Shown in pieces: positions 1 to 64,000 of a stretch of 64,000 nt of DNA; position 1 is the first letter of the stretch; each line of letters begins with the position of its first letter. This DNA is from Serratia marcescens (GTDB lineage Bacteria; Pseudomonadota; Gammaproteobacteria; Enterobacterales; Enterobacteriaceae): the NCBI RefSeq assembly GCF_029846115.1, contig NZ_JARVZZ010000002.1, forward strand, positions 1-64,000, given 5' to 3'. A model generated the notes under the pieces. It was not told the origin of the DNA. It did not search any database and saw only the letters and a list, made by a program, of their open reading frames with translations. Made by a program: the position numbers and the translations under genes.

Positions 1-775
1 CCGGGTTTGAAGATGACGTATTGGTAAATATGGTACTTGCCGTATCAGCAGTTGTGCCAGTCAGATAATAAGCCAGCTGTTGATTTTTTCCGCAATGGAC
101 AGTCAGCGGTACAGCAGCCGTTCCGGGGTAATCCGGCAAGGTAACCGTCACATTGCGCGATGATACGTCGCAACCACCTGTTGGAACGACAACCGTATTG
201 TTTGCGTAAACATTCCAGGTAAATGTAGCAGTGTGAACATCTCCCCCATTAGAGATATTAGATCCTACCTGTCTCATGACTAATCTTGCTATAAGTGTCC
301 CTTGGTTTACAAGTACACCTGAGGCTGTAGAAACAGGTGTCAAATTCAATTGTGTATTCCACGGAGTATAAGAGCCCGAAGTATTATTCACTTCTTTTGT
401 CTGAGAGGTCGTTGGGAAACTATAACTACTCCCGTAATAAGTAAGAGTACCACTAAAATTCTGTAACACACCGCCATATGATGAGCCTGCTAGCAAACTA
501 ACTAAGTCATTCCTGGCTGACGGCATGTCATTTTTACAAAATATAGATTGAGATAAATCAACAACTAATACTTGACCAGCTTGTACATTCGGTGTCAGAT
601 TAGCATATACATCAAGCGAGCCCGAACCTATATCACTATTAATGGTGGTTCCCCGGGAGTCTCGACAAGTAAAAGCATTAGCGCCGGATGAGTATGCCAT
701 TAGGCATACAGAAGCCACGAGGGCAGCAACTTCTTTTTTCTTCAACACTTTCTTTAGTTTTGAAACCAGTGTCAT
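1..775 (-). CDS. fimH: FimH-like type 1 fimbrial tip adhesin, cut by window edge
   Basis: About 258 N-terminal residues of a two-domain mannose-type adhesin are visible; the end lies off the window. An ATG at 773-775 opens a signal peptide rich in Lys then Ala/Val/Leu, ending SSGANA. The mature protein begins FTCRDSRG, equivalent to FACKTANG of E. coli FimH. The lectin domain (Cys pairs, SYGGVLQNFSGTLTYYGSSY) is followed by the linker VVVPTGGCDVSSRNVTVTLP and the start of the pilin domain (YYLTGTTADTA). It is the last gene of the leftward fim operon, 16 bp after fimG. Receptor specificity is inferred from family only. Confidence 0.93.
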   Translation of the reverse strand, partial: MTLVSKLKKVLKKKEVAALVASVCLMAYSSGANAFTCRDSRGTTINSDIGSGSLDVYANLTPNVQAGQVLVVDLSQSIFCKNDMPSARNDLVSLLAGSSYGGVLQNFSGTLTYYGSSYSFPTTSQTKEVNNTSGSYTPWNTQLNLTPVSTASGVLVNQGTLIARLVMRQVGSNISNGGDVHTATFTWNVYANNTVVVPTGGCDVSSRNVTVTLPDYPGTAAVPLTVHCGKNQQLAYYLTGTTADTASTIFTNTSSSNP

Positions 776-791
776 GACATGACTCCTCAAT

Positions 792-1295
792 TTAGGCGTA
801 GGTATACGTGACATTAATCACGGCCTGAATGCTGCCTTGCTTGGCGTTGCCATTAACTGATAACGCACGAACCTGTAATGGCAGACTCGCTGACTGTGTG
901 GAATCATCAACCTGAACCGCCTTGGTTTTGCCGTTGTTCAGGTTATTGCCACTGGTGTCCTGCAGTTCCAATTGAAGATTGGTTGCCCCACCTTGATTTT
1001 TGTAATATCCCGTACTGTCCGTTGTCCCCGTGAATGTTGCCGTGACTCTCGAAGTGCCTATTGGACAATTGGTCAAATTCAGCGTTACCGGATGCCAGGC
1101 TGAGCCCGAGCCGGCCTGTATATAATTAAATGTAAACAAGTCGCCCAAGTCTACCGTCGCCGATGGCGTTGATACGTTGCAGGGCTTGGCCACTACGCGT
1201 CCGTTGACCGTAATGGTCACGTCAGCTGCATGCGCGGCGAATGTTGTAGTAAAAAGCAACGCCCCCGCCAGCACAATGTTATTGATAATGATCAT
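792..1295 (-). CDS. fimG: FimG-like minor fimbrial subunit
   Basis: A 167-residue pilin with a signal peptide ending AAHA, followed by ADVTITVNGRVVAKPC. It has the N-terminal donor strand, the two cysteines of the immunoglobulin-like pilin fold, and the C-terminal INVTYTYA strand motif. Length and place between fimF and fimH match E. coli fimG, which links the adhesin to the tip fibrillum in the periplasm and at the cell surface. It lies 12 bp after fimF with no terminator between them. Confidence 0.9.
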   Translation of the reverse strand: MIIINNIVLAGALLFTTTFAAHAADVTITVNGRVVAKPCNVSTPSATVDLGDLFTFNYIQAGSGSAWHPVTLNLTNCPIGTSRVTATFTGTTDSTGYYKNQGGATNLQLELQDTSGNNLNNGKTKAVQVDDSTQSASLPLQVRALSVNGNAKQGSIQAVINVTYTYA

Positions 1296-1307
1296 CTTCA
1301 GACTTCC

Positions 1308-1832
1308 TTACTGAAACTCTAAGGTGAAATTGGCCGTCGCTGTCACTGTTCCTGCCATCACGGGAGCGCGCGTTGCCATTAAGCGTGCATAAAAGCCCAA
1401 CGTATTGGACTGGCCCGCCGTCAATGTCGTCCACTTCAGGGAGTCCTGAGCCGCATTTAATGGAATCGGAGTCTTGTCACGATCCAGTAATTGCACCCCA
1501 ATACCGCTTGCAGCGTTTGTTCCAGTATCAATCTTTAACAGGGTAGTGTTGTCGCTGTCAGAGGTTCCGACATACCCCACGCGAACTGCCGTCGCGGAAC
1601 TGCCGCACTTGTCGAAGACAATCTTGAAAGGTATGGATGGCGTGACGGCCCCAACCCGGTTGAATTGCTTGGCCGCATTGCTCAACAGATCCACCGTAAA
1701 ATCCTGAGAGTCAACAGAGACCGAGCAGGCATTGCCTTTTAGATAACCTGTGATGGTGATAGTACTGTCCGCCGCATGGGCATATCCCGCAACCAACGGC
1801 AACAAACACAGGATTGGAAGGTATTTTCTCAT
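1308..1832 (-). CDS. fimF: FimF-like minor fimbrial subunit
   Basis: A 174-residue pilin whose signal peptide ends AGYAHA, followed by ADSTITITGYLKGNAC. It contains the paired cysteines (NACSV and DKCGS) and the C-terminal ATANFTLEFQ strand. Order usher-fimF-fimG-fimH matches the type 1 fimbrial operon, so a role as tip-fibrillum adaptor is inferred from family and position. It starts 21 bp after the fimD stop. Confidence 0.9.
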   Translation of the reverse strand: MRKYLPILCLLPLVAGYAHAADSTITITGYLKGNACSVSVDSQDFTVDLLSNAAKQFNRVGAVTPSIPFKIVFDKCGSSATAVRVGYVGTSDSDNTTLLKIDTGTNAASGIGVQLLDRDKTPIPLNAAQDSLKWTTLTAGQSNTLGFYARLMATRAPVMAGTVTATANFTLEFQ

Positions 1833-1853
1833 TGCGTCATCATCTCCTGCTTA

Positions 1854-4445
1854 TCACCGGCAAATGGCAGAGGCATAGCTCAAAGCCTGGTTTTGACTGT
1901 CAGTCGGCAAACTGTACGTCGCCGTGCAGCGCTCATTTTCGCTATTGCCCCACTTCACGTTGATGGTACCTTTTGGCGCAAGGCCGGTAAGGTAAACTTG
2001 CCCGCCATCTGCCACGATGCTGCCTGACTGACCATCTCCGTAAGAGGCTACAGAGCCGAACGGGACTGGCTTGCCGTTGTTTGTCAATGTCATAAGAACC
2101 TTCAGCCCGACTTTGGCCTTGAAGTCCGCACGCACGACGGCTCCCCGTGTAGGAACGACGCTTAATACCGGTTCTTCCAGTTCGACGTTGTTCGTCAGTG
2201 TATTCGTGTTCAAGGATATCCGATTCTCGCGGTAGTCCATCGCATAAGGGAGCACGGCATAACCGCGCCAATCTGTACGCACCCCTGTTTGATTCTCGAC
2301 AGAAACGTGTTTCGCCCCCGGTGCCTTGATAAGCACTATGGTGTCATTGAGTGGCTGGCTGAAGGTGATGCCATTTTCGTGGGCAAGTACGCCACCACTG
2401 GCACCATAGTAAATCTGCTTATAGTCACCGCTGTGGCTATAACCGACGTTGGCGTTGCCGTAAGCGCCGCGGTAATTCAGCGCGGCGTTACCCGTTGCGC
2501 CGCTGTTACTACCACCACCGCTGTTATAGCCCGATTGCACGCTATAACTCAGGTTGTTATCTTCCAGCAGCGTCCCGTAAAGGCCGGCCGAATTTGTCGT
2601 ACGTCCCTTGAAGTCTGTCGACGTGTTGTAACTGGCATTGGCATTTCGGAATACTGACCTGGTATCCGAGCGCATCCAGTGGCTGAACGGAATATTAATG
2701 TTGAAAGCAAGCAGTTGGTCTTTATCGTCGGACCAGGCATTTTTGGACAGACTATAACTCAGGCTCCAGCTGATATCCTGAATGGTGCTGTTATAACCAA
2801 TCTGCAACTGCTCATCTGAACGGCTGGTATTCCAGTAGCTTTGATGACTGCCAGTCAGATATATCGTCGATGTCCGTCCAACCTGTTGCGTCACCGTCGC
2901 CTGCAAACGACCCCGCTTGCTGTAGTTCAGATTGTAATAATCCGTCAGCTTTGGTTTGATATTCACGATCCCGTCTTCACTAATCACGGAGTAACCGCTC
3001 ATGCGTCGCCACGCGGTGTCGGCCAGAGAATAGAAGCCCTGGGTAGAATAACGGTATCCGACCAGTTGGAAATTGGTCCCTAACTCATTGAGCGATTTGT
3101 TATAGAGAAAACGCAGAGATTGTCCCTGATGCTTGCTGCCGTCAGGCAAGGTGGCATTCGACTGCGTAATATCCGAAGATAACGCTCCGAGGTAGCCCAA
3201 GTTTTTCCCCACCCCGAGGTTAAAGGCACGATAGTCGTTTGAGGCACGTGTGCCGCCATAGACCGTCCAGCCATCGGGTAATCCCCAAAGCGCCGTTCCC
3301 TGGAAAAACTTCGGCTTGTCTTGTTGTTCATTACCACTGCGGAACTGCCCTGCAGTCACCGCGTACTTCACCTGACCTTCACGCTGCAACATCGGAACGG
3401 ATGAGAAGGGAACGGTAAAGACCTGAACTGAGCCATCCGCCTCTTTCACCGTCACCTGCAGATCGCCACTGTTTCCTGCCGCATACAGATCACCGATAGT
3501 GAATGCGCCGGCGGGTACTGTGGTCTGATATATTTCATATCCGTTCTGCTTGACCGATACGCGTGCGGTACCACGTGCTATTCCATGTATAACGGGAGCA
3601 AAGCCGCGCTGACTGTCGGGCAGCATATTATCGTCTGTGGCAACCTGAAGGCCGCGGAAGTTGATACCTTCAAAAATATCACCAGCAGTATAGCCATCAC
3701 CCATCGTCAGCCGGCTGCGCCAGGATACAATGTCACGTTCAAGCCAGGTATTGACATGTTGCCAGCGATTTTCGTTATATCCCGTGCCGCTGCTGTAACT
3801 CCAGGTTGAGTTATCCCGCAGGCGCCATGCCCCCAGGTTGAGACCCGTTTGCAGATTGAGATAGGCGTAATTGCGGGTGCCGCCATTGTGACTGCGCACT
3901 TCACTGCCGGTATAGTTGTAATTGAGCAAACCGGCCGTAATACCATTATCCCAAAGCTCGGGAGCTATGTACCCCCTCGCCTGATTTCCCATGAAAGCCT
4001 GAGGAATGCTGATGGAAAGACGCTGACGACCGACATCGAATGAGCTTGCAGCATCAGCAATAAGCCGCGTGAAAGGCACGCAGGCAGTGCTCTTCATTAC
4101 GGCAATATCTGGAATAGTCAAGGTATTGACGCCAAGTGAAGCCAGCTGAGAGCGAGTGAGGCACGGTTCCAGCTGGCTACCGTCATCACTTTTATCAAAG
4201 GTGATGTCTCGCGTCGTCACGTAACCCTCGTTCATGTAAATGTCGACACGATAGGTACCCGGCGGCGCATCAAGCCCCTTTTCGAAACTGGAGAGATCGG
4301 CAACCGATGCCGGGTCGTCAGCCAGGAACCGGGGATTGAAGTAATTTTCCGCGCGCGCGGAAAATGTCGAAGCCACCAAGAGCAATGCCAGCGGCGTTAG
4401 CATTGCTTTGTTTAGCGCCCGTTCCCGGATGTGGTATTTTTTCAT
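1854..4445 (-). CDS. fimD: FimD outer-membrane fimbrial usher
   Basis: An 863-residue usher (E. coli FimD is about 878) with signal peptide ending FSARA. The N-terminal chaperone-binding domain starts ENYFNPRFLADDP, then come the beta-barrel with plug segment (DSQRGFAPVIHGIARGTARV) and C-terminal domains ending with a Cys pair (ERCTATY and ASAICR). It forms the pore that accepts FimC-subunit complexes and assembles the pilus. It sits 117 bp downstream of fimC. No frameshift is visible, so the operon looks functional. Confidence 0.95.
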   Translation of the reverse strand: MKKYHIRERALNKAMLTPLALLLVASTFSARAENYFNPRFLADDPASVADLSSFEKGLDAPPGTYRVDIYMNEGYVTTRDITFDKSDDGSQLEPCLTRSQLASLGVNTLTIPDIAVMKSTACVPFTRLIADAASSFDVGRQRLSISIPQAFMGNQARGYIAPELWDNGITAGLLNYNYTGSEVRSHNGGTRNYAYLNLQTGLNLGAWRLRDNSTWSYSSGTGYNENRWQHVNTWLERDIVSWRSRLTMGDGYTAGDIFEGINFRGLQVATDDNMLPDSQRGFAPVIHGIARGTARVSVKQNGYEIYQTTVPAGAFTIGDLYAAGNSGDLQVTVKEADGSVQVFTVPFSSVPMLQREGQVKYAVTAGQFRSGNEQQDKPKFFQGTALWGLPDGWTVYGGTRASNDYRAFNLGVGKNLGYLGALSSDITQSNATLPDGSKHQGQSLRFLYNKSLNELGTNFQLVGYRYSTQGFYSLADTAWRRMSGYSVISEDGIVNIKPKLTDYYNLNYSKRGRLQATVTQQVGRTSTIYLTGSHQSYWNTSRSDEQLQIGYNSTIQDISWSLSYSLSKNAWSDDKDQLLAFNINIPFSHWMRSDTRSVFRNANASYNTSTDFKGRTTNSAGLYGTLLEDNNLSYSVQSGYNSGGGSNSGATGNAALNYRGAYGNANVGYSHSGDYKQIYYGASGGVLAHENGITFSQPLNDTIVLIKAPGAKHVSVENQTGVRTDWRGYAVLPYAMDYRENRISLNTNTLTNNVELEEPVLSVVPTRGAVVRADFKAKVGLKVLMTLTNNGKPVPFGSVASYGDGQSGSIVADGGQVYLTGLAPKGTINVKWGNSENERCTATYSLPTDSQNQALSYASAICR

Positions 4446-4562
4446 GTTATCCGTGCCTGCTCCATAAACCAGGTGACTTGTCGCTACCGCACGCCGTCAT
4501 CAATGCCGGTGCTGCGTTACCTGCGTTATTGAATCCATTGTTTTAGTGAATGACTCAGATCG

Positions 4563-5264
4563 TTACTGCAAGGTGCCTTTCATCACAGACGTGAGCGCAC
4601 CGTAATCATTAATCGTGCGATATGTAATTGCACTGCCGGCATCGCCCGGCAGTTTCACCGTTGCCGCCCCCATAGGCGGGACCATGACATTGGCTAATGA
4701 ACGTGTGCCGGCATTCAATTCCGTGACGGTCAGAAAATAGGGTGTTGGATTATTCAGTACCAGTGTGTTCGCATCGCGTTTAAACGTCAGTTTTCCGGGG
4801 GCCTGATCAGGCGCCATACTGAGATTTTGTGGGCGATACAACAATTTGATTCGGCTCGTTATCGCCAGTTGAAGCGTATTTTCTTTCTGTTTTGCCTTGT
4901 CCAGAGAAGGAATGGCTTTGACGTTGACCCAGAAAAGACTTTCGCGGTCTTTAGGTAAGGCGTTATTGGTTGCATCAATAATACGCAGTGTATTTTCTCT
5001 TTTCCCCTGCATGAGGAACAACGGCGGAGTAATAACGAATCGGCCTTCTTTTTGACCATCATCGTTCTCGAGCCAAGATTGAATAAGAAAGGTGTCTTTA
5101 TCATTATTGTTGCTCACACCCAGAGTGACCTGTTTCTGTTCTGCCGGATAAATAACGCGTGTTGCCCCAAGAGCCACGCCCGCTTCAACATGCGGAGTAC
5201 AAAATACGACTGCCAAAGCCAGCAGTGAACCCATGACGTTTCCGGTCGTTTTCATTTTAATCAC
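4563..5264 (-). CDS. fimC: FimC periplasmic fimbrial chaperone
   Basis: A 233-residue PapD-family chaperone. Its signal peptide ends HVEA and the mature protein begins GVALGATRVIYPAEQKQVTL, with the conserved Arg of the subunit-binding cleft. The signature region FWVNVKAIPS and the G1 strand region (LQLAITSRIKLLYRP) are present. It caps pilins in the periplasm and delivers them to FimD. Start could be M1 or the MKTT methionine three residues later; both keep the signal peptide. Confidence 0.94.
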   Translation of the reverse strand: MIKMKTTGNVMGSLLALAVVFCTPHVEAGVALGATRVIYPAEQKQVTLGVSNNNDKDTFLIQSWLENDDGQKEGRFVITPPLFLMQGKRENTLRIIDATNNALPKDRESLFWVNVKAIPSLDKAKQKENTLQLAITSRIKLLYRPQNLSMAPDQAPGKLTFKRDANTLVLNNPTPYFLTVTELNAGTRSLANVMVPPMGAATVKLPGDAGSAITYRTINDYGALTSVMKGTLQ

Positions 5265-5355
5265 GTTAACCTCTTGGGGCGGATAACCGCCGTTTTAACC
5301 TTTTGCGCGCGCTTATCTCATCCGAGATAAAAGTTTCTACGCGAAAACGAGTGTT

Positions 5356-5895
5356 TTATTGGTATGTCAAAGAGAACCAAGCCTGGGCATTTGCAGCACC
5401 ACCGATAACCGTATTGCCGGTTGCCCGATATTTGGCGACAAATTGCAAGATACGCGTTCCTTTAGTCAGCGGTTTCCAAGACTGAGGTTCTGAATTAATG
5501 GCTATGAGTTGCCCCTGTTCATCGAACAGGGCGATGCCGACGCCAGACGCAATCCCCTCGCCTTCGCCAACCGACAGAACATCAGGGTTTTTGCCATCGG
5601 CTAAGCCGTGAAAGACGATACCGACGCGATCGCTGACATTGGGATTACAATCCTGGAGATGCAAACTGAACGGCACCGGATCGGCGTCATCCCCTGCATC
5701 CTTGAAACGGTTACTGCTAACCTGTCCCATGCGAACAACCAGTTGCCTGTCACCCGCCTCAACCGTACAGGCTTCAGCGATGAGCTCCCCCTGAAAGCGC
5801 ATCTGTCCTCCAGGAAGCGTGACGTTCCACTTGTTGCCGGCGATAGACAGAGGAGCAATGAAAAGCAGGCAGAGTCCCAGTCTGGTTTTGAGCAT
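5356..5895 (-). CDS. fimI: FimI-like fimbrial subunit
   Basis: A 179-residue pilin-like protein with signal peptide ending PLSIAG. The pilin fold signature is seen in the cysteine pair (EACTVEAG and QDCNPN) and the C-terminal [12 protein letters not shown]. Its place between fimA and fimC matches fimI of E. coli and Klebsiella, where it is thought to terminate or anchor the rod. It follows a hairpin terminator/attenuator after fimA, consistent with lower expression than the major subunit. Confidence 0.87.
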
Positions 5896-5919
5896 CGCTT
5901 ATTCCCTCTTCGATAGCTG

Positions 5920-5940
5920 AAAACAGGCCGTCCTGGCCTG
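5920..5940 (-). terminator. Attenuator-type terminator between fimA and fimI
   Basis: On the minus strand CAGGCC-AGGAC-GGCCTG is followed directly by TTTT. It lies 25 bp downstream of the fimA stop. A leaky terminator here would give far more fimA than fimI-H transcript. Confidence 0.7.
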
Positions 5941-5964
5941 ATTAAGCATCCTTGCAGACTGGTA

Positions 5965-6513
5965 TTACTGGTATTGAACTTTAAAGTTGGCGTTCGCGTT
6001 GGCAGTACCAGGAGTAGCCGCACCGGTGGCGATGTAACGTGCCTGGAATGGCAGAGTGTTGTTGCCGTCATTCAGAGTGGCAGCAGTACTGAAGGTTGCA
6101 CCGTCGAATGCCAGCGCTTGACCTGCTTTGTCCAGCACCTGCACACCTACGTTGGTAGCACCGCCCGCAGAGGAGCCTTCCAGAGCCAGAGCAGTTGGGT
6201 TCTCAGCATTGACAGCAACACCAGAGAATGCAATGGCCGCTTTGGTAGCAACGGTGGTATCGCAATCGCTCAGCTGAATGTTGAAGCCTACAGCAGAGCT
6301 GGTTTTCCCCGCCTCGCTCAGCGTGCCAGTTTTGACCTGGCCCAGCTGGACGGTTTGGTCTACAGAACCGGCATCAACGGCGCAAGCAGCGTTAACTACT
6401 TCACCTTTAAAGTGAACGGTACCACCGTTAACGGTAGTAGTTGCTGCATGAGCCAGGCCAGCAGTCATCAGAGAGGCGGCAATCAAGGTGTTGATAAGAC
6501 GGATCTTACGCAT
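5965..6513 (-). CDS. fimA: FimA major type 1 fimbrial subunit
   Basis: A 182-residue major pilin. The start at 6513 is chosen because it opens a typical signal peptide ([15 protein letters not shown], ending LAHA); an upstream in-frame extension to 6645 is not signal-like. The mature part has the Cys pair ([11 protein letters not shown] and SDCDTT) and the C-terminal [10 protein letters not shown] donor-strand motif. It is the first gene of the operon, 116 bp from the inner repeat of the invertible element, so transcription should depend on switch orientation. Confidence 0.95.
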
Positions 6514-6629
6514 AAGTTCAAAACTCCATGTCTTGGTAAAAGGCCAATAATTGGCATAACAACTTGATTCACATGAGCATTTTTTCTGTTTGTCTCGCGC
6601 CAAATCGAACACGGAAAGACAAAAAAAGT

Positions 6630-6940
6630 AGTCAAAATGAACCAAATTGTTAAATTAAGAACTATTCGCTACAAACATGAATTTATATGATATATTCTAT
6701 TGATGTTGTCTGTTAAATTGAAACTAATGTGGTTATAACTGGTTGTTGGGCGGTTTTTTTGCGAGCAATGAAGGTCAGGGGGGAGCAGAAAATGAGAGAA
6801 GCATTAAAAATCACCCCTGGTGAATTAATTAAATAACATTAAATATCAATCTAATAGAAAATAGTTGAAATGGATGAGAAAAAAAATTTGACTTAATGGG
6901 GCTTTTTTATAAAAATTACACAGTTTGGTTCATTTTGACT
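6630..6940. promoter_or_regulatory. fimS: fimS-like invertible promoter element with inverted repeats
   Basis: Two inverted repeats bound a 311-bp segment: 6630-6650 and 6920-6940 pair at 20 of 21 positions, with a perfect 17-bp core (AGTCAAAATGAACCAAA at 6630-6646). E. coli fimS is 314 bp, though with 9-bp repeats. The element lies between fimA and the recombinase gene. Candidate promoters face both ways: TTGACT (6888-6893) with a weak TAAAAA 16 bp on, pointing away from fimA; and, on the minus strand, TTTAAC-17-TATATC near the fimA side. The ON/OFF state therefore cannot be read with certainty. The right repeat overlaps the recombinase stop codon. Confidence 0.85.
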
Positions 6941-7508
6941 TGTTTTCCTTTATTTTTCCCTGCCATAATCCCTGAAAGCGCTCGGCATTACTTGCCGTAT
7001 ACAGAACGGTGTGCTGGATATTCCTGTGCCCCAAATAATCCTGTATCAGACGAGTATCTGCCCCGATATTGGCAAGGGCATAACCGCAGGCGTGACGTAA
7101 CATATGAGGGTACAGACTAAGCGGGATCGCCGCCTGTCGGCCATAACGACGCAGCAGGTTATACGCCTGCTGACGAGATAGCGGACCGCCTTTCTGGGAG
7201 AGAAAAATCCAGGGACTATCGGCGTTGCTCCAGCCCTGACGCTGGGTTAGCCAGTTTTCCAGCAACCGTATTTCAATCGGCAGCAGTGGATGGGTCGTTG
7301 TCAGACCATTTTTTAGACGGCGCACGTGAATGATCGCATCATTCAGATTCAGATCCGACAGCGTCAACCGACAGATTTCGCTGATCCGAAAGCCGTGGAT
7401 AAAACACATCTGAAACAAACATTCGTCGCGAATGCCGTATTTCCCATGACGCGTGGCCTGCAATAATCGGTTGATTTCATCTTGCGTTAAATATTTTCTT
7501 TTTTTCAT
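6930..7508 (-). CDS. FimB/FimE-type tyrosine recombinase
   Basis: A 192-residue phase-variation recombinase if started at 7508 (MKKRKYLTQDEINRLL), the start that matches FimB/FimE length; in-frame upstream methionines at 7529 and 7598 are possible. All catalytic residues are visible: Arg in HGFRISEICRL, the H-x-x-R motif in PHMLRHACGYALA, His in YLGHRNIQHT and the nucleophile Tyr in VLYTASNAERF. It should invert the adjacent element. Only one recombinase is present, unlike the fimB-fimE pair of E. coli. Its TGA stop lies inside the right inverted repeat, and the 17-bp core preserves it after inversion. Confidence 0.92.
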   Translation of the reverse strand: MKKRKYLTQDEINRLLQATRHGKYGIRDECLFQMCFIHGFRISEICRLTLSDLNLNDAIIHVRRLKNGLTTTHPLLPIEIRLLENWLTQRQGWSNADSPWIFLSQKGGPLSRQQAYNLLRRYGRQAAIPLSLYPHMLRHACGYALANIGADTRLIQDYLGHRNIQHTVLYTASNAERFQGLWQGKIKENKSK

Positions 7509-7625
7509 TCTGTCGGGTTCCTGATTGAACATCACTCGCTTCATCCGTTTTTTGATAGCGCGACAGAATAGCGAACTGCGCCAGGGAAAGGAATCCACCT
7601 GAACGGCGCAAGGGGCAGTAACAAC

Positions 7626-8193
7626 GGCACTGTTGCAAAGTTCGCTATGAGATAGCCTGTTGCTTTTTGAAAGGCATTATATTTCAAAGGCTCTGCTCAC
7701 CAGGCGCATCTCGCCCAGAGGATCACCATAATAAAATGCTGAAGCCGGGCCTTTGCGCAGTGCCCGCATCACTTCAATCCCCTTTATCGTGGCGTAAGCC
7801 GTTTTCATGGATTTAAATCCCAGCGTGGCGCCGATTATTCTTTTCAGTTTGCCGTGATCGCATTCAATGACGTTATTCCGGTACTTAATCTGCCGGTGTT
7901 CTACGTCAGGCGGGCATCGACCTTCGCGTTTGAGCAGTACCAGCGCAGTCGTTTCTCTATTTCAGGAGCATAACGCTGAACCCAGCGGTAAATCGTGGTG
8001 TGGTCAACATTCACACCACGTTCTGCCAGCATCTCCTGCTGTTACGATAGCTGATGTCGTATTTACAGTACCAGCGTACCGCCCACAGGATAATTTCACG
8101 CTGAAAATGCCGGCCTTTGAATGGGTTCATGTGCTGCTCCATCAGCAAAATATGTCGATGAGTTTTTCACCTGCAGATTTTTGCAACAGTACC
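7626..8193. mobile_element. Internally deleted IS6/IS26-family element
   Basis: The left end GGCACTGTTGCAAA (7626-7639) is the IS6-family terminal repeat, and TTTGCAACAGTACC (8180-8193) is the other end with one mismatch. The element is 568 bp against about 820 bp for a full IS6 member. No 8-bp target duplication is seen. It separates the fim cluster from the degraded region to its right. Confidence 0.85.
7677..8130 (-). pseudogene. IS6-family transposase, frameshifted and internally deleted
   Basis: Reading leftward from 8130 the product begins MNPFKGRHFQREIILWAVRW, typical of IS26-like transposases. It frameshifts at SYR, and after a large deletion resumes with LKREGRCPPDVEHRQIKYRN and ends LVSRAFEI at 7677. 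The deleted part would hold the first catalytic aspartates of the DDE triad, so it is inactive. Confidence 0.85.
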
Positions 8194-8248
8194 CCCAATT
8201 CTGAATAGAGGTAGCATTACTATCGTCTGAAAATAACCAAAAAACCTG

Positions 8249-8596
8249 TCACTTAAACTTCCATACATTAACCTTGGTATTATTAATAAATCTATTTACA
8301 ATATCCGTAATAAAGGGTGACCTCGAGTGAGGAGGTTCGCTGGCATCTAATAATGGATACCACAATAAATTCTTTTTCTTTACTTCTCTGCTGACCAAAA
8401 CGAAACCTTTAGCATGCATTGCTAATAAAGCAGCCCTTGCTTTGTATATGCTAATCCCAGCCACATCTGCCACCTCCCTGGTTGTCGGCCAATTCTCTAT
8501 CGGAAGATTCACCCCCCTAGATAATTCAGAATTATCTGATTCCACAAGTTGATTTAATACTTGTAGTAAAAAGTGGGTATCTATGTTGGAACTCAT
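8249..8596 (-). CDS. PapI/FaeA-like winged-helix fimbrial regulator
   Basis: About 115 residues. The start at 8596 (MSSNID) is preferred because GGGGGA lies 9 nt upstream; an ATG at 8614 would overlap that site. The middle region TTREVADVAGISIYKARAAL, followed by a beta-wing segment (FVLVSREVKKKNLLWY), resembles the winged-helix fold of PapI/FaeA-family regulators of fimbrial phase variation. The family call is by pattern only. It lies about 0.7 kb beyond the fim recombinase, separated by the IS6 remnant, and may once have regulated fimbriae. Confidence 0.5.
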   Translation of the reverse strand: MSSNIDTHFLLQVLNQLVESDNSELSRGVNLPIENWPTTREVADVAGISIYKARAALLAMHAKGFVLVSREVKKKNLLWYPLLDASEPPHSRSPFITDIVNRFINNTKVNVWKFK

Positions 8597-8996
8597 TAAT
8601 GTCATTTCCCCCATGGAAAACTATCGTTTATTTATAATAAATTTACACATCATTTACAAAAACTAAAAACTTAACTCATAAATATAGTCATGCGACATTC
8701 AATTTTGCATAATCAGAAACGCCAACATAAAATCATTACATTAACACTTGAGGCGCAATAAATTAGATGTATATGTCGTATAATATTCTTTTATGGCTCA
8801 TTGATGTTTTGTTTAGAGATTGCCAGCCCTGCTCTAGAAAAGTGTATCCAGCTGTAAAGTGGTGAATATGCATACCGCTTAAGCTCTATATATCCTCCTT
8901 ACAAAGACTACAAATTAGTCTGAGCAGTGACTTTAGTGATATAAATTTGACATTACATGGAAGGGGCATCCAGTGCTGAAAATAAACTTTACTTTA
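8597..8996. other. AT-rich gap, no gene recognised
   Basis: This 400-bp stretch is AT-rich and has stops in all frames. Apart from possible promoter sequence upstream of the PapI-like gene I see nothing definable. Confidence 0.5.
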
Positions 8997-9330
8997 TGAA
9001 AGCCGTCCGGAAGTTGGACAGGATCGTGGTAAACCGTGGCTACCCGCTGAAGATGTGGATGGACAACGACCCAAAATTGGTCTCACTTACACTAGTATAG
9101 TGGTCAGAATAATATGGTGTGCAGTTCGAATTTATTAAGTCTGGCAAGCCAACATAAAATGCTTTATCGAACAATTGAACCTGACATACCGGATAGAAAT
9201 CCTGGATTTTTACCTGTTCATAACACTAAATGAAGTATGTGAAATCACAGAACGCTGACCGATAGAATATAACAACGGGCGGCCCCATGAACTGATGCCC
9301 CTCTGAATAACCTGACACCGGAAGAGTAAC
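8997..9330 (+). pseudogene. IS3-family OrfB transposase remnants
   Basis: Two broken pieces read rightward. The first (8997-9090) reads MKAVRKLDRIVVNRGYPLKM then WMDNDP, matching the region around the second catalytic Asp of IS3 OrfB proteins. The second (about 9260-9330) reads EYNNGRPHELMP, then in another frame LNNLTPEE and stop, which is the usual C-terminus. The piece between does not read as transposase. Confidence 0.6.
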
Positions 9331-9358
9331 GACTGAAGACTGAAGACTGAAGACTGAA
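9331..9358. repeat. GACTGAA heptanucleotide tandem repeat (4 copies)
   Basis: Four perfect copies of GACTGAA run head to tail directly after the end of the IS3-family remnant. The copy number could vary by slippage. No promoter or coding context suggests a function. Confidence 0.8.
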
Positions 9359-9675
9359 AAACCTGAATTATCAAAGGCGTATAAAACAAAAGTTGGGACG
9401 CTTACAGCTAATCATCAAAAAGAGAATATGATACTTTACAGGCTAGATTGTTAAAAAATGTAAAACAACAACCAACCAGAATACAAAGCAAAAAAAATAA
9501 TGATACACAACAGAATGTGGCGCTGTGCTCGTTGAATTTTAATTCTCAGCCCCCCCCCTGACCTTGACAAAAAAGTCCCATTATTTTTACCATAAAAACG
9601 CCAACCGTTGATATTTGCCATCTGAAGTTTCTTTGCATATTAATATCCAGAAAATTCAAATAGTCTCCTTCAGGG
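9359..9675. other. Gap without recognisable gene
   Basis: Low-complexity, AT-rich sequence with a run of C residues near 9550. No open frame of note, no RNA gene and no clear IS piece was recognised. Confidence 0.4.
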
Positions 9676-10000
9676 TTATGCTCGTTTATCGACGATATCC
9701 GAAATTGCGCGCGAGGTCATAAATGCCCATCCACCGATCATCCTTGACCTCAGTACGCTGAAGTCGGAGCCCAGAAGATGGCCTACACCATGAAGGCGAG
9801 CGACATGAGACACGTTCATGCCGGGCTCCATAGTCTGCTGAATAATGGCAATTTTTTCCTGCGGTGTACGACGGCGACGCCGTTCAGGTCCTGATAACAC
9901 TTCAACCATCTTATTATTCTGACTGGTGTTAAACATAGTTCTAAGACTACCTCTTATTTTAAGAGAGGCGAAGTGTCTGGTGATCTATGGGGCTAGTCTA
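9676..10000 (-). mobile_element. Left end of an IS2-like element with truncated OrfA
   Basis: The minus strand from 10000 starts TAGACTAGCCCCATAGATC, close to the IS2 left terminal repeat. It is followed by a truncated OrfA from 9909: [20 protein letters not shown] then [20 protein letters not shown], which is IS2 InsC-like helix-turn-helix sequence. Homology stops near 9795 and the frame runs on in unrelated sequence to a stop at 9676. The end at 10000 abuts an IS6-family remnant, so the IS2-like element inserted into it. Confidence 0.75.
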
Positions 10001-10101
10001 GTGATCCTCTGGGCGAGATGCGCCTGGTGAGCAGAGCCTTTGAAATATAATGCTTTTCAAAAATCAACAGGCTACCTCATAGCGAACTTTGCAACAGTGC
10101 C
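10001..10101 (+). mobile_element. IS6-family 3' remnant
   Basis: This 101-bp piece carries the end of an IS6-type transposase (GDPLGEMRLVSRAFEI-like codons, rightward) and ends with the terminal repeat TTTGCAACAGTGCC (10088-10101). It is in the opposite orientation to the copy at 7626-8193. Confidence 0.8.
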
Positions 10102-10108
10102 GTTATTA

Positions 10109-10151
10109 ATGTCTAGGAAACTCAAAAGGAGAAATTGAGTTTCCTAGACAT
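10109..10151. repeat. Hairpin repeat, family member 1 (17-bp perfect arms)
   Basis: ATGTCTAGGAAACTCAA (10109-10125) pairs perfectly with 10135-10151 across a 9-nt loop. Its core TAGGAAACTCAA is shared with hairpins at 12255-12296 and 16223-16270, both of which end IS91-like copies. No T-run follows on either strand, so a simple terminator is less likely than a transposon end. Confidence 0.85.
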
Positions 10152-10173
10152 GTACTATCCTACCAAATGCGAC

Positions 10174-10383
10174 TTATTCCTGAGTACAGTTTAAGGCAGC
10201 GAACATAGTTTGAGCCGCCACACAAGAGGCTGCGCTACCGTCTTGCCAGTTACTCCCCCAACAAGTGTTCTCCATTACTGATTGATAGTCCTTACATTTT
10301 GGATCATTTTCCGCCTGAGCGAATCCAGAAACAATTAGTAATGAAAGTGCTAAAGGTAAAACCACCTTAATCTTACTGTTCAC
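10174..10383 (-). CDS. Small secreted four-cysteine protein, unknown
   Basis: A 69-residue product with a clear Sec signal peptide (MNSKIKVVLPLALSLLIVSG, ending FAQA). The mature peptide of about 45 residues starts ENDPKCKDYQ and has four cysteines (KCKD, NTCWG, ASCVA, LNCTQ), suggesting two disulfides. The sequence does not resemble a double-glycine microcin leader, so it is not an obvious substrate of the nearby cvaB-type exporter. It stands alone between IS remnants. I do not recognise the family. Confidence 0.6.
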   Translation of the reverse strand: MNSKIKVVLPLALSLLIVSGFAQAENDPKCKDYQSVMENTCWGSNWQDGSAASCVAAQTMFAALNCTQE

Positions 10384-10734
10384 AAATATACCCTCCTATT
10401 ATTTCCGCTTTGGTAAAGTTAAACCATCTGAGTAAGGAACACTATATTATATACAATAGATATGACTTACATTAATAGCTTAGAGACAGTTCAAGTATAC
10501 CTCCTTTCAGAATTATTAAAACCCACCACAAATAAAAACCTGATAACGACAATATTCACTTCTCATGATGTTTTTTTAAATGATAAAGCACCAAATACTA
10601 ACTTTATTTGAAATTAGATATCGCCAACTGTGTTGATCCAGGCCCGAAACTTTGTTCACGCATAGGAAGTTGAAGCCATTTTTGCCCCGGGATGCGGTGA
10701 TTGAAACCAAAAAAATCCTCAGTTCCCGGGCCGG
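10384..10734. other. Gap without recognisable gene
   Basis: AT-rich upstream region of the small secreted protein, then about 110 bp of moderate-GC sequence that looks like decayed transposon DNA. No open frame here reads like a protein family I know. Confidence 0.4.
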
Positions 10735-11000
10735 TTGGTAAGCAAATACTGCGGGATTTGAGCCAATCGAGTGGCTAACAGACAACGGGTCTGAACCGCC
10801 CCGGTTTTCCGGGAGAGTGTTTTGTCTGCGAACTCAGGCTGCCAGAACCGGGTTCACGATTGATGCATAATACGCTTTTTCCGCTTCAGCCGGGGGAATA
10901 TGACCGAGCCGTTCCATCAGCCTGCGATTGTTGTACCAGTCCCCCCAAGCCAACGTTGCCAGCTCTACTTCCTGCCGGGTTTTCCAGCTTTTTCTATGTA
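10735..11000. mobile_element. Nested IS2-like and IS3-family transposase remnants
   Basis: Rightward, 10765-10791 encodes IEWLTDNGS, the motif around the second Asp of IS2 OrfB. It is cut at 10792 by TGAACCGCCCCGG, a typical IS3-family end. Leftward from about 10998 to the stop at 10834 the sequence encodes HRKSWKTRQEVELATLAW then YNNRRLMERLGHIPPAEAEK, the C-terminus of an IS3-family OrfB with its end at 10792. So one IS inserted in another and both were truncated. Confidence 0.7.
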
Positions 11001-11309
11001 TCACCAGCATGCTTCGTAGTCGCACTCGAAAGACAGTTGCTATGCTCAAACTATACGTCTACCGGGGCGGGGTCAGTCCACATCGTGGATTTTTCGGCGG
11101 ACCTGAACCCTGCAGGCGGTTTCCGTTATCCGGCCATTGCGGTATACCGGTGTGGTTCAGGCAAGGGTTACAACGCAGCCAATTCACGCACACTTTACGT
11201 GTAGGTTACACGCAGAAGGGAGATGTGCCACTCGGGGGCTAACCGGCGTGGAGGAGGGTTGAAACGGAGAGTTATCGTGCTCGTCCTACAGGAGCGCAGC
11301 GTTCGGTCT
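11001..11309. other. Gap without recognisable gene
   Basis: Moderate-GC sequence with short open frames on the + strand but no start, ribosome-binding site or family match I can support. It may be more decayed mobile DNA. Confidence 0.4.
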
Positions 11310-11948
11310 TTAACGCTGAGGCGTGATAAAAAACTCATTGAGCCCTCGGAGCTCCATTTTTCTCAGTGCATTAAGCTTATGTGTACTGACTGTTTTGAGT
11401 GAAACAAACCGATTTCTTGCTACCCGCCAGGGCGATATTCCTTGGATTAAATCAAGAATTATTTCCGTTTCCATAGGTGTTAAATACTGAACACCATCGA
11501 ATAGATCCCATTTAGATGGTCTTGAGGATGGTGCTTTAATTGTCTTGAATGATTCTTGCAATTCCTCACTAACATAGTAAGAACTCGATGAATCCTGCAG
11601 GAAATTACCTAGGTTCATCAATGAATCGCGTAACGAAAAAATGAAGGTTACCCCCATGGCACGAAGCAATTTTAGAATGGGTACACTTACAGTATTGTCC
11701 ACCATAGCAATAACTCTCGATGATGAACCCGATGTCATGATTTTTTTTATTAATTTTAGGTCCCCAGTTATGCCAGGTCGCACATGTACAAAAACATCAT
11801 CCAACTCAATGTTTTTGTTAAAGTATGGGTAAGGTATCAAGGAATCATTTTCTAATAATAAATGTACTATTAATTTTGACTCATGAGCAATACCAACCAT
11901 CCCTTGTAATGCAAAACTGCAATAACTATAAACAGCAACTTTCCTCAT
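11310..11948 (-). CDS. LuxR-type transcriptional regulator
   Basis: A 212-residue protein with a C-terminal LuxR/FixJ helix-turn-helix: LTPMETEIILDLIQGISPWR then RNRFVSLKTVSTHKLNALRK. The N-terminal half begins MRKVAVYSYCSFALQGM and resembles a degenerate receiver-like domain without an obvious phospho-acceptor Asp. Such proteins often control fimbriae, capsule or motility; a link with the fim operon is only positional. No neighbour is in operon with it. Confidence 0.7.
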   Translation of the reverse strand: MRKVAVYSYCSFALQGMVGIAHESKLIVHLLLENDSLIPYPYFNKNIELDDVFVHVRPGITGDLKLIKKIMTSGSSSRVIAMVDNTVSVPILKLLRAMGVTFIFSLRDSLMNLGNFLQDSSSSYYVSEELQESFKTIKAPSSRPSKWDLFDGVQYLTPMETEIILDLIQGISPWRVARNRFVSLKTVSTHKLNALRKMELRGLNEFFITPQR

Positions 11949-12235
11949 GACTGAACCACATACCTTTCGTATTTTATCTTAAATTCAAGACTGGTGAAAT
12001 AATCATCCCCTCACTAGGTCATCTATAAAAATAGCAAAAAACACACAAAACAATTAGTTTCCACCTAAGCACAAAAGCATTTAGAATATTTCACTAAAAA
12101 ATTCAAAATAAAAACAAAAACAAAAATAACACACCAAGAAAATCAACTCTAACAACAAATAAAGTCGCTATGCATAGAGGGTGAAATTGGTGTAATGGTG
12201 GGCTGGTATGCCATGAGATAGTGCCAAGGGCCAAG
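11949..12235. other. AT-rich gap, no gene
   Basis: AT-rich upstream region of the LuxR-type gene with A-rich runs near 12100-12125. It ends at an IS6-family terminal repeat. No gene is visible. Confidence 0.5.
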
Positions 12236-12253
12236 GGCACTGTTGCAAAGTTC
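12236..12253. mobile_element. IS6-family terminal repeat fragment cut by an IS91-like end
   Basis: GGCACTGTTGCAAA (12236-12249) followed by GTTC is all that remains of an IS6 end. On the minus strand this reads GAAC then TTTGCAACAGTGCC. GAAC is the target tetranucleotide known for IS91-family insertion, and the IS91-like end stops right against it. Confidence 0.7.
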
Positions 12254-12254
12254 A

Positions 12255-12296
12255 TGGTTAGGAAACTCAACCGACCCTTTTTGAGTTTCCTAACCA
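12255..12296. repeat. Hairpin repeat, family member 2 (16-bp perfect arms)
   Basis: TGGTTAGGAAACTCAA (12255-12270) pairs perfectly with 12281-12296 around a 10-nt loop. It lies at the 3' end of an IS91-like transposase tail, where IS91 elements carry their replication-origin (oriIS) end, and is probably part of that end. Confidence 0.8.
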
Positions 12297-12393
12297 AGCA
12301 TTCAGGCAAAGGATCTCCCCATATAGTTAGGGTTGTCTCAGGGCAATGCAGAAAAATGCCAGTTTTGCCGTGTTTTCATCTAAAATCCGTTTT

Positions 12394-12574
12394 TCAGGTG
12401 CACTCATCCAGAGCCAGTGCCTGAAGCCATCGTTTTTTTGCCATCTTATGCAGCCTGTCTGACAGCATTTTTGTGGCGTGCTCGCCCGCCATGGCACCGG
12501 CAAAACGCAGTCGACCCTTGCACAGGATGCACTGGTACGGGTCGGTGCCCAGGAACGCTTTCATCAGCACCGCG
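12394..12574 (-). pseudogene. IS91-like transposase C-terminal fragment
   Basis: About 60 codons (VLMKAFLGTDPYQCILCKGR and on to LALDECT) match the C-terminus of the full transposase at 14904-16127 with few changes, including the CILCKGRLRF motif. The downstream flank up to the hairpin at 12255-12296 is also similar to the flank after 16127. It is fused in frame to a cvaB fragment at a shared GGGTTCGCGGTG sequence near 12570-12580. Confidence 0.85.
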
Positions 12575-14191
12575 AACCCGCAGATATTTTCCCGGATCGA
12601 GCCAGAGAACAGCTTGTCGTCCTGCATCACGCAGGCAATCATTTTGTGGTAGTTGTTGATGCCAAGCTGCCGGTATGACCGCCAGTGACTGGCTGTCATA
12701 CCGGTAGCTCAGGGCATGGGAAGACAACCCCGCGGGTTGCCTTCCCTCCGCGCAGGGAAGGTCGGGTTTACGGTTTTCCCGTGGGTGCAGGGCAATATCG
12801 GCAATGCGTTCGTTATGCAGGCTCATCATGCGCAGCTGCAGCAAAAATTCCGTCAGCGACCCAATACGGTCAGAAAATTGCCCCCGAAAGGCCCCGAAGG
12901 CGACGAACATACCGATGATCATCTGATTGTCGATCACCAGGCTGGTGCCCAGCCACAGTATGACGACCTGGTCACAGGCCGCCACGAAGGTGTTGATCCC
13001 ACCAAACAGCATGTCCATTTTGGTGACTCGGATACCGGTATTGATGGTGTCGATTTCCAGGTTGAGCCAGTGGGCGATACGGTGTTCCGCCATGCCCTGC
13101 ATCTTGACCGTGGCGATACCGTACAGCGTCTCCATAAAATACGAGCCGGCGCGGGCATTTCTCACCAGCGCCTCTTCGGACAGCTGACGATAATAGCCGT
13201 AGGTCAGCAGGCGCATCAGCACATAGAACGCGATCACCACCCCACTCAGCCAGCCGCCATACAGCACCATCATCATCAGCACGCCAATCATCATGATGCC
13301 GTCCATGATGGCGCCGACAATACTGGTGGTGAAGGTGCTGCGCAACGTATCCAGCGAGCCGAAGCGTGACTGAATGTCACCCAGTTTGCGTCGTTCAAAG
13401 TAGCCCAGCGGCAGGCGCAACAGGTGGGTAAACAGACCGGATTGCCACTGCACGTTGATGAGCGTCGACATGACCAGTCCGGACCAGGCGCGCACCATGC
13501 CGACAGCTGCCCGTAACAGGATGAACAGCATCAGACCAACGCAGATGAGCGTCAGTAACCCGCGATCCCCGGCGGGAATAGCGTGATCCATCACCAGCTG
13601 CGTGCCGATGGGCATCACCAGGTTGATGGTTTCGAACACCAGAGACAGGCAAAAGATTTTGCCGAGCGCCCCCTTAAGACCGTGTACGCTGCCAATCAGC
13701 GTGCGCAGGTGAATACGGTGGCGGACGCTGTCGGCGGTGAAGGCGCTGCCGGGCCAGGCCTCAAGCGCCACGCCGGTGAAACTGTGCGACAGTTCCGTCA
13801 GGCTGACGGCCCGGCGCCCGCGCGCCGGATCATGCAGCACCGCGCGGTGACCTTTGATACTGACCAGCACCACGAAATGGTTGAACTCCCAGTGCAAAAT
13901 ACAGGGGAGTTTCAGCGCGCTGAGCTCGCCAATATCAAGTGATAGAGGGCGAGTGGCCAGTCCCAGCTGTTCGGCTATACCGGTTAACCCGGTCAGCGTG
14001 GCGCCGCGGGTCGACAGGCTGAACTGCCGGCGCAGCGCGATCAGGTCGACGTTTTTACCGTAGTAACCGCAGATCATCGCCAGGCAGGCCAGCCCGCATT
14101 CTGACGACTCGGTCTGGTGCACCATTGGAACCCGGTGGCGCAGCCGCAGGTTCAGCTGGCTGATCCGCTGTTTGAATGTGGGCTTACTCAT
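12575..14191 (-). pseudogene. cvaB: CvaB-like microcin/colicin V export ABC transporter, broken
   Basis: The N-terminal C39 peptidase domain is present (TESSECGLACLAM with catalytic Cys, FNHFVVLV with His, HDPARG with Asp), and so is the membrane domain (roughly residues 165-440). The nucleotide-binding domain is broken: after SYRYDSQSL there is a deletion and frame change that removes Walker A, then RQLGINNYHKM, MQDDKLFSGSIREN and ICGF follow in another frame and run into an IS91-like tail. The full protein would process double-glycine leaders and export the peptide with a CvaA-type adaptor and TolC. No substrate gene was found. The ATG overlaps the upstream cvaA fragment. Confidence 0.9.
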
Positions 14192-14712
14192 TGACCGGCC
14201 CCGTCGCGCTGTGTTTCATGTCGTAGAATGGTGACAACATCCACTGATAAATCTTCCTTTTTTCCAGAAACAGGGTGCTTTGCGCTTTCATGCCGTTTTC
14301 CAGGCTCAGACGCTTGCCGTCATAGGCAATGGCCTGTTTCTCCGGAATGACGATCACCTTGTAGTAGGGCACGGCGGCGGTCAGCGCCGCTTTGGGCGCC
14401 CCCTGATAGGTGAGCATTTCCTGCGGTGAGGCCGGGGCTTTGGAGATGACGGACACCGTACCGGCAAACTGGCCGAATTTTTCCGCCGGGAAGACGTCAT
14501 AACGCACATTGACCTTGTCACCGGTGGCGATGTAGGGGATGGCGTCGTTAGGCACCCACAGCACCAGGGCGTAGTGATCGATGTCGTGGGGGATCACCTG
14601 CAGCAAACTATCCCCCACATTGACCCTCTGGCCAATCGTGACGCTCAGCGAATCGATGCGGCCGTCGGCCAGCGCGCGAACGTAGCGCCCCTGCGGGACG
14701 AGCACGGCAGCA
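14184..14712 (-). pseudogene. cvaA: CvaA-like membrane fusion protein, 5' part lost
   Basis: About 175 C-terminal residues of an HlyD-family adaptor remain: [29 protein letters not shown], the [20 protein letters not shown] segment and a hydrophilic C-terminus. CvaA proteins are about 410 residues, so more than half is missing. The 5' side stops near 14712, where sequence leading to the IS91-like transposase begins. The stop overlaps the cvaB start, as in working cvaAB operons. Confidence 0.85.
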
Positions 14713-14903
14713 TTGCTGCCTCAACCGTCTGTAAGCCCCAGCCTCACATCAACACCGATGCCGCCTGACGGCCCGGCGGCTCACACGGTGGCGCATCCCC
14801 CACCTTCGCGCTGACACCGACATAAAATGAGCACGCCTGCGTCGTGAGCCGGCTCGCGCCGACGCCCTTTTCCTGTACCCTGCCGCCCTGTAGACTCTGC
14901 ACC

Positions 14904-16127
14904 ATGTATATTCCCAGACCCGCAAAGCTGCTGTTCCAGCATGACGATGGCTGGAGCCGCTATCTCGACAAACACGGCGACTCCCTCAGCGACTGGACCA
15001 AACTCGCCGTCGAACGCATGCTCGCCTGCGGCACCTGCACTATGGGCGTGCGCCGTTACTGCTGCGCCTCACCGGACTGCACCCATTCCCGCTTTTTCTG
15101 CCAGAGCTGCAAGTCCAAGGCCTGCAGCAGTTGTGGCCTCAAGGCCACCGAGCAGTGGATCGCCGAACAGCAGCACATCCTGCCCGACTGCGACTGGCAG
15201 CACATTACGTTTACCATGCCGCACCTGCTGTGGCCGTTCTTCAACAACAACTGGCCCCTGCTCAATGACCTGTTCTGCTGCGCCACCCGCGCCATGCTCC
15301 GCTGGGCGCGCCAACAGGGGATCGAAGTCGGTATCTTCTGTGCGCTCCATACCTACGGCCGGCAGCTCAATCAGCACCCGCATATCCACGTCTCCGTCAC
15401 CCGCGGCGGCCTCGACATCAACCACAACACCTGGCGGCAGTTGTTCTTTAAAAAGAAAGAGGTAGAGCAAATCTGGCGCAACGCCGTGGTTTATCTGCTG
15501 CGCGACAACTACGCGCAAATCAACCCCGGCGGCCTGCCGGGTCTCGGCCATATCCGTAATAAAGAGCGGTGGCACCGTTATCTGCATGCCCAATATCGCC
15601 GCGCCTGGAAAGTGCATTTTGCCAAAAAGACCCGCGGCGCCTGGCGCAGCGTGAAATACCTCGGCCGTTATCTGAAGCGCCCGCCGGTGGCAGCCTCTCA
15701 GCTCCGGCATTACCGTGGCGGCGCCGTGGTCCATCAGTATTACGATCACCGCACGCAGCAGCACAAACGCCAGAATATCAGCCAGGAGGAGATGTTGCAG
15801 CGTTACGTCAGCCATATACCGGCGCGGCATTTTAAAATGGTGCGGTACTACGGTTTTCTGGCCAATCGCAAACGGGGCACACTGCTGCCGAAGGTTTACG
15901 ACGCGCTGGCGATGACGGTACGGGAAAAACCGAAACGTCCCGGGTTCGCGGTGCTGATGAAAGGCTTCCTGGGCACCGATCCGTACCAGTGCATCCTGTG
16001 CAAGGGCCGGTTGCGTTTTGCCGGTGCCGTGGCGGGTGAACACGCCACCAAACTGCTCTCTGACAGGCTGCAGCGGATGGCGAAAAAACGATGGCTTCAG
16101 ACTCCGATGTTGGATAAGTGCGCCTGA
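14904..16127 (+). CDS. IS91-family transposase (HUH/Y-type)
   Basis: A 407-residue protein if started at ATG 14904 (MYIPRPAKLLFQHDDGWSRY), the start that fits the family; an in-frame ATG at 14844 is not supported. An N-terminal zinc-binding region holds many cysteines (YCCASPDC, FCQSCKSKACSSCG). The HUH motif is in NQHPHIHVSVTRGG, and the region with the catalytic Tyr is VKYLGRYLKRPPVA. It ends with a Cys motif CILCKGRLRF. It looks intact and could act on the partial copy nearby. Confidence 0.9.
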   Translation: MYIPRPAKLLFQHDDGWSRYLDKHGDSLSDWTKLAVERMLACGTCTMGVRRYCCASPDCTHSRFFCQSCKSKACSSCGLKATEQWIAEQQHILPDCDWQHITFTMPHLLWPFFNNNWPLLNDLFCCATRAMLRWARQQGIEVGIFCALHTYGRQLNQHPHIHVSVTRGGLDINHNTWRQLFFKKKEVEQIWRNAVVYLLRDNYAQINPGGLPGLGHIRNKERWHRYLHAQYRRAWKVHFAKKTRGAWRSVKYLGRYLKRPPVAASQLRHYRGGAVVHQYYDHRTQQHKRQNISQEEMLQRYVSHIPARHFKMVRYYGFLANRKRGTLLPKVYDALAMTVREKPKRPGFAVLMKGFLGTDPYQCILCKGRLRFAGAVAGEHATKLLSDRLQRMAKKRWLQTPMLDKCA

Positions 16128-16222
16128 AAAGTGGGTTTTAGATTAAAAATACAGCTAAAATGGCATTTTTACGCCTTATCGTGCGACAAGCCTCATCCGA
16201 TAAGACCCTTCCTCGCCACCGT

Positions 16223-16270
16223 CCATGATTAGGAAATTCAAAAAAGGTCGATTGAATCTCCTAACCATGG
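16223..16270. repeat. Hairpin repeat, family member 3 (imperfect arms)
   Basis: CCATGATTAGGAAATTCAA (16223-16241) pairs with 16252-16270 at 17 of 19 positions. It is downstream of the full IS91-like transposase and followed by GGACTATC; member 1 at 10109-10151 is followed by the similar GTACTATC. Likely the oriIS end of the element. Confidence 0.75.
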
Positions 16271-17227
16271 ACTATCAAATTTCACCTAGCATGGTTTTTC
16301 TTGAGATTTGTCACAACGAACCGACTGTTAACTAAGAATCGATTTCTTTATGCGCGTAAGCGCATGGAGGCGACAGCTGAGCGGCATGAGAACGCCATCA
16401 GGTCAGGGTCGCCGGAGACGCGGCGTAGCCGCCCTGTTTTGATAGATTTCACCTATCCCATCCCTCGTCCTGCAAGACTAATTCCGCTAAATGCGACGTA
16501 TATCTTTGTGTGCGCCGTCGGAGTGGTCACGACGAGGCGTAGCCGCAGTCGGGGCGTATCTCCGCGTTAGCGGGCCGTTAGGGCCGCTTACGGGCGTGTA
16601 TGAAGAACGCTCAGAAACATTTCTGACAGCGATTTGATTTCTAGTTACAACACTTATTATTAAAAGCGGCATTGTTCCGGCCCCTTAGGCCGGGGCGACG
16701 GCGCTTTTCAGCGGTGGAGAGGAGAATTGTGGAGCTGAGGTTGGTGAGTTCGATTTGCTGATAATTTTCGTCGGTTCTGATTTGGGTGCAGATTCTTTTT
16801 CCTGCAGTCATGACTGCAGGTGCTACTTTAGGTTTTGCTGAGTGAGATTGGGATGTTAAGGGCGATGTTGTTTTTTGCTCGAGCGAAGTGAGGGAGGTAC
16901 TCAACAGCAACGGCGTAAGCCGGTGCGCTGAGTGACTCCCTTTTTAAAGGGCATATTTTGTTCAGAAATAACCTTCGGAATTAAGTCTATTTCAAAGTTC
17001 TTTTTCGAAGTTAATTCGGACTACGAAATTAATGACGAAGCTAAGGATTTGTTCGTTGCAGTTCGTGGCCAGCAATGCCCCGGATCGACGTCGGTGGCCG
17101 CAAAAATCACGTCGGCATCCCCCGAAACAGCCTGGCCGAATAGCCAACTGGCCATCCGCGGCGGAAAACAGGCAGCACAAACCCCCCGCGGGTAAGGAAG
17201 GGTAAAAATTCTGTATAAGAGAGGATG
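16271..17227. other. Non-coding region downstream of repA, probable oriR side of the replicon
   Basis: Nearly 1 kb with no convincing gene. In IncFII plasmids oriR lies directly downstream of repA, which here means the part just below 17228. By eye I found no consensus DnaA box (TTATCCACA) in it. The piece contains AT-rich stretches (16930-17050) and GC-rich short repeats (CGAGGCGTAGCCG-type near 16540). Open frames on the + strand at 16301-16570 and 16932-17195 have no protein-like features. Confidence 0.45.
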
Positions 17228-18319
17228 TTAGACGGGGATGGCGCCAGCGCGCTCCAGCAGCAGGCGGTAGAACGCCTCCGGATCGCTGTTCAGCAAACCG
17301 GGCTGTTCATGTTTGAGCGTATTCTCCAGCTGCATTGCCGTCAGCGGCGAACGCCCCATCGTCCACGTTACCCAGGCCTGATAAAAACCGTTCTGCTTCT
17401 GGCGCCGGGCGGTGGCCAGCTTTTTGATGCCGGCAGCGGTGTCATCCAGCAGCGTATCCAGCCGCTGTGCGTCCTGCTGACGTCTGGCCAATTCGTTGCC
17501 AATCACCTGCTCCACGTTGCGCTTGAGGTTTTGCAGATCGGGACTTACCACCCAACGGCGGATCTTTTTCAGCCGGTTTTTCAGCGAGTGCTTGCGCTCG
17601 ATGTCGATCCCAAGATGCGCGATGCGCACCAGATGGCGCTCGTATTTCTTGCGCAGGGTTTCCGTCAGCCCGTTTTTGATGGCCCACAAGCGATATTGAT
17701 CCAGCCACTGACGAATTTCGTCCACATGGATTCCGCGGCTGGTAAAGAAGTTCTCTGTCAGCCAGATGCGCAGCGGCTTGTTCTGACCTGTGTCGGTATC
17801 CTGCCCACGCGACACGATGAGGTAGTCCAGCTGCTCGAGCACCGACAGCGCGTGCAGAGCCACGTCATACGCCTTGCGGCCGCTTTCGTAAACGTGCAGC
17901 ACCCCCATCGATTTGGCCACATCCTCAAAAGGCAGCATGATCTCAAACGGGTAATCGCTGTCCGGGTTGTAATCGCAGTTGGCGCCCAGCACCATGGAAA
18001 GGACCGTCAGTGCCTCACGGCTCTCCGACCGCGCGGCAATGCGCATCGGTTTGGGACGGTAGTCCGGGTTATTACGTTGAGTATAGGGGATATACCCCTG
18101 CCGGCGCAGATCGATCAGGTCATCATTACGCCGCCAGTCGTGACCGCTCATGCGCGCCACCACCTTGCTCGCCATGCCCTTCGGTACTCGGCAGCACAGA
18201 TTGGGGGTGTAACGACGATGAATTTTTTGTTGCCCGCGTCGCAACGCATTAGCTTCGCCACGCCGGGAGTTACGGGATTCATTGATGTTGTGCTCAACAT
18301 TCGCAAATTGGCTATTCAA
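17228..18319 (-). CDS. repA: RepA replication initiation protein, IncFII family
   Basis: A 363-residue RepA_IncFII protein, reading NSQFANVEHNINESRNSRR and on to a basic middle (QKIHRRYTPNLCCRVPKGMA) that binds oriR in cis. The start is a TTG at 18319 that lies inside the 3' end of the tap leader ORF, so translation is probably coupled to tap termination as in R1. Expression is set by the promoter at 18558-18586, the CopB repressor and the CopA antisense RNA, all visible here. A long antisense open frame across it is a shadow. Confidence 0.93.
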   Translation of the reverse strand: MNSQFANVEHNINESRNSRRGEANALRRGQQKIHRRYTPNLCCRVPKGMASKVVARMSGHDWRRNDDLIDLRRQGYIPYTQRNNPDYRPKPMRIAARSESREALTVLSMVLGANCDYNPDSDYPFEIMLPFEDVAKSMGVLHVYESGRKAYDVALHALSVLEQLDYLIVSRGQDTDTGQNKPLRIWLTENFFTSRGIHVDEIRQWLDQYRLWAIKNGLTETLRKKYERHLVRIAHLGIDIERKHSLKNRLKKIRRWVVSPDLQNLKRNVEQVIGNELARRQQDAQRLDTLLDDTAAGIKKLATARRQKQNGFYQAWVTWTMGRSPLTAMQLENTLKHEQPGLLNSDPEAFYRLLLERAGAIPV

Positions 18320-18368
18320 GTAGCCCTACGCTTATGTTGCGCCGAAGGAGTTGACCTTTAAAAGGCAT
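18312..18368 (-). CDS. tap: Tap/RepA leader peptide
   Basis: An 18-codon ORF starting ATG at 18368, MPFKGQLLRRNISVGLLE, ending TAG at 18312-18314. The repA TTG start overlaps its last codons. In R1, translation of tap opens the repA ribosome-binding site, and CopA blocks tap. The peptide sequence itself need not matter. It lies directly below the CopA target. Confidence 0.85.
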   Translation of the reverse strand: MPFKGQLLRRNISVGLLE

Positions 18369-18379
18369 AAAACTATACT
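18351..18379 (+). promoter_or_regulatory. copA antisense RNA promoter
   Basis: TTGACC (18351-18356), a 17-bp spacer, then TATACT (18374-18379), a strong sigma-70 promoter pointing opposite to repA. The start point should be near 18386. Confidence 0.8.
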
Positions 18380-18385
18380 CCCTGC

Positions 18386-18475
18386 ATAGAGCAACGCTTC
18401 TATACAGTTTTAAGTGAGCCCCGTTAATCTTTCGTCTCCGCCAAGAAATGAGAAGATTATCGGGGTTTTTGCTTT
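18386..18475 (+). ncRNA. copA: CopA (IncRNA) antisense RNA
   Basis: About 90 nt on the strand opposite repA. The main stem pairs CCCCG TTAATCTT (18419-18431) with AAGATTATCGGGG (18453-18465) and is followed by TTTTT (18466-18470), so it is both the kissing loop and the terminator. The sequence is close to R1/R100 CopA. It pairs with the repA leader (CopT), blocks tap/repA translation and sets copy number and incompatibility. Confidence 0.9.
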
Positions 18476-18557
18476 TCAGTGTTCCGATAACAGCCTCGGA
18501 ACCCCTTCCCTGCCACCTTGCGGCGTGGCCAACCAAAAATTCTGCTAAACGATCAGT

Positions 18558-18586
18558 AATCTAGCATTCACGGCTACAACGATCAA
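18558..18586 (-). promoter_or_regulatory. repA promoter
   Basis: On the minus strand TTGATC (18586-18581), a 17-bp spacer, then TAGATT (18563-18558). It lies between copB and the CopT/tap leader, where the CopB-repressed repA promoter sits in R1. Confidence 0.7.
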
Positions 18587-18606
18587 GAATGTGATGTCGT
18601 TGCATT

Positions 18607-18858
18607 TCAAATGTGTCTTGTCGACTCCATTTCAATCAATCGCTCAATCATTTCGGCCTGTGTAATACCTTCTCGTTCACACATGCTTTGAAGTTGATGC
18701 TTGAGTGAGTCTCTAACAAAAACACGTACTTCTTTGTGTGTGCTTTTCTTCCGTTCCAGAGAGATTTGCTGCCGTTCAGCGGCGCTCAACGGACTCCCCT
18801 TACGATAGGAACGTTTCGTTCTCGATGAGGAAGTTACTACGCTTGCGGCTTGTGACAT
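18607..18858 (-). CDS. copB: CopB/RepA2 copy-number repressor
   Basis: An 83-residue protein starting MSQAASVVTSSSRTKRSYRK, closely like the CopB (RepA2) start MSQTENAVTSS. A basic middle is followed by a compact helix pair (EVRVFVRDSLKHQLQSMCER then GITQAEMIERLI). It represses the repA promoter in IncFII plasmids. It is upstream of and colinear with repA, with the repA promoter in the gap. Confidence 0.9.
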   Translation of the reverse strand: MSQAASVVTSSSRTKRSYRKGSPLSAAERQQISLERKKSTHKEVRVFVRDSLKHQLQSMCEREGITQAEMIERLIEMESTRHI

Positions 18859-19015
18859 TTCAGCCTCCCCAAGGATCTAAAAAGGATCATTTAGCAGAGA
18901 CTACTACAAAAACCTTGGCTTAGCAGCTTCAAAGCGATCTTTTCTATCTAGAACCAATGATATTGGCGGATATTGCCCTACATACTGAGATCTGCATCAC
19001 CGATTTTTTACCGTC

Positions 19016-19807
19016 TTAACGAACCAACCAGGCGAGCAACGCCAGCATCAACAAGTGCCCTACATAGCCGTATAAGAAAAATCCTCGCGGCAATAGGCGC
19101 CGGTGATTGCCCTGGACACCAGGAACAACCAGTGGAAACGACCCCATAATCAACAGTGCCGGTAACACAAGGCCGGCCAGCATCATCGAGACAAGTAGAT
19201 CGGCGTTGAGCATCAACACGCTAAGGGGCCAGGAGATGATGGACAGGCCCCGTACCTGCCAAACTGTCGTTACATACCCCGGAAGAGAAACGCATAACCC
19301 ATAACTGGCCAACAACACCAAAATGCCGGCAGTACCGTAAGTTCCGTCTGTAGCACCATACACATCCCACAAAAACAGCAGAACGCCACCGACCAACAAC
19401 GGATTAGGCGAGCCTTTGCTTATTGGCCGTGAAGCCAGCACAAGCGCTTGCGTTACCACCGCAAACAAGAACAAGATGTTCGGATCAGTTAATGGCAGCC
19501 CGTCATAGCGCATCACCAGCCAGTAGCCCGGCTGGGCAACAATGGCCCACAACCAGAGTCGGGTCGCCGGCGCCTGCCGGACGGGACGGACAGCCAGGTT
19601 GTAACCCCACAGTAGCGCAAACAGCGGAAATGCCCCCCGCCCCAGCAGCAACAACACCGGCTCATGCAGCCCCAGCGCCCGGTTGGCGTGGTCAAACACC
19701 ATCAGCACCAGCGCCAAAAATTTCAGTACGTCCTGCTGCAGCGGGGTGAAGCGCACCACTTCGCGCACCTGCTGCAGTTTTCCGCTGTGCGGATCAAACA
19801 TCGCCAT
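19016..19807 (-). CDS. traX: TraX-like pilin N-acetylation membrane protein
   Basis: A 263-residue polytopic membrane protein. The start at 19807 (MAMFDPHSGKLQQVREVVRF) has AAGGAAA about 7 nt upstream; in-frame sequence before it overlaps the previous gene and is not membrane-like. The TraX signature LKFLALVLMVFDHANRA and GRGAFPLFALLWGYNLA are present. In F, TraX acetylates the N-terminal Ala of TraA pilin. It ends the transfer operon; no finO follows before copB. Confidence 0.9.
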   Translation of the reverse strand: MAMFDPHSGKLQQVREVVRFTPLQQDVLKFLALVLMVFDHANRALGLHEPVLLLLGRGAFPLFALLWGYNLAVRPVRQAPATRLWLWAIVAQPGYWLVMRYDGLPLTDPNILFLFAVVTQALVLASRPISKGSPNPLLVGGVLLFLWDVYGATDGTYGTAGILVLLASYGLCVSLPGYVTTVWQVRGLSIISWPLSVLMLNADLLVSMMLAGLVLPALLIMGSFPLVVPGVQGNHRRLLPRGFFLYGYVGHLLMLALLAWLVR

Positions 19808-19820
19808 CCGATTTCCTTTC

Positions 19821-20375
19821 TTAGTAAGTCGACTGCCAGTCCTGGCCCTGCGCCCAGCGGGATTGCCAGTGCGCCAGGTACTGTTTGGCCACCTCCGGCA
19901 TGTCGCGCAGCACCACCACATTTTCTGAGTTGGCGCGGTGTGCCGATCGGCTGAAATTAAAGCTTCCCGTTTCGGTCGTCACGCCATCCACGACGATCAC
20001 CTTGTCGTGCAAAATCTTATAGCTGTTGACTGTCCTGACGTTCACGCCGGCGTTGGCCAGCAGGTTCAGTGCCGCCCGGCCGGCGCCGTTCTGGTTGGCC
20101 TTCGCATCGACCACCACCCCGACGGTCACGCCGCGCCGGTGCGCCGCCATCAGCGCCCGCGCCACCTCCGGCGAGGTAAAGGCGTACCCCATCAGGCGAA
20201 TATCGCGCCGCGCCTCGCCGATAACGCTCAGTACCAGCTGCTGCGCCGACCCTTCCGGCGAAAAACCCACCTGTATCGCCGGTGCCGCCAACAGGGGCAA
20301 CGCCGGCAACCAGCCGCTGAGCACCAGGGCGGCAACGCCCAACACGCGGGCGGGGAGTCGCGGCGTCTTATTCAT
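19821..20375 (-). CDS. PLD-family (HKD) nuclease, exported
   Basis: A 184-residue phospholipase D-superfamily protein. A signal peptide (ending about PLLAAPAIQ) is followed by one HKD motif, KILHDKVIVVDGVTTETGSF, with NFSRSA after it. Single-HKD proteins of this size include the plasmid-encoded Nuc endonuclease of pKM101, which works as a dimer in the periplasm. Its place between traI and traX, overlapping the next gene by 8 bp, ties it to the transfer operon. A role in DNA handling at the envelope is inferred. Confidence 0.85.
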   Translation of the reverse strand: MNKTPRLPARVLGVAALVLSGWLPALPLLAAPAIQVGFSPEGSAQQLVLSVIGEARRDIRLMGYAFTSPEVARALMAAHRRGVTVGVVVDAKANQNGAGRAALNLLANAGVNVRTVNSYKILHDKVIVVDGVTTETGSFNFSRSAHRANSENVVVLRDMPEVAKQYLAHWQSRWAQGQDWQSTY

Positions 20376-20586
20376 GCTCGCCCCCCCTGTTCAGCCGCGC
20401 CTGCAGGTGCTTCAGGCCCATGAAGACCAGCAGCGGCAGCGGGACGAGCGCATTGCGCCAATACAGCGGCAAGTCGCTCAGCGTGTCCCACTGCACATAT
20501 CCCCAGAGCGTCGCAGCCCCGGACAGCAAGACCACCGCGGTTAACAAGATGCCCTGCGTCGTTGATACGTTTTGGGTTGTGTTCAT
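20368..20586 (-). CDS. Small two-helix membrane protein in tra operon
   Basis: A 72-residue product with two hydrophobic segments (GILLTAVVLLSGAATLWGYV and NALVPLPLLVFMGL) and a basic C-terminus. It starts 79 bp after traI and its 3' end overlaps the nuclease gene start by 8 bp, so the two may work together. I do not recognise the family. Confidence 0.6.
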   Translation of the reverse strand: MNTTQNVSTTQGILLTAVVLLSGAATLWGYVQWDTLSDLPLYWRNALVPLPLLVFMGLKHLQARLNRGGEHE

Positions 20587-20665
20587 TCGTTTTTTCCTTT
20601 AGGTAATACCGTGCGAGGCAGGGGCTCGTCACCTGTCTCGCGCGGCGTTGGACAAGCGCAGCGCG

Positions 20666-23600
20666 TCAGTCGCCGCCCAGGGTTTTCTCTTTGTTCAGTT
20701 CTCGCTCTGGATGGGTATCCCGCACCAGGTTCTGTTCGTCCTGCTGCAGCCGGCTGCGGGTCGATACCGGCTCGCGCGCCACCTTGCGGACAGCGGCATC
20801 GCGCAGCAAGGCAGCATCCTGGCCCGTCACTTCCCGCATGACCGCCTCCGGCAGACGGTCTTTCACGTCTTCGGCGCGCAGTTCGCCGCGCGCAAGCAGT
20901 GCACGCAGCTGTTCGTCATTAAGCCCGGCCAGCCGCTGCGGATCAGGATCGTTCGTTTCACGGCCCAGTTTGTCGGCCTGCGCCTGCAGTTCACGCTGCA
21001 GGCGTTCTTCCGGGCTCTCCGGCAATTTGATGACACTGTCAGCCGCGCCGCTCTCCCGTGCAGTGGCCTTGAGCGTTTCGTCATTCACCCACACCCTGCC
21101 GCCGGTCATCGCCTGGGGATTGAACGGCACGTCGTCCCCCTGCAGCCGCACCACCACGCCACTGTCGGGATAGCGCGCCGCCAGCCGGATACCGTCCTGC
21201 ATCGTCCCGGCCAGACGGGTCTCGTTGTTGCGGCTCCCCTGCAGCGCCAAAAATTGCGCGCTGTCACTGCCGAGCACCCGGCCCTGCGTCGGCAGTCCAC
21301 CGACGCTTTTCCCCTGGGTGTCCGCCAACGGCGCCAACCAGGCGCCGGCCGCTTTGCCGTTGGCGTCATACATCGGCAGCATGGCGTGGGGCTGCGGGTA
21401 TTTCTTGCCCGGCGACACATAGTGCGCCAGCGTGTCGCCGGTAAGCTGGCTTCCGCGCAGCACCGCGCGTCCCAGCGCGTTTTCGGATAACGAGCTCGCT
21501 TTGCCGTAGAGGTCGACGGCCGCTTTCTGGCTGCCCGGCGCCATGCCCAATACCGCATCATGGGCCGTGGTGCGCGCCGTCGCCTTGCCGATGGCTTTCA
21601 GCCACCCGGCTTCGTTATCGGTGTACACCTGCACATGCTCCTTGGCACGCGACAGCGCCACATAGGCCGACGCCCGGTTGACCAGCGGCTCACGCCCGCC
21701 TTCCACCCCCTCGAGCGTGATGGCAAAACGTTCGCTGGCCCCCTGTGCGCCATGCGCGGTGATGGCATAGGCCAAATCGACGTGCCGGTCTTGTTGCTGC
21801 TCGCGGGGATTGACGGTGCGGGTTTGCTGCCCATCGGAAAGCGTGACCACGTCACCTTTTATCGCTTCGACCGTCCAGGCGCTGTTGGCCACATGCCCGC
21901 GCTCGACGTCCGATTTGGAGAAACGCATGCGGTCGCCCACGCTCACCTCGATGGTGCGCGGGTTGTACAGCGTGACGCCTTCGCGCACCGCACTGGCCGG
22001 GGAAAACTGCCGGGTGTTGCCCTCGCTGTCCTGCAGGCTGACGGTACGGGACTGACTGTCGATGTCGGCCATCCGGTAGTAGGTGTTATCCAAGAGGACA
22101 ACGGCGTCCCGGTTGCGCGCCCAGGTCTCCAGCTTGCGCAGCTCGCCGTCACGAATATTGGCGGTCTCCAGGATAGGCAGACTGACTGACTCGCCCTTCA
22201 GCTCCCCGGCTGCCTTACGCTCGCCGTGAATGCCGGCATTGATGATGTGCCGGTCGGCATTGAGGTGGGTGATGATCAGCGTATCGCGCCGGGCCGCTTC
22301 GGTGCGTCCCAGGTAATCGCTGACAATCGCGGCATGAATGTCATCCGGCCCCTTGGCGGGATATTCAACGACCGACTGCGTCGGCACCCAGGCATCGGCT
22401 TGCCGGGGTACGTTGGCCGGCGCCACCGAGCGCACCACGTCCAGCGCGCCGGGCACATCGTTATCAATCATCTTGTACACCGCCGGCTTCAGCTCGGGAG
22501 TCTGGCGTACAATCTCTTTCATGACCGCCATGTCGATGGCGCTGCGCCCCTGCGCCAGCCGGAACGGCGCGCCCGGCGCAATCGCCTCCAGTTGAGCCTC
22601 GTCACCGCTCATCACCGCGCGGCCGTTGCCCTCGGCAATCAGCGCGTAGGCGCGCGCCATGTCGCTGTTGCCCACCATCGAACTCTCATCCACCACAAAC
22701 AGCGTGTTGCGGTAGTCCGGTTTCTCGCCGCCGGCGACCTTTAGCCCCTCATCGTGCAGGAACGATGCCAGGGTTTGCGCATCGACGCCGGCTGCCTGCA
22801 TTTCCCCGACCGCGCGGTGCGTTGGCGCCAGCCCGACCACGCGGGGCCGTTCACTTTCAGGTAGCTGATTTATCCCGGCCAGAACGGCTTTGAACTGGGT
22901 GGTTTTCCCCACACCGGCATAGCCCTGTATTGCCACAAAACGGTCAGTTGTGGTTAAAATAAGGTCGACAGCCTGCCGCTGTCCCTGGGTCAGATACGGA
23001 GTCACCTTTCCCTCCCGCTGGCCGGGGCCGTCCTCGTTGTGGGTTTTGCTACTGGTTGTTACCAACGGCGGCAGGCTGTCCTTCCCTTCAGCAATCATCC
23101 GGATAATGCTTTTCTCTGCCTCGAAGCTGGCACGCGAGACCAGCAAGTCCGCCCCGACGCCGGGCGCAACATCCACTTTCAGCAGTTCCCCGCGTTTGAC
23201 CTGCGCCTCGATTTCCGTCTGGATGGCCTCCATCGACACGCCTTTGGCCGCAAAACCGAGACTGCCGGCAAGCAGTTTGGCCTGACCAAACGCGACGCTA
23301 TCTCCTTCCAGCGTCGGAATGGCCAAATGAATGGCCTGCTGCGCCGGGGTAAACAGCCCCGATTTTTGCCCGGCGATCGCGGCATCAAGCCCCTTCTCAC
23401 CAGCCAGTTGTTTGACCTGCTCACCTGCCAGACGGTACGCCGGATGCTGAGCGACTTTCTCCTGCGTCTTGCGCGCATCGAGCGCTGAATAGAGGGTGAT
23501 GTGTCCGCCGCTGCGGGCGATGCCTCTCAGTGTGGCGCTGTTAAGCTCGTTTTTCTTCACCGCGGCATAGACCGCTGCCGTACTGCTCACCGATGCGCCG

Positions 23601-25972
23601 AGGCTTTCCACATACGCCGGCGCCACCTTGACGGCGTTGAAGATGTCGCTGCCGACCACAAGCACTCGGTCCGCCAGCTTCTGCGTCGCATCCGGCTCGC
23701 CGGCCACGCGCACCTGCAGCTCGCTGGCGCCGGCACGAACAACCGTCAGCGCCGTGCCGGCCTTCAGCGCATCCTTGCCCCGTCCTTCCTGACCCAGCAC
23801 CCGCAGGCGTTCGCCGTCGGCAACACCCATCGTACCGGCCCGGAACAACGACCAGTCCTTGTCCACGGCTTTGACGGCAAGCGTATGTTTTTCACCCTCG
23901 GCGTTACGCAACACCAGGTTGCGCGTTTGCGCACCGACCCGGTCGATAACGAACCGCTCGCGCTGCCGGCTCTCCGCATCCCAGCGTTCCATCACCATGC
24001 CTTCCCGGTAGGTATCGATGGCACCCCGATTTTTGTTGTCCAGCCACACCGGCGTCAGCGTGGCCACATGGGTCTCTTCTCGTCCCAGCAGCCCGGTATC
24101 TTTCAGCTCGTCACGTATCATGGCCGTCAACTTCCGCTGGTCGGCCGGGCCGTTGACCTGCGCGACCGCCGGCCGGTCTTCAACCAATGCCTGCGCCACG
24201 CCTTTGGCCAGCTGGCCGAAGCGTTGCGCCTTGTCCGGCTCGCTCACCACCTCTGCCACCGCCGCCTGACGGCCACTGAACTGATAGCGCGGGATACCGG
24301 CCTCTTTCATGACGGCAAGGGCATTGCCCGTTCCCTTGCGCTTTTCGGTATCCATCAGCACCAGCTGGACGTTGTTACGCACCGCGCCATCCAGCAGCGC
24401 TACGGTCTCCTTGAGCGTCAGTTTCTCTGCCTGGTCAACGACCAGCGTGCTGTTCGGCGCAAACAGCGCCTCGCTGCCGAGCGCAGCGCGCGTCACCACG
24501 CGGCTTTCATCGAGATGGACGCTTTGCTGCAGATACTGCTGTGACTGCCGATCAACGGTCAGCACGGTGGCGTCGCGGCCCTGCTCACGAGCCAATTCCA
24601 CCACTTCCGCCACGCGGGAACGGTTTACCGATGCGCCTCCAATGCCCGACAACACCGCCATCGCCGGCGCATGCTGCGCCAGCTGCTGCACGGCATCGCT
24701 GTAGGTTGGTATGCTGCCGGTACGCGGGTCAGACTTTGGCGCGCCGATCACCACCGCACTCTCGTCAAGGTGCGTGCGGCTCAGCTGCGCCACGCTCAGC
24801 TCATCGAGCAGATGAATATCGGAGGTAAATACGCCTTTCTCCTTGTCGAGCGGAATAAGCTGCTCGCGCTCGATGGCGCGGTCGATGCCGTCGCGTACCG
24901 CGTCCAGCATGCCCGGCTCACCGGAGAGGTAGCTGATGGCCTTGTTGGCCACCTGGTTGTGCGTGAAGTTGACCTGCCGGTCAGACAGCGCCGAAATGGC
25001 TTGTCCCACCGCTTGGTCGACAAGCGCGTCGCCCCCCGCTTCCAGCGGCGTCGGGGACGGCGTCACCATCGTGCGAGACTGCGCCTCCGCCAGATAGGCT
25101 TTGGCATCAAAGCCGGCGGATTTCATTTCCTGCAGCCACTCGACCGCCAGGGCCGCCGGATCGCTGGCGACCTTGGCCTTGCGGGTATCGAGCGTCGCCA
25201 TATCCCGTGATTTGAGTGAGGCATCTGGGCCGGCGGCGGCGTCGATGGCATGGTTGCGTTTGGAGAACACGTCAATCACGTTCTCCATACCTTTAAACTC
25301 CCACATGCCGTGCGGCCCGACGTTCTCGGTTTGATACCCCATCGCTTCCGCATCCTGACGCAGCACATGGCGGTATATCTGCCCGAAAGCCACCTGATTG
25401 GCATAGACGCTCTCAATAAACCCGGTCTTGCCGACCGTATCGGAGGACAGCGTCTGCCACTTGCCGTCATGCTGCGTGACGTTGGCCACCACCGCATGGG
25501 TGTGCATCTGTGGGTCAAGGTCGCGTGAGGTATCGTGGTTGAACAGCGCCACCACCAGGTTGCCGGTCAGTTTGGTCTCTGAGACGCCATCAGTCATGCT
25601 GCGGGTCGAGGCCAGTTTCTCCACCTCCCGCACCGCGACTTCTACCGCGTGGTTATGCGCGGCAATAAGGCGTTTGTCGCCGCCCAGCATCGCCATGATG
25701 GAGACACTTTTGGGCGCCGAAAACGTCAGGTCATAGCCGGGACGGTGTTTGTTCTCGCCACCGACCATCCGGGTCAGGTCGCTGCCGTCCGGCAACTTGC
25801 CTTCCAGCACAGCGACAAAGTCTTTGACGTCCACCTTGCCTGTCAGGCCCAGGGCTTCCGCACCCTGGCCCACCCAACGTTCGTCCATGCTGCCCAGCAC
25901 ATAGTAGTTGTCCTGATGGGTGTAGTAGTCGCCGGCTTTACCGGCGGGTCCGACCTGGCCAATGCTCATCAT
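20666..25972 (-). CDS. traI: TraI relaxase-helicase
   Basis: A 1768-residue protein (F TraI is 1756). The relaxase N-terminus begins [20 protein letters not shown], with the paired tyrosines Y16/Y17 and Y23/Y24, and the metal-binding histidines in DPQMHTHAVVANVTQ. A RecD-like helicase domain follows, with Walker A GYAGVGKTT near residue 1017 and Walker B FVVDESSMV. The C-terminus has the KYPQPHAMLPMYD region. It nicks oriT (52.77 kb here), stays bound to the 5' end and unwinds the plasmid. Its start overlaps the traD stop by one base, so translation is coupled. Confidence 0.97.
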   Translation of the reverse strand: MMSIGQVGPAGKAGDYYTHQDNYYVLGSMDERWVGQGAEALGLTGKVDVKDFVAVLEGKLPDGSDLTRMVGGENKHRPGYDLTFSAPKSVSIMAMLGGDKRLIAAHNHAVEVAVREVEKLASTRSMTDGVSETKLTGNLVVALFNHDTSRDLDPQMHTHAVVANVTQHDGKWQTLSSDTVGKTGFIESVYANQVAFGQIYRHVLRQDAEAMGYQTENVGPHGMWEFKGMENVIDVFSKRNHAIDAAAGPDASLKSRDMATLDTRKAKVASDPAALAVEWLQEMKSAGFDAKAYLAEAQSRTMVTPSPTPLEAGGDALVDQAVGQAISALSDRQVNFTHNQVANKAISYLSGEPGMLDAVRDGIDRAIEREQLIPLDKEKGVFTSDIHLLDELSVAQLSRTHLDESAVVIGAPKSDPRTGSIPTYSDAVQQLAQHAPAMAVLSGIGGASVNRSRVAEVVELAREQGRDATVLTVDRQSQQYLQQSVHLDESRVVTRAALGSEALFAPNSTLVVDQAEKLTLKETVALLDGAVRNNVQLVLMDTEKRKGTGNALAVMKEAGIPRYQFSGRQAAVAEVVSEPDKAQRFGQLAKGVAQALVEDRPAVAQVNGPADQRKLTAMIRDELKDTGLLGREETHVATLTPVWLDNKNRGAIDTYREGMVMERWDAESRQRERFVIDRVGAQTRNLVLRNAEGEKHTLAVKAVDKDWSLFRAGTMGVADGERLRVLGQEGRGKDALKAGTALTVVRAGASELQVRVAGEPDATQKLADRVLVVGSDIFNAVKVAPAYVESLGASVSSTAAVYAAVKKNELNSATLRGIARSGGHITLYSALDARKTQEKVAQHPAYRLAGEQVKQLAGEKGLDAAIAGQKSGLFTPAQQAIHLAIPTLEGDSVAFGQAKLLAGSLGFAAKGVSMEAIQTEIEAQVKRGELLKVDVAPGVGADLLVSRASFEAEKSIIRMIAEGKDSLPPLVTTSSKTHNEDGPGQREGKVTPYLTQGQRQAVDLILTTTDRFVAIQGYAGVGKTTQFKAVLAGINQLPESERPRVVGLAPTHRAVGEMQAAGVDAQTLASFLHDEGLKVAGGEKPDYRNTLFVVDESSMVGNSDMARAYALIAEGNGRAVMSGDEAQLEAIAPGAPFRLAQGRSAIDMAVMKEIVRQTPELKPAVYKMIDNDVPGALDVVRSVAPANVPRQADAWVPTQSVVEYPAKGPDDIHAAIVSDYLGRTEAARRDTLIITHLNADRHIINAGIHGERKAAGELKGESVSLPILETANIRDGELRKLETWARNRDAVVLLDNTYYRMADIDSQSRTVSLQDSEGNTRQFSPASAVREGVTLYNPRTIEVSVGDRMRFSKSDVERGHVANSAWTVEAIKGDVVTLSDGQQTRTVNPREQQQDRHVDLAYAITAHGAQGASERFAITLEGVEGGREPLVNRASAYVALSRAKEHVQVYTDNEAGWLKAIGKATARTTAHDAVLGMAPGSQKAAVDLYGKASSLSENALGRAVLRGSQLTGDTLAHYVSPGKKYPQPHAMLPMYDANGKAAGAWLAPLADTQGKSVGGLPTQGRVLGSDSAQFLALQGSRNNETRLAGTMQDGIRLAARYPDSGVVVRLQGDDVPFNPQAMTGGRVWVNDETLKATARESGAADSVIKLPESPEERLQRELQAQADKLGRETNDPDPQRLAGLNDEQLRALLARGELRAEDVKDRLPEAVMREVTGQDAALLRDAAVRKVAREPVSTRSRLQQDEQNLVRDTHPERELNKEKTLGGD

Positions 25973-28176
25973 CAGAATTCATCTCCCGGTTCGCTGTTCC
26001 CATGATGAATTTCGGCCAGCTCGCGCCGATGCCTGTCGATATTGATATTGGTCTCTTCACGGCGCTGCATGGCTTGCTGCCCCATAGACTGCTGCTGCGC
26101 CTGCCAGGCTTCATATTGCGCAATGTCCACCACTTCGCCGTCGCCACTGATACCGGGGGGCAGCTCCCCCCGTTCTGCATCATCATCACCGTGCGCCGGT
26201 TTCTGTTTCAGTTCCGCCTCCTGCCCCCCTGTCGCGGTGGCAACAGCTGACATGACAGGCACATCACTAGCGGGGTTCTCTGTCGGCGCCGTACTCACGG
26301 CAGAGACAGGGGCATCAGCGGGCTTGTCCGCACTGGCCGCCGGCAGGATAGGGGTAGCAGCGAACAAGGCATCCATATTGCCGGTTTCGGCTTCCCGCAT
26401 TTCGATCGCCGATACAAGCCGCCCATCGGCAGCGGCATCCATCTTGCGAGGTTCATAGGGGTGCGCGACCTGCCTGACTTTTTTGTATACCATCTGCAGC
26501 CTGACGGCCGGGTACGGCCCCGGCAGCGTCACATAGCAGCACAAATCAGGCAGCGTCTGGATGTCGCTGTAGCTCACCAGTTGCATGCGCTCCAAATCCT
26601 TACCGACGGACACCCCGTCCCTGACAGGGTCAGCCCCGTAGGAAAACTGCTCGGAGGCCTTGCGATACTCTTTTTCACCGACTTCGCCGGCGGCGAACTC
26701 GGCACCCACGCGATCCGGCACGCTGAAGAGGAAACGGGTGCGCAGCACCCCGAACAGGGTGGCCGCCGCCTTGACGCCATAAATATCTTCAAGCTGAGAG
26801 TAGGTCTGGAATCCCAACACAAAGCATCCGCCGAACTTGCGCGCTTCCGGAACGATGGACACCAGGTCCGGCAGCTTGTGCAGGGTGGGTAATTCATCGG
26901 CAAAAATCCAGACGCGGCGGTCCGGGTTTTCGCCCATCGACAACAAGCTGTGTGAGGCGATTGAGAGCCACATGGAGATCAGCGGTTTGAGCGCCTTGTG
27001 GCTGGCTGAATCGGAGGTCAGGAACAACCAGCCGTTTTTGCCGTTGTCCTTCACGCCGCGCATCCAGTCACGGATGGTGAACGATGCCCCCAGTTTCTCC
27101 ACGCCCTGCATGTAACGCAGCGCTTTCGCATAGTTGGTCAGCACGCTGCGAATGGAGATGGCGGTCTTCTCGATTTTGCCGTCCACCAGGTTGGCCGCCG
27201 GCGTGCCCTCGAGATAAGCACGCAGCCGCGGCAGATCGATGGACAACAGCGTATTGAGCAACTTGGCGTAGCTGCGATCTTCGTCATTGCGCATGCGGTA
27301 GGCCGCTTCCACAAAGATGGTGCGGGCCGACCCCTGCCAGAACGGATCTTCGTTGCTGCCCATGGGGATAAGGATATCGGCGACGTTCTCAAAATCCGGC
27401 AGTGTCAGACATTCCGACCATAAATCCCAGCCGACGCAGCGTGCATCCTGCGGGTTGAGGATTTTATCGTGCTGCGGATCGTAGTAGTCTTTGACAAAAT
27501 CACAGGACTTGTCGTAGACAATAACCATGTCACCGCGTTTGCGGGCATAGTCCATCACCTTGCGATACAGCCGTGACTTACCCGTACCGACGCTGCCCAT
27601 GGCGCAGAAGTTTTTGACCTCGCTGTTTTTTAGCAGCGGCAGCCCATCAATAATGATATCGGACGCCATACCATCGCGTTTGAGCATGTTGGCCACCACC
27701 GCAGGGTTATCGGTGAGTGTTCGCCCGCCGGTTATTTCATCCTCGCTCTGCTGCTTGCCCTGACGGCCAAGTATCCACACGGTGACCACAAAACCCGTCA
27801 CACACGCGGCCACCGCCACGATGCAGGCAAAGATCCCTTCACGCCAAATCAGCTGACCGCAGTAGGAGACGTAACTGTCGAGCAGCACCTGTTTGGCGGT
27901 GTAGGTCAGCGTCTTGCCGTAATAATCCAGATGGTAGAGGGTCTCTGACGGCGATATGCTCGGCCAGCCTTCCACCATCCAGACCCACCAATAAATCAGG
28001 CCGTTCGTGAGGTTCTGGATGGACACGCGCCACAACAGCGTGCAAATCGCCACCAGGAAGAAGGCGATAAACAGGCAGTAGAAAATCAGGTTGCCGATCT
28101 GCGTGAACATGCGCAGGCGCATAAAGGCGATCTGCCCGCCCTGCGTCATGTCCTTGGCGTTAAAGCTCATCAACAC
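25972..28176 (-). CDS. traD: TraD type IV coupling protein
   Basis: A 734-residue coupling protein (F TraD 717). Two N-terminal membrane segments ([15 protein letters not shown] and [18 protein letters not shown]) are followed by a hexameric ATPase domain with Walker [10 protein letters not shown] near residue 194 and Walker [12 protein letters not shown] near 420. The C-terminal tail is acidic and Gln-rich (QQQSMGQQ) and should bind TraM. It links the relaxosome to the secretion channel at the inner membrane. It overlaps the upstream small gene by 17 bp and traI by 1 bp. Confidence 0.96.
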
Positions 28177-28369
28177 CTCCCTTTGCTACGGCCAGAATGC
28201 AGGCTTCACGTTCACTGTCAGTTAATCGACTGAGAGCCAGCAGGGCACCGCGCATCACATGAGAAGGACTGTAGAGGGGGTTCTCAGCCACCATACGCTG
28301 CAGACGCCCAAACGTACCGTCATCGAGCCGCAGGGTGGTGGTATGCGTTTTGGCAGAGATCTTAGCCAC
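28160..28369 (-). CDS. Small ribbon-helix-helix-like protein before traD
   Basis: A 69-residue basic protein, [20 protein letters not shown] then [21 protein letters not shown] beta strand (TTTLRLDD) followed by two helices is like the ribbon-helix-helix DNA-binding fold. In F this slot between traS and traD holds traT, which I do not see. It could be an autoregulator or a relaxosome accessory; neither is proven. It overlaps traD by 17 bp. Confidence 0.6.
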
Positions 28370-28371
28370 CG

Positions 28372-28905
28372 TTACTCACCTCCCTGTTTGCGGGATTTGA
28401 TAAGCTCCAGCACCGAAGAAAATACGGAAAGGCGGTAACGACCTATGTCGGCTGCAAATATAAATGCCAGAATAACCATCGCAGCTATGGTCACGAATGT
28501 ATACAAGAAAGAACCTGCTTTACTGCTTTCGGCAAAGCAGCCGACAAAGAAATTTATTACTACGAATGTCATCAAGTAGTATTTGATCTTATTTTTCACT
28601 AAAGCAAAAACTTTCGACTCGTTCCTAAAACTTGACGGAATAGCTAGATATAGGCTTCTAGTATTAAAAATAGCTATAGACACCAAAAAACCGAGAAAAG
28701 CTCCAAATCCAATAGCTATTACTATCCCTTCGGATGGTTCACTAAGTATTCCGAACGCAATAAAAGGCCACAATACTAACCAGGCCACAAGAAGCATCCC
28801 CGGCCATGCACAGTTCCAAAATGAAGGAATTTCAACATCGCCGGTCTCAAAAATGGACTTAAGTTTCTTTGCTTCTTCTTGTACCGTCTTATGTGTAATT
28901 GTCAT
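28372..28905 (-). CDS. TraS-like entry-exclusion inner-membrane protein (by position)
   Basis: A 177-residue protein with four or five hydrophobic segments (such as MLLVAWLVLWPFIAFGIL and AAMVILAFIFAADIG) and no recognised domain. It lies directly after traG, the place of traS in F, where TraS in the recipient inner membrane blocks entry by interacting with donor TraG. Its AT-rich composition contrasts with the GC-rich neighbours, as expected for fast-evolving exclusion genes. Sequence alone does not prove TraS. Confidence 0.6.
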   Translation of the reverse strand: MTITHKTVQEEAKKLKSIFETGDVEIPSFWNCAWPGMLLVAWLVLWPFIAFGILSEPSEGIVIAIGFGAFLGFLVSIAIFNTRSLYLAIPSSFRNESKVFALVKNKIKYYLMTFVVINFFVGCFAESSKAGSFLYTFVTIAAMVILAFIFAADIGRYRLSVFSSVLELIKSRKQGGE

Positions 28906-31733
28906 TTGCCACCCCGTTCTTTATTGAATTTATCCTGCATAACTTTCGCTTTCTCCATCATTTCATCTTGACTACTTGCACCTGGAATACCTTCCTGCCT
29001 ACCCTTTTCAAGGGTATAAGTTTTATTTTGTGCAGTTCGTTCTGATGAATGATGTTGCTGCAGTTCGTTTCTCTGCCCTTCAACATTTTGCTGTTGACTA
29101 TGAATATCTGACTGAGCTTTTTGTTGGACTGTTTGGTTATTATCAACCATACCATTAACCTGAGTCCCCACATCATTGCGTATTCCGGCTTGTGAGGTTC
29201 TGTTTTCAACCGCATTCTGGTGGTTTTGATAATCAGCCTGAATATCCTGGCCTGAGCCTCCACCACCAACAGACCCCATGCCGGCGCCAAGCGAACTGCT
29301 GCTGGACTGGTATTGTGCATCCACCTGCGGCGCCACCTGTTCACGCACAAAATCACGCGCAAGCGACTGACGCGCGGCAACGGCATCCTGCGATTGCCCG
29401 GTCAGAATGTTGCCGGCGTCATTTGGTGCCTTGTCCATCACGTACTGCGCAAACTGCTGGCTCAGGTTCTCGCGCATATCGCCACTGAGACTCTCGGTAC
29501 GAGAAGCCTGCTGTGACAGTTCCTGGCTGCGGGTATGTGCACTGCTGTATTGTTCGTAGCTGCTCTTGGCGCCTGACAAGGACGAAGAAAGCTGATCAAT
29601 ACGCGAATCTGCATTGTTATCCGTATGACTGCCGGACTGACTGGTTCGCTGGCTGGTCAGGTATTCCATCCCCTCCTTAAAGTCGGCAGCGGCCTGAGCG
29701 CTCTGGTCGTGACGCGCATCCTGACTGGACCTAGTACCACTGCTGGCTGAATGCGCATCATGGTCAGTCCCTTTAAAGCCAGCAGATAGACCTGCGTAAC
29801 CTTCAGCTGTTACTCCATTGCCTAACACCTTGAGTCCATAGCTTCCTCTAACACCGCCTCGCACTTCTCCACCGCCAGAAACATCCATCGAACGTGATGC
29901 CAATTCGCTGGTTGCCTGCTCTTTGCTGACATTGTTGGCATTGGCATAGCTTTCCACTGCGCTCGCCATTTTGTGCGCTGCGATGCTGGACTGGCTGTTT
30001 TGCGCCGTGTCGGCACCGTGGGTCATGCTGTCGCTGCTGCCACGCTGGCCGGTAAACTGCGACAGCTGCGTCCAGGCGCTGCTGATATTGCTGTTGAAGC
30101 CTTGCATGGATGTCTGCGCCTGGGTCTCGGCTTCCCGTGCCATTTCCTGCTGCGCGGTCGCAATCTGCTTCGTCACACCGATATCCACCGGCAGTTTCGA
30201 TGTCGAGCCGGTTGAGTCAAACACCTGACTGCCGTCCGCGGTCTGGGTTTGCGAGCCCCCTGTCGACAACTGTTTAGTCATCTGGCCGGCGCGCACGCTG
30301 CTGTTGGTATCCCAGGTGTTACCCTGCACGTTGTCGGTTTGCATGTTGTTGAAGCTGTAGTTGGCATCCGATACGCTCATCGCCGCCGACGACGCCGAAC
30401 TTTGGTAGGCGCCGGTCATGCTGTGGCTGACGCTCATCAGCCCCTGCCCCAGCCCTTTGGCGATATACCAGGAGATGAACGGGATCATGCTGGAGATATA
30501 GCCGGCGGTATTGGCCAGATCGGAGTAGTTCAGCTTCACCGTAGACAGGTTGCTCAGCACCACGGGCGAGCCGGCCTTTTGGCCGTAAAACGCCATCGCG
30601 CTGTTGAGAATGGCGTACAACAGCGGCCAGCTCATTACCCACAGCCAGCCGAACACATAGTATTTGGCCACTTCCTTGCCCTGATTCACCATGCCGACAA
30701 TCACCAGAATGGGGAACATCCCCATCATCATGCCGATCAGGATGACCTGCAGCAGCGGTAAGGAACGCATCATCACCTGCCCGAGCGTGGCCTGGGACAG
30801 GCGCTGCTTCTCGATGGCCGACGTGCTGGCGATGTTGAGCATACCCGCCGTGTCACCGCTGCGCGCCGAGTAGCTCATGATGCCGCTGCGCAGGCCGTTC
30901 ATGACGATGTTCTGCTTGATGATGTCGCTGGCCGTCTTCTGGTTCTGGTAAAAATACTGGTAGCTGTTCCCCAGCAGTTGAGCAAACAACTGATTACTGT
31001 CCGGGCGACTGCCAAACAGGCGGCTCGCATAATAAAGGAAGGTCTGGCCGGTATTACTGGTATCGTGGACAAGCAGATTCTTGAGTGGCCCGGCAACCTC
31101 CTCACACGCCTGGAAGCGGCCGTCCTTGTTGAACACGCCGCGCAGCGGGCTGGGGCGGCTGAAAATCAACGTGTACGGTTCGGGCGAATTCATCAGCTCA
31201 TCAAAACTGTACTTACGGTTTAGCAGGATATCGCCCACCACGCAGTTTTGAACGTAATCGCTGAACAGGTCGCTCAGTTCCGGGTTACGCGAGGTGAAAT
31301 CGGTGCTTTTTGCCACCAAAGACGAGCCGAACAGCATGCCGGTCTTGCTGTAAGTCACCGCATCCGGCTGGCTGAACACCATTTCGTAGCCCAGCACCAT
31401 GGCGTAACCGATGCGGGTGATGACGGTTGCCGGCAGCACGATCCCCAGCGGCACATTGGCCACCCGCTGGATCGAACGCTGATTGGACAGATCGATGATT
31501 TGTACAGGCTGCGCCTTGGTCAGCAACGCCGAGGAGAACACCAGCACAAACACCCAGCCCAGGATATCCATCAGGTCGCGGCGCGCGGTATACCGCACGG
31601 CCAGCACCAGCACGCTGATGGCCACCGCAAAATTCCGTATCCAGTCCCAGGTATCGGTCTGCATGAAGGCCGCGATCGCGTTAAGGTTCTGCGCCAGCCA
31701 CTCCGAGCCGCCGATGACATAGATTTCCGTCAT
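28902..31733 (-). CDS. traG: TraG mating-pair stabilisation and pilus assembly protein
   Basis: A 943-residue protein (F TraG 938). N-terminal membrane segments up to about residue 460 (AISVLVLAVRYTARRDLMDI, QVILIGMMMGMFPILVIVGM, SMIPFISWYIAKGLGQGLM) are followed by a long Ser/Gln-rich periplasmic part. It supports pilus assembly through the N-terminal half and mating-pair stabilisation through the C-terminal half, and determines which TraS excludes it. It starts 1 bp after traH stops. Confidence 0.95.
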   Translation of the reverse strand: MTEIYVIGGSEWLAQNLNAIAAFMQTDTWDWIRNFAVAISVLVLAVRYTARRDLMDILGWVFVLVFSSALLTKAQPVQIIDLSNQRSIQRVANVPLGIVLPATVITRIGYAMVLGYEMVFSQPDAVTYSKTGMLFGSSLVAKSTDFTSRNPELSDLFSDYVQNCVVGDILLNRKYSFDELMNSPEPYTLIFSRPSPLRGVFNKDGRFQACEEVAGPLKNLLVHDTSNTGQTFLYYASRLFGSRPDSNQLFAQLLGNSYQYFYQNQKTASDIIKQNIVMNGLRSGIMSYSARSGDTAGMLNIASTSAIEKQRLSQATLGQVMMRSLPLLQVILIGMMMGMFPILVIVGMVNQGKEVAKYYVFGWLWVMSWPLLYAILNSAMAFYGQKAGSPVVLSNLSTVKLNYSDLANTAGYISSMIPFISWYIAKGLGQGLMSVSHSMTGAYQSSASSAAMSVSDANYSFNNMQTDNVQGNTWDTNSSVRAGQMTKQLSTGGSQTQTADGSQVFDSTGSTSKLPVDIGVTKQIATAQQEMAREAETQAQTSMQGFNSNISSAWTQLSQFTGQRGSSDSMTHGADTAQNSQSSIAAHKMASAVESYANANNVSKEQATSELASRSMDVSGGGEVRGGVRGSYGLKVLGNGVTAEGYAGLSAGFKGTDHDAHSASSGTRSSQDARHDQSAQAAADFKEGMEYLTSQRTSQSGSHTDNNADSRIDQLSSSLSGAKSSYEQYSSAHTRSQELSQQASRTESLSGDMRENLSQQFAQYVMDKAPNDAGNILTGQSQDAVAARQSLARDFVREQVAPQVDAQYQSSSSSLGAGMGSVGGGGSGQDIQADYQNHQNAVENRTSQAGIRNDVGTQVNGMVDNNQTVQQKAQSDIHSQQQNVEGQRNELQQHHSSERTAQNKTYTLEKGRQEGIPGASSQDEMMEKAKVMQDKFNKERGGK

Positions 31734-31734
31734 G

Positions 31735-33102
31735 TTATTGCGCCTCCCCGAACTGATAGTTGTTCTGGTAACGCGTCAGCATCTTGCTGGACACCTGCTG
31801 GCGCATGTAACGCATCTGCTGTTCGACGACCAGCAGGGCATCGGTCTGCACCTGTACGCGCGATTGCAGGGAGGCGATAAGCTGCCCGGCCTGCGTGAAA
31901 TTGTCATTAATCACGTCGATAGTCGACTGCGGGTAGTTCCCGGTTGCCAACATGGCGCGCGCACCGCCCATCAACTCCTGCAGGTACTGCATCAGGATGT
32001 CGTATCCCACATAGTCGGCCAACTGGTGCACCATCGCATTGGACACGCCGAGCATCTGCGGGTCAGTCAGGTAGGTCAGCAGGGGTACATGCGTGCTGGA
32101 AATCAGTCCTTTTTCCTCGTCGCTCAACTTATCGTCGCTGCGCGCCTTGTTCTCAATGCTGAGCAGCATCTTTTTGATTTGCCCTTTCAGGGCCTTGTCA
32201 CTGCTGATGGTGACATCGGTGTCAGCCACCACCTTCAGGCACTTTTCGCTGTCGTTACAGTGATAGATTTTGGCGGTGCCCCCCTCCATCAATGCCTTGA
32301 TGATGCTCTGATCGGTGGTGCGTGGCGGCAGCGGCGTGATTTCGCCGTTGGGGCCGAACACCAGCGAGCCGGTCAGCGTCATCACGAACTCCTTCAACTC
32401 CTTGTTGCCGTCGAACATGCGGTTTTTGGATAACGCATCCCACATAATGTTGATGTTCTTGGAGATACGCTCCTTGTCCTTGTCCCCGGCCTTATCCAAT
32501 ACCGAATTCATTTTCCCGCCCACGGTGCACCCCTGCTGTGACGCGGCCCAGTCGGCGAAGATGTTGGATTCACCGGCAATGTCCTGGCAGATTTTCTTCT
32601 GATAGACCTGTGTGCGCGGGAACAGCCCGCCGACAATGCCCTGCGCCGCCTGGCAGCTGCTCATGTTCATGCCATTGATGTCGCTGGCCATTTTCTGGAT
32701 GAAGTCTTTGGCATCTTTCAGCTCCGGCACGGTAGTCTGCAAGGCCAGATCGAAGAAGTAGCCGGCGGCGTTGGACATGATCTGTTTGGTAAAGCGCTGC
32801 AGCTGCTCGCCGTTGATAAAGCTGAACGCCCCCAGGTACGCATCGATGCCGCCGCAGCCGGCATTGATATCCGGCAACGACATCGAGATCAGCTGAATTT
32901 GTTTGACGCCGGTACGGGCATAAATCGAGCCGCCCGACGCATAGCCGGCCGCCTGCCCCTGCCAGACCGCAGGTGCCGTGGTGTTGGACGCAAACCCCAG
33001 CTTGTCAAAAAACTGGTTCATGTCGCTGTTCATATCGGCGACGGCCGGGGCAACGCTCGCCAGCCCCAGCGTCAGGCCGATAAAAAGGGCACGTAATTTC
33101 AT
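31735..33102 (-). CDS. traH: TraH pilus assembly protein
   Basis: A 455-residue TraH. The start at 33102 opens a signal peptide (MKLRALFIGLTLGLASVAPA, then VAD) followed by MNSDMNQFFDKLGFASNTTA, nearly identical to F TraH. The ATG overlaps the previous stop (ATGA). The conserved PDINAGCGGIDAYLGAFSFI block and a C-terminal coiled coil are present. It is periplasmic/outer-membrane associated and needed for pilus extension. Confidence 0.96.
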   Translation of the reverse strand: MKLRALFIGLTLGLASVAPAVADMNSDMNQFFDKLGFASNTTAPAVWQGQAAGYASGGSIYARTGVKQIQLISMSLPDINAGCGGIDAYLGAFSFINGEQLQRFTKQIMSNAAGYFFDLALQTTVPELKDAKDFIQKMASDINGMNMSSCQAAQGIVGGLFPRTQVYQKKICQDIAGESNIFADWAASQQGCTVGGKMNSVLDKAGDKDKERISKNINIMWDALSKNRMFDGNKELKEFVMTLTGSLVFGPNGEITPLPPRTTDQSIIKALMEGGTAKIYHCNDSEKCLKVVADTDVTISSDKALKGQIKKMLLSIENKARSDDKLSDEEKGLISSTHVPLLTYLTDPQMLGVSNAMVHQLADYVGYDILMQYLQELMGGARAMLATGNYPQSTIDVINDNFTQAGQLIASLQSRVQVQTDALLVVEQQMRYMRQQVSSKMLTRYQNNYQFGEAQ

Positions 33103-33512
33103 GCATCCTCCCGGCGCTGGCGAGACTGGCGGTACATGCAGCACTTTTGCCACAGCAGGGTGATATAAAGGCTAAACAGCCCCAGACTCTCAAAGACCAG
33201 CGCGACCGCGAGGCACCCGGCTGACAGCGCGGCAAACATGGCAGGCATGAAGTACATCAGTACGTTCCACATGTTCATCATATGAAACTCACGCGAGTCC
33301 GCAGCGTACTCTTTGACAAATGCATGTCCAAACCACCAGTGACTGACCATCCAGAGTGCGACGGCCGCCACAAAAAACAGCACCGTCAGATGAAGAAAAA
33401 TAGTAAGCCGCGCGCTGTCACGCTTGTATTCCGCACGCGCGCTGGCAATACACTGTTCCGGAGACCCTGCGCCCAGCTTGGCAGTAATGATGTGACGCTC
33501 TGATTTATTCAC
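33099..33512 (-). CDS. Membrane protein between trbB and traH (TrbF/TrbJ slot)
   Basis: A 137-residue product with at least two hydrophobic segments (LTIFLHLTVLFFVAAVALWM and AALSAGCLAVALVFESLGLF) and a charged C-terminus. F carries trbJ and trbF in this interval, so it may be a divergent counterpart, but I cannot show homology. Its stop overlaps the traH start and its start overlaps trbB, so it belongs to the operon. Confidence 0.6.
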   Translation of the reverse strand: MNKSERHIITAKLGAGSPEQCIASARAEYKRDSARLTIFLHLTVLFFVAAVALWMVSHWWFGHAFVKEYAADSREFHMMNMWNVLMYFMPAMFAALSAGCLAVALVFESLGLFSLYITLLWQKCCMYRQSRQRREDA

Positions 33513-34044
33513 GGTGATCTCCTCTTAACGTTGCTTCCTGTAATACGGTGTCGAGACGCGCCATAAAGCCGCGCTCATCGCTGGCCCCCTGGATCATCGG
33601 GTAGGTCGCCAGCGTATTGACGTTCACCAAAAACGTTGTCGGCGACGCCACCGGCAGGCCGGGGAAGAAAGTACGCATCACCTCCGGCGGCGCCGGAATG
33701 GCCTCCGGGAACGTGGCATCGCCCTGGCCGTCAAAGGTGTAGGCGAACACGGAAAAGCCGACCCGTTCCGACAGCGATTTCAGCAGCGGATCAAACTGGT
33801 GGCAGTACGGGCAGTGCCCCTGCATAAACAGCACCACCTTCCAGTCATTGAGGTTGACGCGCGCGCCGTTGCTGAGCGTAAACCAGCGTGGCGCTGCCGC
33901 CGGCCGCGGAGCGGGGACGGACGTCGCTGATGGCGCCCGATTGACGCCGGCATTTTTCTGCAGCGCCGCTATCTCATCAATTGTGGAGCCGTGCGCCAGC
34001 CCGGTTAACAGCAGCGCCAGCCAGGCGATGTTAGCGATCCGCAT
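33505..34044 (-). CDS. trbB: TrbB thioredoxin-like periplasmic protein
   Basis: A 179-residue protein (F TrbB 181) if started at 34044, MRIANIAWLALLLTGLAHGS, which gives a signal peptide. The thioredoxin fold has the redox motif CPYC in VVLFMQGHCPYCHQFDPLLK and the cis-Pro region PVASPTTFLVNV. It helps form disulfides in the cysteine-rich Tra proteins. It overlaps the genes on both sides by a few bases. Confidence 0.9.
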   Translation of the reverse strand: MRIANIAWLALLLTGLAHGSTIDEIAALQKNAGVNRAPSATSVPAPRPAAAPRWFTLSNGARVNLNDWKVVLFMQGHCPYCHQFDPLLKSLSERVGFSVFAYTFDGQGDATFPEAIPAPPEVMRTFFPGLPVASPTTFLVNVNTLATYPMIQGASDERGFMARLDTVLQEATLRGDHRE

Positions 34045-34333
34045 TCTGCACCTCCCCGGCCCCGTGCTGTTCGTCTGTGCTCGCCTGTTCACGATGTGCC
34101 GCGATATAGGCCTGTTTTTCCGCCTCGTCGCGCTGCCGTTTGGGGACGCGCGCCAGCTCATCGAGGATTTTGTAACCGCCGCACACCGTCAGGGTGAGCG
34201 CGATAAACTCGGCCAGCGTCACCGCCATATCCGGCGCCCGGTGCACCAGGCCGGCGACGATATGAAACCAGATCCCGAAGGCCGCGACCCAACCGCCGGT
34301 CGCGTCGATGTCAGGGAATTTCAATTTTCGCAT
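34031..34333 (-). CDS. Small membrane protein between traF and trbB
   Basis: A 100-residue product, MRKLKFPDIDATGGWVAAFG. It has two hydrophobic stretches (AAFGIWFHIVAGLV and EFIALTLTVCGGYKIL) and a charged C-terminal half. AGGAG lies about 6 nt before the start. F has trbA/artA/traQ in this slot; I cannot match it to any of them. Overlap with trbB suggests coupled translation. Confidence 0.55.
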   Translation of the reverse strand: MRKLKFPDIDATGGWVAAFGIWFHIVAGLVHRAPDMAVTLAEFIALTLTVCGGYKILDELARVPKRQRDEAEKQAYIAAHREQASTDEQHGAGEVQNADR

Positions 34334-34343
34334 TCAACGCTCC

Positions 34344-35138
34344 TCAATAATTGGGTTTGAAGTCGGTAAAGACGTTCAGGAACTGTTTGGCCAGATCGTC
34401 CTGGCTGATAAAGCCGTAGGCCAGCGGCTTGACCGCGCCGCTGCGTGGGTCAACCAGCACCAGCGCCGGGAAATGGCTGACGCCCAGCCGCTGTGACTGT
34501 CCCGCATCGCGCCGGCTCTCCGGCATCGCAGGATTGACCACCCCATCAACGGTCACCGGCACCACCGACAGCCCGTAGCTGTCCCGAAAACCCTTCACCA
34601 CGCTCACCAGCTGACCGTCGATCGGCTCGGCGCCGCGATAGAACAGCATCAGCCCGTACTGCTGCGCCATTTTGCCGATGGCCTCGCGCTGCGCGGCAAA
34701 GTCGGCGGCCAGCTGGCTTTTCACCGTGCCGTTGTAGTGGCTGTGCTTCAGGTTGTAATCCAGCTCAGGGTGCGCTAAAAACGCGCGCTGCGCAGAGCGC
34801 TCAAACAGCCCCGCCTGCTGGGTAAAGTAGTTCTGCATCTGGAAAAACTTCACAAAGTTCTCCGTGCTGGGGTACAGGATGGCGTCTGCCAGCCGCTCCT
34901 TGAGCGACTGCTGCAGCAACTGCAGCTTTTGCAGTGCCCCGGCCGGTGCGACAGGGGCTGCAGCCGGCGGTGGCATATCGTCGTCAGCAGGTTTGGCCTC
35001 CCGTTCATACCACTGCCAGCCGCCGGCCTGCGCGGTGAACGCCGCGCCCAGCAGGCTCAGGCCCAACAGCGCTGCCGCCCTGCGGTTGGCCAACCCGCGT
35101 GCCGCCAAATTGAAATTTGAAGTCCCGCGCGTTTTCAC
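34344..35138 (-). CDS. traF: TraF pilus assembly protein
   Basis: A 264-residue periplasmic protein (F TraF 247). After a signal segment (ALLGLSLLGAAFTAQA) comes GWQWYEREAKP, the typical TraF start. The C-terminal thioredoxin-like fold (LMLFYRGAEPIDGQLVSVVK, FPALVLVDPRSG) lacks a CxxC pair. It interacts with TraH and related proteins in pilus extension. It overlaps traN by 4 bp. Confidence 0.93.
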   Translation of the reverse strand: MKTRGTSNFNLAARGLANRRAAALLGLSLLGAAFTAQAGGWQWYEREAKPADDDMPPPAAAPVAPAGALQKLQLLQQSLKERLADAILYPSTENFVKFFQMQNYFTQQAGLFERSAQRAFLAHPELDYNLKHSHYNGTVKSQLAADFAAQREAIGKMAQQYGLMLFYRGAEPIDGQLVSVVKGFRDSYGLSVVPVTVDGVVNPAMPESRRDAGQSQRLGVSHFPALVLVDPRSGAVKPLAYGFISQDDLAKQFLNVFTDFKPNY

Positions 35139-37039
35139 TTGCCTGCCTCCTTCATGCGCTCCGCAATTTGCTGCTTAACCTTCTCCAGCAGGGCCGCGTC
35201 TTCCGGCACCTTCTGATTTTTCATCAGGTCTTCATAGAAATTGGCAAAGTCCAGCTGGTCGAAGTTGATGCGCTGCAGCTCGTCTACGGTAATGCCCCGG
35301 CAGTCCGGTGATTTGACGTCGCCAAAGCCGATACCCAGCTGCCATGCCCGCCCCTGCTGCTGAACAATCTGCGCCAGCTTGCTGTCGAACTGGCAGTAGC
35401 TGCGCTTCTTCTGCAGGCAGACGCCCAGCACTTTCTTGCTGCAATATTCGCCGACGCTGACGGTCAATTTGTTCTCTTTCGCCTTGCCCAGCGCCTTCTC
35501 TTCGCTGTCGCAGTGCGCCAACCCGACGCTGTTACCCCATCCGGAGTCCTTGCAGCAGTCGCTGAAACCGGCAAACGCCTTGCGGCAGGACTGCCCCTTA
35601 CCGGTGAAGGCGCGCACATCGATACCATTCAACGCCGCCACGTCCTTGCCGGCGGCCGCCACCGCAGCCAGCTCGGAAACGGCGTGCGCAAAGTCGTTAC
35701 CCTGAGTGCCCTTCTGCGCCTTGTCGCACTCCCCGTCCAGGCAGTACATCTGGCCGCCACACAGCATCACGTTCCCGGTAGTGCGGGTTTCGCAGGAGTA
35801 GGTCACGTTCTCGTGCAGGCACTGGCCATACTCATCGGAGAAGGCGCAGCCGTGCGTGGCAATAGTGCAGGCCGGATTGTTGGCATAGGCTTCGCAGCTG
35901 CCCTGGCCGGCCTCCTGCAGCCGATAGGTGTCGGTAAAGCGCCAGCAGCTGGCCCACACCGGGTAGGTCTGGCCGTTTACCGTCACCGTGCGTTCGCCGC
36001 CCGGCTCACTGCAAACGGTATTGACCTTCACCGCCCCGGCTTCCTGCGCCAGTGGACAGTTGGCCGGCGTCGACGTGGTCGGCACCCAGACCTGCACCGA
36101 CGAACTGCCGTCGAACTTCACGTAGAACACCATCGGCGAGCCGCCCCCACCGCCGCTCAGCTGCCTGACCATCGCATCTAGAAAGGTATCCAGGTGGCCA
36201 CCGGGGTCCATCGTGAGGAAAATATCAACCTGCTGACCTTGCGTGAGCGTAACGTTACCGACGTTCAGCGGCCGGCTGCCCCAGTCCTGACGGCCATATC
36301 GCACCTCATTCCCCAGCAGTGAAAAGGCCAGCGGCACACCATAGCTGTGCAGATCGTCCTGCAGCTCGAGGTATATCGACCCCGTAGTGAGCTTGCCGGT
36401 AAACGGCGCGCTAAAGGTGCCGTGAATGCGGTTGCCTTCTTTCCACCAACGGATCATCGATTTATCGATGTGTGCGTTACGGTCTTCGTAGCGGGTCTCA
36501 TAGTGGCCACCGATGTCGGTGGCGCGCTCGCAGGTACGCATCACCGCCGTATCGCGCTCGCACACATGACGGGTGAACTCACTGCGCGTCACCTGCTCGG
36601 CCTTGCAGTCCGGGCCGGTCTTGCCGACGATGCTCTCGGCCTTACCCTCAATCTCCTTCCCGGCCTGGATAAAGGGCGCATCGTGCGAAATCGGCTCCTT
36701 GGGGTTTTTGAGCACCGAATCGGTCACCGCCTGCCCCACCTCGGTCTGGCCCCAGGCCGTGCCGCCATCGGTTTTGAGGTTATTGGCATCCCCGGCCGTC
36801 ACGCCACCGTAATAGCCTTTTTCTTTCGGGTTGTCGGTGTAATTCGGCAACACGTTGGCCGGGTTGGTGTTCTGCAGCGTCCCTGTACCCTGACCGGCGA
36901 TCTGTTTGGCAAACTCGCTGCCGGTCTGGAACACGTCATCACCTTCCGCCCGACAATCGCCGGTGGCGAAGATAAACGTCCCCAGCACCAGGGCATGTGT
37001 TGCCAGCAATCCGGGCAGAGACTTCACCAGGCGGGTCAT
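35135..37039 (-). CDS. traN: TraN mating-pair stabilisation outer-membrane protein
   Basis: A 634-residue cysteine-rich protein (F TraN 602). The N-terminal signal sequence is followed by DDVFQTGSEFAKQIAGQGTG. The conserved C-terminal part has many Cys (QSCRKAFAGFSDCCKDSGWG, GEYCSKKVLGVCLQKKRSYC). TraN of the donor binds a recipient outer-membrane protein; the variable middle (about residues 215-330, including FYVKFDGSSSVQVWVP) decides which one. I cannot assign the receptor class from sequence alone. Confidence 0.95.
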   Translation of the reverse strand: MTRLVKSLPGLLATHALVLGTFIFATGDCRAEGDDVFQTGSEFAKQIAGQGTGTLQNTNPANVLPNYTDNPKEKGYYGGVTAGDANNLKTDGGTAWGQTEVGQAVTDSVLKNPKEPISHDAPFIQAGKEIEGKAESIVGKTGPDCKAEQVTRSEFTRHVCERDTAVMRTCERATDIGGHYETRYEDRNAHIDKSMIRWWKEGNRIHGTFSAPFTGKLTTGSIYLELQDDLHSYGVPLAFSLLGNEVRYGRQDWGSRPLNVGNVTLTQGQQVDIFLTMDPGGHLDTFLDAMVRQLSGGGGGSPMVFYVKFDGSSSVQVWVPTTSTPANCPLAQEAGAVKVNTVCSEPGGERTVTVNGQTYPVWASCWRFTDTYRLQEAGQGSCEAYANNPACTIATHGCAFSDEYGQCLHENVTYSCETRTTGNVMLCGGQMYCLDGECDKAQKGTQGNDFAHAVSELAAVAAAGKDVAALNGIDVRAFTGKGQSCRKAFAGFSDCCKDSGWGNSVGLAHCDSEEKALGKAKENKLTVSVGEYCSKKVLGVCLQKKRSYCQFDSKLAQIVQQQGRAWQLGIGFGDVKSPDCRGITVDELQRINFDQLDFANFYEDLMKNQKVPEDAALLEKVKQQIAERMKEAGK

Positions 37040-37710
37040 TTTCCGCTCTCCTTGTCCAGCAGCGCCTGAGCCGTGGCTGCACAGTCGCCGTCTTTGGCGA
37101 CCTTCTTCAGCGCCTGCGCCATCAGCAGGTTGCCGCGCACCACATCGAAGCCGGCCGCGCAGCGCACGACCAACGCCGGCACGGCGGTGATGCCAAACTG
37201 GGTATACGGCTGCGGGTCGATTTGCACGCCGTCGATGCCGCCGGCTTCCACCAGTTTTTGCACCCGCTGCACCGTTTCGCGCATGTCGCCATTCACCATG
37301 CCGCGCAACGTGGCAGGAATGCCGAAGCGACGCGCTTCCTGCAGCATGCGGCGCATGCCCTCTTCGGGAATAGCGAAGGAGACGAAGTACAGCGCACCCT
37401 CGGCCGGTTGCTCGGCGGCATCCTGACGCTGCTTCGCCGCCAGCTGGTCGATAAAGGACTGATCGTCCTGCGCCAGCGAACGCGGCGGCTGATTACGCAG
37501 GAACTCCGGCACCGGGGTGTTTTGGTGCAGGTCAGCCGAGCGCTTTTCCTGCTCGCGCAGCCATGCCCGGTTGCTGTCCACCTGGACGGTCGCCTGCTGC
37601 TGTGCGGTAACAACAGGATCTGCCGCCGTTTGCCCGACAGCGATCATCGGTACGGTTGCCCCCGTCAGGAGCACTGTCAGCAACCCTGTCGCCTTGCTGT
37701 ATGTCGTCAT
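37036..37710 (-). CDS. trbC: TrbC periplasmic pilus assembly protein
   Basis: A 224-residue F-type TrbC (F 212). After a signal peptide, the domain LYFVSFAIPEEGMRRMLQEA, GIPATLRGMVNGDM and FGITAVPALVVRC is thioredoxin-like with the conserved VPA motif. It works with TraW and TraU in pilus assembly. Its stop overlaps the traN start. Confidence 0.93.
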   Translation of the reverse strand: MTTYSKATGLLTVLLTGATVPMIAVGQTAADPVVTAQQQATVQVDSNRAWLREQEKRSADLHQNTPVPEFLRNQPPRSLAQDDQSFIDQLAAKQRQDAAEQPAEGALYFVSFAIPEEGMRRMLQEARRFGIPATLRGMVNGDMRETVQRVQKLVEAGGIDGVQIDPQPYTQFGITAVPALVVRCAAGFDVVRGNLLMAQALKKVAKDGDCAATAQALLDKESGK

Positions 37711-37720
37711 GACCTTCTCC

Positions 37721-38719
37721 TTATAAAAAGACGCAGTTGCGCTTGCGCCACATGACGTAGCCGAAGTTCTTCTTACTGGCCGGCGAGTTGTGGCCCACCT
37801 CCCAGCGCATCACGCTGCGCCCCATCGGGTGACAGCGGGCGCTGTCCGGGTACATGTTCACCATCTGATAACGCCAGCGCTCTTTCGGCATGATCGGCGA
37901 CGGGTATTCGAAGCAAACCGCCCGATCTTTGCCGATGGACTCCATGATTTGCCCCTGGCGGTGCAGCTTGAATGCCATCTTTTCCGAGACCAGCACCGAC
38001 GACTGCAGCGGGCTGATTTCCTTGGCCACCCAGCCGTTGAACGGGTACATCGAACCCTGACTGCCGGCGCACCAGAACAATGCGTCGATCGGCAGATGGA
38101 AGCCGCTGGCAATGGCGTCGGCCGCGCAGGCGCCCTGCGCCAGCGGATTGGCAAAGACCACGGCTTCCGGGTTGAGAATGGTGGTCAGGCTGCTGTCCCC
38201 CCAGGTCGGATCGATTTCCGACAAGTAGGCGATGTCCATGTCCCCACCCTGCAGGCAGCCCGCGGAGGTGATGATGTTCAACCAGTAGGTCAACGGGTAC
38301 TTGTACCAATGGACGTGATAGAACGCGGTGGTCACGTCCCCCTTGCCACTGCTGCCGCCGGTGCCGGTGCCAATCTTGCCGAGGTTGATGCTAAAGCCAC
38401 CCAGGTTGACCATGCAGCCCGGCGAACGGGTCACGTCAGTCATGGCCATCGGCTCCCAGTACCCCATTGCCATCCCGATACGCTGAAAAAGCGGCGGCGG
38501 CATGGGGCAGAACTGGATAGGGCTGCCCGGATTGCTGGTATCCGGCAAATCCCCTTTCCCGACCGGAATGCTCCCGATCGAGAGCGGGAAGATGCAGCGC
38601 CAGCAGATATCGGTGATCGGGTTGACAAAGCGCCCCTGGCAGGCCGCATCCGCCGCCTGAGACGGCGCCGCAAACAGGCCTGCCACGACCAGCAACGCCG
38701 AGAGCCAGCACCGGATCAT
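37721..38719 (-). CDS. traU: TraU pilus assembly / DNA transfer protein
   Basis: A 332-residue protein (F TraU 330). The start at 38719 opens a signal peptide (MIRCWLSALLVVAGLFAAPS) followed by ACQGRFVNPITDICWRCIFP. Conserved Cys, the FYHVHWYKYPLTYWLNIITS block and the C-terminal FGYVMWRKRNCVFL all match F. It is periplasmic and needed for efficient DNA transfer. The ATG overlaps the previous stop. Confidence 0.96.
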   Translation of the reverse strand: MIRCWLSALLVVAGLFAAPSQAADAACQGRFVNPITDICWRCIFPLSIGSIPVGKGDLPDTSNPGSPIQFCPMPPPLFQRIGMAMGYWEPMAMTDVTRSPGCMVNLGGFSINLGKIGTGTGGSSGKGDVTTAFYHVHWYKYPLTYWLNIITSAGCLQGGDMDIAYLSEIDPTWGDSSLTTILNPEAVVFANPLAQGACAADAIASGFHLPIDALFWCAGSQGSMYPFNGWVAKEISPLQSSVLVSEKMAFKLHRQGQIMESIGKDRAVCFEYPSPIMPKERWRYQMVNMYPDSARCHPMGRSVMRWEVGHNSPASKKNFGYVMWRKRNCVFL

Positions 38720-39093
38720 GCGCGACGCTCCTGGCAATGTGTCGCCCACTGCGTTCCCCGGTAAATCGCATGTACATCACCGGCGGCAACGATCCGGGCG
38801 GTGGGACGTGCTTCATCCTGCGGCGGTAACAACGCCGCCAAGGTGCTCAGCAAACTGTCGATAAGCGCCAGCTTGTCGAACAGATAAAGGCCATGACCGT
38901 CCTGATCGGCAGGCAGCTGCTCACGCAGCTCGTGGGCCACCTCACGGCACTCAAGAATGCATTTGTAGATCCCACCCTTTGCCGACGCCGCCTGGCGGAT
39001 GGCCATCAACTCGCCGTGGCGCGCGGCCAGCAATTGGCGACAGCTCTGCAGCTGATTCTCGGTCGCAATAAAACGTTTACGCGTCACAAACAT
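38716..39093 (-). CDS. Unknown 125-residue protein between traW and traU
   Basis: A mostly helical, hydrophilic protein, MFVTRKRFIATENQLQSCRQ, with Leu-rich middle (ALIDSLLSTLAALLPP). There is no signal peptide or membrane segment. No F counterpart occurs between traW and traU. It overlaps traU by 4 bp and starts 11 bp after traW, so it is an operon member. Function unknown. Confidence 0.6.
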   Translation of the reverse strand: MFVTRKRFIATENQLQSCRQLLAARHGELMAIRQAASAKGGIYKCILECREVAHELREQLPADQDGHGLYLFDKLALIDSLLSTLAALLPPQDEARPTARIVAAGDVHAIYRGTQWATHCQERRA

Positions 39094-39104
39094 ACTTCTC
39101 CCCT

Positions 39105-39740
39105 TCAGTTCGCGCTGCCGCCGGCAGGAATGGATTCGATACGCAGCCGCAAGCCGCTCGGTGCCGCCGTGATGCGCGCCGGCACCGTGGTCAGCCCGAA
39201 CCGGTGCGACAGCGCCCCGCCCTGATCGAAGTAGATACGGCTGTCCAGCGCGACAGAGGTCTTGGGAATGTCGCCGTTGACCAGAATGATCTTCACCATC
39301 AGGGTCTCCGGCTGCTGCGCCTTCATCCAGGCAACCTGCTGCGGATCGTCGCCGTCGATGAAATACAGCGTCTGCACGAACGGCACGGTGGCCAGCGGGT
39401 TGATAACGTCGCCCTTGCGGGCGAACACGCGGCCCTTGTCGTCTTTCAGGTCAGAAGAGAGCTGCACGCTCGGGTCGAAGAAGCGTTCGGCATAGCGCTC
39501 GGTCTTGCCGATGCCGGCGACCGGCTCCGGACGCTGGCTGTGCTGCACGGTGCGCTCTTTGAACGCCGTCATCTCCTGCTCCCAGCGTCCACTGCGCTGC
39601 AGCTCGGTCAGCCGTTCGTGAATGGTCTGCAGCATGTCCGGCTCGGCCACCGGATACAGGTCGCCCCAGGTGCCGAAGTCTTTGGCCAACGCCATGCAAG
39701 GCAGCAGTGATAAGGAGAACACCAGGCAGACAACGCGCAT
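39105..39740 (-). CDS. traW: TraW pilus assembly protein
   Basis: A 211-residue periplasmic protein (F TraW 210). The signal peptide MRVVCLVFSLSLLPCMALA is followed by DFGTWGDLYPVAEPDMLQTI. The conserved RYAERFFDPSVQLSSDL region, FVQTLYFIDGDDPQQVAWMK and SRIYFDQGGALSHRFG all match F. It overlaps the upstream dsbA-like gene by one base. Confidence 0.95.
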   Translation of the reverse strand: MRVVCLVFSLSLLPCMALAKDFGTWGDLYPVAEPDMLQTIHERLTELQRSGRWEQEMTAFKERTVQHSQRPEPVAGIGKTERYAERFFDPSVQLSSDLKDDKGRVFARKGDVINPLATVPFVQTLYFIDGDDPQQVAWMKAQQPETLMVKIILVNGDIPKTSVALDSRIYFDQGGALSHRFGLTTVPARITAAPSGLRLRIESIPAGGSAN

Positions 39741-40612
39741 CAGTGGCCTCCTGCTTTAGCCTGTGCGACCGCGGCCCGCAGCGCCGTCACATCAACCGCG
39801 CCATACAGCGGTGTCACCTGCTCCGCCCGCGCATCGCGGGTCGGCATAACGATAAAGGCGGGGGTGCCGCTGATGTTCAGCTGCTGGGCCAGCTCGCGCG
39901 TAGCCAGCAGCGTTTTCTCCGTCTCGGGCAGCACGCTCATCGGCGCGGTGCCGGCGGTCTGGAGTGCCGCGTTGACAGTTGGTTGCGACAACCGACCTTC
40001 GTTCTCACCGGAGGCAAAGACCGCATTGTGGTAGGCCAGGTAGGCATCGCCGCCTTTGAGGTGCCACAGCGTCAGGCCGGTGCGAGCCGCCTGCACCGAC
40101 ATCGGCCAGCGGCTGCCGAAAATGGGGAATTCCTTGAACACGAAACGCACATCGGGATTGTCACGCACAAAGTCGGCCACCACCGGCGCCATACGCGCGC
40201 ACCAGATGCACTGATAGTCAAAGAACTGCACCACGGTCACGCCGCCGTCAGGATGCACAACCGGCGTCGCCGGATCGTGCAATAACGTCGCCTGCAGTTC
40301 CGGCTGCGTGGTCAACGCGGTTTGCACCGTGCGATTGGTCACGGTCTGCTGCTGCGCTTCCAGTTTCTCGCTCATCTGCAGCAGAATGTCCGGGTGCGCC
40401 AGCAGGTAATCGCGGGCAAGCGGGCCGATGGCCTCCTGCTGCGCCGGGGTAAACGTCGCAGGGACTGTGGGGCTGCTGCTATCCTTTTGGTGAGTCTGAG
40501 AAACCGCCACAGATTCAGACGGTTTGTTCTGAATCATCATCACCCGATACCCACCGGCAATGGCGAATGCACACAGCGTAATGCCCACTAAAAAGGCGGT
40601 ATCTGCTTTCAT
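39740..40612 (-). CDS. DsbA-family thiol oxidoreductase in tra operon
   Basis: A 290-residue exported protein with an N-terminal membrane anchor (FLVGITLCAFAIAGGYRVMM), a helical linker and a DsbA/Com1-like thioredoxin domain. The active site is CIWC in VVQFFDYQCIWCARMAPVVA and the cis-Pro motif is GTPAFIVMP. It probably oxidises or isomerises disulfides of cysteine-rich TraN, TraU and TraV. F lacks it here. Its ATG lies in an 81-bp repeat also found at the trbI end. Confidence 0.85.
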   Translation of the reverse strand: MKADTAFLVGITLCAFAIAGGYRVMMIQNKPSESVAVSQTHQKDSSSPTVPATFTPAQQEAIGPLARDYLLAHPDILLQMSEKLEAQQQTVTNRTVQTALTTQPELQATLLHDPATPVVHPDGGVTVVQFFDYQCIWCARMAPVVADFVRDNPDVRFVFKEFPIFGSRWPMSVQAARTGLTLWHLKGGDAYLAYHNAVFASGENEGRLSQPTVNAALQTAGTAPMSVLPETEKTLLATRELAQQLNISGTPAFIVMPTRDARAEQVTPLYGAVDVTALRAAVAQAKAGGH

Positions 40613-40689
40613 GGTTGCGACTCCTTATCAACGCTGACGGTGTTGCCCCGCTGCATTCGGGCAGCAATATCCCGCTGCCGCTCGTGAGT
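40609..40689. repeat. Direct repeat copy 1 of the trbI 3' end
   Basis: This 81-bp sequence matches 41324-41404 at 76 positions. It contains the last codons of trbI (RDIAARMQRGNTVS), its stop, the ribosome-binding site AAGGAG and the ATG of the next gene. Here the trbI codons are an orphan tail in front of the dsbA-like gene. Confidence 0.9.
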
Positions 40690-40757
40690 ATTTTGTTTGA
40701 AAAACAACCGTAAATAGTGATTCAATCTAATACCCTTATTTAATGAGAGTGATTCTG

Positions 40758-40979
40758 ATGGAAACAAAACTGCGAACTTGTGTGGATTGTGGTAAACCAT
40801 TAAGTGTGACCGCCCAGTCCTGCAATGAATGCAACTCAACCGATCCCTTTGGTTCGAAACGTTTTAATGACAAACTCCATGCTACTTTCGTGGCTGTGCT
40901 CGTTATCGCTGCCCTTGTTATTGGGGGACTCTGGTATACCGGAATAGTCAACCCCGTTGCCTGGCTCACCTCCCGCTGA
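40758..40979 (+). CDS. Zinc-ribbon membrane protein, opposite to tra operon
   Basis: A 73-residue protein from METKLRTCVDCGKPL (an ATG 15 bp upstream is also possible). A zinc ribbon with two Cys pairs (CVDCGKPL and CNECNSTDP) precedes a single membrane helix (ATFVAVLVIAALVIGGLWYT). It is the only + strand gene inside the tra operon and its 3' end overlaps the convergent gene below by 144 bp. No function is assigned. Confidence 0.6.
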   Translation: METKLRTCVDCGKPLSVTAQSCNECNSTDPFGSKRFNDKLHATFVAVLVIAALVIGGLWYTGIVNPVAWLTSR

Positions 40980-41327
40980 TTTAAGCATCTGACCGATATT
41001 GCCAAAGTCCTTTTTCAGGGAACTGCGGCAGTATCGTAACCACCAGTGTTGAGGACCAGTCGGGTGTAAACGGAAACACAGCCTGAAAACGCTGTTAAAG
41101 CTCGCTGTCACCTCCCATCCCCACAGCAGTTGTGGTGCTGAAGACTCAGCATCTTCCCTCAGCATCCGAGCCAGTCTGGCTGCCTCTGACCCGCGGGAGG
41201 TAAACGCCACATAAGGTTTAATCCTATCGACAGGAAAACCATGCCCCTGGCATGATGCATACGTGCGAAATCCATGGACATTCATCGCTGCAACAAGCCC
41301 ACGAATATCAGCGTCCACAATAATCAT
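40836..41327 (-). CDS. Unknown protein in inserted tra module
   Basis: A 163-residue product starting MIIVDADIRGLVAAMNVHGF then RTYASCQGHGFPV, IKPYVAFTSRG. It has a Cys-Gly-His motif that could bind metal. The last 45 residues overlap the convergent zinc-ribbon gene and look like antisense read-through. Its ATG lies in the trbI repeat (copy 2), so it uses the original ribosome-binding site after trbI. Function unknown. Confidence 0.5.
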   Translation of the reverse strand: MIIVDADIRGLVAAMNVHGFRTYASCQGHGFPVDRIKPYVAFTSRGSEAARLARMLREDAESSAPQLLWGWEVTASFNSVFRLCFRLHPTGPQHWWLRYCRSSLKKDFGNIGQMLKSAGGEPGNGVDYSGIPESPNNKGSDNEHSHESSMEFVIKTFRTKGIG

Positions 41328-41404
41328 GGTTGCGACTCCTTATCACCGCTGACGGTATTGCCCCGCTGCATTCGGGCAGCAATATCTCGCTGCAGCTCGC
41401 GAGT
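41324..41404. repeat. Direct repeat copy 2 (native trbI 3' end)
   Basis: The native end of trbI with stop, AAGGAG and the next ATG; partner of 40609-40689 with 5 mismatches in 81 bp. The two copies bracket a 635-bp segment. Confidence 0.9.
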
Positions 41405-41743
41405 GACGTCCTTTGCCCCTCCCACCACCGCCGGCGAGACCAGGATGATCACGTGGTTGCGCTGCTGGTATTGCGCGATGCTGGTTTGCAGCGCGCCGGT
41501 AAACCGTTCGGCCAGCAGCTTGCTGCGCTCCGGCGGCAGGGATTGCTTGGCGGCGCTCTCGTAGAACGCCTCCATGGTCTGTTTCATGTCGAAAGTGACG
41601 ATCGCCGGCTGACGCTGCAGCAGCCACAGCGTGGCTCCCACGCTGAGCAGAACGGCAATCAGCACGCAGACCGCACCCCACAGCACAATGGCACGTTTCT
41701 GTGCCGAGCTGTTGGGGGTCGTGATAATGGCAGGCAGTGTCAT
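41324..41743 (-). CDS. trbI: TrbI inner-membrane protein
   Basis: A 139-residue protein (F TrbI 128). One membrane helix (AIVLWGAVCVLIAVLLSVGA) is followed by a periplasmic part with FDMKQTMEAFYESAAKQSLP and NHVIILVSPAVVGGAKDVT. In F it affects pilus retraction and length. It overlaps traC by 4 bp and the next gene by 4 bp. Confidence 0.9.
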   Translation of the reverse strand: MTLPAIITTPNSSAQKRAIVLWGAVCVLIAVLLSVGATLWLLQRQPAIVTFDMKQTMEAFYESAAKQSLPPERSKLLAERFTGALQTSIAQYQQRNHVIILVSPAVVGGAKDVTRELQRDIAARMQRGNTVSGDKESQP

Positions 41744-44370
41744 GCGGCAGCCCTCCCCGTATAGTTCTCTTCCACCCAGCGCTCGATGCGCGCCATCTCC
41801 TCGCCAAAGTTGCGGTGCGCCAACTCATACACCGCATCGTGCACCGAAACACCCTGCTCACGCCGAGCCTGCATGAACTCGAAGTCCTGGCCCTGGGAGG
41901 AGTACATGGCGCGGCTCAGCGGATCGACAAACAGGCGGTGCCAGCTGACCTTGCCGGAGACCATCAGCATGAAGGAGCTGAACCACTGGTCTTTGGCCGA
42001 TTCGAACTTCCCGATCATGTCCTGCTGCAGCTGGGTGAAGTTGTCCGGGTTTTTCTGCAGATAGGTTTTGAACTCGGAGGCGTCCTGCATCAGGATGATC
42101 TTGTAGGAGGAGTTGCCCCAGGCGGCTTTCGCGGCCGAGCTGGCGGTGTCCGAGTCAAAGTCCTTGATGTTCTGGGTAATGGTGATGTACGCCCCGCGGT
42201 GACGGCGCGCGGTACGGTAACCCTCTTCGATAAACTCGCCCGCCTTGGCATTCTTGAAGTTGAGCAGCTTCCAGCCTTCGTCGATAACGCACAGCTTCTT
42301 GCTCTGACGCGATGTCTGGTACATCCGCCCCTCGATGTAGATCATCAGCGAGAACATCACCGCAACCAGCAGATCAGGTCGATTTTTCAGGCCGCCCATC
42401 TCCAGTACCACCATGTTGACGTCATCGCGCAGCGACGGTTCGTCGGAGTTGAAGAACTCACCATAAGTGCCGTCGGAGCAGTATTTATCCAGCAGGATGG
42501 TCATTTCATGCAGGCGGTTGCGGATGGTCGGCGAATCGCGATAGACATCCTCATCCATCGCGTCGCGCAGAAAGTCACGCACATCATCAATACGGGCGTT
42601 CTTTTGCTTGCTCAACCAGGCTGCCTTGACCGCCATCTCCAGCAGGCTCTCATGAACTTCGTCAAGGCTGCCGTCGGGGCTGGCCATCACCGAAATCAGG
42701 TTGGCGATCTGCGTCGCCGACAGGTTGATGTCCTTCACGTTGGCGAACGGGTTGAATTTCAGCGTCTGTGCGTCGATGTAAACCCCGCCCATGTTTTCGC
42801 ACAGGCTCTTGTAACCATCGCCCATATCGAACACCCAGGCGGCGCCACCGGTATCCAGCACGCTGCGCAGCATCGGCTGAATAAGACCGGTTTTACCGGC
42901 GCCTGACGTCCCGGCCACCGCCATGTTGTAGTTGGTGTTGCGCATCACCTCGGAGTAGATGTCGATGAACGCCAGCTGGTTGCGGTAGGTGGGCGCCAGC
43001 AGACCGGAGGGGGCCAGACGGTTGTCGGCGACGATCGGCATCAGGTTGACTACATTCAGGGTCTTGGCGCGGTGCACCGCGCCATGCATCGCCAAGTCCT
43101 GGAAGACGCCGTGCTCGGCCATGAACGGCAGGCAGGCCAGGAAATTCCAGTGCTGCTTGAAGCGCGGCGATATCAGGTCAAAACCGTTCTTGCGGTAGCT
43201 GTTGATGACGTCCTGCTCACAGCGCAGTGCCACGCTGTCATTGTCTTCACAGAACACCGTCACGTTATAGAAGAAGGAGACGATCGCCGTCTGGTTGGAT
43301 GCCAGACTCTGGCGCAGATCGCCCCACTCCTTCATCTCCTCCAGCGTGCCGGGGAAGAATTTGGCGTAGGAGGTGCGGGATTTTTTCTCCAGATCGATGT
43401 ACTTGCGGTTCGCCTCGAAAGAGGTCTTGGTCTGCTCTTCAACGACCAGCGTCAGCGTAATAATGAACGGCGTGGCGATCGACAGCTCGGGATACAGCAG
43501 GTTGCCGTAGTTGTCGGCGGTGTTCCACAGAAAGGCCATCTCCGGGTTCTGCTCGAGCTGGAAGTTCATCACCCGCGCCACGCTGCCTTTCTTGCTGCCG
43601 GCATCACGCAGGTTTATTTTGACGCAATCGGGATACACGTCCATGCCAAACCCGTTGTCGATGCACTGGAAGTTCAGGTCTTTCAGCGGGTCGAGTTTGC
43701 GACGCTTGTTGTATAGCTGGCTCGGATCGTGGTTGATGATTTCGCCCACAACGTTGATAAAGTCTTCGTCATTAAGCGACTCTGTCGGAATTTTCGCCCC
43801 CATCAGCGACGCACGCAGCACCTTGACCAGGTTCTCCAGCTCGGTGATGAGCGCCTTGTTGCGGCGCTTGCTCTTGACACAATAGGAGATGAATACCCGG
43901 TAATTACGCAGCGTCAGCGGCATATCGACGCCCGGCGGCAGGGAAAAGCGACCTTCTGCCGCCATCAGGTAGAAGGCCCGCGTGATGGCGTTGAATTTGT
44001 CCGCGTCCTTGCCCGACCAGGAGAAGTCACGCAGGCCAGACTCCACCAGATCGCCGACGCGCTTGCTGGCCATCAGGTGAACGGACAACGCGATCCCTCG
44101 CGGCAACTTGGTGCGCAGCAGACTTTCGAGCGTCAGAACCACCTGTTCGTTGGCGCCGGCCAACGGCAGCGCTTCCAGCACAAAGCCGATGGAGCCGGCA
44201 TTGATAAACAGCCCGCTCTCTTCGTCATAGTCGCGATAGGGCAGTACGCTGCTTAGCTGCGGAAAGTTCATATCACCCAATACCTTGTTGGCGGCGGAGG
44301 CTTCATCCGGCATTTTCAGCGCCGACAGCAGGCTGTTGGCAGTATGGGTGACTTTGTCGAGCAAATTCAT
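41740..44370 (-). CDS. traC: TraC VirB4-like ATPase of the type IV secretion system
   Basis: An 876-residue cytoplasmic ATPase (F TraC 875). Walker A GTSGAGKTG is near residue 488 and Walker B KLCVIDEGWKLL near 694, with a conserved ITQNIKDFDSDTASSAAKAA region after it. It powers pilus assembly at the inner-membrane base. It starts 12 bp after traV and overlaps trbI. Confidence 0.97.
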   Translation of the reverse strand: MNLLDKVTHTANSLLSALKMPDEASAANKVLGDMNFPQLSSVLPYRDYDEESGLFINAGSIGFVLEALPLAGANEQVVLTLESLLRTKLPRGIALSVHLMASKRVGDLVESGLRDFSWSGKDADKFNAITRAFYLMAAEGRFSLPPGVDMPLTLRNYRVFISYCVKSKRRNKALITELENLVKVLRASLMGAKIPTESLNDEDFINVVGEIINHDPSQLYNKRRKLDPLKDLNFQCIDNGFGMDVYPDCVKINLRDAGSKKGSVARVMNFQLEQNPEMAFLWNTADNYGNLLYPELSIATPFIITLTLVVEEQTKTSFEANRKYIDLEKKSRTSYAKFFPGTLEEMKEWGDLRQSLASNQTAIVSFFYNVTVFCEDNDSVALRCEQDVINSYRKNGFDLISPRFKQHWNFLACLPFMAEHGVFQDLAMHGAVHRAKTLNVVNLMPIVADNRLAPSGLLAPTYRNQLAFIDIYSEVMRNTNYNMAVAGTSGAGKTGLIQPMLRSVLDTGGAAWVFDMGDGYKSLCENMGGVYIDAQTLKFNPFANVKDINLSATQIANLISVMASPDGSLDEVHESLLEMAVKAAWLSKQKNARIDDVRDFLRDAMDEDVYRDSPTIRNRLHEMTILLDKYCSDGTYGEFFNSDEPSLRDDVNMVVLEMGGLKNRPDLLVAVMFSLMIYIEGRMYQTSRQSKKLCVIDEGWKLLNFKNAKAGEFIEEGYRTARRHRGAYITITQNIKDFDSDTASSAAKAAWGNSSYKIILMQDASEFKTYLQKNPDNFTQLQQDMIGKFESAKDQWFSSFMLMVSGKVSWHRLFVDPLSRAMYSSQGQDFEFMQARREQGVSVHDAVYELAHRNFGEEMARIERWVEENYTGRAAA

Positions 44371-44382
44371 TTACGGCTCCTG

Positions 44383-44937
44383 TCAGTACACGGACTGGGG
44401 CTGGCCCCAGACGGCAGGTTTAACCACGAACAGCACCTTGCCCGGCTGGTGATAGACGTCCTGACTGTCAATCCAGGGCGCGATCCACAGCTGCGCGGTC
44501 TGCTCGGCCTGACGTGCCGGTCGGGTGCTGCCGACACCGGCACAGCGCGGCAACGTGCAGGTACTGGCGGTCGTCACGATGGCGGCCGGCGCAGCAATCG
44601 CCGGATATGCCGGAAGCGCCCGCGCCGGGGATACTGTTCCCTGCCGAGGCAACAAACGGGACGTGCTGCCGGCTGAGACAGGGACGGGGCCGGTATCTCG
44701 CCCCACTGCCGCAAAGTCGCCGTCAGCCAGGCGAGGCAATGCGGCCGCAGCCGGCTTTGCTTCGCTGCCCTCTTCCAGCGACTTGGCTTTCTCGTTAGCC
44801 TGCTCCATCGTCATGCAGCTGTCGGAGGTGGTGGCGTTACAGCCAAACTCGCTGCTGACGCCGGCACAGCCTGCCATCAGCAGCACGCCACCCAAGGCGG
44901 GGAATAAAAACAGTGATTTCATGATGTGCGTTTTCAT
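44383..44937 (-). CDS. traV: TraV outer-membrane lipoprotein
   Basis: A 184-residue lipoprotein. The start at 44937 has AAGGAG 7 nt upstream. The signal MKSLFLFPALGGVLLMAGC ends in a lipobox and is followed by GVSSEFGCNATTSDSCMTME, the TraV signature. The C-terminal half has a Cys pair and VWGQPQSVY. With TraK and TraB it forms the envelope-spanning core. Confidence 0.94.
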   Translation of the reverse strand: MKTHIMKSLFLFPALGGVLLMAGCAGVSSEFGCNATTSDSCMTMEQANEKAKSLEEGSEAKPAAAALPRLADGDFAAVGRDTGPVPVSAGSTSRLLPRQGTVSPARALPAYPAIAAPAAIVTTASTCTLPRCAGVGSTRPARQAEQTAQLWIAPWIDSQDVYHQPGKVLFVVKPAVWGQPQSVY

Positions 44938-44946
44938 TGAGTCTCC

Positions 44947-45333
44947 TTATGACCTTGCCACGAGAAAAGCCGCAAACGGCAACATTGGCACCATCGCTAT
45001 TCCAACTACCGAAATCGCATCCGATAACAGCGACATATCAAATCCCCAGTGAATAAAAGCATCACTGACGACGAACGCGGTCGAGATGCCCACTGCCGCA
45101 GCCAGGAACCCCAGCAGTACGCAAACGGCGGATTTTTTCTCCGCGGTTGCCATGAAAAGAATCACGGAGACCACCGCCGACCCCGTACACCAGAGAATGT
45201 CTCGCCGAAAACCGGCCCACTTGTCGGCATCGGTCAGCAGGCGCTCAATGCGCCACATATCGAGCGCAAGCCAACCGCCCCACCAGGCCAGCAATAAAAA
45301 GACATATAGCCCTGTCATTTTTCGTTCAGTCAT
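44947..45333 (-). CDS. Four-helix membrane protein between traB and traV
   Basis: A 128-residue protein with four hydrophobic segments (GLYVFLLLAWWGGWLALDMW, LWCTGSAVVSVILFMATA, SAVCVLLGFLAAAVGISTAF, ISVVGIAMVPMLPFAAFLVA). F has traP, trbD and trbG here. I cannot show homology. Its start overlaps the stop of the P-loop gene upstream. Confidence 0.6.
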   Translation of the reverse strand: MTERKMTGLYVFLLLAWWGGWLALDMWRIERLLTDADKWAGFRRDILWCTGSAVVSVILFMATAEKKSAVCVLLGFLAAAVGISTAFVVSDAFIHWGFDMSLLSDAISVVGIAMVPMLPFAAFLVARS

Positions 45334-45548
45334 GATTTGGCCTCATCCTCAGAAGGCGGTGTCGGTGCAATAGAAATGCCCTGCCGCACGGCATCCGCGC
45401 TGTATTTATCCACGATGGACTGCATCAGCGTCGTTTTCCCCGCCCCGGTTCGGCCACAGACGATGATGTTCCCCACTCGAGCGAAATCGCTGCCAGTAAA
45501 GGGAAAGTCATCGAAATACCAGATATTGGGTTTGTCGTTGTTATTCAT
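45330..45548 (-). CDS. Short P-loop protein in the traP slot
   Basis: A 72-residue product from MNNNDKPNIWYFDDFPFTGS. It contains an ideal Walker A motif, IIVCGRTGAGKTTLMQSIVD, but no room for Walker B, so it is either a fragment of a VirB11/TraC-type ATPase or a tiny nucleotide-binding protein. It starts 4 bp after traB and overlaps the next gene by 4 bp. Its small size and intact overlaps argue that it is translated as such. Confidence 0.6.
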   Translation of the reverse strand: MNNNDKPNIWYFDDFPFTGSDFARVGNIIVCGRTGAGKTTLMQSIVDKYSADAVRQGISIAPTPPSEDEAKS

Positions 45549-45552
45549 GGTG

Positions 45553-46950
45553 TCACCGCTCTCCTGTTGTTGATGTGCCGAGACCGAACTGAGCCGGATC
45601 AAGCTTGCCGAGGTGGTTCAGCATCTGATCGGTGTTGAACCCGTTCAGGCTTTGCCCGGATTTAGGCTGGTCGCTCCCTTCGGTCTGCCCCTGCTGACGG
45701 CTCTCTTTTTCCGCCGCCACCTCCTCGATAGTCTTCATCTGGAAGCCTTCCTGGAACACCACCGTGACCTCATTGCCGGCGCCGATCGGAATAACCGGGT
45801 GATACTGCTCAGCCCGCTTGATGTAATAGTCGCTGAGCGTTGAAGCGGCTTTGCTGGCCCCCCCGCCAATGGCCGATTTGGCAATATCGCCGGCGCCCAT
45901 GCTGGCCGTTGCCCCAAGACCAACGGTCGGCTGCGCCGCCCGGCCGGCCCCCTCGCCCAACCCGTCAAGGAACCCGGCGCCCCAGGCAAAGCCGAGGATC
46001 TTGCCGTTGCGCATCACCACCTCGCCCTTGACGCCGTTCTTGCCCATAAAGGAAACGTGGCCGTCGATGTCCTGATCGATAATGTCGTCACCGCGAATGC
46101 AGCTGATTTTTCGGGTGCGCACAATGGCGCGTTCGCTGGAGACGTCGCCGTAGGCTTCCATGCTGATAAAACAGCCGGTCGCGTCATAGGTCTTGCTGTT
46201 CGGCATCTCGATCCGGCCGGTCACCCGTACCTGCATCGGCACCGTGGCCGTGTTCCCGGTCACTGATGCGTTGGCATCCGCCCCCTCAATCAGGATGGAT
46301 TTGGCGAAGCTGCCGGTCGGGATATAGGGGTACTTCTTTTTCCTGGGGCCGGTCTCCGGCGGCACCAGTGACTTGCGATAGAGACGGCCGGGCACGGGGA
46401 TAGGCTTGTAGTCAACGTTCGGTGGCGGTGTGACGCCTTTGCCCGGATAGAACGCCGTCGGCGGCGGAACAGCGCCACCCGGTGCCGGCGGGAACTGCGT
46501 CGGCATCGGCTCGCCCTCGGGCGTCACGCCGTTAACCAGCGGCGGTAAGGGGGCGGAACCGGGGGCCGGGTTCCCTGGTGTTGCTTGACTCCCCGGTCCG
46601 CCAAACTGTTTCAGGTTCTTGTTTTCGTCTTCCAGCACCTGCATGCGCTTCTGATCTTCCAGACGCGATTTGTTCAGCAGGTCGATTTCCTGACGCAGGG
46701 CGGTAAACTGCTTGTTAATTTCGGCCTGCGCGGCCTGAGTCTGGGTGATGGCATGCTGCTGCACGCGATCGTCAAAGGTATTGTCGACCACCCCGGTCAG
46801 GTCGGGAGCCGGTTCGGCAGGGTGCTGTGTCTCCAGCTCCGCATCCTGCGAGAAGTAATAACCGCCGCCGATGGCCGCGGCGACCGCCAGCGCGACCGCG
46901 CCCAGCCAGAGATATTGCTTGCGCTTGACCAGCACATTGATGTTCGCCAT
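45553..46950 (-). CDS. traB: TraB (VirB10-like) core-complex protein
   Basis: A 465-residue protein (F TraB about 475). The start at 46950 (MANINVLVKRKQYLWLGAVA) matches F; the ATG shares one base with the traK stop (TGATG). One membrane helix near residues 14-32 is followed by a coiled coil (residues about 70-120), a Pro-rich stretch and a C-terminal beta domain (IPTGSFAKSILIEGADA, GWGAGFLDG-type region). It spans the envelope. Confidence 0.95.
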   Translation of the reverse strand: MANINVLVKRKQYLWLGAVALAVAAAIGGGYYFSQDAELETQHPAEPAPDLTGVVDNTFDDRVQQHAITQTQAAQAEINKQFTALRQEIDLLNKSRLEDQKRMQVLEDENKNLKQFGGPGSQATPGNPAPGSAPLPPLVNGVTPEGEPMPTQFPPAPGGAVPPPTAFYPGKGVTPPPNVDYKPIPVPGRLYRKSLVPPETGPRKKKYPYIPTGSFAKSILIEGADANASVTGNTATVPMQVRVTGRIEMPNSKTYDATGCFISMEAYGDVSSERAIVRTRKISCIRGDDIIDQDIDGHVSFMGKNGVKGEVVMRNGKILGFAWGAGFLDGLGEGAGRAAQPTVGLGATASMGAGDIAKSAIGGGASKAASTLSDYYIKRAEQYHPVIPIGAGNEVTVVFQEGFQMKTIEEVAAEKESRQQGQTEGSDQPKSGQSLNGFNTDQMLNHLGKLDPAQFGLGTSTTGER

Positions 46951-47678
46951 CAGCGGCCTCCCTCGGACAAGGTGATCCACACGCTCATGCGACCGCCGCC
47001 GATAATCTGCCGGGTAGGTGTATCGAACATCACCGCCCGCACACCCCGTTGCCAGAAGTCGTGCTCATTGACCCACTGGCTGGCGCTGCCGGGATTGCTG
47101 ACCTCAAAACGAACCACCTTCAGGTGATGCCCTGTCCAGACCTGCTGCGCCTGTGCCCGCAAACCGTAAGGTGCGGCCAGCGCTTCCCGCGTGACCGGCA
47201 TCTGCCCATAGCCGGCCGGCAACCGACCCTCCATCAATGACTTGTTGAGCGAGACCAGCATGGACTCGTAGGGCTGCCCCTCTTCCCAGCCTTTGGCAGC
47301 CACAGAAACGCCCTGGCTCTCCCCCACCAGTGAGAACGTGCGGCCGACACCGGCACGCGGTACGGCGCGAATGGAATAGTTCATGCCCCGCTCGGTTTCG
47401 ATAACAAAACTGAACGGCTTTTTATTGAGCGTACTCAGTACCAGCCCGCCGTTGGCCGCCGGCTCATAATTGACCAGGCTTTCATCCACGCCGCTGACGA
47501 ACGTCACGCGATCGCCGGGGACGTTGAACAGGTTGGGTTCGCTGTTGCTGAGTGAAACATGCGCCTGACTGCCGTTCTGCAGTGGGATAGTGACCGGCGC
47601 ATCCACCGTGCCGGCCTGGGCGCCGAAGCAGGCCGTCAGAGCGACAACCATCAGCGCATAGCGACGTTTAGTTTTCAT
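46950..47678 (-). CDS. traK: TraK secretin-like (VirB9-like) protein
   Basis: A 242-residue exported protein (F TraK 242). A signal peptide (ending CFGAQAGTV) is followed by the N-terminal domain with NLFNVPGDRVTFVSGVDES and the C-terminal domain VVRFEVSNPGSASQWVNEHD. It forms the outer-membrane core with TraV and TraB. It overlaps traE by 11 bp. Confidence 0.94.
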   Translation of the reverse strand: MKTKRRYALMVVALTACFGAQAGTVDAPVTIPLQNGSQAHVSLSNSEPNLFNVPGDRVTFVSGVDESLVNYEPAANGGLVLSTLNKKPFSFVIETERGMNYSIRAVPRAGVGRTFSLVGESQGVSVAAKGWEEGQPYESMLVSLNKSLMEGRLPAGYGQMPVTREALAAPYGLRAQAQQVWTGHHLKVVRFEVSNPGSASQWVNEHDFWQRGVRAVMFDTPTRQIIGGGRMSVWITLSEGGR

Positions 47679-48231
47679 CGTTTACCTCGACGAACTTGGC
47701 CAGCCAGGTCACACCCTCGCTGCGATCGATATAAAGGGAGTAATGCTTGAGGGCTTTTTCCGGGGCGCTGTCACCGATCCAGGTACGCAGCTCACCGCGA
47801 ATATCAACACGCCCCTGGGCGGGATAGACTTTCACGCTGGTCTGGAAGAAAGCCGCATTGACGTTGCTGGCCCTAATACGGTTGGCCTCCTCGGCCAGGA
47901 CAATCTTGAGGGCGTTTTGCGCCGCCGGCTTGACCATCATGAGCAGGGTGGAATGTGAGGCGTTGACCGTCTCAGGGGTCACATTGAGACGTAACGCGAC
48001 AAAGGAGAGCGCCATTTGCTCGAGATACGATGCATCAGCGCTGTTTTGCGAGACGCCGAACGGCGCCTTGAACAACATGGGGACTGCCACCACCTGTTTC
48101 TCGTTCTGCAGGCGATAGTTGTTGATAGCCATGATAATGACGGCCACCGTCAGCGCAGCAATCAACAGCGCCATGACAATAAAGCCGATGGCAATAATAC
48201 GGTTTGAGTTGAGACGTGCTGAGTGTTCCAT
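47668..48231 (-). CDS. traE: TraE (VirB5/8-like) inner-membrane protein
   Basis: A 187-residue protein (F TraE 188) with one N-terminal helix (IIAIGFIVMALLIAALTVAV) and a periplasmic domain (SDADASYLEQMALSF-like part, GELRTWIGDSAPEKALKHYS). It lies 10 bp after traL. Confidence 0.93.
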   Translation of the reverse strand: MEHSARLNSNRIIAIGFIVMALLIAALTVAVIIMAINNYRLQNEKQVVAVPMLFKAPFGVSQNSADASYLEQMALSFVALRLNVTPETVNASHSTLLMMVKPAAQNALKIVLAEEANRIRASNVNAAFFQTSVKVYPAQGRVDIRGELRTWIGDSAPEKALKHYSLYIDRSEGVTWLAKFVEVNDEN

Positions 48232-48241
48232 TATCGCCTGC

Positions 48242-48547
48242 CTATTTTATCCATTTCCGAAAACACGATTCAGGGACCACCTTGTAGACGCCTTTGCCGA
48301 GCGAGGTCGGTAAATACCAATATGCAAGGTCACGCAGCCAGCTACTGCCCTTCCCCTTTTTGGCTTTGTGAATGGCCCAGAACACCAGCGCCGCCAAAAT
48401 AATCCCCGTGATATATTTCTGCTGCCAGATAAACCAGCCGCCAGTAATAGCCACGGGGATTAATTCATCAAGACAAAACCCAAACCAGCGGTCTTGTGTT
48501 CTCAGTGTTTTCGGGAAACGGTATTTGTTCAGATCGTTTCCCGACAT
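48242..48547 (-). CDS. traL: TraL (VirB3-like) pilus assembly protein
   Basis: A 101-residue protein (F TraL 91). The start at 48547 ([20 protein letters not shown]) is preferred; an in-frame upstream extension overlaps traA in the wrong frame. One or two membrane helices ([13 protein letters not shown] and [15 protein letters not shown]) and the WYLPTSLG C-terminal motif match F. Confidence 0.93.
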
Positions 48548-48558
48548 ACCGCCCCCGA

Positions 48559-48921
48559 TTAATACCCGGCGACTTTCATACCCACCGCGATCAGGACAGA
48601 GACCACGATGAAGCCGGAGAGGTATTTGAGGTTTTTGGTGGCCATATACATCACGGCACCAACCAGCACTTCGACCAGGACGATCCATTTGACCATGGTG
48701 GAACCAGAACCTGCGGTTGCCTTAACATCGGCATCGCCGGATTGCAGCATGTCCTTACCGCCAGCAGCGAGAGCCACTTCTGGGAAGAACGAAGCCAGTA
48801 CGGCAAACGGCAGGATCACCTTGAGGAAATTCACGACGCGTTGCCGAGAAAACAGCTTACGAAGTGAAAATCCCTGACGTTGGGCAACAGAAGGCCCCTG
48901 AGCGCTTAATGAAGCATTCAT
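48559..48921 (-). CDS. traA: TraA F-type pilin precursor (propilin)
   Basis: A 120-residue propilin. The long leader ends FFPEVALA and the mature pilin starts [20 protein letters not shown], with the hydrophobic segments [20 protein letters not shown] and [18 protein letters not shown] mature pilin starts AGSSGQDLMASGN. AAGGA lies about 10 nt upstream of the ATG. It is the first gene of the tra operon here. No TraQ chaperone gene was recognised in the window. Confidence 0.95.
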
Positions 48922-49303
48922 TTAAATTATCCTTGAATGAAGTAAATCTTTGGATGCAATAGAGAAACATCCTTGGCTTAGTATGAAATGAGATTATTTG
49001 AACAGTTAGCAGCACCCCCTTACATTATGAAAATTAAAGATATCTTGATAAAAAATAAGCTGTTTTTGATGTAACCACTTGAAGTAAAATCACAAAAAAA
49101 CAATAAAAATCATTAAATTAAAATTTAATCTCGTGGTATGAGTGTGATGAATTTGCTCTACGAGATGACCATCTACAGCTACCAATGGTTTGACTGATTG
49201 AACTAAAACAATGAAACTGTAGAATACATTCAACAACAAAGCAACACAAAACGCACCATATGATGCTTTTTAATTTCATCAAATTGAATAATAAGGAGTT
49301 TAT
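48922..49303. promoter_or_regulatory. Divergent regulatory region between traA and queC
   Basis: This AT-rich 380-bp region must hold the main tra operon promoter (leftward) and the queC promoter (rightward). traJ and traY, which activate this promoter in F, are absent. I did not find a convincing strong promoter or operator by eye. AAGGAG lies about 8 nt upstream of the queC ATG. Confidence 0.5.
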
Positions 49304-50005
49304 ATGTCAGGAAAAACAGCAGTAGTTGTATTCAGTGGAGGTCAAGATTCAACTACGTGCTTAGTGAAGGCTTTCGCTGAGTATGACTCCGTGCACTGTT
49401 TAACCTTCGACTACGGCCAGCGCCACAGTGAAGAAATTAAAATAGCGGAGCAACTTGCAAAGAAGCTAAACGTAAGCTCACATAAAATTTTAGATGTTAA
49501 TGTAATCAATGAGTTAGCAATAAGTAGTTTGACTAGAAATGAGATTGAAGTGCCCGAACACAAAAATGCTGATTCAGATGGAATACCATCAACGTTTGTT
49601 CCTGGCAGAAACATCGTATTCCTTACCCTTGCCGCCATCTATGCATTTCAAGTAAATGCGGAAGATGTAATAACAGGTGTTTGTGAGACTGATTTTTCAG
49701 GATACCCGGACTGCCGTGATGTTTTTGTAAAAGCGTTAAACCACGCAGTAAGTTTAGGAATAGGAAGAGATATCAGGTTTGTAACGCCACTAATGTCATT
49801 AAACAAAGCTGAAACATGGGCATTAGCAGACAATATGGGATGTTTGGAACTCATCAGAGATGAAACTTTAACTTGTTACAATGGTGTTAAAAGTTTTGGA
49901 TGTGGGAAATGTGACGCATGTTTTCTACGATCGAGGGGGTTTAATGAATACCTACAAAATAAAGAAGAAATAAAAAAAAGCCTGCAAAAAAAACAGGCTA
50001 TATGA
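49304..50005 (+). CDS. queC: QueC, 7-cyano-7-deazaguanine (preQ0) synthase
   Basis: A 233-residue QueC (E. coli 231). The ATP-pyrophosphatase P-loop is [14 protein letters not shown], with [11 protein letters not shown] following. Other conserved blocks are [35 protein letters not shown] and [11 protein letters not shown]. The zinc site is [20 protein letters not shown]. QueC makes preQ0 from CDG with ammonia and ATP in the cytosol, for queuosine in tRNA or 7-deazaguanine bases in DNA. It lies between traM and traA with AT-rich codon use unlike the tra genes, so it looks acquired. Confidence 0.95.
49972..49999 (-). terminator. Rho-independent terminator for the VUT gene inside the queC 3' end
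   Basis: On the minus strand AGCCTG pairs with CAGGCT (49994-49999 and 49979-49984) and is followed by eight T residues (49979-49972). It lies 17 bp past the stop at 50016 and within the last codons of queC. Confidence 0.8.
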
Positions 50006-50015
50006 CTAATTAAAT

Positions 50016-50873
50016 TTATTCTTGAGTGAGGTATTTATTAAATAGATACCTTGCTCCATACGCAGGAAAAACATTAACAATTGCATACGCCAACTTAATT
50101 ATTACTTGAACGGCGATAATTCCTATTATTTGTTCGTTTGTCATCAAACCACTGAAAGCTATGAAACAAAAGACAACACTATCTATAACAGAGGCCACAA
50201 ATATACTGGACAGAATCCTTATATATAAGTAGCGAGAATTCGTCAGTTCTTTGATTTTACAAAGCACATATGAATTAGCCAGCTCGGAGGTAAGAAAAGC
50301 TATAGTTGATGCAAGAAATGTTGATTGTATTTGATTAATAAGGCTATTATATGGGCCATTGAATATCCATTCAGGTATAACAGGTAACTTCAGAGAAACA
50401 TAAAGCAACCCTAATATTGCCGCATTAGCAACAACACACATGTAAATGGCTTTTCTTGCCAGCCTAAATCCATAAAATTCATTCAGAAGATCTACTACTA
50501 AGAATGTAAACGGGTAAACAAAAGTACCAGGCGTAATGATGAGATCAAAGTATTGTATGTGAACTGGTTTGACTGCAGCTATATTACTAAATATATAACA
50601 AACACTAATAACCAAACAAAAAGCAACATAAGTTAACCACTGCTTTTCATTTCTATCTTTAAACTCATATTCAGTTTTAACACTTTCACCAGAGCTATAT
50701 ATTTTTCGACAAACCGCCGACACTTCTCTAGCGTTAAAATCATCAATCACCTCTGAAGATAGTAGTCTTTCGTATGGCATTGACATAACCCGCCCAGTAT
50801 TCAACACCATAACGTTAGCTTTTCCATTGAGGATATCAAATCCAATTAGCTTATATTTTATATTCGCTTCCAT
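50016..50873 (-). CDS. VUT/YhhQ-family queuosine-precursor transporter with N-terminal extension
   Basis: A 285-residue protein with six hydrophobic segments after residue 80 (WLTYVAFCLVISVCYIFSNI, TFVYPFTFLVVDLLNEFYGF, FLASTIAFLTSELANSYVLC). The PFTFLVVDLLNEFYG and ASxxAFLTSELAN motifs mark the VUT/QPTR family, which imports preQ0/preQ1-type bases; YhhQ of E. coli is 221 residues. The extra 75 N-terminal residues are soluble. Its start overlaps the XRE gene by 23 bp and it converges on queC. Confidence 0.87.
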   Translation of the reverse strand: MEANIKYKLIGFDILNGKANVMVLNTGRVMSMPYERLLSSEVIDDFNAREVSAVCRKIYSSGESVKTEYEFKDRNEKQWLTYVAFCLVISVCYIFSNIAAVKPVHIQYFDLIITPGTFVYPFTFLVVDLLNEFYGFRLARKAIYMCVVANAAILGLLYVSLKLPVIPEWIFNGPYNSLINQIQSTFLASTIAFLTSELANSYVLCKIKELTNSRYLYIRILSSIFVASVIDSVVFCFIAFSGLMTNEQIIGIIAVQVIIKLAYAIVNVFPAYGARYLFNKYLTQE

Positions 50874-51447
50874 ACCTTTCCTCGATTATTGTACCAACAA
50901 CATCCTCAGCAACTAAATGAGCCGAACTACCATCAATCACCTTCAAACTTTTGCTTGAAGTAACCACAAGAACATTTGCCTCATGAATGATAGCCTCACG
51001 GCGAACGATGATTACATCACCTTTATTATAGTATCCTTTTATCTCTTTTGTTAGAAGTATTCCAACTACATTAGGACCTTCACCGAAGAAATAAGTTATA
51101 GGTGACGACATAACTAACCGTCCAATTTTTGCATTTACTGCTGAGAGTATAGTTGTATCTTTAATAATCGGAACCGCCAACGGGTTCATGTTACCATCGA
51201 TGGTTACTAACTTATTAGATAACTCCTTTTCTTGTAAATCAACAGATTGAATTTCTTTAAATGAAACACCAAAGAATCCGGCTACTTTTCGAAGAGTATT
51301 TTCTTGAACGCGCTCTACCCTACCTTCAAGGATCTTATATATAGTAGTTCGATTAACACCGGCACCATCACTCAAAGAAACTTGTGTTTCCTTTCTCGAA
51401 GAAAGAAGGTAATTTATATTCTTTTTTATTATCTCGGTATTATTCAT
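50851..51447 (-). CDS. XRE-family regulator with LexA/S24-like C-terminal domain
   Basis: A 198-residue protein. The N-terminal helix-turn-helix is TQVSLSDGAGVNRTTIYKIL. The C-terminal part (EGPNVVGILLTKEIKGYYNK then GDVIIVRREAIIHEANVLVV) has the GD-x-hydrophobic layout of S24 repressor domains, but I see no clear Ser-Lys catalytic pair. It is in operon with the transporter and divergent from the second XRE gene, so it may govern both. Start taken at 51447; no strong ribosome-binding site is visible. Confidence 0.75.
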   Translation of the reverse strand: MNNTEIIKKNINYLLSSRKETQVSLSDGAGVNRTTIYKILEGRVERVQENTLRKVAGFFGVSFKEIQSVDLQEKELSNKLVTIDGNMNPLAVPIIKDTTILSAVNAKIGRLVMSSPITYFFGEGPNVVGILLTKEIKGYYNKGDVIIVRREAIIHEANVLVVTSSKSLKVIDGSSAHLVAEDVVGTIIEERYGSEYKI

Positions 51448-51618
51448 GGCATACTCATGATCAAATAATAGTGATGGTTAGTCAAAAGATGATACATGAA
51501 AGACATCAGATGATGAAATAAACATAGCACAGCATGAACTACACATTATCAACAGTTCTTGATTATGTGGATTTTTCACCTCCTAACACTATGTAAAATC
51601 ATAATAAAGGAGGAGACC

Positions 51619-51981
51619 ATGATACCAAAAAGACTAAAAGATGCCAGAATATCAAGTGGTTATACACAGGAGCAGTTAGCTGAACTTGTAGGTATACAAG
51701 GGGCCAATTCAAGCTCAAGACTGTCAAGTTACGAAGTCGGCAGAACAGAACCACCTTTCAGCTTAGTAGTAAAAATAGCCAACTTATTGGATTACCCAGA
51801 GTATTACTTCTATACGATAGATGATGATTTAGCTACAGATCTTCTTGAAATGCATAGAAACAGAACAAATCCCTCCAAAAATAAATTCTACAGTTCAGTA
51901 ATAGAAGAGAAGAAATTAGCTAAAAAAGTTGAAGATGCCAAACGACTAGCAATTGAAATAATTGACTGTCTAAACAAATAG
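51619..51981 (+). CDS. Small XRE-family regulator
   Basis: A 120-residue protein. The start at 51619 (MIPKRLKDARISSGYTQEQL) has AAAGGAGGAG 5 nt upstream; an in-frame ATG at 51559 lacks one. The helix-turn-helix covers residues about 5-60 (TQEQLAELVG, SRLSSYEVGRTEP) and the C-terminal half is helical and Lys-rich. It is divergent from the S24-like gene, like a repressor-antirepressor pair. Its target is unknown; the traA or traM promoters are nearby candidates. Confidence 0.8.
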   Translation: MIPKRLKDARISSGYTQEQLAELVGIQGANSSSRLSSYEVGRTEPPFSLVVKIANLLDYPEYYFYTIDDDLATDLLEMHRNRTNPSKNKFYSSVIEEKKLAKKVEDAKRLAIEIIDCLNK

Positions 51982-51995
51982 AAATCAGCAAGCAT

Positions 51996-52030
51996 AATTA
52001 CCTCACTCCCAAAGGAGGCATGAGGTAATT
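51996..52030. terminator. Bidirectional hairpin between the XRE gene and traM
   Basis: AATTACCTCA (51996-52005) pairs with TGAGGTAATT (52021-52030), and CTCC/GGAG extend the stem. It lies between two convergent genes. There is no long T-run, so termination is inferred from position. Confidence 0.6.
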
Positions 52031-52047
52031 AAGCTATTGATGATAGT

Positions 52048-52446
52048 TCATTCGTTAGTACTATCTGAATCAACACCAATAAAAAATCTCTCTAACTTAT
52101 CATTAACAGATTCGTTTATTTCTGAAATGATCTGCTGATAGTTATTAAGTTTTGGTTTATCTGCAACATGTGGAGCTAGAGTACTTGCACCAAGAACCTT
52201 TGCCATTGCAAGTTGAGTTTTCAATACGTTTTCCAAAAGAGTTTTGTTAAACTCCGTCTGATTAAAAGGGTCATCTTTTCTTTCCATCTGTGCCTCATAG
52301 ACTCTGAGACCGAGCTCAAGAAGCATGGAAATAACACTAGATGTACTTACTTCAGTTTCAGCCGCCCCTTCTTGGCGACGCTGTTCAACAATAGCATGAA
52401 TCTTTTCAACCGCCTCCTTGCTGACATATGCTTGAATTCTTGCCAT
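52048..52446 (-). CDS. traM: TraM relaxosome accessory protein
   Basis: A 132-residue TraM (F 127). The start at 52446 (MARIQAYVSKEAVEKIHAIV) matches F TraM MAKVNLYISNDAYEKINAII. The tetramerisation domain starts SVISMLLELGLRVYEAQMER and continues FNQTEFNKTLLENVLKTQLA; the C-terminus ends in ERFF plus an acidic tail that binds TraD. It binds GANTC sites next to oriT, of which six lie just upstream (52513-52679). Confidence 0.94.
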   Translation of the reverse strand: MARIQAYVSKEAVEKIHAIVEQRRQEGAAETEVSTSSVISMLLELGLRVYEAQMERKDDPFNQTEFNKTLLENVLKTQLAMAKVLGASTLAPHVADKPKLNNYQQIISEINESVNDKLERFFIGVDSDSTNE

Positions 52447-52865
52447 ATAATTTTTACTCCATGACATTATTAGCTGACAGATAATCTGTATGTAATTTGA
52501 GTTGGCATGCACGAATCAAATCCGACTCTAATTACGAGTCTAATGATAGCTATAAAAGCAAAATCATACAACTCGCCTCTAGGGTCGTTCCTGTTTATCT
52601 ATATGAAATTTAGTGATAACTCTATATAGAGTTGTGTATAAACTCGAATAACGACTCTAGCTAGAGTCCTTTACGACTCTAGCTACTCATCATTTTAAAA
52701 TATAACAATAACATTAAACTCTTAACTAACTGTTTTAAATATATAATTCTGCAAAATACAATTTTGCGTGGGGTGTGATGTAGTTACCACAAAGAGCGCG
52801 AATTTGTTGACTCGAGATCCCGAAAAGGCTAGATTTTCACCAGGGCTCGGAATTTTAAGGAAAAC
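52447..52865. other. oriT: oriT region with nic site and TraM-type GANTC arrays
   Basis: TTTTGCGTGGGGTGTGATG (52762-52780) is close to the F nic sequence TTTGCGTGGGGTGTGGTG; by analogy nicking is expected on the + strand near 52776/52777. A small inverted repeat GCAAAAT-ACA-ATTTTGC (52751-52767) lies beside it as in F. Two clusters of GANTC motifs, at 52513, 52524, 52536 and at 52653, 52664, 52675, are spaced 11-12 bp, i.e. on one helix face, as for TraM sites. With this polarity the leading region is to the right and the tra operon enters last. Confidence 0.9.
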
Positions 52866-53336
52866 ATGAAAAACCTCATCGTAGCGTTAATGCTGTTCAG
52901 TTCAACGGCCGCTATGGCTGATTGTTTTGACATGGCGGGTCGGGATTATCACATCGACCCGGATCTGCTACGTGCTATTTCATGGAACGAGTCACGTTTT
53001 AATCCCGTGGCTATCGGCCCAAATCCTACAACAGGGTACGGTGTGGGGTTAATGCAAATTGACTCCCAGCATTTTAACTCGCTTTCGTTGATAGGGGTTT
53101 CAGAACGGCACCTGAAACAAGATCCGTGTATGAACATCTACACCGGTGCTTATTATCTCGCGATTGCCTTTAAGAAGTGGGGAGCGACCTGGCAGGCAGT
53201 TGGTGCTTATAATGCAGGGTTTAAAGACTCTCCAAAGCAGGCGCAACGACGTTACAAGTATGCGAGTAAAATCGAGAAAACCTACCGGGCGATAAAAGCC
53301 AGCAAGCAGCAACCCCTCCTCGTTCAGAACCCGTAG
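52866..53336 (+). CDS. Orf169/GeneX-like lytic transglycosylase
   Basis: A 156-residue exported protein; the signal peptide ends AAMA. The SLT domain has the catalytic Glu in [10 protein letters not shown] (E42), the GVGLMQID block and [10 protein letters not shown] orf169 sits at the same place beside oriT. It opens peptidoglycan locally for the transfer apparatus. It is divergent from traM across oriT and is the only non-IS rightward gene of the leading region. Confidence 0.92.
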
Positions 53337-53337
53337 T

Positions 53338-53614
53338 TTATCCACATATGCACATAAGACAAAGCCAGTGAAGTTTCCCATCACCTTAATGGAAAACGAA
53401 CGGGAGCGGTTATTTCACCGGATCAAGGTGAAATAACGTCGATTGTGTAGATGTGGGTAAGCGGATCGCAAGGTAACGGACATCAACAAAAAACGGTCAC
53501 GTTTTTTGGGTGCTAACCAGGGCGCCCCTTTGGGGCAGTGGGAGCGGGAAATGTATTTCCCGCTGGGCGGGCGGGGAGAATAAGATGCGCTCCCTCGATG
53601 GGAACGCATCTTAT
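53338..53614. repeat. Cluster of strong hairpins and a DnaA box in the leading region
   Basis: TTATCCACA (53338-53346) is a perfect DnaA box. Then come GTTATTTCACC (53409-53419) pairing perfectly with 53427-53437, GCCCC-TTT-GGGGC (53524-53536), AGCGGGAAAT (53543-53552) pairing perfectly with 53555-53564, and ATAAGATGCG (53580-53589) with 53605-53614. The first may serve as terminator for the transglycosylase gene; such density next to oriT is also what a single-strand initiation (ssi) site would look like. Confidence 0.65.
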
Positions 53615-53621
53615 CAGCGCG

Positions 53622-53918
53622 CTACCATGCAAAAACGTCGTAGCCAGGGAGAATGGGCGCATCACAATCAAAATGGATGTAACCTGTGCGGTGATATTTA
53701 ACATGGTGAATTAAAAACCGCCTCAGAGCCTTTGACGCCCCTTGCGACTTTAATACCCGCAGCCGCCAGTGATAATCCGTCAGCACCAGAATATAACCGT
53801 ACTGGGTATTAACCACCCAGGAACGAAAAGCCGCCTGCCCTGCCATTGTCGCTAACAGCTCGTTATCTTCCAATGTAAAATGTGCCGTACTGCATACCCG
53901 TAAATTTTCCGTTTGCAT
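53622..53918 (-). CDS. Leading-region protein of unknown function
   Basis: A 98-residue product, MQTENLRVCSTAHFTLEDNE, with aromatic-rich middle (SWVVNTQYGYILVLTDYHWR). GAGGTGAAAG lies just upstream of the ATG. It follows the DUF932 gene 102 bp downstream. Small genes of this kind are common in leading regions; I do not recognise the family. Confidence 0.6.
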   Translation of the reverse strand: MQTENLRVCSTAHFTLEDNELLATMAGQAAFRSWVVNTQYGYILVLTDYHWRLRVLKSQGASKALRRFLIHHVKYHRTGYIHFDCDAPILPGYDVFAW

Positions 53919-54019
53919 CTTTCACCTCGTTATTTCATACTGTCCGCGCTGTGTTAACTGTACGTTCTGTAGCAGTGTTCGGCCCCGGTATTGATGGGCG
54001 TCATTACCGGGGCACCCTG

Positions 54020-54847
54020 TTACTTCATTCGGTTTTTGAATTCATCCGCAATCAGCCATAACGCACGGTTCAATTTAATATCGCCATCGATACCGTTGAC
54101 CGCCCGAGTACGGGTATTTTTCCCGGTCGCGCTTTTACCGGGTAATCCGCCTTTAATCATGTTTTCCTGCACGCGCTGGAATGTCGTCCACAAATCATTG
54201 CCGTAATCTTCACGCCGACGCGGACGCAAAACTTGCGACGGCGTGATCGGGGATTTATCTTCGTACTCGTAGCGATAACTTAACGCCGCCCGCGCAAATA
54301 ATTCCTGATCGCGCTCGGACAGTGAAATGCATTTCATGGTATCGAGGTCATTATCGACGCGGTCAAATATGCCGAGCACTTCATACGCACCCTCAATTAC
54401 CTGCCCGACCACGTCCCCTTTATGCGGCACTCGAACATCACCGAACGATTGGCCAAATACCATTCCGTTGGCACAGACATAGCGGAACATGCCGGGGATC
54501 ATTTGGTAACTGCTGCTTCCGTCGTGGCTGTTCAATAATACGATTTCGGGGACTTCCTTATTGCCGGAGACAATCATATTTTCCCGGCGCAGCCGCAGCA
54601 TGTGTTTGGTATGGCCGCGTTTGCTTTCATCCCTAACGCGGGTCTGGCAGGCATAAAACGGCTGAAAACCTTCCTCGCGTAATTTATCCAGCAGCGTAAT
54701 AGTGGGGATGTAGGTGTATCGGTCACTGCGCGAATCGTGTTTATCTTCAGAAAAAACGCTCGGCACCACGTTCATTAATTCCTCGTTGGTTAACGGGCGG
54801 TCTTTACGGATGGCGTTATAACGGCCAAAACGGGAAGTCAGACGCAT
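54020..54847 (-). CDS. DUF932-family leading-region protein
   Basis: A 275-residue protein that matches the DUF932 family (YfjQ/YubP-like) by pattern: MRLTSRFGRYNAIRKDRPLT, FQPFYACQTRVRDESKRGHT, the IVLLNSHDGSSSYQMIPGMF block and CANGMVFG. It has no signal or membrane segment. The function is unknown, though members are frequent on plasmids and genomic islands. It lies downstream of the 123-residue gene in the same direction. Confidence 0.75.
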   Translation of the reverse strand: MRLTSRFGRYNAIRKDRPLTNEELMNVVPSVFSEDKHDSRSDRYTYIPTITLLDKLREEGFQPFYACQTRVRDESKRGHTKHMLRLRRENMIVSGNKEVPEIVLLNSHDGSSSYQMIPGMFRYVCANGMVFGQSFGDVRVPHKGDVVGQVIEGAYEVLGIFDRVDNDLDTMKCISLSERDQELFARAALSYRYEYEDKSPITPSQVLRPRRREDYGNDLWTTFQRVQENMIKGGLPGKSATGKNTRTRAVNGIDGDIKLNRALWLIADEFKNRMK

Positions 54848-54902
54848 AATATTCTCCTTTCTCTTTGAGTAATGCCGGACAATTTTTTAGACCGGCGATG
54901 AA

Positions 54903-55274
54903 TTAACGGTATGAGTGATTGATAGCCAGCTGAAGGTGTAGCCGATAACGCGCATGCTCCCAGGCAACGACGCCGGTCTCGCCAAAATACGCACCGGCCA
55001 AACGCTGCGCTTTAATCCAATGTTGCGCGACGGCATACGCAATTTTCGGTTTATCTGACGGCGAGTTATCGACGCCGTTAAACACCACCCGATCCGTCAT
55101 CGTGTTAAAAATTTCATACAGCGATTGCGCCAGTTCGTCAGGGGACAAATACACGCCGTGTAATTCCTCCATTAATTCCAGTTGACGGATCATGATGTTT
55201 TCCGCGTCGGGATATTTTCCTGCCCATCGTTTGGAAGATTCTCTGGTGGCGGTGTTGACGTTTTGCGTGTTCAT
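54903..55274 (-). CDS. Leading-region protein with MNTQNVN start (paralogue 1)
   Basis: A 123-residue soluble protein, MNTQNVNTATRESSKRWAGK. From SPDELAQSLYEIFNTMTDRV to WEHARYRLHLQLAINHSYR it is paralogous to the gene at 61390-61836. AGGAG precedes the start. Directly upstream is repeat copy A, so its promoter probably lies in that repeat. Function unknown. Confidence 0.65.
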   Translation of the reverse strand: MNTQNVNTATRESSKRWAGKYPDAENIMIRQLELMEELHGVYLSPDELAQSLYEIFNTMTDRVVFNGVDNSPSDKPKIAYAVAQHWIKAQRLAGAYFGETGVVAWEHARYRLHLQLAINHSYR

Positions 55275-55610
55275 CCTGCTCTTGCTCCTCTCTGGTGGTT
55301 ATTCCATCGTTCGGTGAGTTCCCTGGCGGCAAAGGGCGACGGAGCAACGGCGTAAGGAGACACACAAGGGGCGAGACGAAAAGTTTTTACCTGGAAAAAG
55401 TTTTCGGTGAAGTGCATTTAACCCCTTGCGGGGTGACGCGACGGTGCTACGAACAGCCCTCCGCCGTGGAACGGCCGTCCGATGGCGCACCGGAAACGCA
55501 GCGAGGAGGAACACGGCCGACACGGCGACAAGCCGGGGCGACCTTAGCGTTCCTCGCCTGGGCGAGAAACAGTGAAAAGCGGCGCCGGCATCGCCGGCTG
55601 CAAGCGAGCC
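55275..55610. repeat. Leading-region long repeat, copy A (diverged)
   Basis: About 335 bp upstream of the first MNTQNVN gene share blocks with copies B and C: GCGACGGTGCTAC, GAGGAACAC-CGACACGGCGACA, GCCGGGGCG-CCTTAGCG and GCGGCGCCGGCATCGCCGGC. It is rich in inverted repeats. Beyond 55610 similarity fades. Confidence 0.7.
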
Positions 55611-56011
55611 CATCGCGTGACGGATGGAAGCCCGCCAGGGGGGAGACGGCGTGCCGGCTCCCTGCGCAGCACGACAGCCGGGTCCGAAGGGCACGCCCAG
55701 GCATCCTGCGGAAACCCGATTCACCGAAGAAATACCGGCAGCCAACAAGGGAGAGGTAGGAAAATCGCCACCAGGTCTTTGTGACAGCATACGAGAAGGG
55801 AAAGAATGGCCGGAGCCGCAGGCGCCGGCCTTTCGTTCTGTTCGTCTTTTACCGCGCGGTGCTGACCGAAGCCACCGTTACCAGGTAGCACACGGCGTCG
55901 GCAAAAATTGCACAGAGGTTCACACCCCGATCGGTAAATTCGCCCGGTAGCGGCAGCGTGTCGTTTTCTGTCATGCGTTATCGGGCAGGATCGCCCTGCC
56001 CGCCTCCGTTG
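55611..56011. other. Gap downstream of the methylase-like gene
   Basis: GC-rich sequence without a supported gene. Hairpins include GGCCGG...CCGGCC (about 55806-55830) followed by TTTCGTT and CGGGCAGG-ATCG-CCCTGCCCG (about 55982-56002). The latter lies just past the stop at 56012 and may be a terminator, though no T-run follows. Confidence 0.5.
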
Positions 56012-56812
56012 TTAGCGATACATCGGCCAGCGCGTGGACGTCACGCGATACCAAAACGGCGTATACATCTCGCGCTGATACTTCAGTGTCAGGCTGTTGC
56101 CGATCACCACGCGCGCCGGGATACCCAGCAGCGACAGCTGGATGTAACACATCCGCGCCGCCACCGGATCGATGTCCACGCAGTCGGCGCGCAGCTGCGT
56201 TTGCGGGTTATAGCCCCGCGCCAGCATCACTTTGGCAAACGCGATCACCATTCTGCCCGCGCCGCAGGTCGGTTCGGACAGCGTGATATACGGTTCATTT
56301 TCCAACGCCGCCAGCCGATCACCGGCTACCAGTCCCGCCATCAGCTCGGAGAGATGAAACGGCGTGAAAAACTGGCCGATGTTGCCGCTGCCCAGCTCCA
56401 GCTCCATAAACAGCGAGCCGAGAAAGTCCCCCATGCCCTGATCCAGCCCGATGATCAGCCATGAATACAACTGCGCCATGCGCTGCTGGTCGGCTTTTTC
56501 ATAGCGCTGGATGGTGGCCAGATACTCCGCCTCGATGTCCGGCGACTTTAACAGCAGATTTTCCAGCGCACAGGCCGTCAACTTCACAAAATCGCTGAAT
56601 ACTTCATAGCGATGGTGATAACGCGCCGTTTCACGAAACGTACTCAAAAACGCCTTACGCGGATCATCGCCGGTGATTGTCCGTTTCCGTCCCGGTACAG
56701 GGTCGGCGGATTTTGAGGGTTCTACCGTATCAGCCCTGACGTTCTTTTCCGCCGGGCGCACTGCATCGACAGGCACCGAAAACAGGGAATCAAAAGAGAG
56801 TTGTGACATCAA
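56012..56812 (-). CDS. N-6 DNA methylase-like protein (orphan)
   Basis: A 266-residue protein with a Rossmann methyltransferase core. The SAM motif I is LSEPTCGAGRMVIAFAKVML, preceded by GNIGQFFTPFHLSELMAGLV, the usual lead-in of HsdM-type methylases, and followed by ADCVDIDPVAARMCYIQLSL (acidic SAM-binding loop). I see no (N/D)PP(Y/F) catalytic motif: where it should follow there is VVIGNSLTLKYQREMYTPFW. It may bind but not modify DNA, or use a variant motif. No restriction partner is near. An IS and a former hairpin lie upstream. Confidence 0.75.
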   Translation of the reverse strand: MMSQLSFDSLFSVPVDAVRPAEKNVRADTVEPSKSADPVPGRKRTITGDDPRKAFLSTFRETARYHHRYEVFSDFVKLTACALENLLLKSPDIEAEYLATIQRYEKADQQRMAQLYSWLIIGLDQGMGDFLGSLFMELELGSGNIGQFFTPFHLSELMAGLVAGDRLAALENEPYITLSEPTCGAGRMVIAFAKVMLARGYNPQTQLRADCVDIDPVAARMCYIQLSLLGIPARVVIGNSLTLKYQREMYTPFWYRVTSTRWPMYR

Positions 56813-56878
56813 TTAGCCTCCGGGTCAGTGAATAGCCGCCCCGAAACTGAACTGAACCCCGATAGTTGGACTGTTCCG

Positions 56879-57715
56879 CTATGCGGCTTGCAAGGTCTGA
56901 GTTCTAAATTCCACAGGACTCAGGCCTTGTAACCTTAAACTGATTCGCTCGTGATTGTAGTAGTGGATATACTCCCTGATAGCTGTTTCCAACTCATTTA
57001 TATCGTTGAAAGTATTTAAGTAAAAACACTCTGACTTCAATGTACCAAAGAAATTTTCTACTACCGCGTTATCCAGGCAATTTCCTTTACGGGACATACT
57101 TTGAACAACCTGTTTTTCTTGAAGTATTTCTTGATAGCCAATCATTTGGTACTGCCACCCTTGATCTGAGTGTAAAACTGGCTTTTCGGCGTCATTAATC
57201 TTTGAAAAAGCTTTTCTTAACATGGTGTTAATCATACCCATGTGAGGACGCCGCGCCAGTGAAAATGAGATAATTTCGCGGTTAAACAGATCCACTATTG
57301 GAGATAAATAGAGTTTTTCACCATTTACGGAGAACTCTGTTACGTCAGTTGCCCATTTTTGGTTTGGGCGTACCGCTGTAAACTCTCGGTTAAGAAGGTT
57401 TGGAGCCACTTTCCCATACATCCCTTTGTATGAGTTATATTTCTTTCGTCTTACGGGAGATGATAACCCCATGTTTTTCATCAGTTTGTAGACTGTCTTA
57501 TGGTTGATTTTAATCCCTTCTCTTTTCAAGGCTACAGTGATCCTTCGATAACCATATCGGCCTTTATGTTGATGAAAAATAGATGTTATTTTTTCCTTTT
57601 CATCTCGGTGAGACTCGTTACTCAGGCGTTTCTTTTGGTAAAAGAACGTGCTGCGAGGTAACTCAGCAACACGCAGCAGTGTATTTAGCTTATGTTGAGA
57701 CCTCAATTCATCCAC
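56879..57715 (-). CDS. IS150-group OrfB transposase (DDE domain)
   Basis: A 278-residue reading frame. An HTH_21 region (HQHKGRYGYRRITVALKREG) is followed by the DDE domain: first Asp in WATDVTEFS, second in LHSDQGWQY and Glu in AVVENFFGTLKSECF. It is normally made as an OrfAB fusion by -1 frameshifting from the overlapping frame upstream. Confidence 0.93.
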   Translation of the reverse strand: MDELRSQHKLNTLLRVAELPRSTFFYQKKRLSNESHRDEKEKITSIFHQHKGRYGYRRITVALKREGIKINHKTVYKLMKNMGLSSPVRRKKYNSYKGMYGKVAPNLLNREFTAVRPNQKWATDVTEFSVNGEKLYLSPIVDLFNREIISFSLARRPHMGMINTMLRKAFSKINDAEKPVLHSDQGWQYQMIGYQEILQEKQVVQSMSRKGNCLDNAVVENFFGTLKSECFYLNTFNDINELETAIREYIHYYNHERISLRLQGLSPVEFRTQTLQAA

Positions 57716-58202
57716 TACTTGCGTTTTTGCTGTGGCCTTGCTGAATCAAGGCCTGTAGCTTTTTTAGATATGCATTCTCGGCACGTAAGTAATCCAACTC
57801 GTCTTCGGGCGTCAAAAATTCAGTTTTTTTAGCTTGAGCACCCGTATTGGTTTGCTTTCGTTTCTTCATCACCGACAGAGCCTCCATTCCGCCGTTCTTG
57901 TAACTTTCAAGCCAACGAGCAAGTTGTAGCCTTGAGATGTTAAATTTCGCCGCTGCTTGTCGTACCGATAGTTGATTATTCAGTATGTCATGGATAACAG
58001 CTTCCTTGACTGCTGGAGCGTACTTACGCCGTTTTTTATCTGAAATTGCGATGTCTTCACCATGCTTTCTATATGTTGAAATCCAAAGCTGGATGGTGGC
58101 TTTATGAACGCCAAATATCTTGGCTGTTCGTTTAACCCCATCATGAGTGGAAAGATAGTGTTGAACAACTTTTCGCCGAAACTCTTCCGTATATTGCACC
58201 AT
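57708..58202 (-). CDS. IS150-group OrfA with two helix-turn-helix motifs
   Basis: About 164 residues from MVQYTEEFRRKVVQHYLSTH (an ATG 12 bp upstream is possible; GGGG sits 7 nt before the chosen start). Two helix-turn-helix units (TAKIFGVHKATIQLWISTYR and AAAKFNISRLQLARWLESYK) precede a C-terminal leucine zipper (DYLRAENAYLKKLQALI). It binds the element ends. Its 3' end overlaps OrfB by 8 bp. Confidence 0.92.
   Translation of the reverse strand: MVQYTEEFRRKVVQHYLSTHDGVKRTAKIFGVHKATIQLWISTYRKHGEDIAISDKKRRKYAPAVKEAVIHDILNNQLSVRQAAAKFNISRLQLARWLESYKNGGMEALSVMKKRKQTNTGAQAKKTEFLTPEDELDYLRAENAYLKKLQALIQQGHSKNASSG
57734..57766 (-). promoter_or_regulatory. Programmed -1 frameshift signal
   Basis: On the minus strand CTAAAAAAGC gives an A6G slippery site (57759-57765) in the leucine-zipper codons, followed by a stem of GGCCTTG and CAAGGCC. 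This is the usual arrangement for making the OrfAB transposase in the IS150 group. Confidence 0.8.
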
Positions 58203-58275
58203 TAGTGACCCCATGAAGTTGATTTCATTGTGTCCAACTTATGGGGTTCACTTCAAAACGGGGCGGCTCGCGTTA

Positions 58276-58539
58276 TCAGGCCATCGCCCGCGTTAACTCC
58301 AGCGCACGCAGAACGTGCCCCCACTCACTGCCCCGCATCGACGGCACCCGCACCGATTTGCCCTTGCGAACACATCCGGCGATATGACGCCCGAACGACC
58401 GCAGATCCGGATCGACGTCGGCGGCGGCTATATCGCCGCGCGCGATCCGCCGCTGGCGTTTCACCTGCTCGCACTCAGCCTGCAGGCGCTTTACATACTC
58501 GTCGGTTACTGTCATGATGCTTGGGTCTGTTGATTTCAT
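58276..58539 (-). CDS. Small leading-region protein, unknown
   Basis: An 87-residue basic protein. The start at 58539 (MKSTDPSIMTVTDEYVKRLQ) has GGAG 8 nt upstream; an in-frame ATG at 58632 would lie in the previous gene. A helical, Arg/Lys-rich middle (AECEQVKRQRRIARGDIAAA) suggests a nucleic-acid or protein binder, but no family is recognised. It lies just outside the IS and before the former hairpin. Confidence 0.6.
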   Translation of the reverse strand: MKSTDPSIMTVTDEYVKRLQAECEQVKRQRRIARGDIAAADVDPDLRSFGRHIAGCVRKGKSVRVPSMRGSEWGHVLRALELTRAMA

Positions 58540-58628
58540 GGTTGAGACTCCATGTAGTTTGATAGAACGCCGGTCTAACTTTCCTAGGGGTAAACCGGCA
58601 TGAGGAAGCAGCGGAAACGCTGCTTTTT

Positions 58629-58976
58629 TCATTTACGGGTTTGCGTCTCCCGGCTTAACACCTCCTTATTGATCCGCGCCAGAATGGCGCTGTGCGGTAA
58701 CGTCACCACGTCGCGGAACCGGAAGTAACGCTCCCCGACCTTGGCGTAGACAGTGGTCACCTCCCCGCAATACATTTCGGCCAGCTTGAAAGTTTCGCTA
58801 TGTGGATCGCCCGCCCAGTCTTTCGGGTACATGACTGCGATGGCATCCATAAACTCCATCAGGCTGATCTCCGCCACTTCCGAGCGCGCTTCTTGCTCTC
58901 GCAGCTGCCAATAAGCGGCCTCGGTGCTCGCATCCCATGCCATGCGGTTTTCGGTGCTGATTTCGCTCTGATACAT
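58629..58976 (-). CDS. Leading-region protein, unknown (115 aa)
   Basis: A 115-residue soluble acidic protein from MYQSEISTENRMAWDASTEA, with GAGGAGA about 9 nt upstream. The middle SEVAEISLMEFMDAIAVMYP reads as helices; FKLAEMYCGEVTTVYAKVGE follows. No family is recognised. It precedes the 87-residue gene in the same direction, 89 bp apart. Confidence 0.6.
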   Translation of the reverse strand: MYQSEISTENRMAWDASTEAAYWQLREQEARSEVAEISLMEFMDAIAVMYPKDWAGDPHSETFKLAEMYCGEVTTVYAKVGERYFRFRDVVTLPHSAILARINKEVLSRETQTRK

Positions 58977-59012
58977 CGTTTTTTCTCCTCTGTTATGGTG
59001 GCTTACCACAGG

Positions 59013-59432
59013 TTAAATGCGGGTTAACGTGCCGTAGTACGGCAACGTGTGGCCATCGTCCCCGCGCCGCATCCGGCCATCTTCTGACACTTCGACGAAA
59101 ACGCCGGTATCGAGGCACAGCCAGATGAAGCCTTTTTGCATAAAGCGATACCCGGTTGTGCTCAGGCAAACAGGGCGCACAGGCTCGACCTGTTCCACGG
59201 CGTACACCGTGCAACCCTTTGCGCTGGTTTCGCGCGCAAATCGCATTACCGCATCAAACGGATTGCAGGCGTTGGTGATGTGGCTGCAACTCAGGTTCAC
59301 CGTGCCCCCGATGCACGGCGCCGAGAACTTGACAGAAAAACGACCGATCTCTTGAGTAACGAACAGACAGGCTTTTACATCCCAATCATCAGGCGACTCT
59401 TTGACTACGGAATTGATATTGTTAATTTTCAT
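59013..59432 (-). CDS. Leading-region protein, unknown (139 aa)
   Basis: A 139-residue soluble protein, MKINNINSVVKESPDDWDVK. It has several cysteines (KACLFV, APCIGG, LSCSH, NACNP, KGCTV) and a beta-rich look. GAGGGGA lies upstream. It belongs to the same leftward set as its neighbours. No family is recognised. Confidence 0.6.
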   Translation of the reverse strand: MKINNINSVVKESPDDWDVKACLFVTQEIGRFSVKFSAPCIGGTVNLSCSHITNACNPFDAVMRFARETSAKGCTVYAVEQVEPVRPVCLSTTGYRFMQKGFIWLCLDTGVFVEVSEDGRMRRGDDGHTLPYYGTLTRI

Positions 59433-59486
59433 ACTCAGTTCCCCTCTTGTGATGTTCCGGGCTACGAGAACGCAGCCCGACGAAAA

Positions 59487-59864
59487 TCAGTAATCTGCCG
59501 ACAGTTCATCTTTCAGGGAAATGAACGAATCGTAGACGCGGTCTGCCTCGGCCTCCGTCAGCATAAAACCCCGCTTTGATGCCGCGCCCATAAAGACCGG
59601 CCGGTCTTTCAATGGCAAGTCACACAGATAATTCATCGCCATTTCTAACAACCGTGATTCAAAGATTTCGTAATACAGGCCACATGAATGCCCGGCCTGC
59701 TTCTCCATCCGGGCCAGCACGACATCTGCGCGGATCACATCAAAGGCATTTGAGGAATTCAGGTTGCGGACAAAACCGTCAGTACGGAGCACACTGGTTT
59801 TTTCCCCATATCTTTCAGAGCGTTCCTGAGCGGCGGTTTTGACGTTGACGTTTTGTGTGTTCAT
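59487..59864 (-). CDS. Leading-region protein with MNTQNVN start, different body
   Basis: A 125-residue protein. The start at 59864 (MNTQNVNVKTAAQERSERYG) is fixed by alignment with the two other MNTQNVN genes and by GGAAGG upstream. After the shared leader the body (NAFDVIRADVVLARMEKQAG, ESRLLEMAMNYLCDLPLKDR) does not resemble theirs. Repeat copy B lies directly upstream. Function unknown. Confidence 0.65.
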   Translation of the reverse strand: MNTQNVNVKTAAQERSERYGEKTSVLRTDGFVRNLNSSNAFDVIRADVVLARMEKQAGHSCGLYYEIFESRLLEMAMNYLCDLPLKDRPVFMGAASKRGFMLTEAEADRVYDSFISLKDELSADY

Positions 59865-60318
59865 GCTGCTTTCCTTCCTGGGTGGTTGATTTATCTCTCG
59901 TCGGATCCTTTCGCGGCAAAAAAGCTGACGTAGCGACGGCGAACGGGTGACAGCAAGGGCGCCGCTTGCGGCGTGCACTTCACCCTTGCGGGCAACCGGG
60001 CGACGGTGCTACAAAAGCGGCCGCGTAAGGGCCGATGAGAGATAACCACCGGTGAGATGAGCAGGAACACACCCGACACGGCGACACGCCGGGGCGTCCT
60101 CAGCGTTCGTCGCCAGGTGACGAACAGTTAAAGCGGCGCCGGCATCGCCGGCAGCAAGCGCATGCTGTTGACCTTGGTGTTGTTGATGTTGGCTTTCAGA
60201 CCTTAGCCGGCAGGCCCGAAACCGCTACGCGGGTTCGGCGAGACTTGGCGACCGCACGCGGGCGACTAGTCGAGTAGGGCTCGATGGCTGGGCGCTTGCG
60301 ACCGGCCACCGGAGGAAG
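59865..60318. repeat. Leading-region long repeat, copy B
   Basis: About 450 bp upstream of the second MNTQNVN gene, highly similar to copy C at 61837-62272. It has many inverted repeats: GTTCGTC...GACGAAC (60104-60125), CGACTAGTCG (about 60263-60272), CCGAAACCGC...GCGGGTTCGG (about 60214-60237) and GGCGCCG repeats. Such structure could fold into a duplex promoter in single-stranded DNA. Its leftmost part is the untranslated leader of the gene. Confidence 0.85.
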
Positions 60319-60759
60319 CTCATAGGAGGTTTGGGAAAGGTATTTTGATAGGCGCCGGCGATCGGCAGATCACCGGCTTTGTTTGAAAGATTCATTCCTG
60401 TAAAGCCACTCCACAACAAGCTGTTTTTCTTTAAGAAAAAGAAGCATGTTAATTGCGGTGTAAACGGCCGCCGGAGGATTTTGCTCACCGCGGGACCACT
60501 TCCCGTAGGTGTTGTAATGCACACCCTTTTGTTGTATTCATAATCGCGTAATTTTGATGCATCTGCCTGTGCGGCAGTAAAGTGTTGTTGTTAACTCAGA
60601 ATTTCTAAGCTGCCTGTACGGCAATATTCAAGCTACATATTCACTTTGTGTAATAACGCTTCCATCGTACTAAATCTGAACCGCGTAAATCTGTAGGGTA
60701 TCCCTTACTACTGAACCATTCAGCAAACTCTTTAGCTTCTTGTGCTTAGGCACATCTGT
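60319..60759. other. Gap with a doubtful Ash-like open frame
   Basis: A 99-residue leftward frame (60225-60524) ends RWPVASAQPSSPTRLVARVR then SPSLAEPA, whose codons lie in repeat B. The similar end occurs in repeat C (62180-62398). Such ends appear in proteins called Ash-like after phage P4. Lack of a good start and conserved N-terminus makes translation doubtful. The rest of the gap holds no gene. Confidence 0.35.
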
Positions 60760-61047
60760 TCACTTAAGACGTTCACTGGCCAGCTGGTACACATCGCCAC
60801 GCTCACGTTTGCCGACGGCAACCACCGCGATAATCAGGCAATCGTCGATCACTTCGTAAACCAGACGAAACCCCGAGGCGCGCAGCTTGATTTTGTAACA
60901 CCCCGGCATCCCCCGCAGTTTTGCTGACGGAATATGCGGGTTCTCGCAGCATTTTTTCAGCTTTTTGGCGAACTGCTGCTGCAGCGCTTTGTCCAGCTTG
61001 CCCCACTCTTTCAGCGCCGACTCACGAAATTTGACCGTATACGTCAT
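60760..61047 (-). CDS. stbE: RelE/StbE-type toxin
   Basis: A 95-residue RelE-superfamily toxin: MTYTVKFRESALKEWGKLDK, then FAKKLKKCCENPHIPSAKLR, GCYKIKLRASGFRLVYEVID and IIAVVAVGKRERGDVYQLAS. The basic residues typical of RelE (KLR, RxxG-RLVY, GKRER) are present, so it should cleave mRNA on the ribosome. It overlaps the antitoxin gene by 4 bp and stabilises the plasmid by killing cured cells. Confidence 0.93.
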   Translation of the reverse strand: MTYTVKFRESALKEWGKLDKALQQQFAKKLKKCCENPHIPSAKLRGMPGCYKIKLRASGFRLVYEVIDDCLIIAVVAVGKRERGDVYQLASERLK

Positions 61048-61295
61048 GCGAACTGATCCAGATCGATATCAACCAACGCTTCGCTACGTCGCTCATTAAC
61101 CAATTTCACCAGCTCCTGATCATCGAGGGCATCGAGCATTTGCTCGTATAGCGCCGCCGGCACGCAATAAAATTCTGGCTTATTGCGGTTCAGTATGGCC
61201 ACCGGAAAACCGGCGCCGGCGCCAACGGTTTCCATTGGGTTTTTCTTCAGCTCGCTGATGCTCGCACTTGTGTCACTTAAAATGATATTTGGCAT
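61044..61295 (-). CDS. stbD: StbD/RelB-type antitoxin (Phd/YefM fold)
   Basis: An 83-residue antitoxin, MPNIILSDTSASISELKKNP, with the Phd/YefM N-terminal DNA-binding fold (FPVAILNRNKPEFYCVPAAL) and a helical toxin-binding C-terminus (DDQELVKLVNERRSEALVDI). First gene of the operon. It and the toxin should repress the promoter through the palindromes upstream. Confidence 0.92.
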   Translation of the reverse strand: MPNIILSDTSASISELKKNPMETVGAGAGFPVAILNRNKPEFYCVPAALYEQMLDALDDQELVKLVNERRSEALVDIDLDQFA

Positions 61296-61310
61296 GGTAT
61301 CCTCGACTCA

Positions 61311-61380
61311 ATAAGACCGCTTAACAGGTCTTATTATACCATCAAAAAGACCTATTAACAGGTCTTTTGATATAATATCA
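61311..61380 (-). promoter_or_regulatory. stbDE promoter with operator palindromes
   Basis: TTAACAGGTCTT occurs twice (about 61321-61332 and 61353-61364), and AAAAGACCT pairs with AGGTCTTTT (about 61344-61367). The sequence TATACC/TATAAT nearby could supply promoter elements. Paired AGGTCTT boxes are the expected antitoxin operator. Confidence 0.65.
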
Positions 61381-61389
61381 TCCAGCTGG

Positions 61390-61836
61390 TCAGTTATACG
61401 AGTGCTCCACCGCCATCTCTTGCGCCAGTCTGTAACGTGCATGCTCCCAAGCGCGCTGACCGATTTCCCCGAAGTCACGCTGTGCAACCCGTTGCCCTCT
61501 GACCCAGTATTGGATCATTTCGTAGGCAACTCGCGGTTTGTCCGGCTGCTTATAATCAGCCCCGCAGCTTTGGACAAGCTCAGTCATCCGGCCGAAAATC
61601 ACATAGAGCGCCTGCTCCAGCTCGTCGGGTGACGTGCTGCTTTGCGCATACAGATCATTCAGGTCGTCTAAATAGCAAAACTCCATTTCCAACGCTCGAA
61701 CGGCGGCGGGATATTGCACGCCGGGCTTTACCCACGGTGCCGAGGCTTCTGGTTCGCACAATCCCGCCGTTTCATATCTTTCAGAGTGTTCCTTCGTGGC
61801 GGTGTTGACGTTGATGTTGACGTTCTGTGTGTTCAT
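61390..61836 (-). CDS. Leading-region protein with MNTQNVN start (paralogue 2)
   Basis: A 148-residue protein, MNTQNVNINVNTATKEHSER. The C-terminal two-thirds (SPDELEQALYVIFGRMTELV, QYWVRGQRVAQRDFGEIGQR, AWEHARYRLAQEMAVEHSYN) are clearly paralogous to 54903-55274. AGGAGAA lies upstream of the ATG, right beside repeat copy C. Function unknown. Confidence 0.65.
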   Translation of the reverse strand: MNTQNVNINVNTATKEHSERYETAGLCEPEASAPWVKPGVQYPAAVRALEMEFCYLDDLNDLYAQSSTSPDELEQALYVIFGRMTELVQSCGADYKQPDKPRVAYEMIQYWVRGQRVAQRDFGEIGQRAWEHARYRLAQEMAVEHSYN

Positions 61837-62272
61837 GCTGTTCTCCTTCCTGGGTGGGTTATCGATCTCTCGTCGGAACCTTGCGCGGCAAAAAAAGCTG
61901 ACGTAGCGACGGCGAACAGGGACAGCAAGGGCGCCGCTTGCGGCGATTCATCCTCCCTTGCGGGCCCAGGGCGACGGTGCTACAAAAGCGGCCGCGTGAG
62001 GCCGATGAGAGATAACCCCAGAGGGATGAGCAGGAACATACCCGACACGGCGAAACGCCGGGGCGTCCTTAGCGATCGCCGGCACAGCGGCGAACAGTGA
62101 AAGTGGCGCCGGCATAGCCGGCTGCAAGCGAAGGGGTTTGTACCTGGCTTTCAGACCTTAGCCGGCAGGCCCGAAACCGCTATGCGGGTTCGGCGAGACT
62201 TGACGCCCGCGCGCGGGCGACTAGTCGAGTAGGGCTCGAGGGCTGGGCGCTTGCGACCGGCCACCGAAGGAA
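61837..62272. repeat. Leading-region long repeat, copy C
   Basis: About 435 bp, highly similar to copy B from the shared GTTCATGCTG start context through ACTAGTCGAGTAGGGCTCGA to GCGACCGGCCACCG. Same hairpins as in B. It precedes the third MNTQNVN gene. The distance between B and C is about 1.97 kb, so recombination between them would delete stbDE. Confidence 0.85.
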
Positions 62273-62472
62273 GCGCCAGCTGGCGTATTGTTGTTTGCAG
62301 CTGTTGGCACCATATTCAAAACATGGGAAACGCCGAATCCAACCAAGAAAAGGCCCGATGCTACCCCACGGCTTAACCACACAGCGAATCACTTTCACTA
62401 ATGAATGGACATAGCACCGAGAGGATATGATTCATAACGCACGTAAAGGGGCCAAGCCAATAATCAGGCAAG

Positions 62473-62495
62473 AAAAAGGCGCCGCCAGGCGCCTT
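62473..62495 (-). terminator. Rho-independent terminator of the small membrane genes
   Basis: On the minus strand AAGGCGCC pairs with GGCGCCTT around TGGC and is followed by TTTTC. It lies 44 bp downstream of the stop at 62539. Confidence 0.8.
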
Positions 62496-62538
62496 GTTAT
62501 TATTATGCTTTCTTTTTGGCCTGTTAAAACACCGGTCA

Positions 62539-62727
62539 TTACCTTGATTTACGCATCAATATCAATTCACAAAAGGCTATCACTACGAGTGACACCATCA
62601 CCGGGAATGCCCATGATTGCCACGTATCACTGGCCCGAGCAATAACAGGAACCTTATCCCGAAGCAGTATTTCCAATAAATAGTATGCTCCGAGTCCCAA
62701 AATCCACTCAATCATGATTAATTTCAT
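62539..62727 (-). CDS. Small two-helix membrane protein
   Basis: A 62-residue protein, MKLIMIEWILGLGAYYLLEI, with a second helix FPVMVSLVVIAFCELILM and a basic end. AAGGAAA is about 8 nt upstream. It follows the 118-residue membrane gene by 48 bp and is followed by a terminator, so they form an operon. Not recognised. Confidence 0.6.
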   Translation of the reverse strand: MKLIMIEWILGLGAYYLLEILLRDKVPVIARASDTWQSWAFPVMVSLVVIAFCELILMRKSR

Positions 62728-62775
62728 AGTATTATTTCCTTATTAATAATCGATGAGTTTATTGACAACAGCAGC

Positions 62776-63132
62776 CTAATCACCGCTACCGCCATCCCTA
62801 TTCATCAATAGTTTCAATGGGAAGGAAACCACCGAACAAAAAACGCCCAAATACATCAATATACTGGACAACTGAGAGGCCATCTCACCCATTCCACTAA
62901 CAACGTTTGAAAAAGGCGATTTCAGAGGTTCTTCTGGTGTAAACTCCGCTCCATAAAATGCGTTAAATACAATAGATGTCAAAATAAAAATCAATCCAGA
63001 ATACAACAAACTAACATTGCATATTGCGCTTAAATGTTTATGAATTTTTTGAAACGCACCATTTTTTGCCTGTTTTATCAGGAAAACAATACCACATGAC
63101 ATCATCAAAACTATCGCAATAACCCCAAGCAT
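62776..63132 (-). CDS. Membrane protein, unknown (118 aa)
   Basis: A 118-residue product with three hydrophobic segments (MLGVIAIVLMMSCGIVFLIK, VSLLYSGLIFILTSIVFNAF, SILMYLGVFCSVVSFPLKLL). GGAGG lies about 6 nt upstream. It is AT-rich compared with psiA upstream. A role such as exclusion, or protection of the new transconjugant, is only speculation. Confidence 0.6.
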   Translation of the reverse strand: MLGVIAIVLMMSCGIVFLIKQAKNGAFQKIHKHLSAICNVSLLYSGLIFILTSIVFNAFYGAEFTPEEPLKSPFSNVVSGMGEMASQLSSILMYLGVFCSVVSFPLKLLMNRDGGSGD

Positions 63133-63253
63133 ATTAACCTCCAGAATAATTTATTTTACTAACTCTCGACATTCACTACATTAACTTTATTTAGGCATCA
63201 CAATCAAATGCCCGTAACTTGTTATTGTGTCACTAACCGCTTCTTACAGTCGG

Positions 63254-63979
63254 TTAGCAGCACATCAGCCGATTGGGAATTCGGGCATCATTATCAGCCC
63301 TGTCAGCAGCGGATAAATCGCTGTTGATCAGACTGACCTGTAGACAATTTTCCCAGAATGGTCTCGCTGACCAGAGGTAGCAATCTAGTTCGGCAAGGCA
63401 TGGGAATCGACTCGTCCACGCCTGTACCAACCCGAACAAGTCACAATCCGCTATTCCCTGCTGCTTAGCACGGCGTACCCAGCGATTAAGTTCCCCCGGA
63501 GTGATGAATGCAAGCTCTATCTCCGCCTGTGCTTTACGCACCTGGTAACGACGCCGTTTATGCTGTCGGATGTTGTCATCGATGCGCGCCTGCCGGGTGT
63601 GTTTCATCGTCAGCCGATGCTCGAACCGCTGACGGCGGCGGCGGTTCACTTCTGGAAACAGCGTGTCGCGAGTGTCGCCGGGCAACGGGGAATAACAGTG
63701 CTCTCCCCTGCTGGCGATAAGGGTGTCGAGCGCGTCCATATAGTCTTCTTTGCGCGTGGCATGGCGGCGATCGCCGGGCTGGTAGGTTACATCAATCATG
63801 CGAAGATCCTTGGCTGAAAGTGTGGGCCGTCCGGTTAACTGGCGGAAAAACGCCATAGCATATGGGTAGACGGGCAACCGTCTGCCCGCTTCACGCCGGG
63901 CTTCGACCTGCGCGATGGCCTGCCAGACGGCCTGCCGATACGGGTGCCACGGCACCAGAGCGAGATGATTTGGGATCAC
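63254..63979 (-). CDS. psiA: PsiA plasmid SOS inhibition protein A
   Basis: A 241-residue protein in PsiA pattern. The GTG start at 63979 is chosen since IPNHLALVPWHPY then aligns with F PsiA MSARSQALVPLS, and GGAGG lies 10 nt upstream; a TTG at 63985 is also possible. Shared blocks are YPYAMAFFRQLTGRPTLSAK, PLPGDTRDTLFPEV, KAQAEIELAFITPGELNRWV and TSRFPCLAELDCYLWSARP. psiA follows psiB, which helps suppress SOS during entry; psiB should lie just beyond the window edge. Confidence 0.87.
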   Translation of the reverse strand: MIPNHLALVPWHPYRQAVWQAIAQVEARREAGRRLPVYPYAMAFFRQLTGRPTLSAKDLRMIDVTYQPGDRRHATRKEDYMDALDTLIASRGEHCYSPLPGDTRDTLFPEVNRRRRQRFEHRLTMKHTRQARIDDNIRQHKRRRYQVRKAQAEIELAFITPGELNRWVRRAKQQGIADCDLFGLVQAWTSRFPCLAELDCYLWSARPFWENCLQVSLINSDLSAADRADNDARIPNRLMCC

Positions 63980-64000
63980 AGGCAATGCCCTCCCATCCGC

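Follow-up and report, generated by a model that had tools for sequence, protein, structure and literature searches.

Which plasmid genes are active during the first minutes after entry into a new host, ahead of restriction and CRISPR, is determined by single-strand promoters. For the F plasmid, early, Frpo-dependent expression of leading genes and a toxin-antitoxin system located between repeated Frpo copies are described in PMC9849209, and Frpo and Frpo-like promoters in the S. marcescens plasmid pC110-KPC are described in Samuel et al. 2024 (PMC11541004). In ColIb-P9, three dispersed copies (ssi1 to ssi3) precede leading genes. Repeated conserved sequences also lie upstream of several IncN plasmid genes, namely the CUP sequences (pKM101), which are presented in PMC6289460 as ArdK-bound regulatory sites. 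Below, the window refers to the whole stretch of S. marcescens DNA analyzed, which is 64,000 nucleotides long.

Three related elements in a leading region

Elements A (55275..55710, right end approximate), B (59865..60319), and C (61837..62275), all on the + strand (T-strand), belong to an F-type plasmid that transfers its + strand, and they sit in its leading region. That strand is defined by a nic-like motif of the oriT at 52766..52780 (+), GCGTGGGGTGT/GATG, in which the slash marks what we take to be the nic cleavage point; the motif is also found on the T-strand side of the F oriT (L010, - strand, at about 19161). The elements start 2.5 to 9.1 kb to the right of the motif and the genes behind them are on the - strand, in agreement with the original prediction that the + strand is transferred and that leading genes are read leftward. 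The same prediction had excepted orf169 and the IS from the leftward rule; the rule stood, but the exception made for the IS did not, as the IS transposase ORFs (56879-57715 and 57708-58214, -) share the strand of the other main leading genes, among which the SLT gene (52866-53336, +) is the sole rightward one. RelE- and Phd-type ORFs, named from relatives, lie between B and C (60760-61295), an arrangement resembling that of the F toxin-antitoxin system, and a terminator-like hairpin (62476..62495, both strands) separates element C from the genes on its right-hand side.

The high similarity claimed for B and C is real (85.6% identity across 458 aligned positions, E 9e-147), and A does share blocks with both, consisting of a 104-bp core (85.6% identical to B over 104 positions and 81.0% identical to C over 105) plus short blocks. 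The proposed limits of A (55275-55610) were correct at the left end but not at the right, since A continues beyond 55610: window positions 55597-55680 match the F sequence preceding ssb (Frpo2, E 1.7e-12), while 55613-55680 match the sequence preceding ygeA (Frpo1, E 8.6e-10). Likewise, an MNTQNVN gene was found at the end of each repeat, as claimed, but the ribosome-binding site (RBS) is not where the repeats end; the A/B/C set comprises repeat families D1 to D11, of which D1, D5, and D8 extend past the RBS into the first codons. The same plasmid carries a fourth copy (C2:67187-67382), and four relatives occur on another small contig of this genome.

Element A consists of a proximal rod with an A+T-rich tip hairpin, a core hairpin (55568..55608, +), and an F-like distal module. 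Element B has a shorter rod with a G+C-rich tip, a core hairpin (60123..60162, +), and a ColIb-like distal module, and element C, with its core hairpin at 62093..62132 (+), has the same architecture as B. The core hairpin is common to F, ColIb-P9, and most relatives.

Homology to Frpo and ssi elements

A profile was built from 15 A/B/C-type elements, with F, ColIb-P9, and pC110-KPC excluded. It matched F at Frpo2 (E 7.8e-17) and Frpo1 (E 7.1e-11), pC110-KPC four times (all E <=9.3e-22), ColIb-P9 three times (E 1.8e-8, 2.7e-7, and 0.0032, the third weak), and an IncN plasmid (L026:7916-8080, E 1.1e-9); no match at E<=0.1 was retrieved in positions 1-52000 of the window or in L009, L011, or L016. 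Because this profile finds the elements of the three excluded plasmids, the Frpo/ssi interpretation of A, B, and C is supported at the level of sequence, and the suggested comparison with F Frpo1 and Frpo2 yielded significant homology both by direct match and by the F-free profile.

Relatives were drawn mostly from plasmid records, as a PsiB-based collection of leading regions from genome contigs gave 4 loci only; some of the 55 elements were hand-cut with the gene start unverified (e.g., Kp28_a, Kp29_c, L017_D, and L018_D). A core-hairpin model with 21 members, of which the S. marcescens genome itself contributed 4, returned 7 matches in that genome at E<=0.001, three on C2 and four on C3, all on one strand per contig and on small contigs only, with none on the large contig. 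Of the 32 known elements, this model fails to detect 9, and its match to element D is weak. Rfam holds no family for the element, the sole match at E<=1 in 54800-62600 being a CRISPR repeat model (E 0.11, under the gathering score).

Like Frpo1 and Frpo2 of F, the elements lie in the leading region, on the T-strand and before leading genes, and they have a homologous core hairpin, distal module, and (in element A only) tip hairpin, whereas B and C are without the A+T-rich tip. Frpo1 differs in that its first 36 nt before the start fold only into a small hairpin and its best start-codon complement is 8 nt, in the chance range. ColIb-P9 has the same dispersal of three copies, and its type of distal module recurs in B and C, but its proximal rod is another one and its three genes are without a common N-terminal leader. 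pC110-KPC (L032) carries four homologous elements in its leading region, both aligned ones being F-type; these four are probably those of Samuel et al. 2024, whose main text, in the portions considered, does not mention start-codon pairing or a common N-terminal leader (PMC11541004).

Structure on the transferred strand

The inverted-repeat richness noted for the three repeats exceeds chance, with z-scores of -4.4 (A), -3.0 (B), and -5.8 (C) for folds of 380 nt of transferred strand against 12 dinucleotide shuffles; element D reached -8.6. The structure comprises 42 rod/hairpin pairs, with 95.2% of cells paired and 20 pairs changed on both sides. None of 500 shuffles equaled this structure and slid versions scored far lower, the structure having been derived from the same alignment. 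The core hairpin is paired in 200 of 200 cells.

The transferred strand is more stable than its complement in all 28 representatives (mean -15.0 vs -5.8 in shuffles), which hold at most 27 independent sequences since Paer_a and Paer_b have identical fold values; other representatives are also related by descent, and binomial values for this test are indicative only given the common ancestry. Fresh elements gave the same result in 14 of 14 cases (mean -10.7 vs -5.8 in shuffles), while element A alone showed no clear excess (-9.3 vs -6.4 +/- 2.6 in shuffles). Among the mismatches tolerated on the transferred strand, G.T outnumbers A.C by 43 to 6, and A.G (79 vs 17) and G.G (17 vs 2) are in excess, composition accounting for about 1.5-fold of each of these last two; the single informative mismatch in element A is C.A. 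These sequence patterns support a structure that is maintained on the transferred DNA strand rather than on RNA, and mismatch strand bias of this kind offers a sequence-only test for the structural strand of a repeat that is applicable to many plasmids.

Start-codon clamp and common leader

Pairing of the start codon with a block 200-252 nt upstream, supported by covariation, was seen in 21 of the 32 elements examined. The run of this clamp reaches 12 nt in 20 of the 21 clamp elements and in none of 83 control genes, one of which (L022:4239) itself sits behind an F-type element. The clamp was not found in the other 11 elements, 3 of them behind tagged genes, a count in which SCBI_D was scored as clampless from a wrong start. 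It was present again in 6/6 tagged genes found later, each gene having been chosen by a script favoring a leader-like start. For gene A, the start-codon side (55264..55278, -; mRNA -4 to +11) faces a partner at 55503..55517 (+) with 11/15 positions complementary; the corresponding segments are 59854..59868 (-) and 60059..60073 (+; 12/15) for gene B, and 61826..61840 (-) and 62028..62042 (+; 11/15) for gene C, where the best run is only 10 nt and inside the control range.

The predicted unpaired fraction of the RBS window is 0.29 in the full-length mRNA vs 0.71 in a short transcript, with the same direction in 21/21 elements, and in these folding models the clamp would silence read-through mRNA. 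A shift of this sort is partly expected from any self-complementary leader once truncated.

The genes behind the elements are all on the - strand. The gene behind A (54903..55274, 123 aa) has the MNTQNVN leader and no match in Pfam or NCBIfam; that behind B (59487..59864, 125 aa) has the leader MNTQNVNVKTAAQE and a body dissimilar to that of the A gene; and that behind C (61390..61836, 148 aa) has the leader MNTQNVNINVNTATKE and a body 46% identical to that of the A gene. Among 15 same-plasmid pairs, 14 agree at 8-20 of their first 20 residues and have bodies that are dissimilar at E<=0.01. Synonymous sites in the leader are invariant (N = AAC 29/29, V = GTC 25/25). We infer that the promoter forms a single mobile cassette together with the Shine-Dalgarno sequence (SD), the start codon, and the first codons.

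Candidate single-strand promoters

The best candidate promoters lie on the 3' arm of the rod, with the + strand as non-template strand: TTGCGG-16-TACGAA in A (55426..55453), TTGCGG-18-TACAAA in B (59986..60015), and TTGCGG-17-TACAAA in C (61958..61986), each with TGC before the putative second hexamer. The pattern of TGC plus a 16-18 nt spacer occurs in 16 of 55 elements, with a second hexamer that is weak and partly unpaired, and the strict pattern in 1 of 13 fresh elements with an assigned gene; GGTGCTACG is kept in 5 of 6 fresh tagged elements, the sixth having TTGCTATAAG. Judged against the consensus the candidate is weak, and the sequence aligned with it in F is a poor sigma-70 match. The 3'-arm candidate nevertheless seems preferable to an alternative, TTGACG-17-TTTTGT on the 5' arm of F, because the second hexamer of the alternative is not kept in aligned relatives. 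A consensus scan was at chance level (11 sites vs 11.6 in shuffles) and placed no leftward promoter-like site within A, B, or C, so that the objection that ordinary double-stranded promoters might serve these genes gained nothing from it.

Weighing of alternative explanations

The homology, orientation, and strand-specific structure computed for A, B, and C back their original description as Frpo/ssi-type elements, and computation adds the start-codon clamp and the common leader on unrelated bodies; the promoter position, transcription from single-stranded DNA, and a translational lock are what we would expect from these. Very probably, A, B, and C are Frpo/ssi-family single-strand promoters of a start-codon-clamp sub-family that moves as a cassette with the first codons. 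A different emphasis, which we consider unlikely, would make the elements chiefly single-strand initiation sites where RNA polymerase primes second-strand synthesis, with gene expression secondary; two papers report that Frpo yields primers as well as transcripts in vitro (PMC7690428, PMC7736820), and the presence of several copies, and of a core hairpin that is conserved but not part of the rod, could serve that role. Since a primer site needs neither an adjoining gene start nor a start codon in its structure, this reading is weakened by the position of A, B, C, and most placed relatives directly before a gene start and in gene orientation, and by the start codon within the structure in 21/32 elements.

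The clamp would form in RNA too, and folding predicts a hidden RBS in full-length leaders, as would suit structured leaders of ordinary duplex-driven mRNAs whose fold acts in RNA. Such a riboregulator is improbable, as the mismatch (G.T 43 : A.C 6) and stability (28/28, 14/14) biases favor the DNA strand that never serves as mRNA, F-type elements (judged by eye) retain a homologous stretch at the base of the rod that contains no start codon, and the elements contain no leftward promoter-like site by the chance-level scan. Long quasi-palindromes, which these elements are, are a substrate for template-switch correction, and covariation might arise from such perfecting of imperfect palindromes instead of selection on structure. 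That origin has only a slight chance of being correct: it explains neither why the mismatches that remain are biased by strand nor the invariant synonymous sites (AAC 29/29, GTC 25/25), and C-to-T decay on single-stranded DNA could add G.T but not the excess of A.G (79 vs 17) or G.G (17 vs 2). The hairpin-rich, G+C-rich repeats look similar to a P4-like ash/immunity region, the objection raised alongside the original prediction, but descent from one is barely credible given their significant homology to Frpo/ssi, their restriction to small contigs in their own genome, and 8 ORFs of the repeats without an Ash match at E<=1.

Proposed mechanism and significance

For the favored single-strand promoter cassette, each element would fold into a long imperfect hairpin, the rod, as the + strand enters the recipient, and host RNA polymerase would use a promoter in the rod duplex to transcribe the leading genes leftward. 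The best candidate for that promoter, TTGCGG, 16-18 nt, and TGC-TAC(G/A)AA on the 3' arm, would have part of its second hexamer in a bubble. Read in the duplex plasmid, these hexamers would face away from the genes, and folding would thus set direction as well. The rod of the A/B/C sub-family would take in the SD and the start codon, with the ATG paired about 200-250 nt upstream, so that the start codon would be hidden in long mRNAs that read through from the duplex plasmid; an mRNA started inside the rod would lack the upstream block and hence have an open one. The promoter would move in front of unrelated genes together with the SD, the start codon, and the initial ~15-20 codons, and carriage of these codons would account for the common MNTQNVN leader.

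More tentatively, and with the odds somewhat against it, this may be a two-lock cassette, in which only entering single-stranded DNA both aims the promoter at the gene and yields mRNA with a free start codon. If so, recombination could put any gene under zygotic control via a short, structure-dictated leader peptide. The clamp provides a simple, testable reason for a possible silence of tagged leading genes in donors, and the leader would mark genes of any function that have been recruited to early expression. When the first 25 residues of one leader gene were used as a tblastn query, 1,020 records in a set of 72,556 plasmids matched at E<=1, some perhaps not cassettes, so a leader search could help to find early-acting genes.

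Plasmid setting and direction of transfer

The window belongs to a 94.8 kb contig (C2) of a 5.2 Mb genome in three contigs, and C2 is an F-type conjugative plasmid, carrying genes for the TraI relaxase (20666-25972), TraM (52048-52512) and PsiA (63254-63985), all on the minus strand, together with a CopA-like RNA at 18386. Among the matches listed, the plasmid record of highest identity, from Serratia marcescens, is 99.9% identical over 42% of the region 54-64 kb. The motif GCGTGGGGTGT/G, in which the slash marks what we take to be the cut position, lies on the plus strand at 52766 and is also found on the transferred-strand side of the F oriT; the plus strand would therefore enter the recipient first, via the region to the right. 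The pilin side of the tra operon is separated from traM by queC and a queuosine-precursor-transporter-like gene (49304-50873; names from a relative on the comparison plasmid SCBI).

The repeats and their copies

Repeats B (59865..60319) and C (61837..62275) are 85.6% identical over 458 aligned positions, and a core of 104-105 positions in repeat A (55275..55710) is 85.6% identical to B and 81.0% to C, which agrees with the original prediction that B and C are highly similar and that A has blocks in common with them. Two of its details need correction: each repeat was said to end at a ribosome-binding site, and all three extend into coding sequence; the IS was exempted from the leftward orientation of the leading genes, and its reading frames are also leftward. 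This insertion (56820-58260; two transposase frames) has an N-6 methylase gene on one side and, on the other, the genes behind B. RelE/Phd-type toxin-antitoxin frames, named from relatives, are located at 60760-61295 between B and C, much as Frpo1 and Frpo2 flank flmAB in F, where excerpts of PMC9849209 place a toxin-antitoxin system between the two Frpo copies; in such an arrangement, recombinational loss of the segment would be punished. A terminator-like hairpin on both strands (62476-62495) parts C from the psiA-side genes.

A fourth copy, D, is found right of the window on the same plasmid (C2:66916-67383, equivalent to L014:2916-3383; also given as 67187-67382), preceding a gene for 97 aa (MAQQNVKGATTK) and a large reading frame whose position suggests a ParB-like product. 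The small contig C3 holds four related elements, all on one strand (within C3:28001-48000, locus L015), and the starts of the genes behind them match those in a MOBP Serratia plasmid (L030).

Relation to Frpo and ssi elements

Frpo1 and Frpo2 of F and ssi1-3 of ColIb-P9 are already known single-strand promoters. When extended rightward, A matches two elements of F, of which 21.5 kb were searched: one is Frpo2 (E 1.7e-12), upstream of ssb, and the other Frpo1 (E 8.6e-10, with a second piece at 2e-4), upstream of the presumed ygeA, the names following positions in the excerpts of PMC9849209. Fifty-five elements were cut in transferred-strand orientation from 20 loci. A profile of 15 A/B/C-type elements, built without F, ColIb-P9 and the S. 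marcescens plasmid pC110-KPC, was run on 14 stretches and finds both F elements, four in pC110-KPC and three in ColIb-P9 (one weak, E 0.0032), as well as D. The proposal that the repeats are Frpo/ssi-type elements is thus supported, and we consider this assignment very probable. Relatives were also found on Klebsiella, Pantoea, IncN, Pseudomonas and MOBP Serratia plasmids, and an extra ColIb match (1843-1812, E 0.0064) lies outside the ColIb leading genes. At E<=0.1, the profile finds nothing in the transfer side of the window (1-52000) or in loci L009, L011 and L016. Judged by eye, the elements are mosaics, with an F-like distal module in A and L017_B and a ColIb-like one in B and C. The IncN match (L026:7916-8080, E 1.1e-9) is near stbC. 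A PsiB gene and the border of a Frpo-like element are present on a 4.9-kb contig labelled Streptomyces morookaense (L019), probably a contaminant.

The elements have a 10-pair core hairpin in common. In an alignment of 21 sequences (20 distinct) chosen for having it, 200/200 cells are paired, and 5 of the 10 pairs are changed on both sides. A covariance model of the 21 recovers 22/32 known elements at E<1e-6 in the loci searched, with D weak (E 0.0027), and misses nine (Pste a-c, Ekob a-b, Paer a-b, the IncN stretch and the third ColIb element); one more weak match is at ColIb 1815-1841 (E 0.0015). At E<=0.001 the model matches the genome of this plasmid at seven places, of which C2 has three, C3 four and the large contig none; four of the seven are themselves members of the model. 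Under stricter filters, matches occur in 8 of 295 genomes of the order (own included), and these 8 belong to a single family.

Samuel et al. 2024 (PMC11541004), as far as the excerpts go, count 13,089 Frpo-homologous promoters, with candidates in pC110-KPC, and live imaging of F in the excerpts of PMC9849209 shows that early expression depends on Frpo. Further related literature, likewise in excerpt, includes PMC7690428, PMC8744291, PMC12826799, PMC7736820, PMC6289460 and PMC10104558. What is new in these Frpo/ssi-type elements is a start-codon clamp, in which the start codon pairs with an upstream block, and a leader, the common N-terminus of the genes behind them. In the open-licence literature, a search on Frpo with start codon gave no match, one on leading region with conserved N-terminal gave, by title, only a general T4SS review, and neither clamp nor shared leader appears in titles or abstract openings among the matches listed.

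The strand that folds

For a symmetric test, 450 nt per element were folded on both strands with Watson-Crick pairs only; just the pairs that the two folds shared were retained, and the single mismatches within helices were counted in transferred-strand letters. Across the 55 elements, G.T occurs 43 times and A.C 6, A.G 79 and C.T 17, G.G 17 and C.C 2, and T.T 21 and A.A 12. The 28 representatives give G.T 19 and A.C 3, where base composition predicts about 0.95:1 (P 3e-4 if independent, which the representatives are not fully). In this plasmid the G.T:A.C counts are 0:1 for A, 1:0 for B, 1:0 for C and 2:0 for D. Were the fold to act as RNA alone, the opposite bias would be expected, because mRNA carries the complementary letters.

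The transferred strand is also the stabler one when all pairs are allowed, in 28/28 representatives (mean difference from the complement -15.0 kcal/mol; shuffles -5.8) and in 14/14 fresh elements, gathered later and not used in forming the idea (-10.7 vs -5.8), 12 of which exceed their own shuffle mean. The difference is -16.0 for B (shuffles -7.1 +/- 2.3), -19.5 for C (-4.7 +/- 2.0) and -17.2 for D (-7.0 +/- 2.4); for A it is not clear (-9.3 vs -6.4 +/- 2.6).

Candidate promoter

Elements of the A/B/C group have, on the 3' arm of the rod (a long imperfect hairpin), CC(C)TTG, then 16-18 nt with TGC at the end, then TAC. The pattern TTG-N15-19-TAC occurs in 19/55 elements. In 16 of these TGC is present and the spacer is 16-18 nt; in the remaining three (SmP_b, SmP_d and C3_a) it is 19 nt, TGC is lacking and the match may be due to chance. 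In the consensus fold, TGCT is paired to AGCA on the 5' arm, and an internal loop takes up the remainder of the second hexamer. On the folded strand, the 5' arm would serve as template in this putative promoter geometry, and transcription would therefore run toward the genes; on the duplex, these candidate hexamers would face away from them. The strict pattern is present in 1/13 fresh elements with an assigned gene, and in six fresh elements that were aligned, GGTGCTACG is kept in five, the sixth having TTGCTATAAG instead.

Start-codon clamp

In 32 elements, the longest complement to the start region was sought 460-120 nt upstream of the gene, with one mismatch permitted, also at an end. A complement of 10-16 nt covers the ATG in 21/32, at 200-252 nt upstream. 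The remaining 11 have no clamp or 8 nt only: D, for which the search found none, SCBI_D (start misplaced), OW_c, Kp28_c, C110_b, two Paer, three SmP and F Frpo1, the 8-nt complements over ATG being those of C110_b and F Frpo1. The pairs covary among 11 distinct combinations: position -1 is C-G in 5, G-C in 4 and A-T in 2, +4 is A-T in 9 and C-G in 2, and +9 is A-T in 9, G-C in 1 and unpaired in 1; the +2 base, which the start codon dictates, has no partner in 5.

Chance pairing was gauged on 83 control genes from six of the same loci. In 16 of them the ATG falls within the best complement, which is then 8-11 nt long and variously placed; 5/83 reach 10-11 nt and 0/83 reach at least 12 nt. At least 12 nt is found in 20 of the 21 clamp elements, and the clamp of C, at 10 nt, is by length not beyond the controls. 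A script assigned a gene to 13 of the 14 fresh elements; the clamp is present in 6/6 with the leader (12-15 nt; one of them has a new start, ATGCGCACG, paired by CGTGCGCAT) and in 0/7 without it.

Predicted folds suggest that full-length leaders hide the ribosome site and that leaders begun in the rod leave it open: its mean unpaired value is 0.29 vs 0.71 (21/21), and that of the AUG alone 0.24 vs 0.54 (20/21). Part of this contrast is expected for any leader severed from its partner. A two-lock model is offered as a tentative hypothesis, one we think somewhat doubtful.

Shared leader

Genes behind the elements start M(N/H/S)T(Q/R/H)NV..KTA..E, with variants. Of 15 same-plasmid pairs compared, one of them from Pseudomonas with a leader of its own, 14 have 8-20 of their first 20 residues in common (raw identity counts), and their bodies, the remainders of the proteins, show no similarity at E<=0.01. 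The one pair that departs from this is A and C in the window, with bodies 46% identical. In SCBI, the protein encoded behind the C-type element has a body that matches, with 82% identity over 90 residues, a window protein lacking the leader (58629-58976); the leader therefore belongs to the element rather than to the protein.

Synonymous sites in the leader are frozen (N is AAC in 29/29 and V is GTC in 25/25, among 15 distinct leaders), and conservation extends further than the clamp reaches. In F, CAAAACGTCAAAACCGCGGCTCCCGAAACTC is present in both Frpo elements (L010:11569-11599 and 16959-16989); its translation, made by eye, is QNVKTAAPET, which comes close to MNTQNVKTAAPEST, the leader of one fresh gene. 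There is no annotated gene at either F site, and leaders of this type are in frame in other plasmids. The simplest reading is that the leader stretch is under constraint as nucleic acid. In a Pseudomonas plasmid with anti-CRISPR genes, the genes behind two elements (L027:7631-8080 and 14251-14721) share a different leader (MNNNTQKQQQKPAQGASSK), and one of the bodies is homologous to an SCBI protein that carries the MNTQNVN leader.
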